A stretch of 64,000 nt of DNA, from positions 620,001 to 684,000 of the forward strand of contig NZ_FOQO01000001.1 of NCBI RefSeq assembly GCF_900113765.1, written 5' to 3'. The position numbers and the translations under genes are program-made. This document shows positions 1-64,000 of this stretch, piece after piece. Within the stretch, counting starts at the first letter, position 1; every line of letters begins with the position of its first letter. The notes beneath the pieces are model-generated. The model was not told the origin of the DNA. It did not search any database and was given only the letters and a program-made list of their open reading frames with translations. The DNA comes from Parapedobacter indicus (lineage in GTDB: Bacteria > Bacteroidota > Bacteroidia > Sphingobacteriales > Sphingobacteriaceae).

Positions 1-440
1 AACACATGTAGATAACCCGTTACGCCGACCTGCTTGTTGTCAGCATCGGCATATTGGTAGTCTAGCACGCCTTCCGGAGCACCAAGGAAGAAAATCTGGT
101 GAATATCGGAATCGTCCAAGAACTCTTGTTCAGCACCTTCTCGGCCTACGAAATCCGTGGCACTGAGCGTAAGGCGGTAAGTTTTCCCAGCATCCAGGTG
201 TAGATGGACACCCACCGGAGGTAGTCCGTCTTCGTCAAATGTTACTTCCACAATTTCCGGATCTTCCAGGTCGTGGGCATGATCGTCATGCCATTCAACT
301 TCCGTAAATGTCAACGTTGCCGAGCCGATTTCTTCTTGAGGGACTTCCGGTTCTGGATCGTCTTTGCTGCATGAGGATGTAAACGCTAGAAATCCTGTAG
401 ATAAAAGCAGAACAAACAGGGATTTAAAAGGGTGTTTCAT
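1..440 (-). CDS. His/Asp-rich lipoprotein, partial (C-terminus beyond left edge)
   Basis: The reading frame starts at an ATG at 438-440 and stays open to the left edge, giving 146 residues without a stop. The N-terminus has a lysine, a hydrophobic stretch and a Thr-Ser-Ser-Cys followed by Ser-Lys-Asp-Asp, a typical Bacteroidota lipoprotein signal with an acidic export tail. The body has a histidine/aspartate cluster (HDDHAHDLEDPE, about residues 56-67) and two further His-x-His motifs near residues 90 and 144, which would suit divalent metal binding. It lies 79 bp downstream of a TonB-dependent receptor on the same strand, so it is probably the surface or periplasmic partner of that receptor. 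The family is not recognised. A metal-handling role is inference. Confidence 0.8.
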   Translation of the reverse strand, partial: MKHPFKSLFVLLLSTGFLAFTSSCSKDDPEPEVPQEEIGSATLTFTEVEWHDDHAHDLEDPEIVEVTFDEDGLPPVGVHLHLDAGKTYRLTLSATDFVGREGAEQEFLDDSDIHQIFFLGAPEGVLDYQYADADNKQVGVTGYLHV

Positions 441-519
441 AACTAATCAATTAAATTATTGTAAACAGCTTATTTATATTTATTTTTATAACTATCTTAA
501 AAATAGGGTGATATGATTA

Positions 520-2844
520 TTAAAATGAATAAGACAGCCGGATACTGATCTCCCGACCTAGTCCATGACTATAATAGCGGAATCTGTTCATGTACTCTTT
601 ATAAAGTTCATTGAATAAATTGTTTATGGACATACCCACTTCCAGGGGGTGATTGCCCAGGGCAAGCTGACTGCCTGCATATGCTGAGAAAATATGATAA
701 GCTGGGGGTGGTGGCGCATAATCCGTACCCGGCTCGTATCGGTTTTGCTTTAACACCCATTGGTGTGCAAACGTAACGTAAGTGTTGCTGGTCACCTTGC
801 TGTTCAGCGGTAGCTGCCAGCGCAGGCGGTGGTCAAACCGGTCGGATGGAATGTAAGGCAGGTATACATCGTTGGTTATATCGCGCGCACGGATAATCGA
901 AGCATTAAGGGTATAATTCACACGGTCTAATAACGTGTATTGGAAAGAAAAATCTGCACCCAAAAAAGTAGCATGGGTCTGTTTATATCGGAATACCGGA
1001 AATGTTCCCCGGATCGTCTGTAAGAATTCGCCGGGCGATGGCTGTGCATAAATGTAATCCTGGATATACTGTGCGTAGAGGTCGAAGTCGACGGTTACCG
1101 CACCGCGCGCATAGGATGGACTAACCACCCATTTGTATCCGTGTTCGCTACTCAGTTCCGCGTCGCCGATTTCGTAAAGTGCCGCGCCGTGGTGCAGTCC
1201 GTTGCTGTACAACTCATTTGCATTGGGTGCACGCCAGGCGAGGCCGATGTTGCTGCGCAATTGCCATTCCGCCGCGGGGTGCCAGACACCACCGAAGGAA
1301 CCACTCACATTGTGGAAATCACGTCGGCCACCGTACAGATGCTGGTACTTGTCGAAGCCGGCTGCATCAAAGTTTTTAAAATCATAACGGATACCCAGTT
1401 CCCACTCATGCCTTTCCCTGATGAGCCGTTGGATCGCAAAAAGTCCGCCCGTGAAACTGTCGTAGTTAGGGATAAGAGGAGTGTTCAACGTGCCGGGTAC
1501 ATTGTTGTTGACCTGCAGTGTTAGGTTCGTGCCCACCTGGGTACGCCAGTTGGCATAAAGCGGTGTTTGGTAGTTTGCATCGAGTGTTTGGGTGGTAAGC
1601 ACCATATCCAGCATGGGCAACGCATCCCTGCCTCCACGGCGGATGTCATATTCTTGTCGGTGGTTGCGCTGAATGCCGTATTGAATGTCTGAACTTCCTC
1701 CACGGACATCATCGCGGTGCCATTTAAGCTTACCGAGGTCATGTATGACACGCTGCCGGGGTGCACCGATGTCATAGGTGAACGGGTAGGTCTCAAAAGG
1801 TCTGCCCGCTTCGACACGCGCCTGTATGTCGTCAACAGTACCGACATGTGCACCGGTGAAAATACCGAGTGAAGTATAGAAACGACTGTAATATGCCTCG
1901 AAGACAGATTGCGTATGAGTATAGCGTAACGCGCCGGAAGCGTTGTATTCAGCCAGCCCGGTATTGCCCACGTAATAATCGGCGGTGCGTACATTGCCGC
2001 TCCGTTTGGCAGTGCCCTGTACGCGCCAGGCGAACCCCGGAATAGCTTTAACGCCCGATTGCAGCATCCCCGATAGTACACCGCCGCGACCGTTCGTCTG
2101 ATAGATAGTGTTCAGTTCGCCAGACAAATGGGGATCGATGGGCAGGGGAGCGGGCGCGGTGATGATAACCCCACCGATCGCATCCGCGCCATAGCGAACC
2201 CCCTCGGCTCCCTTTACCAGTTTGAAATCTTTGGCAACAAACGGATCGATTTCTGGAGCATGCTCGCTGCCCCATTGCTGCCCTTCTTGCCGGATACCGT
2301 TATTCAGGATGACGATGCGGTTGCTGTGCATGCCGTTGATCACCGGTTTTGCAATCGTTGTGCCGGTTTGGAGCATACTCACTCCCGGTAGTGTGCTGAA
2401 AATATCAGCCAGCGTTTTGCCTTGCACCTGTGCCACCTGCTCACGGGCAACGGTCCGTACGGGATTCGCGGTAGACACGGTTTGCTGATGACCCACCACA
2501 TTCACATCGTGCAATAGAATATGACCGTGATGGAGCTTGAGTGTAAGTGTTTCGTCTTTTTCAACCGGAACTTCCGTAACGAGGCTGTCAAATCCTACAC
2601 TGGTCGCCGTAATCGTGTAGTAGACATCTCCGCAAAGCTGTGAAAACCGAAAATACCCATGTCCGTCGGAACGTAGTTGCTGCGTACCGGGACTGATTTT
2701 CAAGGTTACGCCCGATAGGGGGAGTTGCGTATCGCTATCCACCACCCGGCCTCGGATGGTAAAGGTACATGTAGAAGTTTGAGCATAGCCTGCCGTAAGA
2801 GATAAGCCAACTATAATAAAAGTAAATAGCGTTTTGAGCTGCAT
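520..2844 (-). CDS. TonB-dependent outer-membrane receptor with carboxypeptidase-like N-terminal domain
   Basis: This 774-residue protein has a signal peptide ending near residue 21 (GYAQ), a carboxypeptidase-regulatory-like beta domain at about residues 28-105 (GRVVDSDTQLPLSGVTLKI), a plug domain at about 125-235 with GKTLADIFSTLPGVSML and a conserved NSNRIVILNNG segment, and a C-terminal beta-barrel ending in an aromatic residue (SYSF). It would carry a substrate across the outer membrane using TonB energy. It is shorter than SusC proteins and has no SusD partner, which fits a siderophore, metal or cofactor receptor. The plug carries a QQWGSEHAPEID segment resembling metal-type receptors. 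With the His-rich lipoprotein gene just downstream, zinc or another metal is a plausible substrate but is not shown. Confidence 0.93.
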   Translation of the reverse strand: MQLKTLFTFIIVGLSLTAGYAQTSTCTFTIRGRVVDSDTQLPLSGVTLKISPGTQQLRSDGHGYFRFSQLCGDVYYTITATSVGFDSLVTEVPVEKDETLTLKLHHGHILLHDVNVVGHQQTVSTANPVRTVAREQVAQVQGKTLADIFSTLPGVSMLQTGTTIAKPVINGMHSNRIVILNNGIRQEGQQWGSEHAPEIDPFVAKDFKLVKGAEGVRYGADAIGGVIITAPAPLPIDPHLSGELNTIYQTNGRGGVLSGMLQSGVKAIPGFAWRVQGTAKRSGNVRTADYYVGNTGLAEYNASGALRYTHTQSVFEAYYSRFYTSLGIFTGAHVGTVDDIQARVEAGRPFETYPFTYDIGAPRQRVIHDLGKLKWHRDDVRGGSSDIQYGIQRNHRQEYDIRRGGRDALPMLDMVLTTQTLDANYQTPLYANWRTQVGTNLTLQVNNNVPGTLNTPLIPNYDSFTGGLFAIQRLIRERHEWELGIRYDFKNFDAAGFDKYQHLYGGRRDFHNVSGSFGGVWHPAAEWQLRSNIGLAWRAPNANELYSNGLHHGAALYEIGDAELSSEHGYKWVVSPSYARGAVTVDFDLYAQYIQDYIYAQPSPGEFLQTIRGTFPVFRYKQTHATFLGADFSFQYTLLDRVNYTLNASIIRARDITNDVYLPYIPSDRFDHRLRWQLPLNSKVTSNTYVTFAHQWVLKQNRYEPGTDYAPPPPAYHIFSAYAGSQLALGNHPLEVGMSINNLFNELYKEYMNRFRYYSHGLGREISIRLSYSF

Positions 2845-2964
2845 CTGCGTTCGTTATCAACGGCGACAAATTTCAACATAGTTGCGTTAATATCCAAATT
2901 AAATGCAACAAAGTTTATTTTAATGATCAATGGTTACTCGTAAATTGTTAATTCCTGGCAGGTC

Positions 2965-2991
2965 CCATTAACCATTAACCATAACCATTAA
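2965..2991. repeat. Tandem heptamer CCATTAA, four units
   Basis: Three perfect CCATTAA units and one CCATAA unit lie end to end and overlap the stop codon of xerD. They are too short to be a known element. Slippage here could alter only the very end of the recombinase. Confidence 0.7.
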
Positions 2992-3887
2992 GAGCGTGGA
3001 TGGTATTGTATAATGACAGACCGTAGGTAATCCCGGTCTATATGCGTGTAGATTTCGGTAGTTGTAATGCTTTCGTGTCCAAGCATTTCCTGTACCGCGC
3101 GAAGGTCAGCACCACCCTCTACGAGGTGGCTGGCAAAGGAGTGGCGGAAGGTATGCGGACTGATTTTTTTTGTCAACCCGATTTTCGCCGCTAGGTCTTT
3201 GATGATAATGAATACCATTACCCGGGTCAATGGCGATCCCCGACGGTTCAGGAATACGAAATCGTTGCAACCCGGTTTGATTTTTTGGTGTACGCGTGTT
3301 TCTTCCAGGTAAATATGAAGGTATTTGGCAGCTTGTGTACCAATGGGCACAAGACGTTCTTTGCTTCCTTTGCCTTCGACTTTGATAAATTCCACGTCAA
3401 GAAACAGGTTGGAAATTTTGAGGCCCACCAATTCGCTCACCCGGAGGCCGCAGCCATACAGCACTTCGAGCATGGCCTTGTTACGCATCCCTTCGGCCGC
3501 CGATAGGTCTATGGCGCCAATGAGGCTATCGATTTCCGTGATATTAAGAATATCGGGTATCTTGCGCCCTAAGCGCGGTGCTTGGATAAGTGCCGTGGGA
3601 TTTTCAACCAATCCATGCTCCAGCGCCATAAAAAGATAAAACGTCTTGATGCCGGAAAGGATGCGAGCTTGGCTATATGCAGAAAGTCCGAATCCGTTAA
3701 TCCACGTAAGGAAATCCTGTAGTTGTGATGGAGTAATGGCTGGGGGTTGTATATCTTGTGGCTCTGCAAACTGTTGTAGTTTGGTTACATCATCTAGGTA
3801 TGCCTCCACCGTGTTGGCAGACATGGCGCGCTCCAATTGGAGGTAATGTTTGAAGCCGTTGATAGTGGTTTTCCAATCCATGGTCAC
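2988..3887 (-). CDS. xerD: Tyrosine recombinase XerD (chromosome dimer resolution)
   Basis: XerD acts with XerC at the dif site to resolve chromosome dimers at division. The 299-residue length is typical. An N-terminal SAM-like core-binding domain spans about residues 7-95. The catalytic domain shows the complete tyrosine recombinase set: Arg in GCGLRVSEL, Lys in the beta-hairpin (GKGSKERLVPIG), His-x-x-Arg in HTFRHSFASHL, His in LGHESITTTEIYTH and the nucleophile Tyr in that same motif. The first codons are ATG ACC ATG GAT, so the start may be two codons later. Nothing nearby suggests an integron or phage, and the full Xer-type length argues for the housekeeping enzyme. XerC versus XerD is decided on overall resemblance only. 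Confidence 0.93.
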   Translation of the reverse strand: MTMDWKTTINGFKHYLQLERAMSANTVEAYLDDVTKLQQFAEPQDIQPPAITPSQLQDFLTWINGFGLSAYSQARILSGIKTFYLFMALEHGLVENPTALIQAPRLGRKIPDILNITEIDSLIGAIDLSAAEGMRNKAMLEVLYGCGLRVSELVGLKISNLFLDVEFIKVEGKGSKERLVPIGTQAAKYLHIYLEETRVHQKIKPGCNDFVFLNRRGSPLTRVMVFIIIKDLAAKIGLTKKISPHTFRHSFASHLVEGGADLRAVQEMLGHESITTTEIYTHIDRDYLRSVIIQYHPRS

Positions 3888-3940
3888 CGTTCAGTGAATC
3901 GGGAGTGTTTATTTATTTCCAGTTTTTAGATCGATTTATA

Positions 3941-3948
3941 CAAAAATA
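3941..3948 (-). promoter_or_regulatory. Bacteroidota -7 element (TATTTTTG) upstream of xerD
   Basis: On the - strand this reads TATTTTTG, matching the TAnnTTTG consensus, about 55 bp upstream of the xerD start. No clear -33 TTTG was found at the expected spacing. Confidence 0.5.
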
Positions 3949-4136
3949 AGAAACAATCCGATGATATCCAAAGTATCCGGATTGTATCTGGGTCGTATTT
4001 GTATTTCACGTCTGCTGCAGCGCAAGCCTTGTTGAGACGCAAGCAAAGCGCAGCGGATCCTAGCTTGCGAGCGGCAGGCTGAAAGACCAAATCAGCACCT
4101 TCGCTAATTCATTCCGATTTCTTAATTTTACAGTCT

Positions 4137-5009
4137 ATGGAAAAAATGGAACTTGCACTGGACCGGATCATTGAAGCGGTAATGTCGCGGATACCAGGTC
4201 TGATACTCGCGATCATCCTGTTGTTCGTGGGGGGCTGGTTTATCCAGCTCATTCTGAAAATCCTTCGCAACCGGTTTGAGCGGCGGAATGTAGATCTTTC
4301 GCTCCGCGATTTTGTGGCCAGCATCGTCAAGTTCATCTTGTACACCATGCTTATCATTTCGGTAGCCTCGATGGTAGGAATCCAGACTACCTCGTTCGTC
4401 GCTGTTCTGGGTGCAGCTAGTTTGTCCATCGGTCTAGCCCTTCAGGGCAGTCTTTCCAATTTTGCGGGTGGTGTACTGATCTTGCTTTTCCGCCCATTCC
4501 GGGTGGGGGATTACGTAAGCAGTGCTGCCGGTGCATCGGGGACGGTGGAAAAGATCGATATTCTTTACACGACGTTGCGGACGGCCGACGGCATTGCCGT
4601 ATTCGCGCCCAATGGGCCGTTGGCCAATTCGGTGATCACCAATTATTCCAGCATCACCAAAAGGCGTATCGAGTATAAAATCGGTATCAGCTATGAATCC
4701 AACATCAAGGAGGCGCGGGAAGTCATTTTAGCGGTGCTGAAAGCCGATAGTCGGATAATGGGGACGCCAAAGCCGGAGGTCCATGTCGGGGAATTGGCCG
4801 ATAGTTCCGTCAATCTGATCATCTGGGCGTGGGCACCAAAAGATGCGTATTGGAACGCGTATTGTGATAACTTTGAAGAGATAAAGAAGGCGCTTGATTC
4901 CAACAACATCACCATTCCCTATCCCCAGCAGGAAATGCGTATCGTCAATGCTGCCTCAACGGGGAATCCGTTTGACGGTGGCGATCCGAAAGATGAACGG
5001 AGCGCTTAA
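4137..5009 (+). CDS. MscS-family small-conductance mechanosensitive channel
   Basis: This 290-residue inner-membrane protein has three hydrophobic segments: about residues 17-40, 58-80 and 88-115. The third contains the pore-lining helix with the hallmark small-residue pattern (LGAASLSIGLALQGSLSNF) and then the PFRVGDYV start of the cytoplasmic beta domain. It would open under membrane tension to release solutes during hypo-osmotic shock. The length is close to E. coli MscS (286). The C-terminal cage domain runs to about residue 268, followed by a short charged tail. The stop codon overlaps the ribE stop region by 4 bp in convergent orientation. Confidence 0.94.
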   Translation: MEKMELALDRIIEAVMSRIPGLILAIILLFVGGWFIQLILKILRNRFERRNVDLSLRDFVASIVKFILYTMLIISVASMVGIQTTSFVAVLGAASLSIGLALQGSLSNFAGGVLILLFRPFRVGDYVSSAAGASGTVEKIDILYTTLRTADGIAVFAPNGPLANSVITNYSSITKRRIEYKIGISYESNIKEAREVILAVLKADSRIMGTPKPEVHVGELADSSVNLIIWAWAPKDAYWNAYCDNFEEIKKALDSNNITIPYPQQEMRIVNAASTGNPFDGGDPKDERSA

Positions 5010-5596
5010 CGGCGCATTTCCATCAAGCGAGCCACGTATTTCCCGACAATGTCAAATTCGAGGTTGACATCGTCGCCCGGTTTTACTTCTTTGAGGTTAG
5101 TATGCTCGTACGTATACGGAATGATCGCGACGGAAAATTGATTGTGTTGTGAATTCACCACCGTAAGACTGATGCCATTGACCGTGATGGATCCTTTCTC
5201 TACCGTTACATTACCCGGCGCATCGTCGTAATGGAAGGTGTACAACCAACTGCCCCGTTGATCTTCCACAGATAAGCAGCGCGCGGTCTGGTCTACATGT
5301 CCCTGTACGATATGACCGTCCAATCGGTCGCCTACTTTGGTGCAGCGCTCGAGGTTAACTTCACTCCCCATCTGCAAGCTGTCCAGATTGCTTTTAAGCA
5401 GGGTCTCCGCAATAGCGGTGACTATATGTTCGCCGGGTGATACGCCGACCACCGTCAGGCAAACTCCGTTGTGCGACACACTCTGGTCGATCTTCAGTTC
5501 GTCCGCTAACGAAGATGCAATGGTTATGTGCAGGTTGCCTGCCTCGCGGTCGAGGTGTGATACGGTGCCGATGGTTTCAATGATGCCTGTGAACAT
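5006..5596 (-). CDS. ribE: Riboflavin synthase, alpha chain
   Basis: The enzyme dismutates two 6,7-dimethyl-8-ribityllumazine molecules to riboflavin. The start was set at the ATG at 5596 because MFTGIIE is the conserved N-terminus; an in-frame TTG two codons upstream is less likely. The 196 residues comprise two lumazine-binding repeats: residues 1-97 with SHNGVCLTV and 98-190 with TVNGISLTVV. The C-terminus continues to VGKYVARL. It is the last gene of a three-gene - strand operon with lnt (8 nt upstream) and a PH/SHOCT protein. It ends convergently against mscS with a 4-bp overlap. Confidence 0.95.
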   Translation of the reverse strand: MFTGIIETIGTVSHLDREAGNLHITIASSLADELKIDQSVSHNGVCLTVVGVSPGEHIVTAIAETLLKSNLDSLQMGSEVNLERCTKVGDRLDGHIVQGHVDQTARCLSVEDQRGSWLYTFHYDDAPGNVTVEKGSITVNGISLTVVNSQHNQFSVAIIPYTYEHTNLKEVKPGDDVNLEFDIVGKYVARLMEMRR

Positions 5597-5604
5597 GTAC
5601 AAAG

Positions 5605-7227
5605 TTACCGATTATTTTTACGTTTTGCGAGTGCGAACAGGATCATGAGACCGAAAGCCAAGCTACCTCCACATCCTGCATAGGCAAAATAATCTCCTGT
5701 TTTGACATAAAATGTGATTTCTTCATTAAGGTTGATGTCTTGTTTGATGGCGGTAGATACCCACCATTTGGTTCTTTGCACCGCATCACCGCGTTGATTG
5801 ATGAATGCAGAAATACCTGTATTGGCCGACCGAGCCACCCAACGGCGTGTCTCAATCGCCCGCAATTTGGCGTAGGCGAGGTGTTGGTCCTTGCCCGCCG
5901 TGTCACCCCACCAGCCATCGTTGGTAACGATGGCAATGAACTGAGCGCCCTGTTCGATGTACTTCGCTACATAGTCGCCCCAAATCGATTCATAACAAAT
6001 TACAGGTGCCGCACCGATACCGCTCTGTGAATAGAAAACCGATGGCTTGTCCTGCCGGCCATAACTTCCGGTGGTACCTCCGAATCCCTTAAAAAGGGGT
6101 TTCATGAAGGCTAATGCTCCTGCAAACGGAAACTGCTCGGCACCTGCAACCAGTTTCGATTTGTGATAGTATTGTAATTTTGCCGAATTTTCGATGAGCA
6201 CAGCCGAATTAAAGGCATCGTAATAGACGCCATCGAAGGCACGTGCCGTAGATGTTTGCGGACTGTTGTAAATCCGGTATCCCTCGATGCCCGAAAGCAC
6301 GTTCCCGTTTTTATAAGTATCCAAGAATTGTTGGATGTGCAAAAAGGTGGGATGTTCGTAAAAGCGATCCTCGTCAAAACCACCCTGCCGGGCAATGGCC
6401 GTTTCTGGCCAGATAAAGAATTCCGTATTTGGCTGGGCAATGGATTCGGATAGCCTGATAAGATTGTCTAGCTGCGATTCCGGTGTCAGAAAGGTGAATT
6501 TGCCATAGGGATCGATATTTGGTTGTACAACCACCACATTAGAGGGGTTTTCACGTTCTTCATAGGTGGTATACCGCCACAATGACCAAAAAGAGGGTAC
6601 GCCGATCAGCACAATTACCGCAACCAGCAGTTTCCGCCGGTGTGAACGCGCAAAACCGTCACGCGCAGATAAGATTGATAGAAATAGCAAGATGTTGAGC
6701 GCCCAAATCCATACAGTACCGCCGTATACGCCCGTGTATTCATACCATTGTATCAGCTGATGTGTATTGGCAAAGCCGTTGCCCAACGTCATCCACGGGA
6801 ACGCAAGGTCCCACGTCTGGTGCAGATATTCGTAGGCAATCCAAAAACAAACCAGCCCCGTAAGTGACCATCCGATGGGATAGCACTTGCGCAATTGGTA
6901 ATATAAGCGGAAAGCGAGCGCCATCAACAATGCGGCCAAGCAGAACGGAATGAGGGAAACAAATGCGGCAGCATACACGGGCATCACCGCATTCATCGCA
7001 TTGAATACCCAGTAGATCGAGGCGGTGTTCCATACCACCCCTGTCAGTCCGCCCAACCAAAACACTTTCATACCCTTTTTCCGGTAATCGCCCCGCATAA
7101 CGTTCTCCAGGGCAAATAATAGCGGAATAAACGCAACCCATAGGAGGGGGGCGGTGTAGGGGATGGGGGGCCATGCCAACCACAGGAGAAAAGCACTCAG
7201 CAGCGCCAATAAATAATTCTTTTTCAC
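5605..7227 (-). CDS. lnt: Apolipoprotein N-acyltransferase
   Basis: Lnt attaches the third acyl chain to the N-terminal cysteine of lipoproteins in the inner membrane. The 540-residue protein has about six hydrophobic helices in residues 1-200 and a nitrilase-like domain at about 225-505. The Glu-Lys-Cys triad is readable: Glu in FFIWPETAI, Lys in YYHKSKLV and Cys in PVICYESIWGDY. A last transmembrane segment precedes the Lys/Arg-rich end. Two nucleotides separate it from the PH/SHOCT gene upstream, and ribE follows after 8 nt, so the three are co-transcribed. The many lipoproteins in this window (SusD proteins, DUF1080) are potential clients. Confidence 0.95.
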   Translation of the reverse strand: MKKNYLLALLSAFLLWLAWPPIPYTAPLLWVAFIPLLFALENVMRGDYRKKGMKVFWLGGLTGVVWNTASIYWVFNAMNAVMPVYAAAFVSLIPFCLAALLMALAFRLYYQLRKCYPIGWSLTGLVCFWIAYEYLHQTWDLAFPWMTLGNGFANTHQLIQWYEYTGVYGGTVWIWALNILLFLSILSARDGFARSHRRKLLVAVIVLIGVPSFWSLWRYTTYEERENPSNVVVVQPNIDPYGKFTFLTPESQLDNLIRLSESIAQPNTEFFIWPETAIARQGGFDEDRFYEHPTFLHIQQFLDTYKNGNVLSGIEGYRIYNSPQTSTARAFDGVYYDAFNSAVLIENSAKLQYYHKSKLVAGAEQFPFAGALAFMKPLFKGFGGTTGSYGRQDKPSVFYSQSGIGAAPVICYESIWGDYVAKYIEQGAQFIAIVTNDGWWGDTAGKDQHLAYAKLRAIETRRWVARSANTGISAFINQRGDAVQRTKWWVSTAIKQDINLNEEITFYVKTGDYFAYAGCGGSLAFGLMILFALAKRKNNR

Positions 7228-7229
7228 GG

Positions 7230-7790
7230 TTAAAGTTGGGATAAGAGTTCGCTTTTCTTGTTTTCGTATTCCTCCTGCGTAATCAGCTGCCGCTCAAACA
7301 ATGATTTCAGCTTTTTCAGCCGGAGCGTAAGCTCGTCATCGGTCTCAACGGGTGCTACGATCTTCACGTGGGGTTCTTCGATGTTTTGCGCTTCCGCCGT
7401 CCGTTGCCTGTCACGGGCTTCTTGACCCAGCTGGTAGAGTTTTCGCGCTTGGCTCTTGGGGATGTGGCTCATCTCCAACGGATCGGCTTCCGAAAGTGTC
7501 ACAGACAATTTTGAGCTGAGTAAGCCTTCTTTAAATGTGATGTCAATGACATCATCCAACGAGAAGATATCAAAATCCGTGGCGAGTCCGAGTTTGGTAG
7601 ACCGGCAGAAAAAAATATGCTTGTCAGTCAGGGCGATACTATCGGGAAACAACGTCACCGCAGGCATTTTCTGCACAGCGACATAACGTACCTGTTCTTC
7701 TTCAGCCAGCATGTCCTGCAGCTTCAACAACAATTTTTCTACTACTTTGGGATCCTGTCCGTCGTTGATGTACCGATCAATGTTCATCAT
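7230..7790 (-). CDS. PH-like domain protein with C-terminal SHOCT motif
   Basis: This 186-residue protein has no signal peptide. Residues about 35-115 resemble a bacterial PH (YokE-like) domain, with alternating hydrophobic strands including SIALTDKHIFFCRSTKLG. Residues about 157-186 match the short SHOCT helix-hairpin, with ERQLITQEEYENKKSELL. SHOCT motifs are usually terminal oligomerisation or tethering modules. It leads the operon with lnt and ribE, suggesting an envelope-linked or membrane-peripheral function, but nothing specific can be assigned. The promoter region upstream contains a perfect palindrome (7820-7834). Confidence 0.85.
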   Translation of the reverse strand: MMNIDRYINDGQDPKVVEKLLLKLQDMLAEEEQVRYVAVQKMPAVTLFPDSIALTDKHIFFCRSTKLGLATDFDIFSLDDVIDITFKEGLLSSKLSVTLSEADPLEMSHIPKSQARKLYQLGQEARDRQRTAEAQNIEEPHVKIVAPVETDDELTLRLKKLKSLFERQLITQEEYENKKSELLSQL

Positions 7791-7819
7791 CTTGCCCGAT
7801 GTCTATTCGATATTTCTGC

Positions 7820-7834
7820 TTGCTAAGTTAGCAA
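7820..7834. promoter_or_regulatory. Palindrome TTGCTAA-G-TTAGCAA, possible operator of the PH/lnt/ribE operon
   Basis: Perfect 7-bp arms around one central base lie 30 bp upstream of the first codon of the operon. It overlaps the edge of an AATCTTTG sequence (7832-7839, - strand) that is one base from the Bacteroidota -7 consensus. A dimeric repressor bound here would cover the transcription start. This role is inference from symmetry and position. Confidence 0.4.
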
Positions 7835-7942
7835 AGATTTATTGAAAGGCGGTTCATCGGGCGAAACTTCCCTAAAACCCTTTTTTCAGAAAAAGTAATG
7901 TTACAAATAGCAGGATTGTTTAAAAAGGAATAACCGTTGTAA

Positions 7943-7950
7943 TATATTTG
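7943..7950 (+). promoter_or_regulatory. -7 element (TATATTTG) of the ABC exporter operon
   Basis: An exact TAnnTTTG match 60 bp upstream of the first exporter ATG. The -33 box is not clearly TTTG. Confidence 0.55.
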
Positions 7951-8009
7951 TCGCTCACTCGTCTTTAAATTAAACCATAGCACGGAAATCGAACATAAAA
8001 TTTTAGAAA

Positions 8010-9746
8010 ATGAGGAAGCCTTTAAGGAATAGAAAAAAGGATTCAGGTATTTTTAGTCTATTAAAACCTTATACATTCTTATTGACGTTGCTGCTGTTAT
8101 TTGCTTTTTTCAGCAATGGTTTAAACCTATGGATTCCTAAGCTTATCGGTAATGGCATAGATGCGTATCGCGACCATCATTTTTCTTACCCTACCCTTAT
8201 TACAGAGTTCTGTATCGTTGTCTTTATCATCTTTGTATGCACCTATTTGCAAAGCATTTTGCAAACCTACGTTTCCGAAAAAGTAGCGCGGGATTTGCGC
8301 ACGCAACTCGCGTATAAAATATCCGGACAGTCGTTTGCCTTTATTAAAGAAGCCAACCCCTCCAAATTATTAACCAACTTAACGGCAGATGTGGATTCGA
8401 TTAAGCTGTTTGTCGCCCAAGCCATTGTTTCCATCGTTTCCTCGTTGTTTATTATTATCGGTGCGAGCATATTATTGCTAACCATTAACTGGAAATTGGC
8501 ACTCGCCGTAATTGCCATCATTCCAATTATTGGCGTTACTTTTTTTCTGGTATTACGTAAAGTGCGGGCACTATTTATTCAAAGCAGGGCCGTTATTGAT
8601 TGGCTCAATAGAATAATTAATGAAAGCATTTTAGGCGCCGCGATCATTCGGGTAATCAATTCGCAACAATTGGAGTATGGGAAATTTCTGGAAGCCAACA
8701 CGAAAGCAAAAGAGTTTGGGCTTTCCATCCTTCGCTTATTTGCAGCGCTTATTCCCATCATTATTTTTACCGCTAACATGGCCGGATTGGCTATACTAAT
8801 GTTGGGTGGCCATTTTGTGATTTCGGGCGGTATGAGCCTTGGCGATTTCGCAGCCTTTAGTAGTTATTTGGCACTGCTGATCTTTCCTATTTTAGTCATA
8901 GGTTTTATGAGCAATGTAATTGCACAGGCTACAGCTTCCTACGAACGTATCAATCGCGTACTAACGGCACCGGATGTAGGAGAAGGGGGTACGATAACAG
9001 CAGATTTAAAAGGGGCAATCCGGTTAGCCGCTGTGTCTGTTAATTATGGGCAGCAGCCCGTTTTGAAAGCAATTTCATTTGAGGTAAAGCCCGGAACAAA
9101 AACAGCTATTATAGGTCCTACAGCAGCGGGTAAAACCCAATTATTGTACTTGCTTACCGGACTGATACAGCCTGACACAGGAGTGATCACATTGGACGGT
9201 CGTCCTATCCAAGCCTATGATGCCGACTGTTTTCATCAGCAGCTTGGTTTTGTTTTCCAGGATAGTATTATTTTTAACATGAGTATTCGAGAGAACATAG
9301 CATTTAGCGATAGCGTGACAGATGATTCATTGCGAAAAGCCGTCGCTACGGCCGAACTCGAAAATTTCATCAACGAATTGCCAGATAAATTAGATACCGT
9401 TGTTTCCGAACGGGGGGGCAGTCTTTCGGGCGGGCAAAAACAGCGTGTTATGCTGGCACGGGCATTGGCGCTAAATCCGAAAATTTTATTGCTCGATGAT
9501 TTTACTGCCCGTGTAGATCATAAGACCGAGCAGCGGATTTTGGAAAATATCCAGCATAATTACCCCGATTTAACACTGATTTCGGTTACACAGAAGATTG
9601 CTTCTGTGGAAAATTACGATCAGCTGATTTTACTAATGGACGGAGAAATTTTAGCCATAGGGAAACATCAGGAATTAATGCAGACAAGCCCGGAATATAT
9701 ACAGATTTCCAATTCACAAAAAAGCACGAGCCACTATGAACTATAA
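8010..9746 (+). CDS. ABC exporter half-transporter A (non-catalytic Walker B/H-loop, intact signature)
   Basis: This 578-residue type IV (ABCB-like) half-transporter has six transmembrane helices in about residues 20-305 and a nucleotide-binding domain from about 335. Walker A is GPTAAGKT, the Q-loop is FVFQDS and the signature LSGGQKQR is canonical. The residue after the Walker B aspartate is Asp instead of the catalytic Glu (LLLDDFTARVD), and the H-loop position is Gln instead of His (SVTQKIAS). Its own ATP site should therefore not hydrolyse. The next gene overlaps by 11 bp and carries the complementary pattern, so the two form an asymmetric heterodimer of the BmrCD/TM287-288 type. The substrate could be a drug, lipid or peptide and is unknown. 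Confidence 0.92.
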   Translation: MRKPLRNRKKDSGIFSLLKPYTFLLTLLLLFAFFSNGLNLWIPKLIGNGIDAYRDHHFSYPTLITEFCIVVFIIFVCTYLQSILQTYVSEKVARDLRTQLAYKISGQSFAFIKEANPSKLLTNLTADVDSIKLFVAQAIVSIVSSLFIIIGASILLLTINWKLALAVIAIIPIIGVTFFLVLRKVRALFIQSRAVIDWLNRIINESILGAAIIRVINSQQLEYGKFLEANTKAKEFGLSILRLFAALIPIIIFTANMAGLAILMLGGHFVISGGMSLGDFAAFSSYLALLIFPILVIGFMSNVIAQATASYERINRVLTAPDVGEGGTITADLKGAIRLAAVSVNYGQQPVLKAISFEVKPGTKTAIIGPTAAGKTQLLYLLTGLIQPDTGVITLDGRPIQAYDADCFHQQLGFVFQDSIIFNMSIRENIAFSDSVTDDSLRKAVATAELENFINELPDKLDTVVSERGGSLSGGQKQRVMLARALALNPKILLLDDFTARVDHKTEQRILENIQHNYPDLTLISVTQKIASVENYDQLILLMDGEILAIGKHQELMQTSPEYIQISNSQKSTSHYEL

Positions 9747-11496
9747 CCTAAATCAATTAACGGCGAAGGAACACAAAACGTCTACGGTCTCTTCCCTTAA
9801 ACGGTTATTGAGGTTGATAGCGCATGAACGAAAAAACCTGCTCTTAGCGCTATTGACGATATTGATTAACGCTACGTTGAATTTGCTGGGGCCTTATATA
9901 ATAGGACATACAATCGATGCCTATGTGATAACGAAACAGTACCACGGCCTATTTGTGTTCTCCGCGATCTTATTAGGCATGTATTTAGCGGTGCTTTTAA
10001 CAAGTTACTTGCAAACAAAGTTGATGGGTAGTATCGGGCAGCGTTTATTATTTACCCTTCGCAATGCGATCTTTAATAAACTGCAGCGGCTACCGGTAGC
10101 TTTCTTTAATCAGAATAAAGCCGGTGACCTCATCTCGCGCGTTAATAATGACACCGATAAACTAAATCAGTTTTTTTCTCAGGCATTGACGCAGTTTATC
10201 GGTAGCATCGCTACGATGACCGGTGCGGGAATCTTTTTATTGGTCATAAATGTCAAACTGGGATTGGCGGCATTGAGTCCAGCAATCTTTATTCTGCTTT
10301 TTACAAAAGTAGTATCTCCCTGGGTAAAGAAGAAGAATGCCCTTAACCTGAAAAGTACCGGCAGTATGAGTGCAGAAATCCAGGAAAGCCTGGATAATTT
10401 TAAAGTGATCGTTGCCTTTAATCGCCGTGACTATTTTCGAAAGCGCTTCGACGAAACTAATAAGGAATACTATGGTACTGCAATTCGCGCCGGATTGGCC
10501 AATACGATTTTCCTTCCGGTTTATAGCCTGTTTTCCAGTTTAGCGCAATTAACTGTTTTGGCTTTTGGGATTTATTTAATTACCATTGGCGAGTTTACGG
10601 TTGGATTATTGGTAAGCTACCTCGCCTATTGTGTTAATTTCTATCACCCATTAAGGCAGCTTGCTTCGCTTTGGTCGAGCTTTCAAGTTGCCATGGCAGG
10701 CTGGGATCGGATTTCACAGATTCTGTCCTTAGAAACCAATTTAAATAGGGTTACCGTCGAAGCTGCGGAAACTTTTAGTGCCTTACTGGAATTTAAACAG
10801 GTGCATTTCGCTTATCCGAATGGTAAGGAAATCCTTCATGACATCAATCTCCGCTTGGAAAAAGGAAAGACTTACGCGTTGGTGGGCCCCACGGGCGGTG
10901 GTAAGACGACCACTGCGTCGTTGATGGCTCGTCTATATGATCCGACGCAGGGCGTTGTGCTGTTAAAAGGCAGGGATATCCGGTCCTATGAACCGGCGGA
11001 ACTTGCACAGAAAATTGGCTTTATCCTCCAAGAACCCTTTTTGTTCAGCGGAACAGTAAAAGAAAATATTCTTTATGGCAATGGTATGTATAACGCCTAT
11101 ACGGATGAGCAACTGAAAGAGCTAATCAACGTCAAAGGTCTGGAAGAACTCTTGTCTGTCTTTGATCGGGGTCTTGACACGGTAGTTTCATCCAATGCGG
11201 ATAACCTCAGTCTCGGGGTGAAGCAGGTCATCGCATTTATTCGCGCAGTATTGAGAGATCCGGAACTACTCATTCTCGATGAAGCAACTGCAAATATTGA
11301 TACGGTTACGGAACAGCTGCTGGAAAAAATCTTGAAGAAGTTACCGGAAGAAACTACGTTGGTGATCATTGCTCACCGCTTAAATACCATCGAAAATGCA
11401 GATGAGATATTTTTTGTCAACCTCGGAGAAGTGACAAGAGCAGGCTCTTTTCGTGAAGCAATTAACCGCTTAATGCAGGGAAAAAGAGCCAGTTAA
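9736..11496 (+). CDS. ABC exporter half-transporter B (catalytic Walker B/H-loop, degenerate signature)
   Basis: This is the partner of the preceding gene, with 586 residues, six transmembrane helices at about 30-320 and a nucleotide-binding domain from about 350. Walker A is GPTGGGKT, Walker B with catalytic Glu is LLILDEATANID and the H-loop is IIAHRLNTI, all canonical. The ABC signature is degraded to LSLGVKQV instead of LSGGQ. In the dimer this protein's Walker motifs face the intact LSGGQ of subunit A, giving one competent site, while its own weak signature faces subunit A's defective Walker B. It ends convergently against rsmI, sharing 4 bp. Confidence 0.92.
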   Translation: MNYNLNQLTAKEHKTSTVSSLKRLLRLIAHERKNLLLALLTILINATLNLLGPYIIGHTIDAYVITKQYHGLFVFSAILLGMYLAVLLTSYLQTKLMGSIGQRLLFTLRNAIFNKLQRLPVAFFNQNKAGDLISRVNNDTDKLNQFFSQALTQFIGSIATMTGAGIFLLVINVKLGLAALSPAIFILLFTKVVSPWVKKKNALNLKSTGSMSAEIQESLDNFKVIVAFNRRDYFRKRFDETNKEYYGTAIRAGLANTIFLPVYSLFSSLAQLTVLAFGIYLITIGEFTVGLLVSYLAYCVNFYHPLRQLASLWSSFQVAMAGWDRISQILSLETNLNRVTVEAAETFSALLEFKQVHFAYPNGKEILHDINLRLEKGKTYALVGPTGGGKTTTASLMARLYDPTQGVVLLKGRDIRSYEPAELAQKIGFILQEPFLFSGTVKENILYGNGMYNAYTDEQLKELINVKGLEELLSVFDRGLDTVVSSNADNLSLGVKQVIAFIRAVLRDPELLILDEATANIDTVTEQLLEKILKKLPEETTLVIIAHRLNTIENADEIFFVNLGEVTRAGSFREAINRLMQGKRAS

Positions 11497-12155
11497 AAAC
11501 CCTGTACACAAACCACGAATTCGCCCTTGATGGGATTTGCCTCAAAATGTGCGATCAATTCACTAAGCGTACCCCGCACGGTCTCTTCAAACACCTTACT
11601 GATTTCGCGCGATACGGAAGCCAACCGTTCTTCGCCGAAGGTATCGGCAAACTCCAGCAGTGTCTTCAAGAGCCGGTGTGGCGACTCATAAAAGACCATC
11701 GTTCGGTTTTCATCGACTAACGCTTTCAATCGCGTTTGACGTCCTTTTTTTACCGGAAGAAAGCCCTCGAAGCAAAACCGGTCGCACGGAAAGCCCGAAG
11801 CTACCAATGCGGGAACGAAAGCCGTGGCACCAGGCAGACACTGGATCCCAATGCCATTTTTAATAGCTTCACGCACCAAAAGAAACCCCGGATCGGATAT
11901 CGCCGGTGTGCCCGCGTCAGAAATTAAGGCGACGGTCTGGCCTTCTTTCAGGAAGCGGATCACCTCATTAACGGCTTTGTGCTCGTTGTGCTGATGATGG
12001 GCATAGGCTTTTTTTTCGATGCCGAAATGCTTGAGTAATGGAGCACTGGTACGGGTGTCTTCGGCGAGGATGACATCGGCCTCTTTCAGGATGCGGATGG
12101 CCCGTAGGGTCATGTCTTCCAAATTGCCGATCGGAGTGGGAACAAGGTAAAGCAT
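11493..12155 (-). CDS. rsmI: 16S rRNA (cytidine1402-2'-O)-methyltransferase RsmI
   Basis: RsmI methylates the 2'-oxygen of C1402 in the ribosomal decoding centre using S-adenosylmethionine. The 220-residue sequence opens with LYLVPTPIGNLEDMTLRA and continues with AEDTRTSAPLL and LISDAGTPAISDPG, the family hallmarks. CLPGATAFVPALVASG and FEGFLP follow. It is shorter than the E. coli enzyme (286) and lacks the extra C-terminal domain, which is usual in Bacteroidota. It is divergent from serS across about 200 bp that hold two inverted repeats. Confidence 0.94.
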   Translation of the reverse strand: MLYLVPTPIGNLEDMTLRAIRILKEADVILAEDTRTSAPLLKHFGIEKKAYAHHQHNEHKAVNEVIRFLKEGQTVALISDAGTPAISDPGFLLVREAIKNGIGIQCLPGATAFVPALVASGFPCDRFCFEGFLPVKKGRQTRLKALVDENRTMVFYESPHRLLKTLLEFADTFGEERLASVSREISKVFEETVRGTLSELIAHFEANPIKGEFVVCVQGF

Positions 12156-12183
12156 TTTTTATTATTTTTCCGCTAGTTAAAAT

Positions 12184-12209
12184 GGTCTCTCAATGGCAGC
12201 GGAGAGACC
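12184..12209. repeat. Hairpin GGTCTCTC/GAGAGACC in the rsmI-serS divergent region
   Basis: Perfect 8-bp arms with a 10-nt loop, adjacent to the second inverted repeat at 12214-12260. No T-tract follows, so it does not look like a simple terminator. Confidence 0.55.
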
Positions 12210-12213
12210 GATC

Positions 12214-12260
12214 ACTTACTTTTATAGGCAATCGTGTTTGTATTGCATATAAAAGTAAGT
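12214..12260. promoter_or_regulatory. 13-bp perfect inverted repeat ACTTACTTTTATA...TATAAAAGTAAGT
   Basis: Arms at 12214-12226 and 12248-12260 are perfect complements separated by 21 bp. They sit just upstream of the serS -7 element (12266-12273) and between divergent genes, so they could be a two-site operator or an RNA stem. The arms are AT-rich, but perfect 13-bp pairing is unlikely by chance. Confidence 0.5.
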
Positions 12261-12265
12261 TTATC

Positions 12266-12273
12266 TAAGTTTG
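12266..12273 (+). promoter_or_regulatory. -7 element (TAAGTTTG) of serS
   Basis: A TAnnTTTG match 89 bp upstream of the serS ATG, with TTG-like sequence about 20 bp further upstream. Confidence 0.5.
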
Positions 12274-12361
12274 CCGACACAAATTAAACGAAACCCTCAT
12301 GGTTTTCAAAAAAAATCATGACAGCTTCGTCACCGATAAAAGTAAATAAATAGACGAAAAT

Positions 12362-13633
12362 ATGTTGCAAGTTAATTATATCCGCGAAAACCGTGACCGT
12401 GTGGTCGAACGATTGGCAATCCGGAACTTCAAAGCGCTGGAATTGGTAGACGAAGTGATTGCGCTTGATGAGCACCGTCGACAGCTCCAGACCGAGTCGG
12501 ATTCCATTGCTGCGGAGGCCAATGCGGCGGCACGGCAGATCGGCGAACTGATGCGGCGGGGTCAGCGCGACGAAGCGGATGCAATTAAGGCCCGTTCCGG
12601 CGGATATAAAGAACAACAGAAAAAGCTGGCCGATGAGCAGGCGGTGGTAGAAGCAGATTTGTATGAAAAATTGGTGCTTCTGCCTAATCTGCCGCATCAA
12701 TCGGTGCCAGCTGGTGTCGGCGCAGAAGACAACGAAGTGGTGCTGGAGCATGGTCATCGCCCCGAACTTGGGGAAGATGCGTTACCTCACTGGGAACTTG
12801 CAGCTAAATACGACATCATCGACTTTGAACTCGGTACCAAGGTCACCGGTGCCGGATTCCCGGTGTACAAAGGTAAAGGAGCGCGTTTGCAGCGCGCGAT
12901 GATTAATTTTTTCCTTGATCAAGCGGCAAAGGCAGGCTACAAAGAAGTACAGCCACCTATTTTGATTAATGAAGCATCGGGTTTTGGTACGGGTCAGTTG
13001 CCTGACAAGGAAGGACAGATGTATCACGTTGGAATCGATAATCTTTACCTGATTCCTACGGCAGAGGTGCCGGTAACCAACCTCTACCGCGATACCATTA
13101 TCAAAGAGTCGGATTTTCCTATTAAAATGACGGCCTACACACCCTGTTTCCGGAGGGAAGCAGGATCCTACGGTGCCCACGTACGTGGACTGAATCGGCT
13201 GCATCAATTTGATAAGGTCGAGGTGGTGCAAATCGTGCATCCCGACAAATCCTATGAGGTGTTGGAGGAAATGAGCACCTATGTGCAATCGTTGCTCCAG
13301 GCGTTGAACTTGCCGTATCGGGTATTGCGACTTTGTGGTGGTGATATGGGATTTACGTCAGCGTTGACTTATGATATGGAAGTTTGGAGTGCTGCCCAGA
13401 AGCGCTGGTTGGAAGTCTCGTCCGTATCCAATTTCGAAACGTATCAAAGCAATCGCCTGAAAGTGCGCTTTAAAGGTGAAAACAGTAAAACCCAGCTGGC
13501 CCATACGCTCAATGGCAGTGCCCTGGCCCTTCCCCGGATCGTAGCTTCTCTGTTGGAAGATAATCAGACAGAAAAAGGTATTAGGATACCTGATGTACTG
13601 GTACCTTATACAGGGTTTGAATGGATTGAATAA
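12362..13633 (+). CDS. serS: Seryl-tRNA synthetase
   Basis: This class II synthetase charges tRNA-Ser. Of its 423 residues, about 1-105 form the long antiparallel coiled coil that grips the tRNA (rich in Ala/Glu/Arg/Gln). The catalytic domain follows with the TAEVPVTN segment, motif 2 (CFRREAGSYG and the RLHQFDKVE stretch) and motif 3 (NGSALALPRIVASLLEDNQ). The length and C-terminal FEWIE end are standard. It is monocistronic, with a strong terminator 145 bp downstream. Confidence 0.96.
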   Translation: MLQVNYIRENRDRVVERLAIRNFKALELVDEVIALDEHRRQLQTESDSIAAEANAAARQIGELMRRGQRDEADAIKARSGGYKEQQKKLADEQAVVEADLYEKLVLLPNLPHQSVPAGVGAEDNEVVLEHGHRPELGEDALPHWELAAKYDIIDFELGTKVTGAGFPVYKGKGARLQRAMINFFLDQAAKAGYKEVQPPILINEASGFGTGQLPDKEGQMYHVGIDNLYLIPTAEVPVTNLYRDTIIKESDFPIKMTAYTPCFRREAGSYGAHVRGLNRLHQFDKVEVVQIVHPDKSYEVLEEMSTYVQSLLQALNLPYRVLRLCGGDMGFTSALTYDMEVWSAAQKRWLEVSSVSNFETYQSNRLKVRFKGENSKTQLAHTLNGSALALPRIVASLLEDNQTEKGIRIPDVLVPYTGFEWIE

Positions 13634-13778
13634 TGTTTGGGTTTACGGATTGTACCCTTTAATCTTCGAGTCCGGGATAAAAACAGGCGATATGCTTATA
13701 ATTTTACAACAGCACCTGTGGTTTTCCAAAATTGTTTCCGCTATCCGGTGTTTGTGGATCTAAAACAATTCAATCGCT

Positions 13779-13810
13779 AAAAAGGGGCTTTCTGCCCCTT
13801 TTTTCTTTTT
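13779..13810 (+). terminator. Rho-independent terminator of serS
   Basis: Stem AAAAAGGGGC/GCCCCTTTTT with a 5-nt loop TTTCT, followed by a T-rich tract. The T-run is on the + strand, so it terminates serS. Confidence 0.85.
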
Positions 13811-13990
13811 CACTCCATCAATTTCCAACTGTATTTCTTTAGTTGTTTACGTCATCTCCATGAGATGTTCATGCATTATTTATATTTTATAATGTATAAA
13901 TAGAGTTTAAACTAAGTTATAACAGAGGGTTAACATAGGTTACAACTATATTAAATATCTGTAAAAACTTTATATTTATATTTTTAATTA

Positions 13991-13998
13991 TATATTTG
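13991..13998 (+). promoter_or_regulatory. -7 element (TATATTTG) before the DUF6266 gene
   Basis: An exact TAnnTTTG match. Transcription would begin a few bases downstream, so the in-frame TTG at 14001 is unlikely to be the start and the ATG at 14043 is preferred. Confidence 0.5.
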
Positions 13999-14042
13999 TA
14001 TTGGATTACTCTTGGATTAGTTATACAGTAAATACGATCATT

Positions 14043-14777
14043 ATGGCGATAGCAGAGCGTGGGATTAACGGCCCGTTCCGAGGCAAAGTAGGTTCGATAG
14101 TCGGATATACGCTAAATGGGCAGAACGTAATGCGTTCGGTTGGGAGGCGTACAAGACCATTTACCGAACTGGAGTTGTTGAATCAGGCGAAGATGAAAGT
14201 AACATCGGAATTTTTAATGCCGATAAAGCCTTTTGTAAAATTCGGTTTCCGGACAGAAGCGCCCGAGGGCAGCAGGATAGGAGCGTTCCAATTGGCGCAG
14301 TCTCAGGTAAGGAAGCATGCCTTGGAGATCGATCCGGAAGGCAATCCATTTGTCAATCCGGCGAAAGTACTGATTTCGAAAGGGAGCCTTGAGCGGCCCT
14401 TAAACTGTTCGGTAACGGCAGAAGGCGACCGATTGTTTCTCCGTTGGGATTATTTGAACCGTGGCGGGTATGATCGGCTTCTCACACTGGCATATGATGG
14501 TGATTCATTCCGTTTTTTTCGGGATTTGGGCGCCGAGCGGCGTAGCGGCGAGGATACCTGGGATCTTCGTGGGCTTGATTTGCTGGAGCAACCCCTTCAC
14601 GTATATGCGGCATTCCGGCATACGATGACCGGAGAGATATCGGATAGTGTATATTGTGGGGCTATTGGCCCATCGGTTCCATCCGCGCCAGATACTGGTC
14701 GTTCTCGTCCTCAAACACCACCTGTACCACCCAACCCTCCGTCCGGGCAATACGCACTAACATTTCCTGATCAATAA
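14043..14777 (+). CDS. DUF6266-like protein with a read-through C-terminus
   Basis: The protein has 244 residues from the ATG at 14043. The N-terminus (AERGINGPFRGKVGSIVG) matches the pattern of DUF6266 proteins common in Sphingobacteriaceae, whose function is unknown. No signal peptide is visible. Similarity seems to end near SDSVYCGAI at about residue 207, where such proteins normally stop. The remaining 37 residues are Pro/Ser-rich and are encoded antisense to the 3' end of the methyltransferase gene. The gene therefore overlaps its convergent neighbour by 116 bp, suggesting loss of the ancestral stop codon. The AT-rich upstream region differs from the surroundings. Confidence 0.75.
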   Translation: MAIAERGINGPFRGKVGSIVGYTLNGQNVMRSVGRRTRPFTELELLNQAKMKVTSEFLMPIKPFVKFGFRTEAPEGSRIGAFQLAQSQVRKHALEIDPEGNPFVNPAKVLISKGSLERPLNCSVTAEGDRLFLRWDYLNRGGYDRLLTLAYDGDSFRFFRDLGAERRSGEDTWDLRGLDLLEQPLHVYAAFRHTMTGEISDSVYCGAIGPSVPSAPDTGRSRPQTPPVPPNPPSGQYALTFPDQ

Positions 14778-15363
14778 ACAGCCAGTTGAAGGGCTCCCCG
14801 GTCACGCCTTTGTATTCGTATTGGTAGCGGATTTCCCCCTGGTATGCATGTGGCCTTTCAACCGATCCATCGGCATAGAGGTAATTGATGTCGGACGAAT
14901 CGAATAACAACTGTCCCCCTTTACGCAGCAATGCGCGGCAGTGTTGCAGCAGTGTGCTCAAACCCGCGACGGTTCCTGCCAGGCCGACACCGTTCATTAA
15001 GAATAGCAGCGTGTCATATTGTTCTCCGCGATAATCGAAAAAATCGTGCAGCAGCACATTTCGGATACCCCGCTGGCGCATGACGGAGCAGGCCCCCGGC
15101 GAAAGTTCCAGTGCAGTAACATCGAACCCACGCTCCTGCAAATACAACGCATGGCTACCCGCACCGGCCCCCACATCCAATGTACGCCCGTCACAAAGGG
15201 CTAGGGCAATATGCTCCAATTCCGGGAAATCTCCGGGTTCTCTGAAAAATACATCGATGGGCATTTCTTCTAAGTCGCCATAGCTGGTGTGCAACATCAG
15301 TTTGTCGCGGGTGTTGCCAATGAAATAAGCATGGAGGGCATCGCCCAAAACATCAGGCGCCAT
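14662..15363 (-). CDS. Class I SAM-dependent methyltransferase
   Basis: With the ATG at 15363 the protein has 233 residues. The Rossmann SAM-binding motif is LDVGAGAGSHALYL (about residues 57-70), followed by the acidic end of strand 2 (VTALELSPGA) and LFLMNGVGLAG at motif IV. A longer in-frame start at 15432 would lie deep inside pncB and is less likely. The chosen start overlaps the pncB stop by 11 bp, indicating translational coupling in a SGNH-pncB-methyltransferase operon. The substrate is unknown; small molecules are typical for this type. Confidence 0.88.
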   Translation of the reverse strand: MAPDVLGDALHAYFIGNTRDKLMLHTSYGDLEEMPIDVFFREPGDFPELEHIALALCDGRTLDVGAGAGSHALYLQERGFDVTALELSPGACSVMRQRGIRNVLLHDFFDYRGEQYDTLLFLMNGVGLAGTVAGLSTLLQHCRALLRKGGQLLFDSSDINYLYADGSVERPHAYQGEIRYQYEYKGVTGEPFNWLFIDQEMLVRIARTEGWVVQVVFEDENDQYLARMEPMGQ

Positions 15364-16525
15364 GGGGGATATGCAAGATTTGTTGGGCAAGTGCAATGGC
15401 TTCTGGATCGCCCGTATGCTTACCGGGTTCATCCGAAAGTTTGATCACCGGTGTCCATTCCGCTTCCTCGGGATACGCTTCCGTCATTTTGAGAACAATG
15501 TTCATCGGTGTCAGCCCCACGTCGTTGGTGAAATTAGTGCCGATGCCGAACGAAATGCCGATGCGAGCCTGGCAATAATCGACTATGCGAGCAACCTTAT
15601 CATAATTCAGTCCATCGGAGAAAATGATCGTTTTGGACAGTGGATCAATGCCTTTATTTTCATAATGTTGGATGGTTTTGTCGGCGAATAACAACGGATC
15701 TCCACTGTCGTGGCGGACGCCATCGAACAGCTTGGTGAGTTTTTTGTCGAATTGTGTGAAGAAGACATCCGTGGTATATGTATCTGAAAGCGCTATTCCG
15801 AGGTCGCCCCGGTACACATCCGACCAATGCTCAAGTCCCAGCAAATTGGCCATCTTGAACCCATATTTGGCTGCATGGAACATAAACCATTCGTGCGCAT
15901 GGGTTCCGATGGGTTTCGTTTGGTACAACATGGCCATGTGGACGTTGCTGGTGCCGATAAATGAGCCTTCGCCATATTGCGTGAGGGCTTGTACGACCAA
16001 CCGGTGTACGGGATAAGAATGGCGCCTCCGGGTGCCAAATTCGGCGATGGTAACGCCCAATTCCCCGTACCGCTTGATTTTTCCGCGCACGGTCTCCATT
16101 ACCTGTTCATCCGGTTGACGCTGTTGGCCCGTCATCCGGTAATAAAGCTCGCAGATGAGCGACATGACCGGTACTTCCCACAGGATGGTGCGGTACCAGT
16201 ATCCTTCAATGGATACCGAGAGCTCTTCGCCGTGCTGCTGGATGTGGACTTCTTCCGGATCATACCGGTAACCCTGCAGGAAGTCAAAATAAGTGGGATC
16301 CATATAGGGACAGGTAACCGCAAAGAAAGTTTTTTCGGGACGCGTCAGTTGTAATTTTGCCAATTCATTGATTGCCTCTCGTAACTCTTCAGCAAACCCC
16401 TCAGGAAATTTATGCCCGCCCCGGTTGATGAAGCGGTACTTTGCCTTTGCCTTCGGAAACAGCTTCACCACTGCATTTTGCATGGTGAATTTGTAAAAGT
16501 CGTTATCGAGTAGGGAATTGATCAT
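15353..16525 (-). CDS. pncB: Nicotinate phosphoribosyltransferase
   Basis: PncB makes nicotinate mononucleotide from nicotinate and PRPP in NAD salvage. The ATG at 16525 is chosen because SLLDNDFYKFTMQNAV is the conserved N-terminus; the frame opens 12 codons earlier. The protein has 390 residues. GTRRRHSYPVH, the FIGTSNVHMA segment with the phosphorylated-His region, VRHDSGDPLLF and FGIGTNFTNDVG are all present. It sits 43 bp after the SGNH gene and is coupled to the methyltransferase. Confidence 0.95.
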   Translation of the reverse strand: MINSLLDNDFYKFTMQNAVVKLFPKAKAKYRFINRGGHKFPEGFAEELREAINELAKLQLTRPEKTFFAVTCPYMDPTYFDFLQGYRYDPEEVHIQQHGEELSVSIEGYWYRTILWEVPVMSLICELYYRMTGQQRQPDEQVMETVRGKIKRYGELGVTIAEFGTRRRHSYPVHRLVVQALTQYGEGSFIGTSNVHMAMLYQTKPIGTHAHEWFMFHAAKYGFKMANLLGLEHWSDVYRGDLGIALSDTYTTDVFFTQFDKKLTKLFDGVRHDSGDPLLFADKTIQHYENKGIDPLSKTIIFSDGLNYDKVARIVDYCQARIGISFGIGTNFTNDVGLTPMNIVLKMTEAYPEEAEWTPVIKLSDEPGKHTGDPEAIALAQQILHIPHGA

Positions 16526-16568
16526 GTTGAGTTGCTTGTGATCGCTATCAGCAATCGGCAATTAGCTA

Positions 16569-17324
16569 TCACCTCACTCCTGCCAGCCAGGCTTCAGCCA
16601 TTAACTGGGCTCCGGCCAACGAAGGATGTACACCGTCGCCAGTCCAATAGGAGGGAGCCGCCACTTTTCTTGCTTCATCAAACACCCGCTGATAGGGGAT
16701 AAACGCAGCACCATATTCCGTGGCGATTTCGCGTGCTGCACTACGGTATTCGTCGAAAGCCGGATACCAGGCATCTGTTACCGCTTTTACGTTGTTGACG
16801 GCGAACGGCTCGCCGATAACGAGTTTGACGCTGGGAAGCGCGGTCAACGTGCGGTCAATCAATTTGCGGTAATCGTCGCGGTATACCTGTATGGTGCCGT
16901 CATACTTTCCGTTGAATTTGTGCCAAAAGTCGTTTACACCGATGAGGATACTGAGTACATTCGGTTTGAGGTCGATGCAGTCTGCATCCCAGCGGTCGGC
17001 CAATTGATATACTTTGTTGCCGCTGATCCCTCGGTTGTATACCGTCAGCTGCTTGGATGCATATGTATTCAATAGATTCGCAGCCGCCAGAAACGCGTAG
17101 CCGGTTCCCAATGCCCGGTTGTTATTAGGTGCTTTGTTTTCTTTATCCCGTCCTGCGTCCGTAATTGAATCTCCCTGAAATAAAACGATGTCGTTTTCCT
17201 GAATCCGGATTTTCGGTGCCAAGTGGGATGATTTTACGGCGGCTTTGACAATTTCGGGGAGGCTGACCGCCATCGCGGCTCCCATCAATGAGGTTCCTAT
17301 AAAGGTTCTTCTGCTTTTATCCAT
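16569..17324 (-). CDS. SGNH/GDSL hydrolase with Tat-like signal
   Basis: From the ATG at 17324 the protein has 251 residues; a TTG three codons upstream is possible. The N-terminus SRRTFIGTSLMG is a twin-arginine type signal, so it is probably exported folded. The SGNH blocks are complete: Ser in FQGDSITDAG, Gly in GISGNKVYQL, Asn in IGVNDFWH and Asp-x-x-His in GDGVHPSLAG. It should be an esterase, perhaps a carbohydrate deacetylase like those grouped with rhamnogalacturonan acetylesterase. It heads a - strand operon with pncB, though a metabolic link is not obvious. Confidence 0.88.
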   Translation of the reverse strand: MDKSRRTFIGTSLMGAAMAVSLPEIVKAAVKSSHLAPKIRIQENDIVLFQGDSITDAGRDKENKAPNNNRALGTGYAFLAAANLLNTYASKQLTVYNRGISGNKVYQLADRWDADCIDLKPNVLSILIGVNDFWHKFNGKYDGTIQVYRDDYRKLIDRTLTALPSVKLVIGEPFAVNNVKAVTDAWYPAFDEYRSAAREIATEYGAAFIPYQRVFDEARKVAAPSYWTGDGVHPSLAGAQLMAEAWLAGVR

Positions 17325-17648
17325 GGCTAACAAATGGTTTTAATGGTTTCAAACATAGACATATTTCGTTTTATATGCAATATTATCGGCCTTTTTGAAG
17401 CCATTTCCGATCAACGGATAATTAGGATCTAGGTGTTTGTAGCGTTAGGTTGTCTGCAGTTATCACCGGCTTGCGGTACCGGTGGTTATCGCCGACAATT
17501 TGTTTTTTGAAGAAATGATTTGTTTTTTTGAAGGAGCGTACGGCATTGACGCTACCTACATGGGGCGGTTAATTGGCGGAGATGGTTTTTCCAGCAATAT
17601 CAATGCTTATTTAAAAGCATGTTTTTTTAAACGAACAACAAAGCATAT
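17325..17648. other. Intergenic region between divergent SGNH genes
   Basis: No gene was seen. It holds a GC hairpin (ATCACCGG/CCGGTGGT, arms 17462-17469 and 17479-17486), a near-perfect direct repeat of ATTTGTTTTTTGAAG (17498-17512 and 17518-17533), and a small ATGCTT/AAGCAT stem followed by seven T at 17603-17628 just before the + strand gene. Promoters for both genes should lie here, but no perfect TAnnTTTG was found. Confidence 0.6.
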
Positions 17649-18767
17649 ATGAATAGACAAGGCTACATCTTTTTTTTAGCGTCGTTTTTTAGCGTTCTCT
17701 TTTTAAACGCACAGGAAAATGGACAGATGAAATGGCATGATCCGTCAAAAGGAGATTTTCGAACGGTACATAACCAGTTGTGGCATGGATCAGAAATCGC
17801 TTGTTATTACGACAGGCTACCTGCTAAGGCAGAAAATGAGGTAAGGAAGGAGGTCTGGAATCTTTCCAGAAATGCAGCAGGTTTAAAGCTTGTGTTCACG
17901 ACAAATGCGACTGAAATTACGGTCAGATACGTTGCTTTAAAGAAGAATTACGCGATGGATCACTTTCCTGCTACAGGAGTTTCCGGTATTGATCTTTTTG
18001 CCACGAATGACGATGGGACCTGGACATGGGCCAATGGCTCGTATAGCTTCAAGGACACGATAACCTATACTTATTCAGGATTGGATTTGGATAGAGATCG
18101 CTATCGTAACAGAAGAGAATTTCACCTTTATTTGCCACTATACAATACCGTAGAGTGGTTGGAAATAGGCGTACCTTCAGCGAGTTCCTTTACATTCGTT
18201 CCGGTTGCGGATGAGAAACCGGTTATCGTTTACGGAACATCCATTGCCCAAGGGGGGTGCGCTTCAAGGGCTGGCATGGCATGGACCAATGTGTTGGAAA
18301 GAGCCATTCATATACCGGTGGTCAATCTTGGTTTTTCGGGCAATGGCCGGCTGGAGAAAGGGGTTATAGATCTTATCGCAGCGAACGATGCCCGCATTTT
18401 TGTCCTTGACTGCTTGCCAAATCTTAGCGGTGAAATAGAAGCGATTGTTTCAAAGACTCGTGAAGCGGTGCGTACGATTAGCGCACGCCATCCACAAACG
18501 CCAATTATTCTTGTCGAACACTCAGGTTACCTGGAAAATAGGATGAATACCGGAGTGGCCAAGAGAATTCGATCGGTCAATGACGAGTCATTAAAAGCCT
18601 ATAAAGCGCTAAAGTCGGAGGGAGTGGAGAACCTTTACTATTTGAAGTATGAAGACATCGGTTTGAACCAATATGATTCGGTAGACGGTGTCCATCCCAC
18701 GGACGGGGGCATGCTGAAGTACGCTCAGGCATACGCGAAGCTCATCCAGGAAATTCTAAATAAATAG
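17649..18767 (+). CDS. Secreted SGNH/GDSL esterase with GxDLY-type N-terminal domain
   Basis: This 372-residue protein has a signal peptide ending near NAQ (residue 21). Residues about 25-180 form a beta-rich accessory domain containing GVSGIDLFATNDDGTW, the GxDLY-type motif found N-terminal to Lipase_GDSL_3 domains. The catalytic domain starts with YGTSIAQGGCASR (Ser), then LGFSGNGRLEKGV (Gly/Asn) and SVDGVHPTDGGML (Asp/His). It probably removes acetyl or other acyl groups from a glycan in the periplasm or at the surface. It lies 135 bp upstream of the ECF sigma gene on the same strand and is likely the first enzyme of the utilisation locus. Confidence 0.88.
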   Translation: MNRQGYIFFLASFFSVLFLNAQENGQMKWHDPSKGDFRTVHNQLWHGSEIACYYDRLPAKAENEVRKEVWNLSRNAAGLKLVFTTNATEITVRYVALKKNYAMDHFPATGVSGIDLFATNDDGTWTWANGSYSFKDTITYTYSGLDLDRDRYRNRREFHLYLPLYNTVEWLEIGVPSASSFTFVPVADEKPVIVYGTSIAQGGCASRAGMAWTNVLERAIHIPVVNLGFSGNGRLEKGVIDLIAANDARIFVLDCLPNLSGEIEAIVSKTREAVRTISARHPQTPIILVEHSGYLENRMNTGVAKRIRSVNDESLKAYKALKSEGVENLYYLKYEDIGLNQYDSVDGVHPTDGGMLKYAQAYAKLIQEILNK

Positions 18768-18902
18768 GAATTTATGGGCAAACAATTTGAATCGCATCCG
18801 TTGCAGGAAACTCAGTATTTATATAGATTTGACGTACTTTGCAAAAACTTGTGCAACAAAGATTAAATGCCAATGTAAACGAAGCGCCATTATAAATTAA
18901 GC

Positions 18903-19466
18903 ATGATTAACGAATTTAGGGAGGGTCATGAGGACTCATTTAATGCACTATACAAAGAATTTTATCGCCCTTTACGTTATTTCGCACTTAAGATAGTCGA
19001 CGACGAGCAGGAAGCTGAAGATATCGTCACGGAAAGTATGGTTAAACTATGGCAGCGCAGGACCCGGTTTTCAGACATACAGCAAATAAAGTCATTTCTT
19101 TTTACCATCACCCAACATGCTGCTTTGAATGTGCTGCGCAACCGGCGGCTGCAGAGCGATAAACGAAAATTTGTGGCAGAAGAGGCCGAATCTGCGAATA
19201 ACACTACTTTTTTTGATGAATTGGTATTGACCGAACTGATCTCAAAAATAGCGGCGGAAGTTGAAAAACTCCCCAAAGCGCAGCGGGAGGTATTCAAGTT
19301 AAGTTATTTTGAAGGATTCAGTACGGAAGAGATCCGAGACTCACTCGGGATGAATCCCGCAGCTGTCTATACGAACCGCAAGCGTGCTTTGCAATCGTTG
19401 CGCAATTATTTTAGACACCTGGACCTTTACCTCTATCTCCTGATAAGCTGGTTACTCATTAACTAA
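18903..19466 (+). CDS. ECF RNA polymerase sigma factor (SusCD-linked, locus 1)
   Basis: This 187-residue protein has region 2 at about residues 8-75 (FNALYKEFYRPL, DDEQEAEDIVTESMVKLW) and region 4 at about 120-175 (LPKAQREVFKLSYFEGFSTEEI). The C-terminus ends in a hydrophobic stretch (LYLYLLISWLLIN) common in Bacteroidota ECF factors of this type. It is followed by fecR, susC and susD, so it should switch on this operon when the SusC signalling domain reports ligand through FecR. A TACTTTG sequence about 70 bp upstream is one base short of the usual promoter. Confidence 0.93.
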   Translation: MINEFREGHEDSFNALYKEFYRPLRYFALKIVDDEQEAEDIVTESMVKLWQRRTRFSDIQQIKSFLFTITQHAALNVLRNRRLQSDKRKFVAEEAESANNTTFFDELVLTELISKIAAEVEKLPKAQREVFKLSYFEGFSTEEIRDSLGMNPAAVYTNRKRALQSLRNYFRHLDLYLYLLISWLLIN

Positions 19467-19575
19467 TGCCAGGCATTACAGTAGTTGTAATTTTTTTTGA
19501 TTGATTTTCAGTTAGATATATCCATTTTGCCAAATGGAAGTCAGATTTTGGCGAATAGGGTGTTATGGTGTCGTA

Positions 19576-20769
19576 ATGATGGATAAGGCCGAACATATTG
19601 CCCAGTTAATTGAGAAGCAGATCGCCCAAACGATAACCGACGAAGAGCGTGCAGAACTTAATCATTGGATGGCCCAAGATGCGCATCGCGAGGGTTGGGT
19701 ACGTCGGATCAGCGAGGAACGTTTTATCGTACTGGAAGCAGGCCGATTTCTGTCTCCGGATGCCAACGACGTATGGCAGAATGCGAGGTTGACAAAGGAA
19801 CTCCGAAAGAGCAGGAGGCTCCTTACCTTCAAACGGTGGCTACCTTATGCTGCGGCTTGCCTCCTGGCAATGGTTATGGCCACTTGGTTTTACCAGTATC
19901 GAACAACTCCTCCCTCTGAATCTAAATTTGTGGAAGCGCAGGATATAAAAGCCGGATCAAACAAAGCAGTGCTTCGGTTTGCGGATGGCACAACCGCTGA
20001 GTTAAGTCCATTGCAGTCAGGTGTTGTGTTTGACGGAACGGCGATCAGTTACACAAATGGCGACCGACTACTTATCGGTAACGCTACGGACCCTGTGGCA
20101 GATAAGTTATCGGCCTCCGACTATGTTACCCTGAGTACACCGAAAGGGGGACAATACCACGTGATACTTTCAGATGGAACGCAGGTTTGGCTTAATGCCG
20201 CGAGCAGCCTGAAACATACACCTTCGTTTTCTTCATCCGTTCGTACCGTGGAATTGGAGGGTGAAGCTTACTTTTCCGTTGCAAAGAGCCGGGATTCAGC
20301 GGGAAACCCGAAACCATTTGTGGTGAAAACAAAAGGTCAGGAAATTAGGGTGCTGGGTACGGAATTCAACGTTTCAGCTTATCCCCAGGCCCATACTATA
20401 AAGACTACGTTGGTAACGGGGGGTGTCCGGATCGATCCGGTTAGGGGTGAGGGCATGCTGTTGGCGCCAAATGAACAGGCAACGCTATCCGCAAATTATG
20501 TGCTTGGCAAACAAACCGTAGACGTCAGTGATGCGATTGCTTGGAAAGAAGGAAAGATTTCCCTGAACGGTAAAACCATCGAAGAAGTTATGGATGAGTT
20601 ATCCCGCTGGTATGACCTTGAGATTACCTTTGAAGGTACCATGCCCAGTGGAAAGTTCTTTGGCAGGGCTAACCGAAGCAGTAATCTGTCGGTAGTGTTG
20701 GCGCTCCTTGAGAATGCACAACTCTCGTACCGGATGGAAGGAAGAAAACTAATTATCTCAAAACAATAA
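19576..20769 (+). CDS. FecR-family anti-sigma factor (locus 1)
   Basis: The start is set at the double ATG at 19576/19579 because the earlier in-frame codons do not resemble the family; the protein has about 397 residues. The cytoplasmic N-terminal helical domain (residues 1-85) holds the sigma factor. A single transmembrane segment follows (LPYAAACLLAMVMATWFYQY), then the periplasmic FecR domain (STPKGGQYHVILSDGTQVWL, VEVTLVTGGV-like strand) and a C-terminal STN-like region ending in RKLIISKQ. It is expected to receive the signal from the STN domain of the downstream SusC. Confidence 0.93.
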   Translation: MMDKAEHIAQLIEKQIAQTITDEERAELNHWMAQDAHREGWVRRISEERFIVLEAGRFLSPDANDVWQNARLTKELRKSRRLLTFKRWLPYAAACLLAMVMATWFYQYRTTPPSESKFVEAQDIKAGSNKAVLRFADGTTAELSPLQSGVVFDGTAISYTNGDRLLIGNATDPVADKLSASDYVTLSTPKGGQYHVILSDGTQVWLNAASSLKHTPSFSSSVRTVELEGEAYFSVAKSRDSAGNPKPFVVKTKGQEIRVLGTEFNVSAYPQAHTIKTTLVTGGVRIDPVRGEGMLLAPNEQATLSANYVLGKQTVDVSDAIAWKEGKISLNGKTIEEVMDELSRWYDLEITFEGTMPSGKFFGRANRSSNLSVVLALLENAQLSYRMEGRKLIISKQ

Positions 20770-20840
20770 ACCAATTTATAACTTTAAAAACTTGATGATT
20801 ATGAAAAGAGACCACTAAACGAAATCTAACAAACTGAAAA

Positions 20841-20862
20841 GGAGAGTGGTGGTACACTCCCC
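20841..20862 (+). promoter_or_regulatory. Leader hairpin between fecR and susC (locus 1)
   Basis: GGaGAGTG pairs with CACTCcCC around a 6-nt loop, with one A-C mismatch, in the 239-bp gap between fecR and susC. No T-tract follows. The second locus has a hairpin in the same place (53345-53383), so an mRNA processing or attenuation role is possible. Confidence 0.5.
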
Positions 20863-21008
20863 TTGAAGTTCGGATATCTGCTATATCCAATTGCGATTAA
20901 CTAACATAGTTTACTATCCAAACGCTGTAAACTTACAAATCTTATGCATAATAGCAAAAGAATGCATTTCAATTGCGTTTAGTTTACGGCGTAAAACAAT
21001 AGACCTTA

Positions 21009-24000
21009 ATGAATATCATTTATGTATTCCGAGTGATGAGATTAGTTGCACTCCTTTTATTTTGTGGGTTTTTACAACTCAGCGCAGCCAGTTATTCACA
21101 GGAAATTACACTGAAGGGAAACAATATACCCTTAGTATCGGTTTTTAAATCGATCAGCCAACAAACAGGCTACGAAGTAGCGGGTTTTGAGATTTCGTTG
21201 GACAAGGCAAAACCGGTTACGGTTTCGGCAGAACAAATGCCTATCAAGGACTTTTTGCAGTTGATTTTTTACAATCAGCCGTTTACGTACAAAATCGAAG
21301 GACGTACCATATTTGTTGCCGAAAGCCAAAAAGCAATGAAACGGCGAACTGAGAACCGGGCGGGGGCCGTTTCGTTTATTAGTCAACGCGTTGTCACAGG
21401 TAGGGTTACGGATGAACAGGGTAATCCCCTTGAAGGAGTTACGGTTCACCTCAAGAATACCGAGACAACCACCACAACAAACGCCACGGGAACGTACCAG
21501 ATTACTGTATCTCCAGCCGATGCCAGGTTGGTTTTTTCAATCGTAGGTTTTGAGCAACTAGAGTTGGCCGTTACGCCTTCGGGCATTTTAAATGCAGTTA
21601 TGATACAGGCTGAAAACACGCTGGACGAAGTTGTCGTGATCAGTTATGGTACACAGAAGCGAGAACTTGTAACTGGAGCAATCAGCTCGGTAAGCGCGAA
21701 AGACCTTGAAAAGGCGCCCGCCACTCAAATCGGGCAGCAGTTGCAGGGACGATTGCCCGGCGTTCGCATTAACCAGTCTAGCGGTACACCCGGAGAAGGT
21801 ATTTCTTTTCGAATCCGCGGACAAGCGTCAATCGCAGCGGGAAATGCGCCGTTGGTCGTTATCGATGGCTTCGCATCCAGTACCGGCCTCGAAGCGTTAA
21901 GTCCCGTTGACATCGAGTCCATATCCGTATTAAAAGATGCGTCTGCTACCGCTCTGTATGGCTCACGTGCCGCCAACGGTGTGATACTGGTCACAACAAA
22001 ACAGGCGAAAGCGGGCTTGACAGATGTCGGCGTGAGTGTTTGGCGTGGATTCCAACGCGTTCCGCAGCGGGGGAGACCGAATGTAATGAATGCCCGGCAA
22101 TTTGCACAATACAAAAACGAATGGTACAGCGATCAGGGTTTGGAGGTTCCCGAGCGCTATCAGAATCCGGAACAATATGGTCCAAATGATGGCACAGACT
22201 GGTTCGACGTTTTATTAAACCCGAACGCTGCAACACAGAACTATCAGCTCTCTGTCTCAACGGGAACTGAAAAAGTGAAAACGGCGATTACCGCAGGTTA
22301 CAATAAACAAGACGGTGTGATGTTAAATACCTTTGCAGAACGGTTTACTGCGAGGGCTAATAACGTATTTACCATATCCCCGAAACTCACTTTAGGATTG
22401 AACGTTGCCTCTACGTACCGTAATTCCCAGAATTTACCAACCGATGGAACGTGGAATATTATTTCCGCGGCTTATATTATGGATCCAACGCTGGAGTATA
22501 AAAATCCAGACGGCTCACTTCCCATCGGTTTTTCATCTCCGGGCATGTTTCCCAATCCAAACTGGTATCGGGTACTCATTGAGCGCGAGAATCCGTTGGT
22601 TCGTAAAAATGTATTAGTCAATGCGTTCGGTGAATATCAGCTACTGGAAGGACTTACCTACAAGCTGAAAGCCGACGTAGATGTGGGGGATTCAAAGGGA
22701 CGCTATTGGAGCCCGTCAACCGCCCAAGGGGGGATGTTTACGGCGCCACCAACACCGGCCACAGGATCCTATAGTACTTCTGATTATTCAAACTGGCAGA
22801 TAGAAAATACGTTGAACTATGATCGCCGGTTTAATGAAAAACACAGTGTACAAGCCTTGTTGGGATATTCTGCCCAGAAAATTCAAAGTGAGTCGAGTAA
22901 CATTGTCGGCTCCGAGTTTCCCGATGACGAAATTCCATGGATTACTGCTGCACCCGTCAGAAGAGGGGATGCATCGATCACCGAACTATCGCTTTTGTCA
23001 ACGTTCGGACGACTGAATTATGCATACGACGATAAATATCTTGCTTCGGTATCCCTCCGTAGAGATGGATCGTCACGATTCGGGGATGAAAAGAAATTCG
23101 GAACGTTTCCCGCCGTATCCCTGGGATGGATTGCATCGAAGGAAGGTTTTCTTCAAAAATACTCCGAAACGTTGAGCTTTTTGAAATTCAGGGCAAGTTA
23201 CGGCGAGGTAGGGAACTATAACATCGGAAATTATACCCATTTAAGTGCGATAGGAAATTCAAACTATGCCTTTAATGACGCATTGGTTGCGGGTAAAGCC
23301 AAGTCAAATTTGGGCAATCAACTGTTAACTTGGGAGACTACGGTTCAAGGTGATGTTGGGGTTGACCTCGGGTTGTTTAACGATCGCATATTTTTTGCTT
23401 ATGACTATTACTGGAAAACGACCAATGGATTACTATACGCCGTTGACGTCCCGTTGGCGTCCGGTTTCAGCAGTATCCAATCTAACATTGGTGAATTCGA
23501 ATTCTGGGGTCATGAATTCAGTGTAGAAACCAAGAATTTTATAAAGAACTTCAAATGGAACACGGTGCTAACCTTCTCTCTTGACCGTAATCGGGTTAAA
23601 CAATTGGGAACGGAGAATACGCCGATCGGAGGATATCAGGAAAATGTAGATTTCATTCGAACAGCTGTGGGCCATCCAATCGGTCAATTCTACGGCTATG
23701 TCTACGAGGGAATCTTTATGAATCAGGACGAGCTGAATCAAGGTCCGCATATCAGGGACTATGGTGGTTCCACGATTGGTTCTGTCCGTCTAAAAGATAT
23801 AAGCGGACCTGACGGAGTACCCGATGGCATCATAGATGCCGCATATGACAAAACGTATATCGGCAACCCCAATCCAACGTTCAGTTTTGGACTGACTAAT
23901 CGGTTATCCTATCGGAACTTTGATCTGGATATCCATATGGTGGGTCGGATCGGTGGTGACCTGTTTATGGGCGAGTTATTGTGGACGGAGAACCTGGATG

Positions 24001-24368
24001 GTGTATTTAATGCGAGACCCGAAGTAGCCAACAGATGGCGATCGGAGGATAATCCAGGAGATGGCGTATTTCCCCGGACGAATTCAAATCCGTTGCACCG
24101 CTTCAATAACAGTCATCATATTTACGACGGATCTTATTTAGCCGCCCGGAATATTTCATTGGGGTATACCTTCCAAATTCCACCTAACGGCACCATTAAG
24201 AGCGCGAGGCTATACGTCAATGCCCAGAATGCCTTTATTATTACCAACTACCCGGGGATGAATCCGGAAGCAAGTGAGAGCGGGCTGAATGGCCTGAACG
24301 AAGGGCGGGATTTTGCCCATTATCCCATACCACGCGTATTTACAATTGGCGCCGATTTTAAATTTTAA
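21009..24368 (+). CDS. SusC/RagA-family TonB-linked outer-membrane transporter with STN domain (locus 1)
   Basis: This 1119-residue protein has a signal peptide ending near SYSQ; the second Met at 21036 could be the true start. A secretin/TonB short N-terminal (STN) domain spans about 40-105 and signals to FecR. A carboxypeptidase-like beta domain begins at VTGRVTDEQGNPLEGVTV (about 129-205). The plug has the SusC motif LDEVVVISYGTQKRE and IESISVLKDASATALYGSRA. The barrel ends in ADFKF. With the SusD lipoprotein 9 bp downstream it would import oligosaccharides or another large ligand. Confidence 0.96.
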   Translation: MNIIYVFRVMRLVALLLFCGFLQLSAASYSQEITLKGNNIPLVSVFKSISQQTGYEVAGFEISLDKAKPVTVSAEQMPIKDFLQLIFYNQPFTYKIEGRTIFVAESQKAMKRRTENRAGAVSFISQRVVTGRVTDEQGNPLEGVTVHLKNTETTTTTNATGTYQITVSPADARLVFSIVGFEQLELAVTPSGILNAVMIQAENTLDEVVVISYGTQKRELVTGAISSVSAKDLEKAPATQIGQQLQGRLPGVRINQSSGTPGEGISFRIRGQASIAAGNAPLVVIDGFASSTGLEALSPVDIESISVLKDASATALYGSRAANGVILVTTKQAKAGLTDVGVSVWRGFQRVPQRGRPNVMNARQFAQYKNEWYSDQGLEVPERYQNPEQYGPNDGTDWFDVLLNPNAATQNYQLSVSTGTEKVKTAITAGYNKQDGVMLNTFAERFTARANNVFTISPKLTLGLNVASTYRNSQNLPTDGTWNIISAAYIMDPTLEYKNPDGSLPIGFSSPGMFPNPNWYRVLIERENPLVRKNVLVNAFGEYQLLEGLTYKLKADVDVGDSKGRYWSPSTAQGGMFTAPPTPATGSYSTSDYSNWQIENTLNYDRRFNEKHSVQALLGYSAQKIQSESSNIVGSEFPDDEIPWITAAPVRRGDASITELSLLSTFGRLNYAYDDKYLASVSLRRDGSSRFGDEKKFGTFPAVSLGWIASKEGFLQKYSETLSFLKFRASYGEVGNYNIGNYTHLSAIGNSNYAFNDALVAGKAKSNLGNQLLTWETTVQGDVGVDLGLFNDRIFFAYDYYWKTTNGLLYAVDVPLASGFSSIQSNIGEFEFWGHEFSVETKNFIKNFKWNTVLTFSLDRNRVKQLGTENTPIGGYQENVDFIRTAVGHPIGQFYGYVYEGIFMNQDELNQGPHIRDYGGSTIGSVRLKDISGPDGVPDGIIDAAYDKTYIGNPNPTFSFGLTNRLSYRNFDLDIHMVGRIGGDLFMGELLWTENLDGVFNARPEVANRWRSEDNPGDGVFPRTNSNPLHRFNNSHHIYDGSYLAARNISLGYTFQIPPNGTIKSARLYVNAQNAFIITNYPGMNPEASESGLNGLNEGRDFAHYPIPRVFTIGADFKF

Positions 24369-24377
24369 TTCCGACGA

Positions 24378-25919
24378 ATGATGAAAAAGACAATATTTTA
24401 CACGTTCTTCACGATCTGTTTATTGAGCTCTTGTGGTAAAGAATTTTTGAAGCTTTCTCCCCAAACCACCGTGACTTCCGGGTCATTTTTTGAAACCGAA
24501 TCTCATTTTGATCTTGCGTTGGTAGGCGTATACACGCAATTGCGTGGAATAGTTTCTGCCGGGCATTACATGGATGAAATGCGATCTGATAATAGTTTTT
24601 TCCGCTACTATGCACCAGACAGAGGGCCGGCAAACTGGGTAGAAGACATCATACAATGGACAGACCAATCCCAAACCACCGTCGTAAATAATCGTTATTA
24701 CAGCGATTATCAGGGTATTTCCCGCGCAAATGCCATCTTAAATCGATTGGATAATTCGTCGCTGACAGATGAGGCCAAAACGCGGATTTCCGCTGAAACG
24801 CTTTTCTTAAGGGCTTTCTATTACTTTGATTTAGTGACGCATTATGGAGGGGTTCCTTTGTACCTCAACGAGGTGGTAGATGAAGCCTCCGCGTATCAAG
24901 CACGGGCATCGGTTGAGGAGGTGTACCAGCAAATTGTTGCCGATTTAGAGAAGGCTATACCGCTATTACCCGTAGTATCTGCGTTCCCGCAATCGGGGAG
25001 GGCAACCAGAGGAGCCGCGAAGATGTTATTAGCAAAGTCATTTATGTCCATGCCACTCCGGGATTATGCCAAGGCGGAGATTGAGCTGAGAGATGTTACC
25101 AACATGAATTATGGTTTGCTTGATCGTTACCTAGACAATTTCAACCCGGCAACGAAGAACAACAAGGAATCCATTTTTGAAATACAGTACATGGAAGGGG
25201 ACGACGGGCAGCAAAGTGATTTTATTTATTCAATGCTCCCTAAAACAGCCAATACGGCTGTTGCCACCGGCATATCGGTTAATAATGTGGTAGCCGGTGG
25301 TTGGAATGTTCCAAATCAGGGATTAATCGATTCGTATGAATCGGGCGACGAACGATTACCTGCCTCGGTGAAAATTATGGAAGGTACGCTAAATGGTGGT
25401 TCGTTATCTACCGACCCTGTTACCTATATCGCGATTAAAGATATCGGAGGCTATTCGCCCCAGTCTGGTAATGTCTATTTTCCATTCGTTGCGAAATATT
25501 TGCATGGTCCATATAGTAAACCTTTTAATACGGGTCAAAACTGGCCGGTATTCCGCTATGCAGACGCATTGTTGCTAATGGCCGAATGCTTGGTTGCACA
25601 GGGAAAGGGTGATGAGGCATTACCGTTTTTAAATGCGGTAAGAAAGCGGGCCGGCCTCTCAGATTTGTCGGTGGCCACGGTAGACAACGTTTTGCTCGAA
25701 CGACGCCATGAATTGGCATTTGAAAACCATCGGTGGACCGATCTCATCCGGAACGGTAAAGCGATCGAAGTCATGTCGGCCTACGGTGCTGAAATGAAGC
25801 AGCGGTATGATTTTCTTCCCGAAGCTTCCTTCAACGTAACCGAGGAACGGTTGATATATGCAATTCCCTTCAGAGAAACTCAGATAAATCCCCAACTGGT
25901 TCAAAATTCTGGCTACTAA
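24378..25919 (+). CDS. SusD/RagB-family surface lipoprotein (locus 1)
   Basis: This 513-residue protein has a lipobox LLSSC at about residue 19, followed by GKEFLKLSPQT. It shows the TPR-rich SusD fold, with ISAETLFLRAFYYFDLVTHYGGVPL near residue 150 and the C-terminal ERRHELAFENHRWTDLIR and YAIPFRETQINPQLVQNSGY motifs. It forms the ligand-capturing lid over the SusC barrel. It lies 9 bp after susC. A strong intra-operon hairpin follows its stop codon. Confidence 0.96.
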   Translation: MMKKTIFYTFFTICLLSSCGKEFLKLSPQTTVTSGSFFETESHFDLALVGVYTQLRGIVSAGHYMDEMRSDNSFFRYYAPDRGPANWVEDIIQWTDQSQTTVVNNRYYSDYQGISRANAILNRLDNSSLTDEAKTRISAETLFLRAFYYFDLVTHYGGVPLYLNEVVDEASAYQARASVEEVYQQIVADLEKAIPLLPVVSAFPQSGRATRGAAKMLLAKSFMSMPLRDYAKAEIELRDVTNMNYGLLDRYLDNFNPATKNNKESIFEIQYMEGDDGQQSDFIYSMLPKTANTAVATGISVNNVVAGGWNVPNQGLIDSYESGDERLPASVKIMEGTLNGGSLSTDPVTYIAIKDIGGYSPQSGNVYFPFVAKYLHGPYSKPFNTGQNWPVFRYADALLLMAECLVAQGKGDEALPFLNAVRKRAGLSDLSVATVDNVLLERRHELAFENHRWTDLIRNGKAIEVMSAYGAEMKQRYDFLPEASFNVTEERLIYAIPFRETQINPQLVQNSGY

Positions 25920-25944
25920 CGGTTCCGGAATGGGTAACCCAGTC

Positions 25945-25969
25945 GGCCACACCAATTTTTGGTGTGGCC
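25945..25969 (+). promoter_or_regulatory. Intra-operon hairpin between susD and the 982-residue enzyme
   Basis: GGCCACACCAA pairs perfectly with TTGGTGTGGCC around a 3-nt TTT loop, giving an 11-bp GC-rich stem. No U-tract follows, so full termination is unlikely. It could protect the susCD 3' end or partly uncouple the downstream enzymes. Confidence 0.65.
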
Positions 25970-26002
25970 TAGGAATGGTATTTCCCAATTAACTCCGATG
26001 TA

Positions 26003-28951
26003 ATGAAAAATTTCACCCTATTATTCCTTTTTGTCTTTGCGTTGATACATGCGTACGCAAATGAGCATAAAGACGTTATCATCGAAAACAACTACTTTCG
26101 TTATTCCGTCGGCGCAGATGGCACGAATCTTTCTTTTGTAGACAAATCTACCGGAACGGACTTTCTTGACCACCGAACCACTTCCAAAATCGCATCCCTG
26201 GTTATCGATGGGCAATCATTGGTTGCCGAATCGGTATCCTATCAACGCGGCCAATTGGAGATCGGTTTTGGGAGTGGAGTCGGAAAAGCGCGTGTGAAGA
26301 TTAGCGGAGAACCGGATCGAATGGTCTTTAGGGTCGTCAGCGTTCCCGACCGTGCCGAATCTTTTACCATCATCAATATTCCCCTGACACTGGATGGACA
26401 ACCCTACGAAGCATTTTCGGCATGTGTGCTTTCCATGAATCTCTTTACGCATGTACGGCAGCTGCCACCGCTGCAAACACATTTGTGGGCGCAGTGCTAT
26501 GCGCGGTTTGGATTCGAAGGGGCAGAATTTGTACTACTTGGCCTACCCCAGGAAAAAAACCTGCCCGTCATCCGTGATGTAATGGCCAACGCCAAAGACA
26601 TACCGCTTTCCCGGGAAGGTGGCGCTTGGGCCCAACTTAACAAGGAGGGGTATGGCTCGTACCTGATGAACTTCGGAACACTAACGGAAGAAACAGTTGA
26701 TGAATGGATTGAATTGTGTAAATCACTGGGGTTTAATCAGATAGATAGTCATGGAGGCGGAGACTTTTTTGAATTCGGCACCCTGGAACTCAACCAAACA
26801 AAATGGCCCGATGGATGGGCATCTTTTAAACGGATCAATGAGAAACTGCATGCCAATGGAATATCACACATTTTTCATACGTATGCATTTTTTATCGATA
26901 AGACATCACGTTACGTTACTCCGGTTCCCCATGAAGACCTGGGGTATGCGGGTACATTCACCCTCGCGGCGCCGCTAGATAAAGCGGCAGACGAAGTAGT
27001 GGTAAACGAGTCGACGGCCGATATTTCTACCGTCACGGGCTTTCATACCGAAAATAGTGTTACACTACGCATTGGAGATGAGTTGATTGAGTTCACTGGT
27101 GTTACCAAAACGGCCCCCTATAAATTCATAGGTCTTAAACGTGGGGCAAATGGTACCGTGCCCGCTTCACATCAGGTGGGGAGCATCGGTTATCACCTGA
27201 GCGAGCGCTTCGGAAGGTTTGTGCCGGGGCCAAACACCAAACTGTTCGATGAAATCGCAAAAAAGCATGCTGATATCGTAAATCAATGCGCCTTCGATGG
27301 AATTTACCTGGACGCGATTGATGGCAGTGCGGTGCTGGGGGGTAAGGACGATTTTTGGTATTACGGTTCAAAGTTTATTTTCGAGATGGCGCGACACCTG
27401 AAGCGTCGGGTAGGCATGGAAATGAGCTCGATGGTTCATCATTGGTGGCATTACCGGTCGCGATGGCAAGCGTGGGACCGACCTGTCCGGGGCTATAAAC
27501 GTTTCGTTGATATTCATCTCGCGTCCATAAAAGCGCCAAGTCTTTTCCTGCCCGATCAAATCGCGTCCAATGAATGGGAACACGGGATCTGGCGTGGTCA
27601 TTCTCCCCTGATTGATAAATATGCCGGTGTCGAAAACGGACAAACCAAACTTCCACTTCATTTAGGCTGGTGGGGCAACCAAACATGGGATCCCCCGCAG
27701 GTTGAACCCACTTTCCCCGATGATATTGAATACCTCGCCACCAAGATGATTGCAAACAATGCGGGATTCTCTCAATTGGGTGGTGTTGACTCGGCCACGT
27801 TGGCCAAGAACCCTCTTTTTAAACAAGCAGCAAATATCCTCAAGCAATATGAGACATTGCGACATCAACATTATTTCAGCGACAGCGTGCTTAGTCGGCT
27901 TCGCCAGCCCGGCAAGGAATTTACCTTGTTCAAAGAGTTGGATGGAGGATGGAATTTTAGGCCCATTACGTATCGCAAGCACAAAGTAGCTGGGAACGGC
28001 CACCCGACGGCTTCCTGGGTGGTAGCTAATGAATTTGAAAAGCAACCGCTAATGCTTCGGATCGAACCCTTGATGTCCGTCAAATCCTACGACGATCCAT
28101 CGGGTATCGTCCTGACGGATTTTTCCGATACGCAGCAATTTGACAAAGCAATCCGTTCAACAGGAGTTTCGGCTAGCCTGGCAACGGCAACCGAGCGGAC
28201 AGGCAGTGGCGAGGTTGCAGGAGTTTTGATCGGAAAAAACGAAGGTGCGTCGCCTAGGGAGGGGGCATACGTTAATTTTGAAAACAAATACGATTCAATC
28301 GTAAACCTATCCGGGCATCAGGGGCTAGGTGTCTGGGTTAAAGGCGATGGTGGAGGTCAACTCCTTAACCTGAGTGTCAGAAGTCCGTTGCATATTTCGC
28401 ACGGAGCGCACGGCGATCACTTTATAAAAATCGATTTTACCGGATGGAAATACTTCGAGCTGGTGGAGATCGAATCGTCTGCAATCAGCGACTATATGTG
28501 GCCGGATGACTCACATTTTTACGTATATGACTCCTATCGGCATACCGTCGATTTCTCCGCCATTGAGTCACTCCAATTATGGTATAATAATTTGCCGGAA
28601 GGAAAGGAAGTTAAAACGATAATTGGTCCTGTTAAGGCACTTCCACTTGTTTCCACTACGATTAAAAATCCGTCGATAACTGTCGGCGGCAAGAAGATTG
28701 TCTTTCCCGTAACGATGGAATCGGGAATGTACCTTGAATTCAGGTCTGCGGACGATTGTAAACTATATGGCTCTAAAGGGGAACTTATTCAAGAAATCCA
28801 CCTAACGGCAGACATCCCGGAATTGCAGACAGGAAACAATGAGGTCCAGTTTTCATGCGAAGGGCCCCATGACGTTAATCCCCGTGTTCAAGTTACGGTC
28901 ATCAATGAAGGTGCCCCGCTGGAAAATGCCCACAATTCAACTATAAAGTAA
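26003..28951 (+). CDS. Large secreted TIM-barrel glycoside-hydrolase-like protein, family unassigned
   Basis: This 982-residue protein has a signal peptide ending near AYA (residue 19). An N-terminal beta-sandwich spans about 25-190. A barrel-like region spans about 215-600, with DEWIELCKSLGFNQIDSHGG, FDGIYLDAIDG (Asp437, a candidate catalytic acid) and SMVHHWWHYRSRW. Inside it, about residues 330-400, is an inserted small beta domain with GDELIEFTGV and GLKRGANGT, a pattern I associate with phage tail-fibre segments. A C-terminal beta-sandwich of carbohydrate-binding type (about 690-880, GLGVWVKGDGGGQLLNL) follows. It is the only obvious glycan-cleaving enzyme of the locus. A GH clan with Asp/Glu on barrel strands is inference and the family is not recognised. 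Confidence 0.85.
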   Translation: MKNFTLLFLFVFALIHAYANEHKDVIIENNYFRYSVGADGTNLSFVDKSTGTDFLDHRTTSKIASLVIDGQSLVAESVSYQRGQLEIGFGSGVGKARVKISGEPDRMVFRVVSVPDRAESFTIINIPLTLDGQPYEAFSACVLSMNLFTHVRQLPPLQTHLWAQCYARFGFEGAEFVLLGLPQEKNLPVIRDVMANAKDIPLSREGGAWAQLNKEGYGSYLMNFGTLTEETVDEWIELCKSLGFNQIDSHGGGDFFEFGTLELNQTKWPDGWASFKRINEKLHANGISHIFHTYAFFIDKTSRYVTPVPHEDLGYAGTFTLAAPLDKAADEVVVNESTADISTVTGFHTENSVTLRIGDELIEFTGVTKTAPYKFIGLKRGANGTVPASHQVGSIGYHLSERFGRFVPGPNTKLFDEIAKKHADIVNQCAFDGIYLDAIDGSAVLGGKDDFWYYGSKFIFEMARHLKRRVGMEMSSMVHHWWHYRSRWQAWDRPVRGYKRFVDIHLASIKAPSLFLPDQIASNEWEHGIWRGHSPLIDKYAGVENGQTKLPLHLGWWGNQTWDPPQVEPTFPDDIEYLATKMIANNAGFSQLGGVDSATLAKNPLFKQAANILKQYETLRHQHYFSDSVLSRLRQPGKEFTLFKELDGGWNFRPITYRKHKVAGNGHPTASWVVANEFEKQPLMLRIEPLMSVKSYDDPSGIVLTDFSDTQQFDKAIRSTGVSASLATATERTGSGEVAGVLIGKNEGASPREGAYVNFENKYDSIVNLSGHQGLGVWVKGDGGGQLLNLSVRSPLHISHGAHGDHFIKIDFTGWKYFELVEIESSAISDYMWPDDSHFYVYDSYRHTVDFSAIESLQLWYNNLPEGKEVKTIIGPVKALPLVSTTIKNPSITVGGKKIVFPVTMESGMYLEFRSADDCKLYGSKGELIQEIHLTADIPELQTGNNEVQFSCEGPHDVNPRVQVTVINEGAPLENAHNSTIK

Positions 28952-28970
28952 ACAAAAAACACATTAAATT

Positions 28971-30140
28971 ATGGCTTATTTGATCAAAGAAGAGAGCAAA
29001 ACACGGATTGATCGTGTCAAAACATTGCTGCAGCAGCAGGACCTGGATGCCGCATTGATTTATTACGATGAGTTCAATATTGGCAATGGCTGGTACTTAA
29101 CCGGATGGTGCCCGCAATTTGAGAGCGGTGCCGTCTTGGTGCCACGGCAGGGAGATCCGCTGATTCTTGGTGGACCTGAGAGCGAACCCTTTGCTAAATT
29201 GGACAGTCAGATTACTGAAACACGCAATTTTCCGGTGTTTATGGTGCCGGATGAAGAATACCCAAATGCTGAAATCATTGATTTTGGACAATTATTTTCT
29301 GAATTAAACAAAAAACTGGGCAGTGTAAGGCGTATTGGTCTCGTCGGAGCCGATCGTATGCCCATGGGATGTTACCGACAGATTGAAGACGGATTTGCCG
29401 GAGTGACGTTGGTCGACATCACGAGCAGTTATGTGGCGCTGCGCTTTGTGAAATCGGTATGGGAGCGGGAGCAGATCCGGCAGGCGTTTGGATTGGCCGA
29501 TCACGCGTATCAGGCGATGAAAGGCGAGATCAACGTAGGAGTCAGCGAGATTCGCGTAGCTGCCGCCGGTGAATATGCGGTGCGCAGTCGGGGAGCAAGT
29601 GGATTCGGTTTCGGGACAATAGTCGGGAGTGGCATCCGCTCCAATGCCGTTGTTCCGACCGCCAGCTCCAAACCGTTGTCGGCAGGCGAATTGGTGATGG
29701 TGGGCATCTCTCCCAAAGTGAATGGATATGCCGGGGTGGTAGGCGATGTGATTCCCGTCGACGGCCGTTATAGCGCTGCACAGAAAGAATGTGTAAAGAT
29801 CCTGAAAGAAGCCTTTCGTCTTACGAAGGCACAACTAGCGATTGGCGCCAAAGGTCACGAAATTGATGCGCCGGCGAGAGCCTACTTTGAGAAGAAAGGA
29901 CTGTCAAAATACCTGGTTTGCCCATTTGCGCATACCATCGGTCTGCACGAAGCCGAGTCGCCTTTTTTTGGTCCGCAGAGTGCCGATGAATTGCGAGAAG
30001 ACATGATGGTTTGTATAGATGTGAGTTTTTTTGGGCATCCGGAATTCAATGGGGTACGTATCGAAACCGGATATGAAATAACCACGGGTGGCCCCGTGCC
30101 GCTCAGCCCCGCGATGGACGCTTTATTCATGGAGGATTAA
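28971..30140 (+). CDS. M24-fold (creatinase/Xaa-Pro peptidase-like) protein lacking metal ligands
   Basis: This 389-residue protein has no signal peptide. Residues about 10-150 form the creatinase N-terminal domain and about 165-385 the pita-bread domain, with PFAHTIGLHEAE, ELREDMMVCIDVS and VRIETGYEIT. Of the five usual metal ligands, the first Asp is Gly (LVMVGISPK), the second is not in register (GYAGVVGDV), the TxEPG Glu is Asp (CIDVS), and only the His and last Glu remain. The catalytic His of creatinase also appears absent (GIRSNAVVP). It may have a metal-free or novel activity. It sits in the locus 1 operon, 19 bp after the large enzyme. Confidence 0.85.
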   Translation: MAYLIKEESKTRIDRVKTLLQQQDLDAALIYYDEFNIGNGWYLTGWCPQFESGAVLVPRQGDPLILGGPESEPFAKLDSQITETRNFPVFMVPDEEYPNAEIIDFGQLFSELNKKLGSVRRIGLVGADRMPMGCYRQIEDGFAGVTLVDITSSYVALRFVKSVWEREQIRQAFGLADHAYQAMKGEINVGVSEIRVAAAGEYAVRSRGASGFGFGTIVGSGIRSNAVVPTASSKPLSAGELVMVGISPKVNGYAGVVGDVIPVDGRYSAAQKECVKILKEAFRLTKAQLAIGAKGHEIDAPARAYFEKKGLSKYLVCPFAHTIGLHEAESPFFGPQSADELREDMMVCIDVSFFGHPEFNGVRIETGYEITTGGPVPLSPAMDALFMED

Positions 30141-31076
30141 GTGAAACAGATGATGACAAGCAAACCAGGTGATACGGCTGCTACGACAGCCGTATCACCC
30201 TTCGATATCGTCTTTGGCTTCGATATGGAAACGGATATCGGATCGTATACTACCTTTTACGAAGGCGTACGCCACGGCACACAGCCCTTGTTGGACATCC
30301 TGGCTGAGCACCATATTCCAGCTACTTTTTACTGGACCGGACATGCCGCCGAACACAATCCGGAAATGGTACGGCATGTGCAGCAAGCCGGCCATGAAAT
30401 TGGATGCCATGGATTACTCCATGAGACACTGGGAGATCCAATTTTTCCCCTTCCCAACAATTGGCCGGTGTTGCCTTCGGAAGTTGCCGGACGGCTGGAA
30501 GAAGCCACGCGCATTATTCACTCCATTTGCGGTGAATACCCGGTGAGCTTCCGGTGTCCGCGACTCTGGGGCAGTACGCAGGTGGTGAATGTGTTAGAGT
30601 CGTTAGGTTATGTCTCAGACGCTTCTCTTCCGTTGTATTTCTACGGCGAACCGATCGTTCCCTATCACCCTTCGTCGACGGATTGGACCCAACAGGGGGA
30701 TATGAAACTGGTAGAAATCCCCAATTTCTGTGACCTGAGTGCACCGAGTAGCGATCCGTATCAGCGGGATCGGGACCAATGGCCACTTTTCCGGACCCAA
30801 TCGGCGCTGGCATTGGTGGAAAAGGCAAATGCCTTTATCGACTATGTGTCGGTCCGGGGTCACCGTCCTGTATTGTGTTTCTATTTCCATCCCTGGGAAT
30901 TTCATCCGATGCCACAAGGGGGGATTGACTTTGGTGAATGTGTGGTTACGCCGCAACCGTTTATCGTAGAAAACTGCGGGCAATATGCACTGGAACAATT
31001 CAATGCGTTATGTGAGCTTCTGAAGGGGCAGGGAGCGCGGTTTATTACCGCCAAAGATCTCGCCAGCGAATATTAG
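30141..31076 (+). CDS. NodB-type polysaccharide deacetylase/cyclic-imidase-like hydrolase
   Basis: This 311-residue protein has no signal peptide. The GTG at 30141 has GGAGG 5 nt upstream and abuts the previous stop; the ATG at 30150 is an alternative. The NodB fold is seen in VFGFDMETD (catalytic Asp), PATFYWTGHAAEHNPEMVRH and EIGCHGLLHET with the His-x-x-x-His metal pair. The Asp-Met-Glu version of motif 1 and the cytoplasmic location recall the PuuE/imidase-like branch more than secreted chitin deacetylases. It probably removes an N- or O-acyl group, or opens a ring, in an imported intermediate. Confidence 0.85.
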   Translation: MKQMMTSKPGDTAATTAVSPFDIVFGFDMETDIGSYTTFYEGVRHGTQPLLDILAEHHIPATFYWTGHAAEHNPEMVRHVQQAGHEIGCHGLLHETLGDPIFPLPNNWPVLPSEVAGRLEEATRIIHSICGEYPVSFRCPRLWGSTQVVNVLESLGYVSDASLPLYFYGEPIVPYHPSSTDWTQQGDMKLVEIPNFCDLSAPSSDPYQRDRDQWPLFRTQSALALVEKANAFIDYVSVRGHRPVLCFYFHPWEFHPMPQGGIDFGECVVTPQPFIVENCGQYALEQFNALCELLKGQGARFITAKDLASEY

Positions 31077-31098
31077 CTAAAGGCCTAAATAATAGCGC

Positions 31099-31422
31099 AT
31101 GGTTATTCGTAAATCATTTGTAATAGAAGCCCGTGAAGGTCTGCTGGAAATTTATATTCAACGGCATAACCCCATCTGGCCGCAACTTCGGGACGTGCTT
31201 ACGGCCCACGGTGTGCGAAACTATTCCATCTTTCACCGGCCGGGGACACATCAGCTCTTTGGCTATTTTGAGATTCGTGACGAGTCGTTGTTTGCGCAGC
31301 TCGCACATCATCCCATCTGTAAAGACTGGTGGCTCCATATGACCGAAGTGCTGGTATGTGAACAAGCCGATAGTATCAAAGGCAAGGAAGAACTATTGGA
31401 GGAAATTTTCCATTTAAATTAA
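31099..31422 (+). CDS. rhaM: L-rhamnose mutarotase
   Basis: RhaM interconverts the anomers of L-rhamnose. This 107-residue protein matches the family length and shows RHNPIWPQLRDVLTAHGVRN near the N-terminus (His and Trp of the active site), a FGYFEIRDES strand and CKDWWLHMTEVL with the paired Trp. It lies in the locus 1 operon with a RhaT-type transporter. No rhaA, rhaB or rhaD gene was found in the window, so the sugar may be modified rhamnose, a related deoxyhexose, or be finished by genes elsewhere. Confidence 0.9.
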   Translation: MVIRKSFVIEAREGLLEIYIQRHNPIWPQLRDVLTAHGVRNYSIFHRPGTHQLFGYFEIRDESLFAQLAHHPICKDWWLHMTEVLVCEQADSIKGKEELLEEIFHLN

Positions 31423-31427
31423 TACCT

Positions 31428-32405
31428 ATGAATATAACGGAAATGCTTGCGGAATTTCAGCGAGCAGGCAGACGAACGCATTTGATAGGCAGCCCGGATC
31501 GAGGTATCGTGGTTGCCCTGGATTTAGAAGGAAGGATGTATACGGTGTTAGACGGCGAGGTAATCAATCGGGTGAATTCCGAGGCGATTGCGGAATATAA
31601 CCTAGAGACGCCGTATCTCAATCCGGGAGGGGATGGCCTTTGGCCCGCCCCCGAAGGTACACGCTTCGGATATCAATATGCCTCAGGCGAGTGGCGTGTG
31701 CAACCTGGGATCCAATCTGCGCGCTATCGGCTGATCGAAGTAGACCAGTGTGCGGCTACAATTGCCGCAGAAATCAACCTCATCAATAACCTAGGCATAG
31801 GCATTCCGGTACTTTTCAAGCGCTGTATATCGCTGGATGATCAACCCGGTAAGCTGAGCGTAACCGTAGTTGAACGTATCACTTACTTAGGAACGCGCAT
31901 TCTCTTACCTTCTGAATTCCTGCTTGCTCCGTGGACACTTTGCCAATTCGACTGTGGTCCCGGCTGTCATGTATTATTTCCGGGAAGTGACAAGACCGCT
32001 ATGTGGGACCTTTATGAGGAGACCATTTCGGATAGATGCCGTTGGCACGACGGTAACTGCATCGTGCCTACGGACGGCTCCAGTCGTTTCCAAATTGGAC
32101 TGAGTCCGGAGATCCCCTGGATTGAATTTTGCGACCCTGCGCGCAAGCTAACCGTAAGACGTCAGGCGAGCATGCCGCCCAAAGGGCAATCGTATATTGA
32201 TATCCGAGATGCAGATCCGGCGACCGAGCCCGATCCCAGGGGCGTACGGTACAGCGTGTACGGTGACCCATCGGGGTTCATGGAAATCGAGGCGGCGGGC
32301 GGATGTCCGAAAGAACTGGTTCCCAACCAGGAACTGAGTGTGTCTGTCACCACAAGCTATTCGTATCAGCAGCATAACACATCATCTGAAATATGGAACA
32401 ACTAA
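31428..32405 (+). CDS. Galactose-mutarotase-like beta-sandwich protein, function unknown
   Basis: This 325-residue protein has no signal peptide. Alternating beta-strands with GGDGLWPAPEG (about 67-77) and LGIGIPVLFKRCISL (about 123-137) suggest the aldose-1-epimerase-like supersandwich seen in DUF4380/DUF6786-type proteins. The family assignment is tentative, and no clear pair of catalytic His residues was identified. It starts 5 bp after rhaM and overlaps the transporter start by 13 bp. Its place between a mutarotase and a sugar symporter suggests it binds or epimerises the imported sugar. Confidence 0.8.
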   Translation: MNITEMLAEFQRAGRRTHLIGSPDRGIVVALDLEGRMYTVLDGEVINRVNSEAIAEYNLETPYLNPGGDGLWPAPEGTRFGYQYASGEWRVQPGIQSARYRLIEVDQCAATIAAEINLINNLGIGIPVLFKRCISLDDQPGKLSVTVVERITYLGTRILLPSEFLLAPWTLCQFDCGPGCHVLFPGSDKTAMWDLYEETISDRCRWHDGNCIVPTDGSSRFQIGLSPEIPWIEFCDPARKLTVRRQASMPPKGQSYIDIRDADPATEPDPRGVRYSVYGDPSGFMEIEAAGGCPKELVPNQELSVSVTTSYSYQQHNTSSEIWNN

Positions 32406-33433
32406 TCGGTATCATTTATCATTCAATCGGGGGATTTTCGTCGGCTAGCTTTTATGTCCCTTACAGCAAGGTGCAAAAATGGGCGTGGGGTACGTATTGG
32501 ATTGTATTGGGGTTCATCGCGTGGATGGTTATGCCCACGATAGGGGGAATGCTTACTACCGATGATCCGTTTGCTATATTAGGCGCCGTAACCCTGAATA
32601 GCAAGCTGTGGACGTATGGATATGGTTTCCTTTGGGGATTTGGTGGCTTATTGTCCGGTTTGGGTCTTCGGTATTTAGGTCTTTCACTTGGGCAATCGGT
32701 ATCATTAGGTGTTTCGGCAATTGTAGGTACGCTTGTGCCGGCCATAATGGGCGGCAAGTTCCATCTGCTTTTCACCACCTATTCGGGGAGCATTATCTTA
32801 CTTGGCTTCCTCATCTGTATTGTGGGAATCGCGCTATGCGGCTACGCTGGAATTTTGAAAGACCGAAAACTGACAACGGATCAAAAGCAAGCTTCCGTCA
32901 AGGAATTTTCTGCATTTAAGGGATTTGCAATGGCCATAGCGGGCGGGATATTCAGCGCATGCATGGCGCTGGCAATTCATGCCGGCTCTTCGATTGCGGA
33001 AGCCGCAGCAAGTTTTGGCACCGCGAATGTGTTTGTCAACATACCTATTTTTATACTTGCCCTCGCCGGTGGTTTTTCTTCCAATCTTATCTACAATGTT
33101 ATTTCCAGCGTGAAAAATAGGACATACGGCGATTACGTGATGAATCCGAGATCTACGTTGTTCAGGAATTATTTTCTCGCCCTATTAAGCGGTATCATGT
33201 GGTACTGCCAGTTCTTTTTCTATGGTATGGGGGCAACAAAAATGGGTGACTATGAATTTGCAAGCTGGAGTATTCATATGTCGTCCATCATTATTTTTAG
33301 TAATCTATGGGGGCTGTATCTAAAAGAGTGGAAACTCGTTGATAAAAAGACATTTATATGTCTATGGATAGGGATATTGTTACTGATTACCTCGGTGCTT
33401 GTCATCGGATGGGGGAATTTTGTATCCGATTGA
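32393..33433 (+). CDS. rhaT: RhaT-type L-rhamnose/proton symporter
   Basis: This 346-residue inner-membrane protein has ten hydrophobic segments and length close to E. coli RhaT (344). The N-terminal GGFSSASFYVPYSKVQKWAW and GFLWGFGGLLSGLGLRYLG segments follow the RhaT pattern. It would move L-rhamnose or a related sugar from periplasm to cytoplasm. It is the last gene of the locus 1 operon and overlaps the preceding gene by 13 bp. Substrate specificity beyond the family is not shown by sequence. Confidence 0.88.
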   Translation: MEQLIGIIYHSIGGFSSASFYVPYSKVQKWAWGTYWIVLGFIAWMVMPTIGGMLTTDDPFAILGAVTLNSKLWTYGYGFLWGFGGLLSGLGLRYLGLSLGQSVSLGVSAIVGTLVPAIMGGKFHLLFTTYSGSIILLGFLICIVGIALCGYAGILKDRKLTTDQKQASVKEFSAFKGFAMAIAGGIFSACMALAIHAGSSIAEAAASFGTANVFVNIPIFILALAGGFSSNLIYNVISSVKNRTYGDYVMNPRSTLFRNYFLALLSGIMWYCQFFFYGMGATKMGDYEFASWSIHMSSIIIFSNLWGLYLKEWKLVDKKTFICLWIGILLLITSVLVIGWGNFVSD

Positions 33434-33480
33434 TGAGCTGATATTCGTACAGATGCAAAACGTATCCGCAGTGTACGGAA

Positions 33481-33512
33481 GAAGCCGCCCTGGATTTTTA
33501 CAGGACGGCTTC
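33481..33512. terminator. Inverted repeat between convergent rhaT and the DUF6600 gene
   Basis: GAAGCCGCCCTG pairs with CAGGACGGCTTC around an 8-nt loop with one mismatch on + (a G-U wobble on -). No U-tract follows on either side. The position between convergent genes suggests it is the end of both transcripts. Confidence 0.55.
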
Positions 33513-33532
33513 TGCTGTATTGATATACGCGT

Positions 33533-34930
33533 TTATCCTCTACCGCGGGAAGAACCCCCTCGTTCGGCAGAACGACCGCGTGGCGCACTGCTGCTTTTTT
33601 CGGAGCTACGGCTTTTTGATACACTGGGCCGCGATGTCGAACGTGAAGACACGGAGCTGTTGCGGCTTGATGTACTGCGCTGTGTGCGGGACGGCGAAGA
33701 AGACCTAACGTTTTCGCGTGACGATACGGAATGCACACGGGCTGCCGGTTGGTTACGCTCCCGGGCTTGCGGCTGTACACGCTGACGTGACTGGGGAGCC
33801 GTCGTCCGTTCGCGGCTGCTCGATTGTGAACGGCTACTTTTTACGTGCGGACGACTGGCGCTGTTCCGTTCGGCACGGGGTGCGCGTGAATTACCGGATT
33901 CAGTGCGCGTACGTGATTCTGTACGTGACGGAGCCGATTGCCGTGCCGGAGCCGTGGCTTTGGTGCGACTTTCCGATGTACGGGATGTCCGGGCTGTATT
34001 GCCATTCTCACGGGTTGTTGACTGTGCACTGCGTGTAGCCGTGTTGTTTCTGGAAGCTGAACCGCGTGTCGAAGAAGAATTCCTCGGATTGGTGGCTTCC
34101 GTACGACCGCTGGTACGTGAACTGGCACTGCGTGAATTGGCCGACCGCACAGTGGCCGCGTCGGCTACCCGCGAAGGCCGTGCCGAAGAACGGGAGTTGC
34201 GGTCAACTTCCGGGCGGTATAAGTTTACCGAGCGGCTATTTACCGACGCTCTTCCAGGGCGTGAAGCGTTATTGATATCCCGAATGGCAACCCGGCTACG
34301 TGTTACCCGCTCGACCTCGCTGTGTCGCGGGCCGGTTACATACGTACGGTTATTGTACACGTAGGTATTGTTGATAATCGTCGTGCGGTTATAAATATTC
34401 ACGCGGTTCCGGTAAGGGGTATAATAGCTGTAGATCCGCGGGCTGCTGATGTAACGTTGCGGTACAAATACCCAATATGCGGCGGGAATGCCCACGTTAA
34501 CGGAAATACTCATCCGTGGGCCAAGCGGAGCCCAACCGTAATAACCACCGCCGCTCCGCCAACTCACCCAAGCAGGGCCCCATTCATAACCAGGTACCCA
34601 TGCCCAACCATAGTAGTCGGAGTAATTCCATCGCCCGTAGTGAAACGGTGCCCATCCCCAATCATAATCAGAAACCCACGTATTGCCATAGGAAGTCATT
34701 ACCCAATGACCGTTCGAAGCATAGGGCTGGAAGCCCCGATCCACGTCAGGAAGCCAGATATATCCATATTCGGGGTCGTCTATCCATTCCCCATAAGGAG
34801 AAAGTTCATCGTAGAATAGTTGAAAGGAAACGCTCATACCGGGCTGAGCCTTCACGGTGTCCGTTGCTACCATCACCACGAAGGTTAATGCAGCGATTAA
34901 TAATTGTCCGGTTCTCTTTAACGTTTTCAT
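33533..34930 (-). CDS. Exported DUF6600-like protein with long Ser/Arg-rich tail
   Basis: This 465-residue protein has a signal peptide ending near VKAQ (residue 29). The folded part, about residues 35-185, is very rich in Tyr, Trp and Gly (DPEYGYIWLPDVDRGFQPY, WGWAPFHYGRWNY) and resembles DUF6600 proteins. From about residue 205 to the end the sequence is almost entirely Ser, Arg, Thr, Asn, Ala and Pro, strongly basic and probably disordered, ending in Arg-Gly repeats. The tail could bind nucleic acid, lipopolysaccharide or peptidoglycan outside the cytoplasm. No function is known. Signal and domain calls are by eye. Confidence 0.85.
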   Translation of the reverse strand: MKTLKRTGQLLIAALTFVVMVATDTVKAQPGMSVSFQLFYDELSPYGEWIDDPEYGYIWLPDVDRGFQPYASNGHWVMTSYGNTWVSDYDWGWAPFHYGRWNYSDYYGWAWVPGYEWGPAWVSWRSGGGYYGWAPLGPRMSISVNVGIPAAYWVFVPQRYISSPRIYSYYTPYRNRVNIYNRTTIINNTYVYNNRTYVTGPRHSEVERVTRSRVAIRDINNASRPGRASVNSRSVNLYRPEVDRNSRSSARPSRVADAATVRSANSRSASSRTSGRTEATNPRNSSSTRGSASRNNTATRSAQSTTRENGNTARTSRTSESRTKATAPARQSAPSRTESRTRTESGNSRAPRAERNSASRPHVKSSRSQSSSRERTTAPQSRQRVQPQARERNQPAARVHSVSSRENVRSSSPSRTQRSTSSRNSSVSSRSTSRPSVSKSRSSEKSSSAPRGRSAERGGSSRGRG

Positions 34931-35131
34931 GACGAGCTGATTTAATTCAACAATCTTGTTCGTTTCTGGTGGTATGACTACAAAGCAGGGGCCAAGGTTT
35001 AATCGGGGCTCGGCGCCTTGCTAGCTGTTAGGTTCAGTTTTTTGAGAACATTTTATTGAAAATGGTGTTTATCTGTGCATGGGTTGCGTTTTGATTTGCC
35101 AGGATAGATACATACGTATGGGCACGTGTAG

Positions 35132-35148
35132 TCGCTGATAATCAGCGA
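35132..35148. promoter_or_regulatory. Palindrome TCGCTGAT-A-ATCAGCGA upstream of the mla operon
   Basis: Perfect 8-bp arms around one central base lie about 38 bp upstream of the mla -7 element, a suitable position for a transcription factor. It lies in the 287-bp gap between the divergent DUF6600 gene and mlaE, which also contains the palindrome CATACGTATG. No gene was seen in that gap. Confidence 0.45.
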
Positions 35149-35185
35149 ATGCGCAAATAAACGATACAGATTAAAATTAAACTTC

Positions 35186-35193
35186 TATTTTTG
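35186..35193 (+). promoter_or_regulatory. -7 element (TATTTTTG) of the mla operon
   Basis: An exact TAnnTTTG match 25 bp upstream of the mlaE ATG. Confidence 0.55.
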
Positions 35194-35217
35194 TAGCCTT
35201 AACTGCTGAAATCCCCG

Positions 35218-35979
35218 ATGATAAAAAAGATACAGCGTATACTTATCGAATTAGCTAATATCCATCGGTTTGTTATGCGTTTCTTTCGGGAGGTATTCAT
35301 GCCTCCCTATGAATTCAAGGAAATTATCCGGCAATGTTACGAGGTGGGCTGGAAATCGCTGCCATTGATTTCGTTAACGGGCTTCATTACGGGCATTGTG
35401 TTCACCAATCAATCCCGTCCGTCGCTTGCTGAATTCGGTGCTACTTCGTGGCTGCCTGCCCTGATATCCATTGCCATTATCCGTGCGCTGGCACCGCTTG
35501 TCACGGCACTGATCGCATCCGGTAAAGTGGGGTCACAGATCGGGGCCGAATTGGGCTCGATGAAAGTGACGGAACAGATTGATGCCATGGAAGTGTCGGG
35601 TACCAATCCGTTCAAGTTCCTGGTGGTGAGTCGGGTATTAGCCACTACCATCAGTATTCCTGTGCTTTCCTGTTACACAGCAGCGGTAGGCCTCTTGGGC
35701 GCATTTTTGAGTGTAAATGCCGCGGAGAACACAAGTTTCCGGGTGTATTTTGATCAAGTATTTGAAGCCGTCACCTTTTTGGATGTGTTTTCATTGGTAC
35801 TGAAAGCTGTTGTATTCGGTTTTACCATCGGCATTGTGGGGTGTTACCAAGGCTACCACTCGTCAAAAGGGACAGAAGGAGTGGGGCGCGCGGCTAACTG
35901 GGCCGTCGTTATGTCGATGTTCCTCATATTTATTGAGGAGATATTGATTGTACAAATTATTCAAGCAATGCGCGCTTAA
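35218..35979 (+). CDS. mlaE: MlaE-type phospholipid ABC transporter permease
   Basis: This 253-residue inner-membrane protein has five to six hydrophobic segments. The MlaE core GSQIGAELGSMKVTEQIDAMEV (about residues 103-124) is conserved, as is the amphipathic N-terminal helix with MRFFREVFMPP. With MlaF and MlaD it moves lipids between the outer and inner membranes to keep outer-membrane asymmetry. mlaF follows after 2 bp. MlaA, MlaB and MlaC are not in the window, the usual state in Bacteroidota three-gene cassettes. Confidence 0.94.
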   Translation: MIKKIQRILIELANIHRFVMRFFREVFMPPYEFKEIIRQCYEVGWKSLPLISLTGFITGIVFTNQSRPSLAEFGATSWLPALISIAIIRALAPLVTALIASGKVGSQIGAELGSMKVTEQIDAMEVSGTNPFKFLVVSRVLATTISIPVLSCYTAAVGLLGAFLSVNAAENTSFRVYFDQVFEAVTFLDVFSLVLKAVVFGFTIGIVGCYQGYHSSKGTEGVGRAANWAVVMSMFLIFIEEILIVQIIQAMRA

Positions 35980-35981
35980 TC

Positions 35982-36755
35982 ATGTTGAAATCAGGCGGAC
36001 ATATCGATCGGAGTACCCAAGTGATCACGGTAAAGGGCGTGAGTAAATCATTCGGCGAACTGCATGTATTGCGTGGTGTGGATCTGCATCTGTTCAGAGG
36101 CGAGAATTTGGTTGTATTGGGAAGATCAGGCACCGGCAAATCTGTACTCATTAAACTCATATCCGGATTACTGAAACCGGATACAGGTACAATTGAGGTG
36201 CTTGGCGAGCACGTGGATGAATTGGACGAAAAGGCATTGCAGCAACTTCGGCTGAAGATTGGCTTCTCGTTTCAGAATAGCGCGTTATATGATAGTATGA
36301 CGGTGCGCCAGAACCTGGAGTTTCCCCTAGTGCGTAATAAGCGGCACCTTACGCGTGCTGAAATCAATCATGAGGTAGAGGATGTGGCAGACGCCGTTGG
36401 GTTGCTGCATACGATCAATCAGATGCCATCGGAGCTTTCGGGTGGACAACGTAAGCGGATCGGGATTGCACGTACATTGATACTCCGTCCGGAGATCATG
36501 CTCTATGACGAGCCGACGGCAGGACTTGATCCAATCACCTGCATTGAGATCAACGGGCTTATCAATGAAGTACAGGAGAAGTACAAGACATCTTCCATCA
36601 TCATTACGCACGATTTGGCTTGTGCCAAAAGTGTTGGAGACCGGATTGTGATGTTGCTGGAGGGTAGGTTTGAGCGTCAGGGAAGTTTTGATCAAATTTT
36701 TGATACAGAAGACGAACGGGTTAAACCGTTCCATGACTATAATTTCATTACATAA
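35982..36755 (+). CDS. mlaF: MlaF-type phospholipid ABC transporter ATPase
   Basis: This 257-residue ATPase has Walker A GRSGTGKSVL (about residues 46-55), Q-loop GFSFQNSALYDSM, signature LSGGQRKRIGIAR, Walker B IMLYDEPTAGLD and H-loop IITHD, all canonical. It powers MlaE. It lies 2 bp after mlaE and 3 bp before mlaD. Confidence 0.95.
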   Translation: MLKSGGHIDRSTQVITVKGVSKSFGELHVLRGVDLHLFRGENLVVLGRSGTGKSVLIKLISGLLKPDTGTIEVLGEHVDELDEKALQQLRLKIGFSFQNSALYDSMTVRQNLEFPLVRNKRHLTRAEINHEVEDVADAVGLLHTINQMPSELSGGQRKRIGIARTLILRPEIMLYDEPTAGLDPITCIEINGLINEVQEKYKTSSIIITHDLACAKSVGDRIVMLLEGRFERQGSFDQIFDTEDERVKPFHDYNFIT

Positions 36756-36758
36756 TTT

Positions 36759-37751
36759 ATGAGTGCTGTAGACAATAAACGTTCGATCATAGTAGGGTTG
36801 TTTGTGTTGGTTGGGATCGTTATCCTGGTAGCCGGTATTTTGGTGCTTGGCGGCCAGCAGAACAAGTTTTCAAAGACCGTCACGGTAACGACTGTTTTTG
36901 GTGATGTAAGTGGTCTGAAAGCGGGCAATAACGTGTGGTTTTCTGGGGTAAAGATCGGAACGATCAAAGCCATCCGCTTCAAAAATCTGAAGGAAGTGGA
37001 AATCGCCATGGTCATCGAGGAGTCTTCCCGCGAATACATCCGTAAGGATGCCGTAGCGGAAATAGGTTCGGAAAGCTTTATCGGCAACAAACTGATTGTC
37101 ATCAAGGGTGGTAGCAACGATGCACCCGCCATTGAGGACGGAGATGTGTTGCAAGCGGCGCCGACGGGTGGTATGGATGCTATGCTGGCCACGTTGCAGG
37201 TGAACAACGAGAACCTGGTGGAAATCACGAAAAATTTCGGTGAGTTGAGTGCACGCCTCGTACGGGGTGAGGGTACCATCGGGACGTTGTTGAACGATTC
37301 TACATTGGCGCTGCATGTCAAGCAGATGATCGCTAATCTGAATCAAACCACTGCCAATACAGCAAAAGCATCGCAATCACTTAACCTGTTGACTACTAAA
37401 TTAAATCAAGAGGGTACATTAATTAATGATTTACTAACTGATACGGTGGTTTACGCCAATTTGCAGTCGGCCGTTGCCGAATTGCAGGGTATCACCCAAA
37501 CAGCTTCGGCGTTGATGACCAATCTGAACCAAACGGCGGGAAAGCTCGATCAAAAAGATAACGCCGTAGGTGTGTTGCTGAATGATCCGGAGAGCGCGGA
37601 GACGATCCGGCAGACATTGATCAATTTGGAGCAGAGCACAGAAAAATTAGACCAGAATATGGAGGCGTTGCAGCACAATTTCTTGTTTAGGGGATTTTTC
37701 CGGAAACAACGGAAGGAGGCAGAGAAAGCCGCGAAAGAGAGCGGACAGTAA
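36759..37751 (+). CDS. mlaD: MlaD/MCE-domain lipid-binding protein with three C-terminal repeats
   Basis: This 330-residue protein has one N-terminal transmembrane helix (about 9-29) and an MCE domain at about 38-120 (FGDVSGLKAGNNVWFSGVKI). A long helical region follows with three short repeats of the form G-x-hydrophobic-(x)-x-LLNDxx: GTIGTLLNDSTL, GTLINDLLTDTV and NAVGVLLNDPES, at about 170, 222 and 270. The C-terminus is highly basic/acidic (KQRKEAEKAAKES). It would form the hexameric lipid ring in the periplasm. The repeats are longer than E. coli MlaD (183 residues) and may extend a tunnel. Confidence 0.92.
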   Translation: MSAVDNKRSIIVGLFVLVGIVILVAGILVLGGQQNKFSKTVTVTTVFGDVSGLKAGNNVWFSGVKIGTIKAIRFKNLKEVEIAMVIEESSREYIRKDAVAEIGSESFIGNKLIVIKGGSNDAPAIEDGDVLQAAPTGGMDAMLATLQVNNENLVEITKNFGELSARLVRGEGTIGTLLNDSTLALHVKQMIANLNQTTANTAKASQSLNLLTTKLNQEGTLINDLLTDTVVYANLQSAVAELQGITQTASALMTNLNQTAGKLDQKDNAVGVLLNDPESAETIRQTLINLEQSTEKLDQNMEALQHNFLFRGFFRKQRKEAEKAAKESGQ

Positions 37752-37801
37752 GCGTGTTATCGGCTGTCGGCTATCAGTGGTCGGGAGACGGGTTAGATAG
37801 A

Positions 37802-39121
37802 TTAGTGAGCTAATAATTCAGGAATCTCCGTAGCTTCTACGTCTCCGCTATCTGCAATTTTTGAAAATTTTACGGGTACGATTTCATTAACCAGCAACGG
37901 ATCGTAAGGGGTACGCACCTTTACGTAATTGCGGCTGAAACCATGCATATACCCCTCTTTGACATCCCCTTCAAATAACACGGTTCCTTTGTTGCCTAAT
38001 TGGGATTCGTAAAAAGCCCGACGTTTCTTATCCGAAAGGATGTGCAGCATTTTGCTACGCTCGCCGCGTTGTGCGCCCGGTACGGCACCTTCCATCTGTG
38101 CGGCGATGGTGTTTTCGCGCTCGGAATAGGTGAATACGTGCAGGTAGGAGATGTCGAGGCCGTTGAGGAATTGATAGGTGTCCAGGAAGTCCTCCCGCGT
38201 TTCGCCGGGAAATCCGACAATCACGTCCACGCCGATGCAGCAGTCGGGCATCAGCTCTTTGATCTTGGCCACGCGGCTGGCGTACAGTTCACGTTTATAG
38301 CGCCTGCGCATCATCCCAAGCACTTTGTTGGACCCGGATTGCAGGGGGATGTGGAAATGCGGTACAAAGCGGTCGGATTGGGCCACAAATTCGATGATTT
38401 CGTCGCTAAGTAAATTCGGCTCGATGGAGGAGATACGGAAACGGTCGATTCCCTCCACCCGGTCCAGCGCTTTCACCAGGTCGAAAAACCGATCCTCCCG
38501 GTTGCCATCGCGGATGCCGAAGTCGCCGATGTTCACCCCGGTCAGCACAATTTCCCGTACGCCGGATGCAGCAATGTCTTCCGCTTGTTTCACGAGGTCC
38601 GTAATGGTTCCGCTACGGCTTGCGCCTCTCGCCAGCGGGATGGTGCAGAATGTGCAGGAGTAGTCACATCCGTCTTGCACTTTGAGAAACGTACGGGTGC
38701 GGTCGCCAATGGAGAATGCGGGAACAAACTGGTTGGTTTCCGCAATCGGCGCATTATGAACAACTGCTTTAGGTTGCTTGGTTAAATCATTGATATGGTC
38801 AATGATATTGAATTTTTCAGCAGCACCCAGTACCATGTCCACGCCCGGTATTTCCGTAATGTCCTTGGGCTTCAGCTGTGCATAGCAGCCCACGACGACG
38901 ATATACGCACCGGGCGAATGATTCAGGGCTTCTTTGACTACTTTGCGGCATTTTCGGTCGGCATTTTCGGTAACGGAGCATGTGTTGATCACATAGACGT
39001 CCGACCGACTATTAAATGACGTGGTCTCGTATCCGGCTTGTTGAAAAATACGGCCGATAGAAGATGTCTCCGAAAAATTCAGCTTACATCCCAACGTATA
39101 AAAAGCGACTTTCCTGCTCAT
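37802..39121 (-). CDS. mtaB: tRNA t6A37 methylthiotransferase MtaB
   Basis: This radical-SAM enzyme adds a methylthio group to t6A37 in tRNAs reading ANN codons. The ATG at 39121 is chosen because SRKVAFYTLGCKLNFSET is the family N-terminus; an in-frame start 40 codons upstream adds unrelated sequence across an inverted repeat. The protein has 439 residues. The N-terminal methylthiotransferase domain has the three conserved Cys (GCKLN, NTCSVTE, VVGCYAQ). The radical-SAM CxxxCxxC is in DYSCTFCTIPLARG. A TRAM domain ends the protein (about 375-435). Confidence 0.93.
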   Translation of the reverse strand: MSRKVAFYTLGCKLNFSETSSIGRIFQQAGYETTSFNSRSDVYVINTCSVTENADRKCRKVVKEALNHSPGAYIVVVGCYAQLKPKDITEIPGVDMVLGAAEKFNIIDHINDLTKQPKAVVHNAPIAETNQFVPAFSIGDRTRTFLKVQDGCDYSCTFCTIPLARGASRSGTITDLVKQAEDIAASGVREIVLTGVNIGDFGIRDGNREDRFFDLVKALDRVEGIDRFRISSIEPNLLSDEIIEFVAQSDRFVPHFHIPLQSGSNKVLGMMRRRYKRELYASRVAKIKELMPDCCIGVDVIVGFPGETREDFLDTYQFLNGLDISYLHVFTYSERENTIAAQMEGAVPGAQRGERSKMLHILSDKKRRAFYESQLGNKGTVLFEGDVKEGYMHGFSRNYVKVRTPYDPLLVNEIVPVKFSKIADSGDVEATEIPELLAH

Positions 39122-39190
39122 TTTCAAAGCGCAAAGGTACGCAAAAGCCGGGAATAACGGAAGGGTGCATTTCAATTGTCGTGAGTGGGA

Positions 39191-39269
39191 GTAACATTGG
39201 ATACGCAACACAGCTGTAACGCTCCCTGCGGTCCGCGTCACTAGGCTGCTTTTGCGTACCCAATGTTAC
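39191..39269. repeat. Imperfect 18-bp inverted repeat flanking a 43-bp GC-rich core
   Basis: GTAACATTGGATACGCAA (39191-39208) and its near-perfect complement TTGCGTACCCAATGTTAC (39252-39269) match at 17 of 18 positions. The core is GC-rich. It sits between divergent mtaB and the FAD dehydrogenase gene. It could be a cruciform, a small mobile repeat or a regulatory RNA stem. Confidence 0.6.
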
Positions 39270-39312
39270 GCTAGGTGCGAATGTTGTCCGGTGTTTTACG
39301 ACGACTGAACCT

Positions 39313-39343
39313 TTTGTTTAACGGATTGTAAGGGTTATCTTTG
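39313..39343 (+). promoter_or_regulatory. Complete Bacteroidota promoter of the FAD dehydrogenase gene
   Basis: TTTG (39313-39316) and TATCTTTG (39336-39343) are separated by 19 bp, the best -33/-7 pair in the window. The ATG at 39348 is only 4 bp past the -7 box, so the mRNA would be nearly leaderless or a later start is used. Confidence 0.65.
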
Positions 39344-39347
39344 GTAT

Positions 39348-40997
39348 ATGGAACCTGAAGTAATCATTGTCGGCGCAGGTCTTGCGGGATTGGTAGCAGC
39401 CACCGAACTAACGCGAGCGGGCCGGCGGGTGGTCATCGTAGATCAAGAACCCGAACAGTCCATTGGGGGACAGGCCTATTGGTCGTTTGGTGGATTGTTC
39501 CTGGTTAATTCGCCGGAGCAACGGCGTATGGGTATCAAAGACAACTACGAGCTGGCTTTGCAGGATTGGATGGGTACTGCGGGCTTTGATCGTCCTGCAG
39601 ACCATTGGCCGACGAAATGGGCAGAAGCGTATGTGCGGTTTGCCGCGTTCGAAAAGCGGGACTATGTACGGTCGTACGGCATCCGCTTTTTCCCCGTGGT
39701 GGGGTGGGCGGAACGGGGTGGATATGGCGCCATCGGGCACGGGAATTCAGTGCCGCGCTTTCACGTTACGTGGGGCACGGGCCCCGGTGTGGTTATGCCC
39801 TTTGTCGAAGCTGTGCGGAAGGCGCAACGGGACGGTAAGGTAGTGTTGAAATTCCGGCATAGGGTGACCCGTATATTGACCTCCAACGGCGTGGTGGTTG
39901 GCGTGGCGGGGGATCTGCTTGAAGATAGCCACGTGGCGCGGGGGAAGAAGAGCAACGACACGGTAACGTCTTCATTTGAGCTTAAAGCTCCCGTAGTGTT
40001 GGTGACCTCCGGCGGCATTGGTGCCAACGAAGAACTGGTTAGGCGGAATTGGCCGGCACGTTTGGGCAGTGCGCCAGAAAACATAGTTTGTGGAGTGCCT
40101 GATCACGTGGATGGCCGCATGCTGGGCGTTGTACAGGAAGTTGGCGGAAATATCATTCATCCCGACCGCATGTGGCATTATACCGAAGGACTGAAAAACT
40201 GGGATCCCATCTGGACCAACCACGGTATCCGCATCCTTCCAGGGCCGTCTTCGTTGTGGTTGGATGCCACCGGAAAACGACTGCCGGTACCCCTCTATCC
40301 GGGATTTGATACACTGGGTACGCTCAAGTACTTGATGGATACCGGATATGATTACAGTTGGTTTATCCTGACGCAAAAGATCCTGAAGAAAGAATTTGCG
40401 TTATCCGGGTCGGAACAGAATCCCGATCTCACGGATAAAAAATGGGGGCAGGTACTGAAACGGGCATTTGGAAAACTGGGGACACCGCCCGTGGAGCGTT
40501 TCAAAACGCAGGGCGAAGATTTTTTCGTGCGGGATAACCTGTGGGAATTGGTTGTAGCGATGAATGAACGGGTTGGTAATAGTCTGTTGGATTATAGTCA
40601 AATATATAATGAAATACGGGCACGGGATCGGGAGCTTGATAATCGATTTTCGAAAGATTCGCAGGTCAATGCGATCCGCTCAGCCCGGAATTACTTAGGG
40701 GATAAATTGATCAGGACGGCCAAGCCGCATAGAATCCTTGATCCGAAAAATGGTCCGCTGATCGCGGTACGGCTTCATATACTCACCCGGAAGACGTTGG
40801 GCGGGCTGGAAACCAATCTCGATGGGCAGGTGATCGGTGCATCGGGAGAACCGATACAAGGTTTATATGCAGCGGGGGAGGTAGCCGGATTCGGCGGTGG
40901 CGGTATGCACGGTTATCGAGCGTTGGAAGGCACGTTTCTCGGAGGATGTATTTTCTCCGGACGGGTTTGTGGGAGGGCGATTGCAACGGCGTTATGA
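39348..40997 (+). CDS. FAD-binding dehydrogenase (fumarate reductase/ketosteroid dehydrogenase-like)
   Basis: This 549-residue flavoprotein opens with the dinucleotide-binding motif VIIVGAGLAGLVAATEL and an acidic strand end (IVDQE), followed by SIGGQAYWSFGGLFLV. The C-terminal FAD motif is GLYAAGEVAGFGGGGMHG followed by a GTFLGGCIFSGR stretch. It resembles KstD/fumarate-reductase type oxidoreductases that act on C-C single or double bonds. No signal peptide or heme domain was seen. The substrate is unknown. The promoter is so close to the ATG that the start deserves checking. Confidence 0.9.
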   Translation: MEPEVIIVGAGLAGLVAATELTRAGRRVVIVDQEPEQSIGGQAYWSFGGLFLVNSPEQRRMGIKDNYELALQDWMGTAGFDRPADHWPTKWAEAYVRFAAFEKRDYVRSYGIRFFPVVGWAERGGYGAIGHGNSVPRFHVTWGTGPGVVMPFVEAVRKAQRDGKVVLKFRHRVTRILTSNGVVVGVAGDLLEDSHVARGKKSNDTVTSSFELKAPVVLVTSGGIGANEELVRRNWPARLGSAPENIVCGVPDHVDGRMLGVVQEVGGNIIHPDRMWHYTEGLKNWDPIWTNHGIRILPGPSSLWLDATGKRLPVPLYPGFDTLGTLKYLMDTGYDYSWFILTQKILKKEFALSGSEQNPDLTDKKWGQVLKRAFGKLGTPPVERFKTQGEDFFVRDNLWELVVAMNERVGNSLLDYSQIYNEIRARDRELDNRFSKDSQVNAIRSARNYLGDKLIRTAKPHRILDPKNGPLIAVRLHILTRKTLGGLETNLDGQVIGASGEPIQGLYAAGEVAGFGGGGMHGYRALEGTFLGGCIFSGRVCGRAIATAL

Positions 40998-41042
40998 TTG
41001 AAGTGAAAGGGGCTTACAGTTGTAAATTATATTCGATTTGCT

Positions 41043-41050
41043 TATTTTTG
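41043..41050 (+). promoter_or_regulatory. -7 element (TATTTTTG) of the toxin-antitoxin pair
   Basis: An exact TAnnTTTG match 19 bp upstream of the antitoxin ATG. Confidence 0.5.
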
Positions 41051-41069
41051 TGTGATAAAAATTGATGAG

Positions 41070-41267
41070 ATGGCAACATTGATTATTGAGAGTTCCGACC
41101 CGAAGAATGTGAAGCTGCTTACGGAGCTGGCTAAGAAATTGGGTGATCGGGTAAAATCCATCAGTGCTACGGAAATGGAAGACCTACTTTTTGGGGATCT
41201 GTTGGAATCGGTAAAGACTGGAGAATATGTAAACAAGGCCGATGTAATGCGTGCACTGCGTTCCTGA
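41070..41267 (+). CDS. Small antitoxin-like protein of a RelE/ParE-type pair
   Basis: From the ATG at 41070 the protein has 65 residues; an in-frame GTG six codons upstream would fall too close to the promoter. It begins with a beta-strand (ATLIIESSDPKNVKLLTELA), followed by a helix and a short acidic/hydrophobic C-terminus (EDLLFGDLLESVKTGEYV) of the kind that wraps a toxin. It lies 34 bp upstream of the broken toxin gene. The role rests on size and the identity of its neighbour; the family is not recognised. Confidence 0.75.
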   Translation: MATLIIESSDPKNVKLLTELAKKLGDRVKSISATEMEDLLFGDLLESVKTGEYVNKADVMRALRS

Positions 41268-41301
41268 ATTTGTCCAAAACCAGATCTAGCCTGAACCCTC
41301 G

Positions 41302-41585
41302 ATGAACCTAAAATTTGATAAATCTTTTCTAAAGTCTATTGAGAAGGTAAAGGATGCGTCATTAAAGATGCGTCATTAAAACAGAAGGTTGCTGATGTTA
41401 TCGAAGCTTTGGAAGCTGCTAATGATCTGAGTGACGTTAAACAACTCAAGAAGCTAAAAGGGTATAAATCTTTTTATCGAATCAAGTTGGGCGATTATCG
41501 AATAGGTGTTGAGCTAGGGCAATCCGATGAGATAACTTTTATCATCTTGGCCCACCGAAGAGAAATTTACCGGCGCTTCCCTTGA
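41302..41585 (+). pseudogene. RelE/ParE-family toxin gene broken by a 14-bp tandem duplication
   Basis: Translation from ATG 41302 gives 25 residues and stops at 41377-41379. The sequence GATGCGTCATTAAA occurs twice in tandem (41353-41366 and 41367-41380). Removing one copy restores an 89-residue frame with KQLKKLKGYKSFYRIKLG, YRIGVEL and the C-terminal AHRREIYRRFP, typical of RelE-like mRNA interferases. The rest of the gene is intact, so the lesion looks recent and could revert by slippage. The paired antitoxin gene is undamaged. Confidence 0.88.
41353..41380. repeat. 14-bp perfect tandem duplication inside the toxin gene
   Basis: Two adjacent copies of GATGCGTCATTAAA. Fourteen is not a multiple of three, so the reading frame shifts and a stop appears in the second copy. 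Confidence 0.95.
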
Positions 41586-41669
41586 TCCATATTTGCAGAG
41601 TAATACTGCAGTTACTACTGAAACTTTGATCAGTGGATCGAATGGATCAAGGATGAAGAAGGATACAAG

Positions 41670-41744
41670 TGGGAAATACAGGGCTCGAACCTGTGACCCC
41701 TACCTTGTCGAGGTAGTGCTCTGAACCAACTGAGCTAATTTCCC
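41670..41744 (-). tRNA. tRNA-Val (anticodon GAC)
   Basis: The - strand folds as a full cloverleaf: acceptor GGGAAAT/ATTTCCC, D-stem GCTC/GAGC, anticodon stem CTACC/GGTAG and T-arm ACAGG-TTCGAGC-CCTGT. The 7-nt anticodon loop TCGACAA puts GAC at 34-36. Position 33 is C, not the near-universal U. CCA is not encoded. The isotype is slightly less sure than the tRNA call because of the odd position 33. Confidence 0.85.
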
Positions 41745-41914
41745 GGGTGTTGCAAAAATAGGCTTTTTTTAAATAGCTGCAAATGATTTTTGATTTTGTC
41801 AAACCCAAGCAAAGCAGTTGTCGCATTTGGCCCCCAAAAACGTCACAGAAGGCCGCTGCAAACCACCGGAAATATCACTAATATTGGCCTGATTTTCACG
41901 CTTACCTTACATTT

Positions 41915-43147
41915 ATGCGTACCACTAAACAGGCAGCGATCGGCTTTATCTTTGTCACCTTGTTAATTGATGTCATGGGCTGGGGATTGATCATACCGGT
42001 TATGGCCGATCTGATCGCGGAGCTCAAGGGCATCCCGGTAAATGTTGCCAGTACCTACGGAGCTTTTCTGCTGTCCTCGTTTGCAATCACTCAATTTCTA
42101 TTCTCACCCCTGGTCGGAAACCTGAGTGACCGGTTCGGGCGCCGTCCGGTTTTATTGATTTCGCTGCTGGGATTTGGGATTGATTACCTGATTCTGGCCT
42201 GGGCCCCTACTTACGGATGGTTGTTTGTGGGCCGTATCATTGCGGGTATCACCGGGGCCAGCTTTACAACAGCCTCCTCATATATTGCCGATATCAGCAC
42301 CGACGAGACAACCCGGGCGAAGAATTTCGGACTGATCGGTGCCGCTTTCGGATTGGGGTTTGTGCTGGGACCGGCATTGGGCGGGCTACTGGCCACGTGG
42401 GGGCTGCGGGCTCCTTTTTACGCGGCAGCCGTGCTCTGCCTGCTGAATTGTTTGTTCGGACTGCTGCTGTTGCCCGAGTCGCTTCCCAAAAGTAGCCGAA
42501 GGGCATTTGACTGGAAACGTGCAAACCCGCTGGGATCACTTCGCTTTCTGATGGAACATAAAGAAATCGGTGGACTGGCGATCAGCTTTTTCCTGATCTA
42601 TCTGGGTGCTCAGGCGGTGCAAGGTAGCTGGAATTTCTTTACCATCTACCAATTTGACTGGAGCGAGGGCATGATCGGGATTTCCCTGGCGGTGGTTGGT
42701 GTGCTGACCGGGCTGGTACAAGGTGGCCTGACGCGGATACTGAATCCGAAAATCGGGAACGAAAAAAGTATTTACCTGGGACTTTCACTGTACGCGCTGG
42801 GGCTTGTCTTGTTTGCCTTTGCGACCGAAGGATGGATGATGTTTGTCTTTTTAGTGCCTTATTGCCTGGGTGGTATCTGCGGCCCTTCACTGCAATCGTT
42901 GATCGCCGGCCATGTAGAGAGTAGCCAACAGGGTGAGTTGCAGGGCGCACTGACCAGTTTGATGAGTTTGACGACGATCTTAGGACCGCTCATCATGAAC
43001 AGCACATTTTCGTATTTTACCACTCCCAAGGCGCCGTTTCACTTTCCGGGAATCCATTTCCTGATCGGTGCAATCTGTATGCTGGGCGGGCTGTGGATCG
43101 TCCGTCGGATATTGACGCGGGAAAAGGCAGCGATGGCTTCCGCCTGA
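41915..43147 (+). CDS. MFS transporter, TetA/Bcr-type drug:proton antiporter-like
   Basis: This 410-residue protein has twelve hydrophobic segments. The N-terminus has LIDVMGWGLIIPVM, and motif A between helices 2 and 3 is GNLSDRFGRRPVLL, both typical of the tetracycline-resistance (DHA1) group. GPALGGLLATWG follows as motif C-like sequence, consistent with antiport. Family members often export drugs, but many are uncharacterised housekeeping exporters, and resistance should not be assumed. It ends 2 bp from the convergent sugar permease gene of locus 2. Confidence 0.9.
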   Translation: MRTTKQAAIGFIFVTLLIDVMGWGLIIPVMADLIAELKGIPVNVASTYGAFLLSSFAITQFLFSPLVGNLSDRFGRRPVLLISLLGFGIDYLILAWAPTYGWLFVGRIIAGITGASFTTASSYIADISTDETTRAKNFGLIGAAFGLGFVLGPALGGLLATWGLRAPFYAAAVLCLLNCLFGLLLLPESLPKSSRRAFDWKRANPLGSLRFLMEHKEIGGLAISFFLIYLGAQAVQGSWNFFTIYQFDWSEGMIGISLAVVGVLTGLVQGGLTRILNPKIGNEKSIYLGLSLYALGLVLFAFATEGWMMFVFLVPYCLGGICGPSLQSLIAGHVESSQQGELQGALTSLMSLTTILGPLIMNSTFSYFTTPKAPFHFPGIHFLIGAICMLGGLWIVRRILTREKAAMASA

Positions 43148-43149
43148 AT

Positions 43150-44424
43150 TTAACCGTTGCTTCGCTTGAGAAACTTTGCTGACACCTCGTTGAGCCGGAT
43201 GGTTTGATTTTGAATCAGGGGGGTTGAAAAGCGTGCAACAATAAACATGTAGCCGATGGTGATGCTTAAGAAACACATGGCATACCGTAGGCCGACAAGA
43301 TCGCCCAACCACCCGATGATAAACGGAATAAGCGCACCTCCAAAAATGCCGGTACACAAAATACCCGAAACGGAACCGTGGTGCTTGTCCATCGAGTTCA
43401 GTGCCAGCGAAAAGATAATGGAAAACATCACGGATATGGAGATGCCGCAGCAAGGAAAAGCAATGAGCGCGATTTCACGGTCTCCGAACAGCGCCAGAAA
43501 CAGGTTGATGAACGCCAATACACAAAAGCCCTGCAATACGCGCTTGGCATCCATCAGCTTTACCAGCAGCAACCCCAGCAAGCAGCCAAGGGACATAAGC
43601 CCCCAAAACCAGGCAACGGCCTTTGCTCCGCCGGTCAAGGGATCTATTTGATGGTAGTTATCAAGGAACTGGCTCATCCAATTGGCCAGTCCCTGTTCCG
43701 TGCCCACATAGGCGACGATTCCGAAAAAGAAGAACCATACTTTCTTTTGGCCCAATAGCTCCTTGTAGTTCTGTATGGAACCGGTCTTTTCTTCATTTTT
43801 CAGCACGACCGCCGGAAATTTTATGCAGGCAATGATCAGCAGCATTGCGGCAAAAACCAGCGTAAACAATACATAGAGTGAACTCCATGGCAGTGTCGGC
43901 GGAATAACGTTGCGCAACAGCGAAATAAAAGCCGGTTGGTTGTTTGGTTGTGCCAAGGTATGCATGATGCCGCTGAAAACAAAAGGACTCAGGAAAGAGG
44001 CCAGTCCGAAGACGATCTGCGCCAATACGGAATTGAAGGCATAATTCCGTTCTCCTCCCGCTTCGCGCATGAGCGGCAATATAATAACCTGCAGCATCGC
44101 CATGCCCGTTCCGATAATAAACAAGGAAATCAGGACAATGTTATAGGTAGGAAACAAGACGAAGAGGAACGAACCGGCGAAAGCCAGACCGAAGGCGAGC
44201 AAAAGGGCGTTCCGTGCGCCAAACCGTTCGATCATCATGCCAGCGGGGATGGATGTGATACCATAAGCAAGGAAAAAAGAAAAGGGGAGGAATGCCGCCA
44301 GGGTTAAGCTGAGCTGGAAGTCGCCGATGATAATGGGCAGCATAGGCCCCAAGATATTCGTAACAAACGATATCAGAAACCAAATGCACAGAATAAGGAC
44401 AACGAGTAGATTGTTTTTCTTCAT
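43150..44424 (-). CDS. FucP-type (FHS) sugar MFS permease (locus 2)
   Basis: The ATG at 44424 is chosen; the frame extends eight codons to a TTG inside the end of the ROK gene. The protein has 424 residues and twelve hydrophobic segments. The N-terminal SFVTNILGPMLPIIIGDF and LAYGITSIPAGMMIERFGAR resemble fucose/glucose-galactose permeases. It would carry the monosaccharide released in the periplasm to the cytoplasmic ROK kinase and deaminase encoded just upstream (10-bp gap). It is the last gene of the locus 2 operon. Confidence 0.9.
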   Translation of the reverse strand: MKKNNLLVVLILCIWFLISFVTNILGPMLPIIIGDFQLSLTLAAFLPFSFFLAYGITSIPAGMMIERFGARNALLLAFGLAFAGSFLFVLFPTYNIVLISLFIIGTGMAMLQVIILPLMREAGGERNYAFNSVLAQIVFGLASFLSPFVFSGIMHTLAQPNNQPAFISLLRNVIPPTLPWSSLYVLFTLVFAAMLLIIACIKFPAVVLKNEEKTGSIQNYKELLGQKKVWFFFFGIVAYVGTEQGLANWMSQFLDNYHQIDPLTGGAKAVAWFWGLMSLGCLLGLLLVKLMDAKRVLQGFCVLAFINLFLALFGDREIALIAFPCCGISISVMFSIIFSLALNSMDKHHGSVSGILCTGIFGGALIPFIIGWLGDLVGLRYAMCFLSITIGYMFIVARFSTPLIQNQTIRLNEVSAKFLKRSNG

Positions 44425-44434
44425 GATAATGTAT

Positions 44435-45358
44435 TTAGCCAAATACAAGCGTAGCTGCCCCTAAAAAGCCGGCTTTGTTTCCCCGCGAGGCAGCAACGAT
44501 ACGGGTAAAGCAGGAACTTTCTTTCATTGCGGAAGCATATACACGCTGGCGTATGGGGTCGATATAAGCGTCCCCTGCTTCAGAGATACCCCCGCCGATG
44601 ATGACTCGTTGAGGTGCAAAGACGTGGATGAGGCTGACGATGCCTGCGGCGAGGTAACCCACATGCTGTTGCAGGGCGGCGACTGCTTCTTTTTCGGATG
44701 CCAGGTAACGGTTGAACACATATTGCCCGTCTACGACGGCAGGCAGTGGCTTTTTGGCTGCTATTAATAAATCCCGGTACTGGTTTGTGAGGGCGGTCAC
44801 CGAGGCATACGCTTCCAGACACCCGCGGGCACCGCAGGAGCAGGGTACCCCGAGGTGATCGATAATGATATGCCCGAGCTCGCCACCCCGGTGTTTATAG
44901 CCTCCGTACAACTGCTTGTTTAGAATAAGCGCCCCGCCTATGCCTGTGCCTACGGTTAGGAAAACGGCATCGGAGATATCCTCGCTGGTGCCGTAACGTA
45001 CTTCGCCCAGGCCCATGAGATCGGCGTCATTGGCTACATATACGGGTAGCTGGGAAAAATTGTTTATCAACGATTCCAAATTGACGTCATTGAGTTCCGG
45101 TAGGTTGTTGGCAAAAAGGACAACCCCCTGGTCTACAATAGACGGTACACCAATTCCAACGCCAACGACGGATCCATTTGCCGCGGCGGCACGGTTTTGC
45201 AGATCGGCTACGATTTGTTTCAAGCTGTCCGTGACTTGCGGATGCTCGCCCGAGGCATTAACGGCTTTTATCGATTCATATTCAATGGCTCCCGAACGAT
45301 TTACCAGTGCATATTTGATTCGGGTACCTCCTACATCAATGGCGATTGCGTATTTCAT
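44435..45358 (-). CDS. ROK-family sugar kinase (locus 2)
   Basis: This 307-residue protein has the phosphate-binding motif AIDVGGTRIKYALVN at the N-terminus and the ROK signature near residue 150 with GGELGHIIID followed by the zinc-binding PCSCGARGCLEAY. The active-site Asp lies in VANDADLMGLGE. It would phosphorylate glucose, N-acetylglucosamine, N-acetylmannosamine or similar. It overlaps the deaminase-like gene by 4 bp and precedes the permease by 10 bp. The deaminase neighbour favours an amino sugar, but no nagA deacetylase is seen. Confidence 0.92.
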   Translation of the reverse strand: MKYAIAIDVGGTRIKYALVNRSGAIEYESIKAVNASGEHPQVTDSLKQIVADLQNRAAAANGSVVGVGIGVPSIVDQGVVLFANNLPELNDVNLESLINNFSQLPVYVANDADLMGLGEVRYGTSEDISDAVFLTVGTGIGGALILNKQLYGGYKHRGGELGHIIIDHLGVPCSCGARGCLEAYASVTALTNQYRDLLIAAKKPLPAVVDGQYVFNRYLASEKEAVAALQQHVGYLAAGIVSLIHVFAPQRVIIGGGISEAGDAYIDPIRQRVYASAMKESSCFTRIVAASRGNKAGFLGAATLVFG

Positions 45359-46083
45359 GTAAGTTTTTCAAATGAGACAGCCTGCCGGTCGATCAGGCAA
45401 AATGCATTGGGATGTAACGATAAAAAAGAGGCCGGAAGGTGACTCGTGATTTTTCCGGAAAATAGGTCCCTTGTTGCTTTCTCCTTGTGTTTACCGGTGA
45501 TCAGCAGGATAATCTGTTTTGCCTGCAGGATGTCGGCCATACCCAGGGTATATCCGTAGGCTGGTTTCGCTGTCATGTCGGCCACCATGGCATGCTGTAG
45601 GGATTGGCCGGATAGTTCGGCCACGTGGCAAGTGGCCTGCAGACCGTCTGACGGCTCGTTGAAAGCAATGTGGCCGTTCACGCCGAGGCCCAATATGCAC
45701 AGATCAATGGGGCCGGAACGGGAGAGTTCCTGCTGGATGCGGGTGCATTCTTTGGCCGGATCTGCCGCGTCGCTCTGGAAGGCTAGGTAACGATCGCGGC
45801 TGATGCCCAAGGGTTTTATCAGCTGAGTCTGTAAATATGTTTCACAGCTTGCCGGATGGTTTGGGGGAAGACCACCCCATTCGTCCAGTTTAATGAGCTT
45901 CATCTGGGCGAAAAGCCCGGGACGTTGCCCCGCTTCGTGATGAAGCAGGGCGTACGTCCGGCTTGGCGACCCTCCGGTTGCCGCACAAAGCAGGGAGTCC
46001 GGTTTCTGCGCCAACTGTGCCGTAATAGCGTCGCAGGCCCGTTGGCTCATGGCTTCCTGACTATCGTAATAGGAGATGTACAT
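45355..46083 (-). CDS. Glucosamine/galactosamine-6-phosphate deaminase-isomerase family protein (locus 2)
   Basis: This 242-residue protein has the NagB/AgaI fold. The phosphate-binding loop is AATGGSPSRTYALL, the active-site Asp is in KLDEWGGLP, and the loop LGLGVNGHIAFNEPSD contains the catalytic His and Glu. The length is nearer to AgaI-type galactosamine-6-phosphate isomerases than to the roughly 266-residue NagB. It would convert an amino-sugar 6-phosphate to a ketose 6-phosphate and ammonia. It overlaps the ROK kinase gene by 4 bp and lies 2 bp after the DUF1080 gene. Confidence 0.9.
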   Translation of the reverse strand: MYISYYDSQEAMSQRACDAITAQLAQKPDSLLCAATGGSPSRTYALLHHEAGQRPGLFAQMKLIKLDEWGGLPPNHPASCETYLQTQLIKPLGISRDRYLAFQSDAADPAKECTRIQQELSRSGPIDLCILGLGVNGHIAFNEPSDGLQATCHVAELSGQSLQHAMVADMTAKPAYGYTLGMADILQAKQIILLITGKHKEKATRDLFSGKITSHLPASFLSLHPNAFCLIDRQAVSFEKLT

Positions 46084-46085
46084 GA

Positions 46086-46901
46086 TTATTGGTCTAAATC
46101 TTTAATGCGGATGTTGCGGAAACGAACGCCGTATCCATGGTCCTGCAAACCGATGTAACCCGGATTTTTGCCGCAATCGAGCATCAGTTCGTATGCATCG
46201 GGACATTTTTCCGGATCGTTGCTGAATTTGCTGAACTTGCTTTTGTCGACCAGCGCTTTCCAGACGGGGGTGCCAAGTTTGAAATCAAGAACCAGTGTGT
46301 CGTTCATGTAATGGTATACATGTTGTTTATAAAGCACGATTTTGGTATGGTTCCAGTTTCCATAGGGTTTGACAGGCTGGGGTACCGGAGGGATCATATC
46401 GTACACGGCGCCGGCCTGCCGGTTTCCGCCTACACCTTGCCAGGCATCGGGCATGTTTTCGTTGTCAAGAAGTTGGTATTCCGGGCTGGAATAATAAATA
46501 GGCTTTCCCTTGACTTCTTGGGCGGTATAGAAGATGCCGCTATTGCCGGCCTTATCGATTTTCCAGTCGATCTCCAGTATAAAATTTTTGAATGCCCGAT
46601 CGTAAATGAGGTCGCCACCCTCGGGGTTTACCGTGCTTTCGCTGCCTTTGAACGTGATGTTTCCATCGTCGACCACCCAACCGGCGGGAATGCTGTCCAT
46701 GCAATACCCTCGCCATCCGGCAAGCGTTTGCCCGTCAAACAGGGTGAGCCATTCGCCGCCCTCGGGTACCGCTTCTTCCGCACAGGGAGTTTCCGGCTGA
46801 TCAGCTGTTTGATTGTCGGCTGTTTGATTCGCTTGTTGGGTGCATGCACTCAAGGATAGCACGATCAGTGCCATGCCGGTGATATAATTTATCTTGTTCA
46901 T
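46086..46901 (-). CDS. DUF1080 (3-keto-disaccharide hydrolase) lipoprotein (locus 2)
   Basis: This 271-residue protein has a lipobox LSAC at about residue 20 and a NQTADNQTADQ spacer. The DUF1080 domain (about 48-268) begins GEWLTLFDGQTLAGWRGY and contains KAGNSGIFYTAQE, GNWNHTKIVLY and the C-terminal GYIGLQDHGYGVRFRNIRIK, all diagnostic for the family (PF06439). Members cleave 3-keto-glycosides made by partner oxidoreductases. The Tat-exported Gfo/Idh/MocA gene 38 bp upstream is such a partner, so both should act in the periplasm on the ligand imported by SusCD. Confidence 0.93.
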   Translation of the reverse strand: MNKINYITGMALIVLSLSACTQQANQTADNQTADQPETPCAEEAVPEGGEWLTLFDGQTLAGWRGYCMDSIPAGWVVDDGNITFKGSESTVNPEGGDLIYDRAFKNFILEIDWKIDKAGNSGIFYTAQEVKGKPIYYSSPEYQLLDNENMPDAWQGVGGNRQAGAVYDMIPPVPQPVKPYGNWNHTKIVLYKQHVYHYMNDTLVLDFKLGTPVWKALVDKSKFSKFSNDPEKCPDAYELMLDCGKNPGYIGLQDHGYGVRFRNIRIKDLDQ

Positions 46902-46939
46902 TCAGAAAATAATTTATTAACGATTGTTTACCATCGGTT

Positions 46940-48481
46940 TTACAAAGTTAAGGCTTCCCATCCGTTCCGATAGGTGCGTTTGACAAATTGGTTTGCCTCG
47001 GGAAAATTGGTGATCTGCATGTTGGGGCCGTCCCATAGGTAGGTGATGTTCCTGCCGGGATACCGGTAGGTTTCCATCTCACCGTAAACGGCGTCGTTAC
47101 GGCTTGTTTTGGTGCGGATGTTATAGCCACGCAGAATCAGGTTGCCCATGAGAACCGCTTCGGTAAGCGGACCGGCGTAACCTTCAAAGGGCGACTCGAC
47201 GTTCGCTTTATCGTAACCGGCGATGCATGAATCGATCCAAGCCCAATAGTGTCCGTTGGTACCTCCCGGGACGCGCGGGTATTTTTCGGGGATGCCGACG
47301 TCTTTGGCAAACAGGGGTTTTTTGCTGCCATTTTTTTGCCATAGCCGGGGGTCTGAACCACCCCAGCCACAGGAAATTTTGCCCTTTGTGCCGACAAACA
47401 CGGTAGCACCTTCCACGTCGTGCGGATCGAGATCGCCCATGGCATTGGTGAGATCGGCATTCGGATCGACTTCTTCGGGCCGTTCGGGCATGATGCCGCC
47501 ATCCATCCAATACAGGGAAAGATCCTGCCCATTCTGCTGCTTGAACTTGAAGCGGATGGAACTGGCCACCGGGCCGCTTTCGGGATAATAGGCCTCTTTA
47601 AATATGCCGGTAAACTGGTTGGTTACGCTGCAACTCACTTCGCTGGGATAGTTGAGACCCAGTAATTTGAAGGCCGGTCCGATGATATGGCAGCCCATGT
47701 CGCCCAGTGCACCTGTACCAAAAGCCCACCAGCCGCGCCAGTTGAAAGGGACGAGGTTTTCGATGTAGTCGGTATATTCGGCGGTACCCAGCCAAAGGTC
47801 CCAATTGAGGGCTTTGGGCACGGGAGCTTTGGCAGCAGGCCAGGGGATGCCCTGTGGCCATACCGGGCGGTTGGTCCAGCAGTACACCTTTTCGATATCG
47901 CCGATGAGATCGGCGTCAAACCATTCGCGCATGGTTTTCATGCCGTCGCAGGAATTACCCTGATCACCCATTTGGGTAACCACTTTGTTTTTTTTTGCGG
48001 CTTGGGTAAGGATCCGGGCTTCGTAAATGTCGTGTGCGAGTGGTTTTTGCAGGTACACATGTTTGCCCACGCGGATGGCGCCGAATGCTTGTACTGCGTG
48101 ATTGTGGTCGGGCGTGGAGATGCAGACCGCGTCAAATTTATCGCTGGCTTCGTCATACAGTGTACGCCAATCTTCAAAAAACGTAGCTTTGGGATATTTT
48201 TTCCGGGCATCGGCCGCCATGCGGGCATCTACGTCGCACAGACAGGCGATTTCAGCATTTTTTTTGGGTGTATTCATCAGGCTGCCGAGATCGGACGCCC
48301 CCATGCCCCCGCATCCGATCTTGGCGATGTAGAGTTTATCACTCGGCGGTACATGGCCGAGGCCGGCGATGGTATGGCTGGGCAAAATGGTCAAGCCGGC
48401 GATGCCTGCCGCGGTGGTTTCCAGAAATTTCCGACGCGAGATACCGGTCGGCGGAGTCTGTTGCTTTGTTGTCTGTTCCAT
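46940..48481 (-). CDS. Tat-exported Gfo/Idh/MocA-family oxidoreductase (locus 2)
   Basis: This 513-residue protein has a twin-arginine signal (SRRKFLETTAAGIAGL), so it is exported folded with its nicotinamide cofactor. The Rossmann domain has IAKIGCGGMGASDLGSL and ends at about 200. The active-site region has LQKPLAHDIYEA with the conserved Lys and GDMGCHIIGPAFKLLGL with the conserved Asp and His. It may oxidise a sugar ring at C3, giving substrate for the neighbouring DUF1080 lipoprotein. It lies 21 bp after susD. Confidence 0.92.
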   Translation of the reverse strand: MEQTTKQQTPPTGISRRKFLETTAAGIAGLTILPSHTIAGLGHVPPSDKLYIAKIGCGGMGASDLGSLMNTPKKNAEIACLCDVDARMAADARKKYPKATFFEDWRTLYDEASDKFDAVCISTPDHNHAVQAFGAIRVGKHVYLQKPLAHDIYEARILTQAAKKNKVVTQMGDQGNSCDGMKTMREWFDADLIGDIEKVYCWTNRPVWPQGIPWPAAKAPVPKALNWDLWLGTAEYTDYIENLVPFNWRGWWAFGTGALGDMGCHIIGPAFKLLGLNYPSEVSCSVTNQFTGIFKEAYYPESGPVASSIRFKFKQQNGQDLSLYWMDGGIMPERPEEVDPNADLTNAMGDLDPHDVEGATVFVGTKGKISCGWGGSDPRLWQKNGSKKPLFAKDVGIPEKYPRVPGGTNGHYWAWIDSCIAGYDKANVESPFEGYAGPLTEAVLMGNLILRGYNIRTKTSRNDAVYGEMETYRYPGRNITYLWDGPNMQITNFPEANQFVKRTYRNGWEALTL

Positions 48482-48502
48482 ACGTGTCGTTTTATCAAGT
48501 TG

Positions 48503-50062
48503 TTAAAAGCCCGGGTATCCCGGATTCTGGGTAAGCTTATTGTTTTTCTGCCATGCCGTGAAGGGTATGGGCAGCAGTTTGCGGTAACTTTCGGTTACAT
48601 AAGGCTTCATGAACTTGGGTTGCAGGAAGGTGCCGAAGCGGATCATGTCCTGGCGTTCCGTAAATTCATAGGCCAGCTCAAAGCGCCGTTCCTGATACAC
48701 ATTGTCCAGGGTGAGCGCACTGTAATTGTGCTGGGAGTTGCCAAAGGCACGCTGACGTATTTCATTAACCAGCGGCAGTGCTTCGGGTGCCCGCCCGAGG
48801 CCTACCAGTGCTTCTGCTTCCATGAGGTACACATCGGCCAAGCGGAAAATAGCCACATCATTTTCCATATCGGTATTGGCCATTCCCCGTTCAAATTGCC
48901 ATTTTTTGATACGGGCACCGTCTTCCTGGTTGACTTCGCCCCAGCCGGTAAGGTTGCCCGACGCATCCTCTTTTTCTGTGCCGGGAACAATGTTGAGGTC
49001 AACGGTATGGATCAATGGACGGTTGGCGGTGGTCATCAGCACTTCCCCGGTACCGGGGTCGGTCATGGGGCCGATGAGAAAGGTAGCTTCCTTGCGACTG
49101 TCGGCGTCGTCAAAAGCCTTTACAAAATCGGGCACACCGCAGATGCCGTTCCAGGTGGCTGCTTTAAAGCCCAACGCAATGGGATCCAGGTAGTGGAGGG
49201 TATAGAGGTGGATGGAATTGCCACCGTCGGTAGCACTGAAGCATATTGGCAGGATGATCTCGCGCGACGACTCGTTATGCACTGCGAAATTGGCCGTCCA
49301 GTCGGCCGTCAAACTGTATCCCAGTTTTTTTATTTCGTCACATTGCTCAATGACACCTAACCAGTTGGGCGTTCCCGTCCACTCTTCGGCATTGAGGTAC
49401 ATTTTGGCCAAAAGGGTGCGGGCGGCACCCTGTGTAAATTTGCCGTAACTTTCGTCGGAGACATCGTCGCGGAGTACGGGAATGATATCATTGAGCTCGT
49501 CTACGATGAATTGATACACCTGCTCACGTGGGGTGATGGCAGGCAGGGAGGTGTCTTTGAAATCGGTGACCAGCGGCACATTGCCGAAGTAGTCGATCAA
49601 TTGATAATACCAGAAAGCCCTTAGCCCGCGGAGTTCGCCCAAGTAACGGGCCTTCAATTCAGGAGTCAGGAGGTCGTTGGTTTCGATAATGCTATAGACC
49701 GCGTTGACGGCCGTCAATCCGGCAGTACAATTGTCCCACAGTGTCTGCACGGAGTAGGAGCGGGCATCCCAGGTGTGCATGGTCTGTTCCATGTACATTC
49801 CTCCGTCCCACCAGTCGCCCCCTAATCGGGTGGGCGCAATCATGGCATCGGACGTCATGCCGGACATGCCCCAGGCACTGTCGTAGGGTTGTAGTCTTTT
49901 GAGGGACTTATAGGCTGGACCGATGATGGCATTGAGCTGTTCGGGTGTGGTGCCAAACGTATCTTTAGGCAGTTTATCGTATACGTCTTCACCCAGATCG
50001 GTGCAAGCAGCCAACAGGGCTACGCCCAGTAGGCAGGTTATGTGTTTTATTGTTCGTTTCAT
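48503..50062 (-). CDS. SusD/RagB-family surface lipoprotein (locus 2)
   Basis: This 519-residue protein has a lipobox LLAAC at residue 20. TPR-like SusD helices include YLGELRGLRAFWYYQLIDYF near 140-160, and the C-terminal half holds YQERRFELAYEFTERQDMIR and PIPFTAWQKNNKLTQNPGYP. It captures ligand at the cell surface for the SusC barrel encoded 11 bp upstream. The alignment with locus 1 SusD is weak by eye, so the two loci probably bind different ligands. Confidence 0.95.
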   Translation of the reverse strand: MKRTIKHITCLLGVALLAACTDLGEDVYDKLPKDTFGTTPEQLNAIIGPAYKSLKRLQPYDSAWGMSGMTSDAMIAPTRLGGDWWDGGMYMEQTMHTWDARSYSVQTLWDNCTAGLTAVNAVYSIIETNDLLTPELKARYLGELRGLRAFWYYQLIDYFGNVPLVTDFKDTSLPAITPREQVYQFIVDELNDIIPVLRDDVSDESYGKFTQGAARTLLAKMYLNAEEWTGTPNWLGVIEQCDEIKKLGYSLTADWTANFAVHNESSREIILPICFSATDGGNSIHLYTLHYLDPIALGFKAATWNGICGVPDFVKAFDDADSRKEATFLIGPMTDPGTGEVLMTTANRPLIHTVDLNIVPGTEKEDASGNLTGWGEVNQEDGARIKKWQFERGMANTDMENDVAIFRLADVYLMEAEALVGLGRAPEALPLVNEIRQRAFGNSQHNYSALTLDNVYQERRFELAYEFTERQDMIRFGTFLQPKFMKPYVTESYRKLLPIPFTAWQKNNKLTQNPGYPGF

Positions 50063-50073
50063 GAGATGAAGTT

Positions 50074-53000
50074 TTAGAAGTTAACACTTACACCGAGCGC
50101 AAACGTCCGGGCTTTCGGATAAAATTCGCGCGGTTCAATGCCGGGTGTCAATCCGCTATTATCGTCGATGGGCACTTCGGGATCCAATCCTTTATAGTCG
50201 GTGATGACAAACACGTTCTGGGCCGTGAAATATAAACGGGCGCCGTTGAGAATGTGGTCATTGAAGCGATAGCCCAACGAAAGATTATCCAAACGCAGGT
50301 ACGAGCCGTTTTCAATGTAAAACGAAGAATAGCGGGGGGTGGTTTCCTGCAATTGATACGTAAGCGGGTCATCCAATGCATTGGTTCCCGGCAGGAATCC
50401 CGACTGCGCGAAGGCCATACGCGGTGCATTCAGAATGTCGTTGCCTATAGAACCGCGGAAGAACACCGATAGATCAAATTGTTTGTAACGGAACGCGTTA
50501 TTGATTCCATAGAGTAGATCCGGTTGGGCATCACCGATATAATCCAGGTCGGCCGGATCCGAGATTTCACCATCGTCGTTCTGGTCGATGAAGATATATT
50601 TACCGTCTGCGTCGAGCCCTTCGGATCGCAATCCATAGAATTGACCGATGGGACGGCCGACTTCCAGCACATGGGTGGTTGAGCTGCCGCCGCGGATGAA
50701 TACGCCTCCCAGCAAAATGCGGTCGGTTGTATAGATGGCATTGGACAATTTGGTGATCCGGTTTCGGTTGTGTGAAAGGTTGACCGATATGTCCCAGTTG
50801 AAATCGGGGTTTTGTATGGCGGCATAACCCAGGGTCAGTTCCACTCCCTTGTTGTCCATATCGCCTACGTTGGCCATGATTTCATCCATCAGATAGGGTG
50901 GGGTAGGCACCGGATAGGTATACAACATATCGGATGTTTTTTTGTCGTACCATTCGAGTTTCGCATTGAGGCGATTGGCGAACAGGGCGACATCCAGTCC
51001 AACATTCAACATGGCGGTTTGTTCCCATTTCAGGTCGGGATTGGCATTCTGGCTGATGCTGTATGCCGGAAGCCAGGCACCGTTATCGTAGTAGAGGCCA
51101 TCCGAGCCGAACAGTTCCAATGTTTTATAGGGATCCAACCCGGATTGGTTTCCGGTGACCCCATAACCGATGCGGAGCTTCAGGTCGTTGACCCACGCCG
51201 TGTTTTGCATAAAGGGTTCTTCTGAGATATTCCACCCAACGGAGAGGGAGGGAAACGTACCCCATTTATGGTTTTTCCCGAATTTTGAGGAACCATCGCG
51301 GCGCACGGTGGCCGTAAGCAGGTATCGTTCCAAGTAATTGTAATTTAACCGGCCATAAAACGATATTAACCGGCTTTTATTCCGGGCAGACGTCGCATCG
51401 CCCACATGGATGTTTCGGCCGGATGCCAGGTCGTTCGGTCCGAGCAGATCGGTTATGTATCCGCGGGTCTGCGCCGCATGTGCCGCATATACCTGTTGTT
51501 CCCAGGAGTAGCCACCCAGCAGGTTTACTTTGTGGCTGCCGAATTGCCGGGAATAGTTGGCGGTCCATTCCGAGAGGTTCCGATCCGTGATCGTTCCGGA
51601 ACGCAGCGCAAACCCGCCGTCGTTATAGCCAGCTTCCGACCCGATGCTGCGGTATTCGCTGTAATCTTCGTTGTTGCGGCTTTTGGTTAACAGGACTTTC
51701 AGATCGAGCCCTTCCACTGGTGTATAGGTAATGTTGGCGGTACCGTAGAAGTTGTTGATTTTGTTCTCATACGTGTTTTCCGCTTGGTTGCGAACCGGGT
51801 TTCCCTGGTCGTATTCACGGCTATCGTACCACGACCCGTCATCCAGCTTAATAGGCCGCACTGGAATCATGTTGTAGGCCAGCACAAAGTTGCGGGTATT
51901 GGTAGGGGTGTTGTCGGTCAGGGTTGCGGCTCCGGTCAGGTCAATCTTTAATTTATTATCCGCAGACCACTGGGTAAATTGCAGCCGGGCATTGTACCGT
52001 TCCATCGAATTATCGCGGGCAATGCCGTTTCGTTGCAGCATGGATACCGATCCGCGGTAATTATTGCGGGTACCGCCTCCGGATAGCGACACGTTATGAT
52101 CCTGCTGTGTGCCTGTACGGGTAATGGCGTCGAACCAGTCGGTATTGGCGCCGAGGTCGAAGGAACTGCCGTCTTTGCCCGGCGTGGTGGACGTATATTC
52201 ACGCCATTTCGTAGCTGACATCAATAGGGGTTTGTTGGCGAGCGATGAGATGCCAACTGCACCGGTATAGCTAATCTTCGGTTGGTTGGCGGTTCCCCTT
52301 TTCGTGGTAATCAGGATGACCCCTCCGGCCGATCTTGAACCGTAAATGGCTGCTGCAGAGGCGTCCTTTAATATAGATATGGACTCAATGTCCTGCGGTG
52401 CAACCGTGGTGATATCCGCACCCGGTACATTGTCGATGACGATAAAAGGCCCCTGATCGTTTTGTAGGGTTGAAATACCCCGCAGCCGTATGGAAGCATT
52501 GGCGGTCACATCGCCGGTGCCGGTATTGATTTCCAACCCAGCCACTTTGCCTTGCAGGAGCCGGGCTGCATCGTTGGAAAAGCCCTGGTTGAAATCCTTC
52601 GCGGTGATGTTAGTGACTGATCCGGTAATTTCCCGTTTGCTTAGGGTTCCGTACCCCACAATGACCACTTCATCGAGGTTCTGAACATCTTTTGCTAGTT
52701 TGATATGAAGATCAGTGTTCGTTTCTACCCGTATTTCCTGCGGCAGGTGGCCGAGATAGGAAACCTGTAATACGGAGTTGGTACCCGCAACTTCCATGGT
52801 GAAGTGGCCATTCTCATCGGTGCGTATACCATTAGTCGTGCCTTTTTCGACAATGTTGGCACCTACGAGCGGCTCATCGGATTCGTCGATCACGATTCCG
52901 CTGACGATTTTTTTTTGCTGTACCTGACTCGCTTGGTTTCCGTTTGTCTGACTGATAATGATATGGGTTTTCTCGATGTGGTAGGTAAATCCATTGGGCG

Positions 53001-53268
53001 AAAGTACCGTCTTTAAGATCTCGTCCAGGGAGGTGCGATCGGATGGTATGCTGATTTGTTGGGTCACATTTAAACGTGTCTGGTTGTAATCGACGGAAAG
53101 GCCGGTTTGTTGTTCGATCGCTTGAATGACGGTTTTTATGGTCAATGGACTTTCGGGTAAATGAATGGTCTGTTTTTGGGCCATTGCCGCACTGGAAATG
53201 CAAAGAAGGCCAACGGCAATGAATTCTTTTATATATGCGAGGTGGGTATAGATACCATTTATTTTCAT
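50074..53268 (-). CDS. SusC/RagA-family TonB-linked outer-membrane transporter with STN domain (locus 2)
   Basis: This 1064-residue protein has a signal peptide ending near AMAQ (residue 31). The STN domain spans about 38-105 (TVIQAIEQQTGLSVDYNQ). A carboxypeptidase-like domain begins at VSGIVIDESDEPLVGANI (about 122-200), then the plug with LDEVVIVGYGTLSKREITGS and IESISILKDASAAAIYGSRS. The beta-barrel ends in GVSVNF. The STN domain implies signalling to the FecR encoded upstream. It is followed by susD after 11 bp. Confidence 0.96.
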   Translation of the reverse strand: MKINGIYTHLAYIKEFIAVGLLCISSAAMAQKQTIHLPESPLTIKTVIQAIEQQTGLSVDYNQTRLNVTQQISIPSDRTSLDEILKTVLSPNGFTYHIEKTHIIISQTNGNQASQVQQKKIVSGIVIDESDEPLVGANIVEKGTTNGIRTDENGHFTMEVAGTNSVLQVSYLGHLPQEIRVETNTDLHIKLAKDVQNLDEVVIVGYGTLSKREITGSVTNITAKDFNQGFSNDAARLLQGKVAGLEINTGTGDVTANASIRLRGISTLQNDQGPFIVIDNVPGADITTVAPQDIESISILKDASAAAIYGSRSAGGVILITTKRGTANQPKISYTGAVGISSLANKPLLMSATKWREYTSTTPGKDGSSFDLGANTDWFDAITRTGTQQDHNVSLSGGGTRNNYRGSVSMLQRNGIARDNSMERYNARLQFTQWSADNKLKIDLTGAATLTDNTPTNTRNFVLAYNMIPVRPIKLDDGSWYDSREYDQGNPVRNQAENTYENKINNFYGTANITYTPVEGLDLKVLLTKSRNNEDYSEYRSIGSEAGYNDGGFALRSGTITDRNLSEWTANYSRQFGSHKVNLLGGYSWEQQVYAAHAAQTRGYITDLLGPNDLASGRNIHVGDATSARNKSRLISFYGRLNYNYLERYLLTATVRRDGSSKFGKNHKWGTFPSLSVGWNISEEPFMQNTAWVNDLKLRIGYGVTGNQSGLDPYKTLELFGSDGLYYDNGAWLPAYSISQNANPDLKWEQTAMLNVGLDVALFANRLNAKLEWYDKKTSDMLYTYPVPTPPYLMDEIMANVGDMDNKGVELTLGYAAIQNPDFNWDISVNLSHNRNRITKLSNAIYTTDRILLGGVFIRGGSSTTHVLEVGRPIGQFYGLRSEGLDADGKYIFIDQNDDGEISDPADLDYIGDAQPDLLYGINNAFRYKQFDLSVFFRGSIGNDILNAPRMAFAQSGFLPGTNALDDPLTYQLQETTPRYSSFYIENGSYLRLDNLSLGYRFNDHILNGARLYFTAQNVFVITDYKGLDPEVPIDDNSGLTPGIEPREFYPKARTFALGVSVNF

Positions 53269-53344
53269 AATTTTGGCGTATCAATTTTTAAAATTGGTTA
53301 GTTCACTCGGGTTCTTATTAAGAAATATCGAACGGATTAATTTA

Positions 53345-53383
53345 AGATACCGGAATGGGTTGTGGAAGATCTCTCCGGTATCT
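53345..53383 (-). promoter_or_regulatory. Leader hairpin between fecR and susC (locus 2)
   Basis: On the - strand AGATACCGGA pairs perfectly with TCCGGTATCT around a 19-nt loop. It begins 4 nt after the fecR stop codon. A weak T/A-rich stretch follows, but no U-run. It occupies the same position as the hairpin of locus 1. Confidence 0.65.
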
Positions 53384-53387
53384 CTTT

Positions 53388-54404
53388 TTATTGGCTTACC
53401 TCCTTTCCTTTCTGATAGAGACGGATGAGTTGCCCGTCACGTTTATAGCTCATCTGGTTTCCAGCAATTTGAACCAATATGTGCAGGACATCTTCTATGG
53501 ACTCGTTCGGTTTGATCCGAAGTGTATACTGATCGGTGTCTTTCAGGGTGGGATCTACGGCGAAGTGGATGCCGTAGCTACGTTCGAGCGCCGCCAGGAT
53601 ATCGTGTAACGTCTGGTGGTCGAAAAAGAGACCGCCTGTTGTCCACGAAGCGAAAGACGCGGCATCCACCGTGGCTTTGGTAAAGTTTTTATCCTTTTGT
53701 GAGTAACTAACCTGTTCGTTGGGGCGCATCAATTGCCCGCTGTGCGGATTGTTCTTTTCATAGACCTTGACGGCACCCGTTTCGAGCGTAACCGTTATCC
53801 GGTCGTCGGAGGGATAGGAGGTTACATTGAATTTGGTTCCCAGAACCTGCACCGCCAATGATTTTGCCTGGACAATGAATGGCCGTTGGGCATCGTTAGC
53901 TACCGAGAAATTGGCTTCACCCACCAGGTAAACGCTCCGTTCTTGTTTGCCGAATGCTTTCGGATAGACAAATAAGGTGCCCCCATTTAGCTGTACCGTG
54001 GTCCCATCATCCAGGTTGATGGTCCAGCGTTCACCATTGGGCACATAACAGGTAAGCATGTCCAATGTGCTGCTCTGCCGGTGGTCCATAATCATCCACA
54101 CGGAGAATGCCGAAACGAGGGGTAATAGGAAAATCGCAGCATAACGCAGTAAACGTTTGGCTAGCGTTATTTTTACGACGTTGTTTTCCGCTTGCTCAAT
54201 CTTGGCATAGGTGTCAAGCAAGGATGGCTCAACCGATTTTTTAGGGGTGCTTGGTGTGTTGTCCCATACTTGCTTCAGGGCGGCGTCCTTTTCGTCGGTT
54301 TCTTCGCTGTTGGCAAGCCAATACCGCACGGCATCACGCTGGTGGCTCGTTAACTTATTCGTTAACAAGCGTTGAAGTAGCTGATCGATGCGGTTTTGTT
54401 TCAT
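53388..54404 (-). CDS. FecR-family anti-sigma factor (locus 2)
   Basis: This 338-residue protein has an N-terminal cytoplasmic helical domain (about 1-85), one transmembrane helix (RYAAIFLLPLVSAFSVWMIM), a periplasmic FecR domain (CYVPNGERWTINLDDGTTVQL and FNVTSYPSDDRITVTLETGAV) and a C-terminal STN-like domain with ILAALERSYGIHFAV. It should hold the ECF sigma factor until SusC signals. Unlike locus 1, the sigma gene is not adjacent: an oppositely oriented SMUG2-like gene lies between them. Confidence 0.93.
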   Translation of the reverse strand: MKQNRIDQLLQRLLTNKLTSHQRDAVRYWLANSEETDEKDAALKQVWDNTPSTPKKSVEPSLLDTYAKIEQAENNVVKITLAKRLLRYAAIFLLPLVSAFSVWMIMDHRQSSTLDMLTCYVPNGERWTINLDDGTTVQLNGGTLFVYPKAFGKQERSVYLVGEANFSVANDAQRPFIVQAKSLAVQVLGTKFNVTSYPSDDRITVTLETGAVKVYEKNNPHSGQLMRPNEQVSYSQKDKNFTKATVDAASFASWTTGGLFFDHQTLHDILAALERSYGIHFAVDPTLKDTDQYTLRIKPNESIEDVLHILVQIAGNQMSYKRDGQLIRLYQKGKEVSQ

Positions 54405-54533
54405 TGCCTAGTTTCTCTTCCTATTGGTTTGTCTATATGACAACCCTAAGGAGAAACACACGTAGTCTTTTTTAAAAAAAAGTTTATTGCAGCACGTTTG
54501 CATTTTCTTTACCTTCGCTATCTCTTTACCATC

Positions 54534-55235
54534 ATGGCCAGTACATTTGCTGATAAAATCATTACATTTAACCGGGGACTGCAGTATACCGGCGCCCTGC
54601 CTGACGGGTTTGGGGTAATGAATCCGTACCTGGACAACCCCGAGACGATGACGGTTATGCAGGCTTTTTACCAAAAATATTACAACGATTCCAATAAGCG
54701 GAAATTTATCATCGGCATCAACCCCAGCCGCCATGGCGCCGGGGTGACAGGAGTGCCTTTCACCGATACAAAGCGGTTGGAAAGTGTTTGCGGAATTAAA
54801 ATGCTTTCTGCCCGCACGCATGAAGTTTCTTCGGTATTTGTGTACGATATGATCTCCGCGTGGGGTGGGCCGGACGAGTTCTACAAAAGGTTTTATATCA
54901 ATTCACCTTTCCCCCTCGCTATTGTCCGTCATATTAAAGAAAATGACTGGCTGAACGCAAACTATTATGACGATCGCAGGCTTTTTGAAATGGTAAAACC
55001 CTTTATGGTCGCATCCATGAAAAAACACATCAGCCTGGGGTTGGATACGTCGGAAGTGTATATCCTTGGGAAAAAAAATGCGGAGTTTATCCATAAACTG
55101 AACAAAGAAGAAAAGCTGTTTGAAAAAGCAGTCGTGTTGGAGCATCCGCGTTACATTCAGCAATATAAATCCAAAGACAAACAACTGTATATTGATAAAT
55201 ACCTGTTGGCGTTCAGCGAGCAATCGCTTTCCTGA
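54534..55235 (+). CDS. SMUG2-like uracil-DNA glycosylase family protein
   Basis: From the ATG at 54534 the protein has 233 residues. The glycosylase motif 1 region is FIIGINPSRHGAGVTGVPFT and motif 2 is VVLEHPRYIQQY, the pattern of the SMUG2 group (formerly DUF4918) known from Pedobacter. It would excise damaged or deaminated bases. It is transcribed against locus 2, between the sigma and fecR genes, and its 3' end overlaps the sigma gene by 23 bp. The link to the sugar locus is probably positional only. Confidence 0.88.
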   Translation: MASTFADKIITFNRGLQYTGALPDGFGVMNPYLDNPETMTVMQAFYQKYYNDSNKRKFIIGINPSRHGAGVTGVPFTDTKRLESVCGIKMLSARTHEVSSVFVYDMISAWGGPDEFYKRFYINSPFPLAIVRHIKENDWLNANYYDDRRLFEMVKPFMVASMKKHISLGLDTSEVYILGKKNAEFIHKLNKEEKLFEKAVVLEHPRYIQQYKSKDKQLYIDKYLLAFSEQSLS

Positions 55236-55761
55236 TGTCGGCTAGCGCCGCTGAGATATGTGTTTCAACAGTGCGTTTGCTGATGTGAAGGTAATGCGCG
55301 ATTTTCTCATTGCTCAGACCTTCTTTGCGACTGAGATTGAAAATGATTTTTCGTTTTTGGGGCATTTTGTCGATGGTCTGATTGATCAGTATTTCGAGGT
55401 CGTGAGCGGCTAGCACTTCCTCAAGCTTTTCGAACGACGGAATTTCCAGTGCGGTTGACAGCGACAGGTATTGACGTTTTGTTGAACGCTTGATGTGATT
55501 GTACAACGCATTTCTAGCAGCCGTATATAAGTAGGCATCCAGGTTTTCGATGTGTGCAAACAAGTCACGGTGCTGCCACAGTTTGACGAAGATATCCTGT
55601 GCAAGGTCATCAGCGACTGCCTCTTCATCCAGCAATCCGCCTAGGAAACGGCTTAATTTTGGGAAGAAGTGCTGGAATAACTCCTCAAACGCCTCCCTAT
55701 TGCCATTGCTAAGCGCAAGTAATAGCCGTTTTTCATCCTGAATAAGCATTTGTCTGGGCAC
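55213..55761 (-). CDS. ECF RNA polymerase sigma factor (SusCD-linked, locus 2)
   Basis: This 182-residue protein may start at the Met five codons in (55749). Region 2 spans about 22-90 (FEELFQHFFPKLSRFL, AVADDLAQDIFVKLW), and region 4 spans about 125-180 with KMPQKRKIIFNLSRKEGLSNEKIAHYL split across two helices and the HTH ISKRTVETHISAAL. It lacks the hydrophobic C-terminal tail of the locus 1 sigma factor. A -7 element lies 87 bp upstream. Confidence 0.93.
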   Translation of the reverse strand: MPRQMLIQDEKRLLLALSNGNREAFEELFQHFFPKLSRFLGGLLDEEAVADDLAQDIFVKLWQHRDLFAHIENLDAYLYTAARNALYNHIKRSTKRQYLSLSTALEIPSFEKLEEVLAAHDLEILINQTIDKMPQKRKIIFNLSRKEGLSNEKIAHYLHISKRTVETHISAALADIRKAIAR

Positions 55762-55847
55762 ACCCTTTATTTCTACAGCATTGAACGCTTGAAGAATCAG
55801 TCAAGTTGTTGGTTTATAATTACGTATTCCAGCGTGAATGTTGCTGG

Positions 55848-55855
55848 CAAATGTA
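55848..55855 (-). promoter_or_regulatory. -7 element (TACATTTG) of the locus 2 sigma gene
   Basis: An exact TAnnTTTG match on the - strand, 87 bp upstream of the first codon. Confidence 0.5.
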
Positions 55856-55878
55856 AGGGTATAAAAGGAGTATATCAA

Positions 55879-55918
55879 GAGCCCCTTTGCGTTTTGAAAA
55901 TAAAACGTAAAGGGGCTC
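55879..55918 (-). terminator. Hairpin after rhlE, likely terminator
   Basis: GAGCCCCTTTGCGTTTT pairs with AAAACGTAAAGGGGCTC over 17 positions with one wobble and a short AT loop. It lies 18 bp beyond the rhlE stop. The U-tract downstream on the - strand is weak (TTGATAT). Confidence 0.65.
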
Positions 55919-55936
55919 AATAATTTTAATGTACGC

Positions 55937-57190
55937 TTAAACCGCTGCCCGGTGATTGGAGTGCGGTCGCCGACGTTTCTTCTTGTTACGATTCGATTTC
56001 GCAGCTGAAGACGGTGGAACAGGACGCGCTGGCTCGTGCCGGTAGTCGACGAGATTATCCGGAATAAACGGATGATCTTCGACCAGCGGCAGACGTTGTT
56101 TGATCAGCTTGGTAATCTGCCAAAGATATTCCAGTTCCTCTGGATCACAAAAAGACCATGCCCTGCCGCTTTCACCCGCCCTTCCGGTGCGTCCGATGCG
56201 GTGGACATAGGTTTCCGGCTCGTTGGGCAGATCGAAGTTGATTACGAGCTGCAGCCGGTCAATGTCGATTCCGCGTGCGGCGATATCAGTGGCTACCAGC
56301 ACCTTAATGGTACCGTCTTTGAAGGATTTCAATGCCTTTTGCCGTGCCTGTTGTGATTTGTTGCCGTGGATGGCGGCGGCGCTGATGTTTGCTTTGGCCA
56401 GTTTCCGGACAATTTTATCGGCTCCATGCTTGGTTCGTGAGAAGACCAATACATTTCCGTCTTTTTCGCCGTGCACCAAATGGGAGAGGAGCTCTACTTT
56501 ATTTGCTTTTACCACCGGGTAAATGGCCTGCTGAATCGTATCCACGGTGGAAGATACCGGTGCGACAGCAATCCGTTGGGGATTGTTCAAAATAGCATTA
56601 GCCAGATTTTCTATTTCTGATGGCATGGTGGCCGAAAACAACATGGTTTGACGTTTTTCCGGAATTTTGCCGATTATGGTACGGATGTCTTTAATGAATC
56701 CCATATCCAGCATGCGGTCTGCTTCATCTAAAACCAGGAAACGTACCTGTTGCAGGGATAAAACCTTTTGGTTGAGCAAGTCGAGCAGCCTGCCCGGCGT
56801 AGCGACCAGTATATCAGGACGTTTGCGTAGCATGGCGATTTGGCTAACCGCCGATACGCCGCCGAATATAACGGCATGCTTAATGCGCGTGCGGCTTACG
56901 TATACGGCTATGTTTTCATCGATTTGAATGGCAAGTTCCCTTGTAGGGGCCAATACCAGCGCTTTTGGCCCCTGAAATCCGGTATCGGTTTTTGAGGTTA
57001 GCAGCTGCTCAATAATTGGCAGGGAAAAAGCCGCAGTCTTACCGGTTCCGGTCTGTGCGCATGCCAATACATCGTGGTGTTGGAGTATGGTCGGAATTGC
57101 TTGTTGCTGAATGGGGGTGGGGGTGTGGTAACCCGCAGATTCCAGTGCCTCTAAAAGGGGACCGGAAAGATTTAATGATGTAAATTGCAA
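55937..57190 (-). CDS. rhlE: DEAD-box RNA helicase, RhlE type
   Basis: The TTG at 57190 is proposed as start because FTSLNLSGPLLEAL is the usual N-terminus and the promoter -7 box (57214-57221) lies inside the longer in-frame extension to the ATG at 57268. The protein has 417 residues. Q-motif TPIQQQAIP, motif I AQTGTGKT, motif Ia PTRELAIQ, motif II LDEADRML, motif III FSATMP, motif V DIAARGID and motif VI HRIGRTGRAG are all present. The C-terminal tail is Arg/Lys/Ser-rich (RNKKKRRRPHS) for RNA binding. It probably remodels rRNA or mRNA. Confidence 0.94.
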   Translation of the reverse strand: MQFTSLNLSGPLLEALESAGYHTPTPIQQQAIPTILQHHDVLACAQTGTGKTAAFSLPIIEQLLTSKTDTGFQGPKALVLAPTRELAIQIDENIAVYVSRTRIKHAVIFGGVSAVSQIAMLRKRPDILVATPGRLLDLLNQKVLSLQQVRFLVLDEADRMLDMGFIKDIRTIIGKIPEKRQTMLFSATMPSEIENLANAILNNPQRIAVAPVSSTVDTIQQAIYPVVKANKVELLSHLVHGEKDGNVLVFSRTKHGADKIVRKLAKANISAAAIHGNKSQQARQKALKSFKDGTIKVLVATDIAARGIDIDRLQLVINFDLPNEPETYVHRIGRTGRAGESGRAWSFCDPEELEYLWQITKLIKQRLPLVEDHPFIPDNLVDYRHEPARPVPPSSAAKSNRNKKKRRRPHSNHRAAV

Positions 57191-57213
57191 AATATATCGT
57201 TTACTAGTGGCTG

Positions 57214-57221
57214 CAAAGGTA
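57214..57221 (-). promoter_or_regulatory. -7 element (TACCTTTG) of rhlE
   Basis: An exact TAnnTTTG match on the - strand. It lies 24 bp upstream of the TTG at 57190, which supports that codon as the start. Confidence 0.55.
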
Positions 57222-57308
57222 CTGATAATTATCCGATTATTTTCTGAATGTCTTAGATGCCCATTCAATATGTCGCATCATACACCCGTAGGTTATCTGG
57301 TTTCTTTT

Positions 57309-57316
57309 TATTTTTG
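57309..57316 (+). promoter_or_regulatory. -7 element (TATTTTTG) of the DinB-fold gene
   Basis: An exact TAnnTTTG match 17 bp upstream of the ATG at 57333. Confidence 0.5.
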
Positions 57317-57332
57317 TGTAAAATAAAAGACT

Positions 57333-57953
57333 ATGAAACGGTTACTTTTTTTGTTATTTACTGTATGTACGTTGGTAAATACGGTGATGGCGCAATCTGC
57401 TGCGCCAAGGACGCAGCATGACAAGGCATTTTTGCTTGATTATTATCAGCAAACATTCGATGCCCTTCAGCAGTCGGTGGAAGGACTGAGTGAAGCGCAG
57501 CTCGCGTTTAAATCGGCACCCGACCGATGGTCCATCAGCCAATGTTTGGAACACATTATCCAAACGGAACCGGCACTTTTGGTGTATGCGAAGAAAACGC
57601 TTGAACAGCAACCGAACCCTGAGCGGAAAGGTGACGTAAAAATGAGTGACGACGATGTGATTAAGGGAATGACAGACCGGAGTTTCAAGGCAAAAGCATC
57701 GGAAGAATTAAGCCCGAAGGAAGCTGGAACGTATAAAAACGCCAAGTTTGCGCTTAAAGACCTGAAAAAGCAACGCAAAGAATTGTTGGGCTATATCAAG
57801 GGGATTTCGGTAGACGACATGCGCAACCACATTGCCGATTCGCCGTTTGGCCCGGTTGATGGATATCACTCACTTCTCTATATCCCGGCACATACCGCAC
57901 GGCATACGTTGCAGATTGAAGAGGTCAAAGCCGATCCGAATTTTCCAAAGTGA
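57333..57953 (+). CDS. Exported DinB-fold (DinB_2) metalloprotein
   Basis: This 206-residue protein has a signal peptide ending near VMAQ (residue 21). The four-helix DinB bundle has the three expected metal-ligand His: SISQCLEHIIQ (about residue 71) and IPAHTARHTLQIEEV (about residues 189-193). DinB-fold proteins use a Ni or Zn site in varied thiol-transfer or hydrolytic reactions, and export is unusual but recurrent in Bacteroidota. The 3' end overlaps the convergent dehydrogenase gene by 29 bp. Confidence 0.87.
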   Translation: MKRLLFLLFTVCTLVNTVMAQSAAPRTQHDKAFLLDYYQQTFDALQQSVEGLSEAQLAFKSAPDRWSISQCLEHIIQTEPALLVYAKKTLEQQPNPERKGDVKMSDDDVIKGMTDRSFKAKASEELSPKEAGTYKNAKFALKDLKKQRKELLGYIKGISVDDMRNHIADSPFGPVDGYHSLLYIPAHTARHTLQIEEVKADPNFPK

Positions 57954-58902
57954 TGACCACATTGCCGGTCTTTTGGCCGGTTTCCACGTACTGGTAGGCT
58001 TCGACTAACTGTTCAAGCGGATAGGTTCTGTCGATGACCGGTTTAAAGTCGCCGGATCCGGCAAGTTTCCGAATCATCAGTACGTCCGCCTGGTTGATGG
58101 TGGGCAGGGGAAACAAAACTTTCCTGCCGCCACCCATCGGGGTGAAAAGTGCCAACCATACGTTTTCCGAATTTCTGCCCAATTCAGTGGAGATATAGAT
58201 TCCTTTGCTTTTCAGTAAGGGTTTACATAGGTGGAAAGAGCACTTGCCGACGGCGTCAAAGACAAAGTCAAAGCGATGCGTGGTTTCGGCGAAACGCTGG
58301 GTTTGGTAATCGATCACTTCATCTGCTCCTAAGGACGTGACTAATTCGACGTTCTTCGTATTGGAAACGGCCACTACATAAGCGCCGAAGTGCTTCAACA
58401 ATTGTACGGCAGCCGAACCGATGGCTCCCGTTGCGCCGTAAACCATTACCGTGTCGCCCTTCTTAACCTTAGCTGCCCGGATGTTGCCAAGGGCATAATG
58501 ACTCCCTTCGGTAAGCGGTGCCGCTTCGATATAGTTCATTCCTTCAGGAATCATGGCCAACGCGCCCGATGCCGCCATTACCTTATATTCACCATGCCCA
58601 CCGAAATGAGTGTCGTCGTATCCAAAGACACGATCGCCCGGTTTGAAATTACTGACATCCCCGCCAACGGCTTCTATTTCTCCGGCAAACTCGCAGCCAA
58701 GTATCTTCGCCCTTGGTTTGAACAGGCCACTGAAGAAACGGACAATGAAATAGTTTGCGCTGCGAAAGCCACAATCCGTACGATTTACTGTGGTTGCATG
58801 TATTTTGATCAATACTTCACCCGCCTTCACCATCGGTATGTCGATTTCCTGTAACCGGACCACTTCAGGAGGACCGTATTGCGTATATACCATCGCTTTC
58901 AT
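57925..58902 (-). CDS. MDR-superfamily NAD(P)-dependent oxidoreductase (quinone-reductase-like)
   Basis: This 325-residue protein starts MKAMVYTQYGPPEVVRLQE. The GroES-like domain has VLIKIHATTVNRTDCGFRS and GCEFAGEIEAVG, and the Rossmann motif is VYGATGAIGSAAVQLLKHFG (about 150-169). The catalytic-zinc Cys of alcohol dehydrogenases is not evident, suggesting a zinc-independent quinone or enone reductase. A TAACTTTA sequence 31 bp upstream is a weak promoter match. It ends 29 bp inside the convergent DinB gene. Confidence 0.9.
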   Translation of the reverse strand: MKAMVYTQYGPPEVVRLQEIDIPMVKAGEVLIKIHATTVNRTDCGFRSANYFIVRFFSGLFKPRAKILGCEFAGEIEAVGGDVSNFKPGDRVFGYDDTHFGGHGEYKVMAASGALAMIPEGMNYIEAAPLTEGSHYALGNIRAAKVKKGDTVMVYGATGAIGSAAVQLLKHFGAYVVAVSNTKNVELVTSLGADEVIDYQTQRFAETTHRFDFVFDAVGKCSFHLCKPLLKSKGIYISTELGRNSENVWLALFTPMGGGRKVLFPLPTINQADVLMIRKLAGSGDFKPVIDRTYPLEQLVEAYQYVETGQKTGNVVITLENSDRL

Positions 58903-59240
58903 TCGCTGTTTTGATGTTCTCTTTACGTTGTGTAAAGTTACGCCATTGCGGGTTAATTTATTATTAAATCAAGCGGATTGTTATAGCGCTTATCATAAAT
59001 GGATTGCCGATACAGGCATTCATCCGATCATTTGCGTGTAACATTTCTAAACCAAAGGCACATACAGTCGAAATTTGGTTCGGTTATTATCCCGGTATCC
59101 GTAGATTTGCGGCCAATGGGCACCGCGGGTTGGACTTGCGTCGTGATCCGGCGCGCAACGTGGACATTTCACCGTTACTTATTGAATAGGACAGACTGGA
59201 ACTCACCGGAGCGTAAAAAGATTAGATTCAAAGATTTAGC
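58903..59240. other. Intergenic region, no gene recognised
   Basis: About 340 bp between the divergent dehydrogenase and peptidase genes. Short reading frames here show no family resemblance. No perfect TAnnTTTG element was found for the peptidase gene. Confidence 0.6.
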
Positions 59241-61394
59241 ATGTTTGTTATGAAGAAAATCATCGTTTTAATACTCGTTATCTCGATAAAGTTCAGTGCC
59301 GTTGCCGACGAAGGCATGTGGTTCTTAATGCATCTGAAGCGGCTCAATGAGCGCGATATGCAAAAGATGGGCCTCCAACTAACCGCCGAGGAAATCTACA
59401 GCATCAACCATTCCAGCATCAAAGATGCCATCGTACAGTTTGGCGGCGGATGCACTGCCGAGATCGTCTCTGGTCAAGGCCTGGTGCTGACCAACCACCA
59501 TTGCGGCTACGGCGCGGTGGCCGAACTTTCCACTCCGGATAGCGATTACCTGACCAACGGATTCTGGGCGACAACCCACGAGGATGAGTTGAAACCGAAG
59601 GAGTTATCGGTACGATTTTTCGTGCGCATGGACGATGTTAGCCAGCGGATACTCGGCGTTGTGAATGATACGATGAGCGAGGCAGATCGCGAACGCGCCA
59701 TCAACCGGGAGATTGCAAACATTGAAAAGGAGAATAACGAAGGGGGCAAATACACCGTTTCCGTACGTTCCTTCTATAATGGAAATGAGTATTATTATTT
59801 CGTCTACCAGGATTTTCCCGACGTGCGTTTGGTGGGAACGCCGCCAAGCAGCATCGGCAAATTTGGCGGCGATACCGACAATTGGGAGTGGCCGCGACAT
59901 ACCGGTGACTTTTCCCTGTTCCGAGTATATGCCGATCGGAACGGCAATCCGGCGCCATATTCTCAAGACAATATACCGCTGAAGCCGAAATACCACCTCA
60001 AGGTGAGCCTGAACGGCTACACTGAAAACGACTTTGCGATGATCCTGGGCTATCCCGGCCGGACCAATCGTTGGATGCCTTCGGGCGGCGTGGACCAGAA
60101 TGTGAAGTATGCCTATCCGGCTTGGGTAGAGGCGTCCAAAGTTGGTATGGACCAGATGAAGAAATACATGGACGCGAAACCGAAAGTCAAACTCCACTAC
60201 GCCTCCAAATATTCCCAGGTTGCGAATTATTGGAAGAACCGCCAGGGGATGATCGATGCACTTGTCCAACACCGTACCGCCAGCATCAAAGCTGTTGAGG
60301 AAGCACAGTTCGATGCCTGGGCCAAGAAGCGGCGCAACCGAGCGCGCTATGGATCCGTCATGGACGACATCAATCAATATTATAAGGAAACCGACTTGAA
60401 GGCCCGGCACGACAATTACCTGACGGGATTACTGCGGTCCAGCACCTTTGCAGCTCTGCCTTATGCACTGGGTAACGCCCTCGCATATTACGCGGCCCAG
60501 AATGAAGCTAAACGGAAAGAGGTGTCCCAGCAGATCACGACCAATTTGGACGACACCTATGACAATCTGTACTTGCCTTTGGAGCGCGATGTGTTGGCGT
60601 CCCTGCTGAACCTGTACGCCGAGAAAGCAACGGAAGGGGAAATACCAACGTATATCGATTCCCTGTACCAGCACCATAACCGGGATCTTTCCGGTTATAT
60701 TGATGTGGCTTTCGAAACCAGTCTGTTTGCCTCCCGCGACCGGGTCGACGCATTCCTCGCTCAACCCGATACGCTCGCATTGCAACAAGATCCGCTGTAC
60801 CTACTCTCGACCGCACTGCTTACCCGCTATCGGCAAACGTCGCCCGAAGAGCAAGAGCTTCAGGGACGCTTTCAGCGGGCCTACCGCCTGTACGTCGAGG
60901 GAACACGCAAGCGGAGTCCGAAAAAGAAGTACTATCCAGACGCTAACAGCACATTGCGGCTCACCTACGGCAAAATTAATCCGCTGCCCCCTGATCCCCG
61001 TAACGATGCCAGTGCTAACTATTTCACAACATTGAAAGGGACCATCGCTAAGTACCAACCCGGCGATCCGGAGTTTGACCTTCCGGAACGTTTACGGAAT
61101 TTATACGAAAGCCATGATTACGGTCGTTATGCCGATCACGAAGGCAACTTGCCTGTAAATTTTCTGACGGACAATGACATTACTGGCGGGAATTCCGGCT
61201 CGCCCGTACTTAACGGCAAAGGCGAGTTGATCGGCATTGCGTTTGATGGAAACATCGAGGCAATGGCTGGCGACGTGATCTTCGATACCGAGCTCCAGCG
61301 CACCATCGCGGTCGATATCCGCTACGTGTTGTTTATTATTGACAAATTCGCCAATGCGGGCCATCTGGTCGACGAGCTGACGCTGGCAGATTAA
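59241..61394 (+). CDS. dpp7: S46-family dipeptidyl-peptidase, DPP7 type
   Basis: This 717-residue protein has a signal peptide ending near AVADEG (residue 23), where the mature N-terminal Asp-Glu-Gly-Met-Trp is the S46 hallmark. The catalytic triad is His in TNHHCGYG (about 86-87), Asp in the GDTDNWEWPRH segment (about 213-220) and Ser652 in GGNSGSPVL. The position 18 residues after the Ser is Gly (IAFDGNIE), as in DPP7, which prefers hydrophobic P1 residues, where DPP11 has Arg. It releases dipeptides from oligopeptides in the periplasm. The ATG at 59250 is an alternative start. Confidence 0.94.
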   Translation: MFVMKKIIVLILVISIKFSAVADEGMWFLMHLKRLNERDMQKMGLQLTAEEIYSINHSSIKDAIVQFGGGCTAEIVSGQGLVLTNHHCGYGAVAELSTPDSDYLTNGFWATTHEDELKPKELSVRFFVRMDDVSQRILGVVNDTMSEADRERAINREIANIEKENNEGGKYTVSVRSFYNGNEYYYFVYQDFPDVRLVGTPPSSIGKFGGDTDNWEWPRHTGDFSLFRVYADRNGNPAPYSQDNIPLKPKYHLKVSLNGYTENDFAMILGYPGRTNRWMPSGGVDQNVKYAYPAWVEASKVGMDQMKKYMDAKPKVKLHYASKYSQVANYWKNRQGMIDALVQHRTASIKAVEEAQFDAWAKKRRNRARYGSVMDDINQYYKETDLKARHDNYLTGLLRSSTFAALPYALGNALAYYAAQNEAKRKEVSQQITTNLDDTYDNLYLPLERDVLASLLNLYAEKATEGEIPTYIDSLYQHHNRDLSGYIDVAFETSLFASRDRVDAFLAQPDTLALQQDPLYLLSTALLTRYRQTSPEEQELQGRFQRAYRLYVEGTRKRSPKKKYYPDANSTLRLTYGKINPLPPDPRNDASANYFTTLKGTIAKYQPGDPEFDLPERLRNLYESHDYGRYADHEGNLPVNFLTDNDITGGNSGSPVLNGKGELIGIAFDGNIEAMAGDVIFDTELQRTIAVDIRYVLFIIDKFANAGHLVDELTLAD

Positions 61395-61531
61395 AGTTTG
61401 GATCGGAACCCGTTATCTAACGGACCTTGTTCTAGGGCAAGCGCAGGACATGAGCTCCGGATCAACAGGCTTACGGGTGAAGTTTTGTTTTTAATCTGCA
61501 TAGTAATAACTTACGAACAGAAAAGGAGCAA

Positions 61532-61671
61532 ATGATGGAAACTAAAAGCTGGAAAGACATCAAGGATAGTGTTTACGGTACCAAGAATACCGAAAGGAGG
61601 GATGCACTGGAAAGAAATTTCAACGGCTTCAAGGTCGGCTTGTAGCTTAGGAAGGTGAGGGAAGATAAACA
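61532..61671 (+). pseudogene. Remnant of a HigA/XRE-type antitoxin gene
   Basis: ATG ATG at 61532/61535 starts a frame reading ETKSWKDIKDSVYGTKNTER and then RDALERNFNGFKVGL, followed by an in-frame TAG and, in the same frame, LRKVREDKHL. This matches the N-terminal part of XRE-family antitoxins of the HigA type, which continue into a helix-turn-helix (usually LTQEQLA). Here similarity ends right after the stop, so the DNA-binding domain is lost. No HigB toxin remnant was found upstream. Confidence 0.7.
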
Positions 61672-61802
61672 CCTCATCCAGCCGGACGGGGTTTCTTTTT
61701 CGGTTAAAATTTACAGCCTCACGGCTATGATCCAAAGGTACGGAATTATCGCCGGAAACAGGCGGGGCGGTTTAAACCGACAACGAAACCGACAACATAA
61801 AA

Positions 61803-61838
61803 AGTAAAAACCCCTCATACATTACGTATGAAGGGTTT
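61803..61838 (-). terminator. Terminator downstream of tRNA-Phe
   Basis: On the - strand AAACCCTTCATAC pairs with GTATGAGGGGTTT (one mismatch) around a 5-nt loop, followed by TTTTTACTTTTT. Confidence 0.8.
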
Positions 61839-61842
61839 CTTG

Positions 61843-61915
61843 TGGTACCAGCTGGAATCGAACCAGCGACACAAGGATTTTCAGTCCTTTGCTCTACCAA
61901 CTGAGCTATGGTACC
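61843..61915 (-). tRNA. tRNA-Phe (anticodon GAA)
   Basis: The - strand folds as a standard cloverleaf of 73 nt: acceptor GGTACCA with TGGTACC, D-arm GCTC/GAGC, anticodon stem AAGGA/TCCTT with loop CTGAAAA (GAA at 34-36), and T-arm GCTGG-TTCGATT-CCAGC. CCA is not encoded. A terminator follows 4 nt downstream. Confidence 0.96.
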
Positions 61916-62078
61916 TTTTTTTTACGGGTGATTACCACCGTTTTGGGACTGCAAATGTAGCGCCTTTTTTCATTTCAGAAAACTTTTTTTGAAAATTGTT
62001 TACCAATTTTTTCCAAGCTGCTGATTACGTTTGGGATAAAATGACAACTTCAAAACAATGTGGTAAATAAAATAGGTG

Positions 62079-62086
62079 TATCTTTG
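62079..62086 (+). promoter_or_regulatory. -7 element (TATCTTTG) of mnmA
   Basis: An exact TAnnTTTG match 18 bp upstream of the mnmA ATG. Confidence 0.6.
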
Positions 62087-62103
62087 CGTTTTTATACATA
62101 ACG

Positions 62104-63192
62104 ATGAGTAAAAGAGGAAGAGTATTGGTTGCCATGAGTGGGGGAGTGGACAGTTCGGTGGCGGCCGTGATGCTCCACGAACAGGGGTACGAAGTAATTG
62201 GGCTAACCATGAAAACCTGGGATTATGCTTCCTCGGGAGGTTCTTCCAAGGAGACAGGTTGTTGCAGCTTGGACAGCATTAATGATGCACGTGCACTGGC
62301 TGTATCGTATGGTTTTCCGCACTATATACTGGATATTCGCGGTGAATTCGGTGATTTTGTCATTGATAATTTTGTGGACGAGTATTTAGCGGGTCGGACC
62401 CCCAATCCGTGTGTACTCTGCAATACCCATATCAAGTGGGAGGCGCTTCTCAAGCGCGCGGATAAATTGGACTGCGAATTTATAGCCACAGGCCATTACG
62501 CCAATATTCGGCAACAGGAAAACGGCCGGTACGTCATTTCCAAAGGGAGAGATACGCACAAAGATCAATCGTATGTACTTTGGGGTGTATCGCAGGAAAA
62601 TCTTGCGCGCACGCAATTTCCGCTGGGCAGTTTTACGAAAACCGAGATCCGCCAGATGGCTGCGGAGATGGGGCAACTGGAGCTCGCCAGCAAGTCGGAA
62701 AGCTATGAGATTTGTTTTGTTCCCGATAACGATTACCGCGCATTTCTCCGTCATCGCGTAGAAGACATTGACGACCGGATCGGGCCGGGTAATTTTGTGT
62801 TGGCCGACGGCACCGTGGTGGGGAAGCATCAGGGATATCCATATTATACGGTGGGTCAACGAAAGGGGCTAGGCATTGCGTTGGGACGCCCTATATTCGT
62901 CACGCAAATATTGCCTGAAAGCAATACGGTTGTACTGGGTGACGAACATGAACTACAACAACACGAGGCTTACGTAAAAAATGTAAACTTGATAAAGTAT
63001 GCGTCCATTGCTCAGCCCCTGGAAGTGGTAACTAAAATCCGCTATAAAGATGCTGGCATGACCAGTACGATCGTGCAGGAAGGCAATCGGGTAAAGGTGG
63101 ACTTCCACCATGCAGTGAAAGGAATTGCGCCGGGACAGTCAGCAGTGTTCTACGAGGAAGACGATTTGCTGGGGGGCGGCTTTTTGATGTAA
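62104..63192 (+). CDS. mnmA: tRNA 2-thiouridylase MnmA
   Basis: MnmA thiolates U34 of tRNAs for Glu, Gln and Lys. The 362-residue protein begins with the PP-loop motif VLVAMSGGVDSSVAAVML, then TPNPCVLCNTHIKW with the catalytic Cys, FIATGHYANI, and KSESYEICFVPDNDYRAFL with the second Cys. The C-terminal GQRKGLGIALG and beta-barrel FYEEDDLLGGGFLM complete the family. It uses ATP to activate the uridine. It is followed by a bidirectional terminator shared with gap. Confidence 0.96.
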   Translation: MSKRGRVLVAMSGGVDSSVAAVMLHEQGYEVIGLTMKTWDYASSGGSSKETGCCSLDSINDARALAVSYGFPHYILDIRGEFGDFVIDNFVDEYLAGRTPNPCVLCNTHIKWEALLKRADKLDCEFIATGHYANIRQQENGRYVISKGRDTHKDQSYVLWGVSQENLARTQFPLGSFTKTEIRQMAAEMGQLELASKSESYEICFVPDNDYRAFLRHRVEDIDDRIGPGNFVLADGTVVGKHQGYPYYTVGQRKGLGIALGRPIFVTQILPESNTVVLGDEHELQQHEAYVKNVNLIKYASIAQPLEVVTKIRYKDAGMTSTIVQEGNRVKVDFHHAVKGIAPGQSAVFYEEDDLLGGGFLM

Positions 63193-63220
63193 GTGCCGAC
63201 CGGTAGCAACGCAGAGACAT

Positions 63221-63255
63221 AAAAAAGGCTCCGTACAATTACCGGAGCCTTTTTT
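63221..63255. terminator. Bidirectional terminator between mnmA and gap
   Basis: AAAAAAGGCTCCG pairs perfectly with CGGAGCCTTTTTT around a 9-nt loop. Both strands have a T-run after the stem, suiting both convergent genes. Confidence 0.9.
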
Positions 63256-63282
63256 GTTGATAATCTGTTTTGGCGGATACAG

Positions 63283-64000
<718 letters not shown>

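Follow-up and report, generated by a model that had tools for sequence, protein, structure and literature searches.

In a 64,000-nucleotide stretch of the Parapedobacter indicus genome (hereafter, the window), we identified a locus at 18903-33433 that looks like a real, undescribed nutrient pathway, because its genes are co-located in two distant genera and its core recurs in two other bacterial groups. Our leading reading, held at slightly below even confidence, is of a PUL-like locus that would release and import a deoxyhexose-like sugar derivative and then hydrolyze a C-N bond (amide or lactam) in the cytoplasm. None of the locus enzymes has a characterized close relative, and a literature search found no published description of such a gene set.

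A co-directional locus with an unusual enzyme set

The genes encode an ECF sigma factor, FecR, SusC, SusD, a 982-residue secreted protein, an M24-fold protein (P0002), a NodB-type hydrolase, RhaM, a DUF6786 protein and RhaT, all co-directional and closely packed (Table 1). The ECF/FecR/SusC/SusD unit proposed by the first-pass annotation was confirmed gene by gene with Pfam. SusC and SusD are adjacent, as in a SusCD-type PUL (Pfam, NCBIfam), and the ECF sigma factor, FecR and a SusC-borne STN domain are all present (Pfam), a complement that indicates trans-envelope control at the level of the genes. The spacing, described earlier as tight or overlapping, was measured from SusC through RhaT at 9, 83, 19, 0, 22, 5 and -13 bp, the last value being the 13-bp overlap of the DUF6786 and RhaT genes. 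The gene set, together with an order kept in other genera, upholds the view of a coherent self-regulated unit.

Table 1 Features of the locus, in window coordinates
Feature	Coordinates	Strand	Evidence
Secreted SGNH/GxDLY esterase-like protein, 372 aa	17649..18767	+	Pfam GxDLY + Lipase_GDSL_3
ECF sigma factor	18903..19466	+	Pfam Sigma70_r2/r4_2
FecR anti-sigma/sensor	19534..20769	+	Pfam FecR + FecR_C
SusC/RagA TonB-dependent transporter, N-terminal STN	21009..24368	+	TIGR04056 832 bits; Pfam STN 64-103, Plug
SusD-family surface lipoprotein	24378..25919	+	Pfam SusD_RagB
982-aa secreted putative alpha-glycosidase	26003..28951	+	Fold matches; without Pfam/NCBIfam family
Metal-less M24/creatinase-fold protein (P0002), 389 aa	28971..30140	+	Pfam Peptidase_M24 (1e-30) + Creatinase_N
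NodB/polysaccharide-deacetylase-family hydrolase, 311 aa	30141..31076	+	Pfam Polysacc_deac_1 (1e-20)
RhaM/YiiL-family mutarotase	31099..31422	+	Pfam rhaM (1e-22); TIGR02625 below cut-off
DUF6786 protein, 325 aa	31428..32405	+	Pfam DUF6786 (2e-8)
RhaT-family inner-membrane symporter	32393..33433	+	Pfam RhaT (1e-66); NF010024 388 bits

Conservation of the cassette

Orthologous eight-gene cassettes running SusC-SusD-982-M24-NodB-RhaM-DUF6786-RhaT were found in Membranihabitans and in a Chitinophagaceae MAG (loci L020 and L021), in identical order and with 46-73% identity: 63-69% for SusC, 66% for SusD, 62-63% for the 982-residue protein, 70-73% for P0002, among the best conserved, and 69-72% for the NodB-type protein. 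Because eight genes share their order in both loci, their co-occurrence is more than chance. The co-conservation on which the first-pass annotation depended thus held in two other genera. The cassette is not a Sphingobacteriaceae trait, however: among 400 genomes sampled from the order, it occurs in the window's own and in no other.

The cassette was nearly absent from other sampled Bacteroidota. M24 orthologs were confined to the window's own genome among the same 400 genomes and to one further genome (G252, Membranihabitans) in a phylum sample of 395; G252 was likewise alone among 348 genomes of its family and 396 of its order, and none was found beyond G1601 in 99 genomes of that genome's order. 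NodB orthologs were limited to the own genome among 247 genomes of the class, and a search of viral contigs yielded no relatives.

The SGNH esterase gene, earlier joined to the unit, is indeed present with its GxDLY and Lipase_GDSL_3 domains, a signal-like N-terminus, a PDB relative (4lhs) and YGTSI and DGVHP motifs, but it is missing from both orthologous cassettes. In a congener, a GxDLY homolog adjoins the 982-residue homolog. We regard the esterase as probably accessory, outside the conserved core.

More distant sister loci carry a different partner for the M24 protein. A Prolixibacteraceae locus (L049) reads SusC-SusD-M23/PKD-GHL6-M24-creatininase-DUF6786-MFS-FGGY kinase, and a Planctomycetia locus (L050) reads M24-RhaT-creatininase-DUF6786-RhaM-XylR-type sugar regulator; in both, a creatininase-family amidohydrolase replaces NodB beside an M24 relative and DUF6786. 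The M24 relatives in these loci are only 24-27% identical to P0002, and the common module could therefore serve different substrates.

Predicted fold of the 982-residue secreted protein

For the 982-residue protein, Pfam returned only a sub-threshold CBM_11 match and NCBIfam none; phmmer found no sequence relatives in the PDB, and the best result of a profile search against the PDB was 8x1b (E 0.034). Membership of GH36, GH101 or GH129 was accordingly not found at the sequence level. The predicted layout comprises an N-terminal beta-sandwich, a TIM-barrel-like domain (~200-640) with a small inserted beta domain (~316-400), and C-terminal beta domains. Confidence in the model is low, with a mean pLDDT of 61 (55 for the barrel alone) and a poorly predicted second half of the barrel, and modeling the barrel by itself brought no improvement. 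With this low-confidence model, Foldseek pointed to GH101, GH36, GH129 and GH31 (E 1e-10 to 1e-7), and VIA Z scores were 13.6 (rmsd 12.4, 360 aligned) and 11.2 (rmsd 3.8, 179 aligned), the top Z match of the barrel being a GH36 alpha-galactosaminidase from Flavonifractor plautii. By predicted fold, the protein thus resembles a clan GH-D-like retaining alpha-glycosidase. D437 and W482-H483 are invariant among the orthologs, and Asp437 is the probable candidate nucleophile. The earlier description of an enzyme of no recognized family therefore stands as regards Pfam and NCBIfam, in which the protein falls into no well-known GH family, but its predicted fold is not without likeness to GH36/101/129/31.

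A metal-less M24-fold protein beside NodB or creatininase

The metal positions of P0002 are G245, V256, H321, D350 and E365, that is, G-V-H-D-E against the canonical D-D-H-E-E, and both Asp losses are invariant in three orthologs, which corroborates the proposed metal-less M24 fold. The column of the creatinase catalytic histidine (H232 type) holds valine in P0002 and both orthologs, whereas two putative creatinases (L036 and L038) keep the histidine. With these replacements, we rejected the roles of canonical M24 metallopeptidase (prolidase or aminopeptidase P) and creatinase. P0002, which lacks a signal peptide, scores 21 bits to the DoeA model (cut-off 575) and 24 bits to creatinase 1chm. 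H321, E327, E329, D350, R363 and E365 are invariant over five sequences of the subfamily, and residues so conserved would argue for a working pocket rather than decay. Without the creatinase-type histidine, hydrolysis by P0002 is a guess; it could instead be a binding or regulatory protein.

The NodB-type hydrolase carries its Polysacc_deac_1 domain without a signal peptide, in agreement with the cytoplasmic placement first suggested. D28, H90 and H94 are invariant; H90 and H94 align with 3qbu (GHEVGAHGYSHE), D28 being recognized from invariance rather than from structure alignment. Distant plasmid-borne relatives lie among genes for peptide transporters, gamma-glutamyltransferase, RidA and asparaginase, apparently small-amide contexts. 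In the creatininase of the sister loci, the motifs LE.HG.HM...VD and ETSLM known from solved structures of that family are retained, and no copy was found on plasmids. Its exchange for NodB next to M24 suggests C-N bond hydrolysis and strengthens the earlier proposal of amide-type chemistry. By analogy, a Microvirga locus in which creatininase adjoins an M24/creatinase-type gene may be a precedent for such a pair in amide breakdown. Members of the creatininase and NodB families do not all act on amides.

Rhamnose-type components in a genome without RhaA

The RhaM and RhaT assignments were borne out by Pfam. RhaM scores 87.2 bits against an equivalog cut-off of 99.6, a family match with conserved residues: Tyr19 and His23 are shared with E. 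coli YiiL (1x8d) and kept across loci. The DUF6786 protein, which has no signal peptide, is 42-51% identical in four independent loci; a profile built from three sequences retrieved no relative from the PDB, and its former label "mutarotase-like" was not confirmed. The reported lack of a rhamnose isomerase extends beyond the locus: RhaA (PF06134) is absent from the whole own genome (G000; controls positive), and neither the L020 genome nor G008 yielded it, while G252 gave only a borderline match. A classic RhaA/RhaB/RhaD operon was thereby ruled out. The own genome carries four RhaT-family genes, and the family is therefore not rhamnose-specific.

Proposed pathway and alternatives

We infer the substrate class and every enzymatic step of the following pathway. 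By standard architecture, a ligand passing the STN-bearing SusC would be sensed by FecR, freeing the ECF sigma factor and switching the locus on. SusC and SusD would import the ligand; the secreted retaining alpha-glycosidase-like enzyme, with Asp437 as its probable nucleophile, would free a small sugar derivative, and the SGNH esterase may help in this strain by stripping ester groups. RhaT would bring the derivative into the cytoplasm, where RhaM, and perhaps DUF6786, would accelerate anomer exchange. There, the NodB-type hydrolase would act on an amide, either N-acyl or lactam-like, by opening or removing it; the M24/creatinase-fold protein may take part in this C-N chemistry as well, although it lacks the customary pair of metals.

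An ordinary complex glycan, such as an amino-sugar-rich glycoconjugate, is an unlikely substrate. The secreted protein would then be alpha-N-acetylhexosaminidase-like or of alpha-galactosamine type, NodB would de-N-acetylate an imported amino sugar, and the M24 protein would be a bystander or binding protein. The F. plautii enzyme is both the best Z match and the weak profile match, the alpha-GalNAc-active GH101 and GH129 rank high among the fold matches, a congener locus (L012/L013) places the 982-residue homolog with GH20 and BNR genes, a paralog locus in the own genome holds GH31 and GH123, and the next PUL in the window has ROK kinase and GlcN6P-isomerase-like genes. However, the M24 protein is highly conserved rather than decaying, NodB lacks a signal peptide, and the Planctomycetia module has neither a nearby glycosidase or SusCD nor NodB.

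We consider two further explanations improbable. In a variant L-rhamnose locus, the secreted enzyme would free L-rhamnose for import by RhaT and anomer exchange by RhaM, with non-isomerase (oxidative) catabolism encoded elsewhere; in its favor, both RhaT and RhaM clearly belong to their families and the YiiL residues are kept, but the distribution of RhaA and the multiplicity of RhaT genes speak against it, and M24 and NodB/creatininase are left unaccounted for. Alternatively, and with similarly poor odds, the ligand would be a glycoside of a nitrogen-containing natural product, or a cyclic amide, degraded by ectoine- or creatinine-like catabolism with sugar uptake, the amide part being the real nutrient. 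Creatininase does adjoin an M24/creatinase-fold protein, the congener locus surrounds the 982-residue homolog with an AspA/AstE-type deacylase, a PLP enzyme, RidA (from sequence) and M81, and another M24 pair in Shinella adjoins ectoine transport genes. Against this stand the low DoeA and 1chm scores of P0002 with its missing catalytic histidine, and the absence of a deaminase, aminotransferase and dehydrogenase from the cassette in the window.

Returning to the sugar-derivative pathway, its wider form is possible yet more doubtful than the pathway itself: a module of Bacteroidota and Planctomycetota, comprising RhaT, RhaM, DUF6786, a metal-less, His-less M24 enzyme with a chemistry of its own and an exchangeable NodB or creatininase. 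Its substrate would be a deoxyhexose derivative, so far undescribed, that bears an amide or lactam, and in the window the module would be coupled to a glycoside hydrolase of a new family. If true, this would define a new sugar-amide catabolic route, give context to DUF6786 and the metal-less M24 subfamily, and put forward a candidate for a new family of glycoside hydrolases; with only five proteins, the Planctomycetia version offers a small set that lends itself to testing. The original interpretation is thus partly supported, in its unit, unclassified enzyme and metal-less M24 protein, but not in joining the SGNH esterase to the set.

Comparison with known systems

The B. thetaiotaomicron BT4240-4250 mucin locus was rejected as a parallel, having no RhaT, mutarotase or deacetylase. 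With ECF/FecR-controlled SusCD PULs, the locus shares the ECF sigma factor, FecR, STN-bearing SusC, SusD, a secreted glycosidase-like enzyme, a sugar symporter and a single direction; in contrast to them, it lacks a kinase, isomerase or aldolase, and one unclassified glycosidase-like enzyme plus two amidohydrolase-type cytoplasmic proteins replace several known GH/PL enzymes. The secreted protein may resemble GH36 (FpGalNase 8x1b/9awt), GH101 and GH129 in its predicted N-terminal beta-sandwich and TIM barrel and in a conserved Asp placed by the model after strand 4, the candidate nucleophile, but at ~10-14% identity and without a family HMM match, and it has an extra inserted beta domain and a C-terminal CBM11-like region. 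Family membership and Tyr19/His23 link the locus to the L-rhamnose mutarotase RhaM/YiiL (1x8d) and to RhaT, whereas its proteins score below NCBIfam equivalog cut-offs and the host lacks RhaA. The ectoine hydrolase EutD/DoeA, together with its deacylase, likewise pairs an M24-fold protein with a second C-N hydrolase; P0002 differs in falling far below the DoeA cut-off, and its partner belongs to a different family. In the creatininase-creatinase pair of Microvirga (L036), an M24-fold protein lies next to an amidohydrolase as it does in the window, where the partner is instead NodB, the M24 protein is without the catalytic histidine, and RhaT, RhaM and DUF6786 are present in addition.

Architecture of the locus

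The stretch that the first-pass annotation had proposed as a self-regulated utilisation locus holds precisely the genes listed there, which Pfam and NCBIfam assigned to the SGNH/GxDLY, ECF, FecR, SusC (with an STN domain), SusD, M24, Polysacc_deac_1 (NodB), rhaM, DUF6786 and RhaT families. The spacing was as tight or overlapping as described, with intergenic gaps from SusC to RhaT of 9, 83, 19, 0, 22, 5 and -13 bp. Hydrophobic signal-like N-termini were observed in the SGNH, SusC, SusD and 982-residue proteins, and no signal-like N-terminal stretch was found in the M24, NodB, RhaM and DUF6786 proteins. Visual inspection of the 3′ flank showed a hairpin-like sequence, AGAAGCCGCCCTG...CAGGACGGCTTCT with one mismatch, which may be the terminator; it was not among the repeat finder's results. 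Elsewhere in the window, a second FecR/SusCD locus encodes a 3-keto-disaccharide hydrolase-family protein, a GFO_IDH_MocA oxidoreductase, a glucosamine-6-P isomerase-like protein, a ROK kinase and an MFS protein.

Coordinates of the features discussed
Feature	Sequence	Position	Strand
Proposed utilisation locus	window	17649-33433	
982-residue protein	window	26003-28951	
Inserted beta domain (residues 316-401)	window	26948-27205	
Second FecR/SusCD locus	window	43150-54404	-
GHL6-type putative glycosidase	L020	20576-22111	
GHL6-type putative glycosidase	L049	9846-11900	

Conservation of the cassette and its wider module

Loci were retrieved with the 982-residue protein as query and compared gene by gene. 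The genes for SusC, SusD, the 982-residue protein, M24, NodB, RhaM, DUF6786 and RhaT recur in the same order in L021 (Membranihabitans marinus) and in L020, a locus of a Chitinophagaceae MAG in which the 982-residue gene occurs twice. This co-conservation does not extend to the SGNH gene, which is absent from both cassettes. Identities to the window were 63-69% for SusC, 66% for SusD, 62-63% for the 982-residue protein (53% for the second copy), 70-73% for M24, 69-72% for NodB, 51-57% for RhaM, 46-51% for DUF6786 and 62-71% for RhaT. ECF/FecR genes precede SusC in both loci, the sigma gene being reversed in L021, and some are nearer to other window regulators than to the cassette's own. The cassette is rare among the sampled genomes; because its presence is patchy yet identity is high, horizontal spread is suggested.

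Only the 982-residue homologue, among different neighbours, was found in the congeneric genome G008 (no M24 match at 1e-15), in L022 and in the Planctomycetes loci L023 and L024. In G008, the homologue clusters with GH20, an SGNH-alpha/beta-hydrolase fusion, a BNR protein, an AspA/AstE deacylase, a PLP enzyme, DHDPS, a RidA-like protein, M81/MlrC, SDRs and a NanM-SSF fusion, by gene content apparently an amino-acid-linked or sialic-acid-like catabolic set (L012/L013). A paralogous ECF/FecR/SusCD locus in the own genome (L019, contig C23) places an 813-residue relative beside GH31 and GH123 genes.

M24 relatives were sought in the genomes from which L022 and L024 come, and reading the neighbourhoods of the hits yielded two independent loci. 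L049 (Prolixibacteraceae) runs SusC, SusD, M23/PKD protein, GHL6-type glycosidase-like protein, M24-like protein, 246-residue protein, DUF6786 (47%), MFS transporter and FGGY kinase; L050 (Planctomycetia) runs M24-like protein, RhaT (50%), 246-residue protein, DUF6786 (42%), RhaM (42%) and XylR-type regulator. The 246-residue protein is a creatininase-family amidohydrolase with the creatininase motifs retained; therefore, the amidohydrolase near the M24-fold protein differs between locus sets, one of which has NodB and the other a creatininase-like protein. All five loci retain the M24 fold and DUF6786, and four of them retain RhaM and RhaT. GHL6-type putative glycosidases adjoin the module in L020 and L049.

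An M24-fold protein with altered metal positions

P0002, the M24-fold protein of the window, was aligned with prolidases, two canonical relatives and two putative creatinases. In agreement with its description as metal-less, P0002 and both orthologues carry G-V-H-D-E at the five metal positions that are canonically D-D-H-E-E, and all three have Val in place of the superfamily catalytic His. The altered metal positions and this Val exclude P0002 as a canonical metallopeptidase or creatinase. H321, E327, E329, D350, R363 and E365 are invariant across P0002, the orthologues and two distant relatives; the pattern is not one of random decay. Separately, a TRAP transporter/galactarate catabolic cluster on a Leisingera plasmid (L039) includes an M24 protein whose metal positions are partly degenerate (aligned as D, D, H, K, E), which gives M24-like proteins a further sugar context.

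The 982-residue protein as a putative alpha-glycosidase

The first-pass annotation had recognised no family for this protein, and Pfam and NCBIfam indeed assigned none; the sole hit, to CBM_11 at about residues 755-837, fell below threshold. An AlphaFold2 model from seven sequences (mean pLDDT 61) was confident in the N-terminal beta-sandwich, moderate in the first half of the barrel and poor in the remainder. Foldseek ranked GH101, GH36, GH129 and GH31 enzymes at the top. VIA-align matched the model to the GH36 alpha-galactosaminidase 9ayu (Z 13.6, 360 residues, rmsd 12.4) and the barrel alone to 8x1b (Z 11.2, rmsd 3.8, 179 residues); the family call is not sharp because GH13 enzymes reach Z 9-10. 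The clan GH-D nucleophile is located at the end of barrel strand 4. Predicted strand 4 of the model ends at D437, a residue shared by 13/13 sequences covering that position, including 780-residue relatives at about 20-25% identity; D437 would thus occupy the nucleophile place. D503, near predicted strand 6, is only a candidate acid/base. W482 and H483 are identical in 14/14 sequences. Barrel strands 3 and 4 are separated by a small inserted beta domain, which is similar to the Rcc01698_C domain of gene transfer agents (Pfam 3.6e-6 in L014, a relative, and 0.0043 in the window) and to 8rk3, a baseplate protein of phage JBD30 (Z 9.9, rmsd 1.9, 75 residues, 27% identity).

Candidate pathway and rival readings

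Direct observation covers the anatomy, conservation and residues only, and all enzyme steps are inferred. The best reading, to which we give slightly less than an even chance, is that a sugar conjugate would be captured, its sugar released by alpha-glycosidic cleavage and imported, and anomer exchange and C-N bond hydrolysis would follow. The rivals place the locus in amino-sugar glycan, unusual rhamnose or nitrogenous natural-product use. On the sugar side, RhaM retains the YiiL Tyr and His. The first-pass annotation had noted no rhamnose isomerase in the locus; RhaA is absent from the whole own genome, where positive controls were detected. Because of this absence, the weak fucose-isomerase-family matches and the four RhaT-family genes in that genome, the transported sugar is probably not handled by the standard rhamnose route. 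On the nitrogen side, NodB H90 and H94 align to the metal histidines of HpPgdA-like 3qbu; D28 is invariant. One distant NodB relative, plasmid-borne, lies in small-amide catabolic surroundings, and another has oxidoreductase neighbours.

No description of this gene set was found in the searched literature. In kind, the locus represents a variant ECF-controlled SusCD system, and its new part is the module of M24, NodB or creatininase, DUF6786, RhaM and RhaT.
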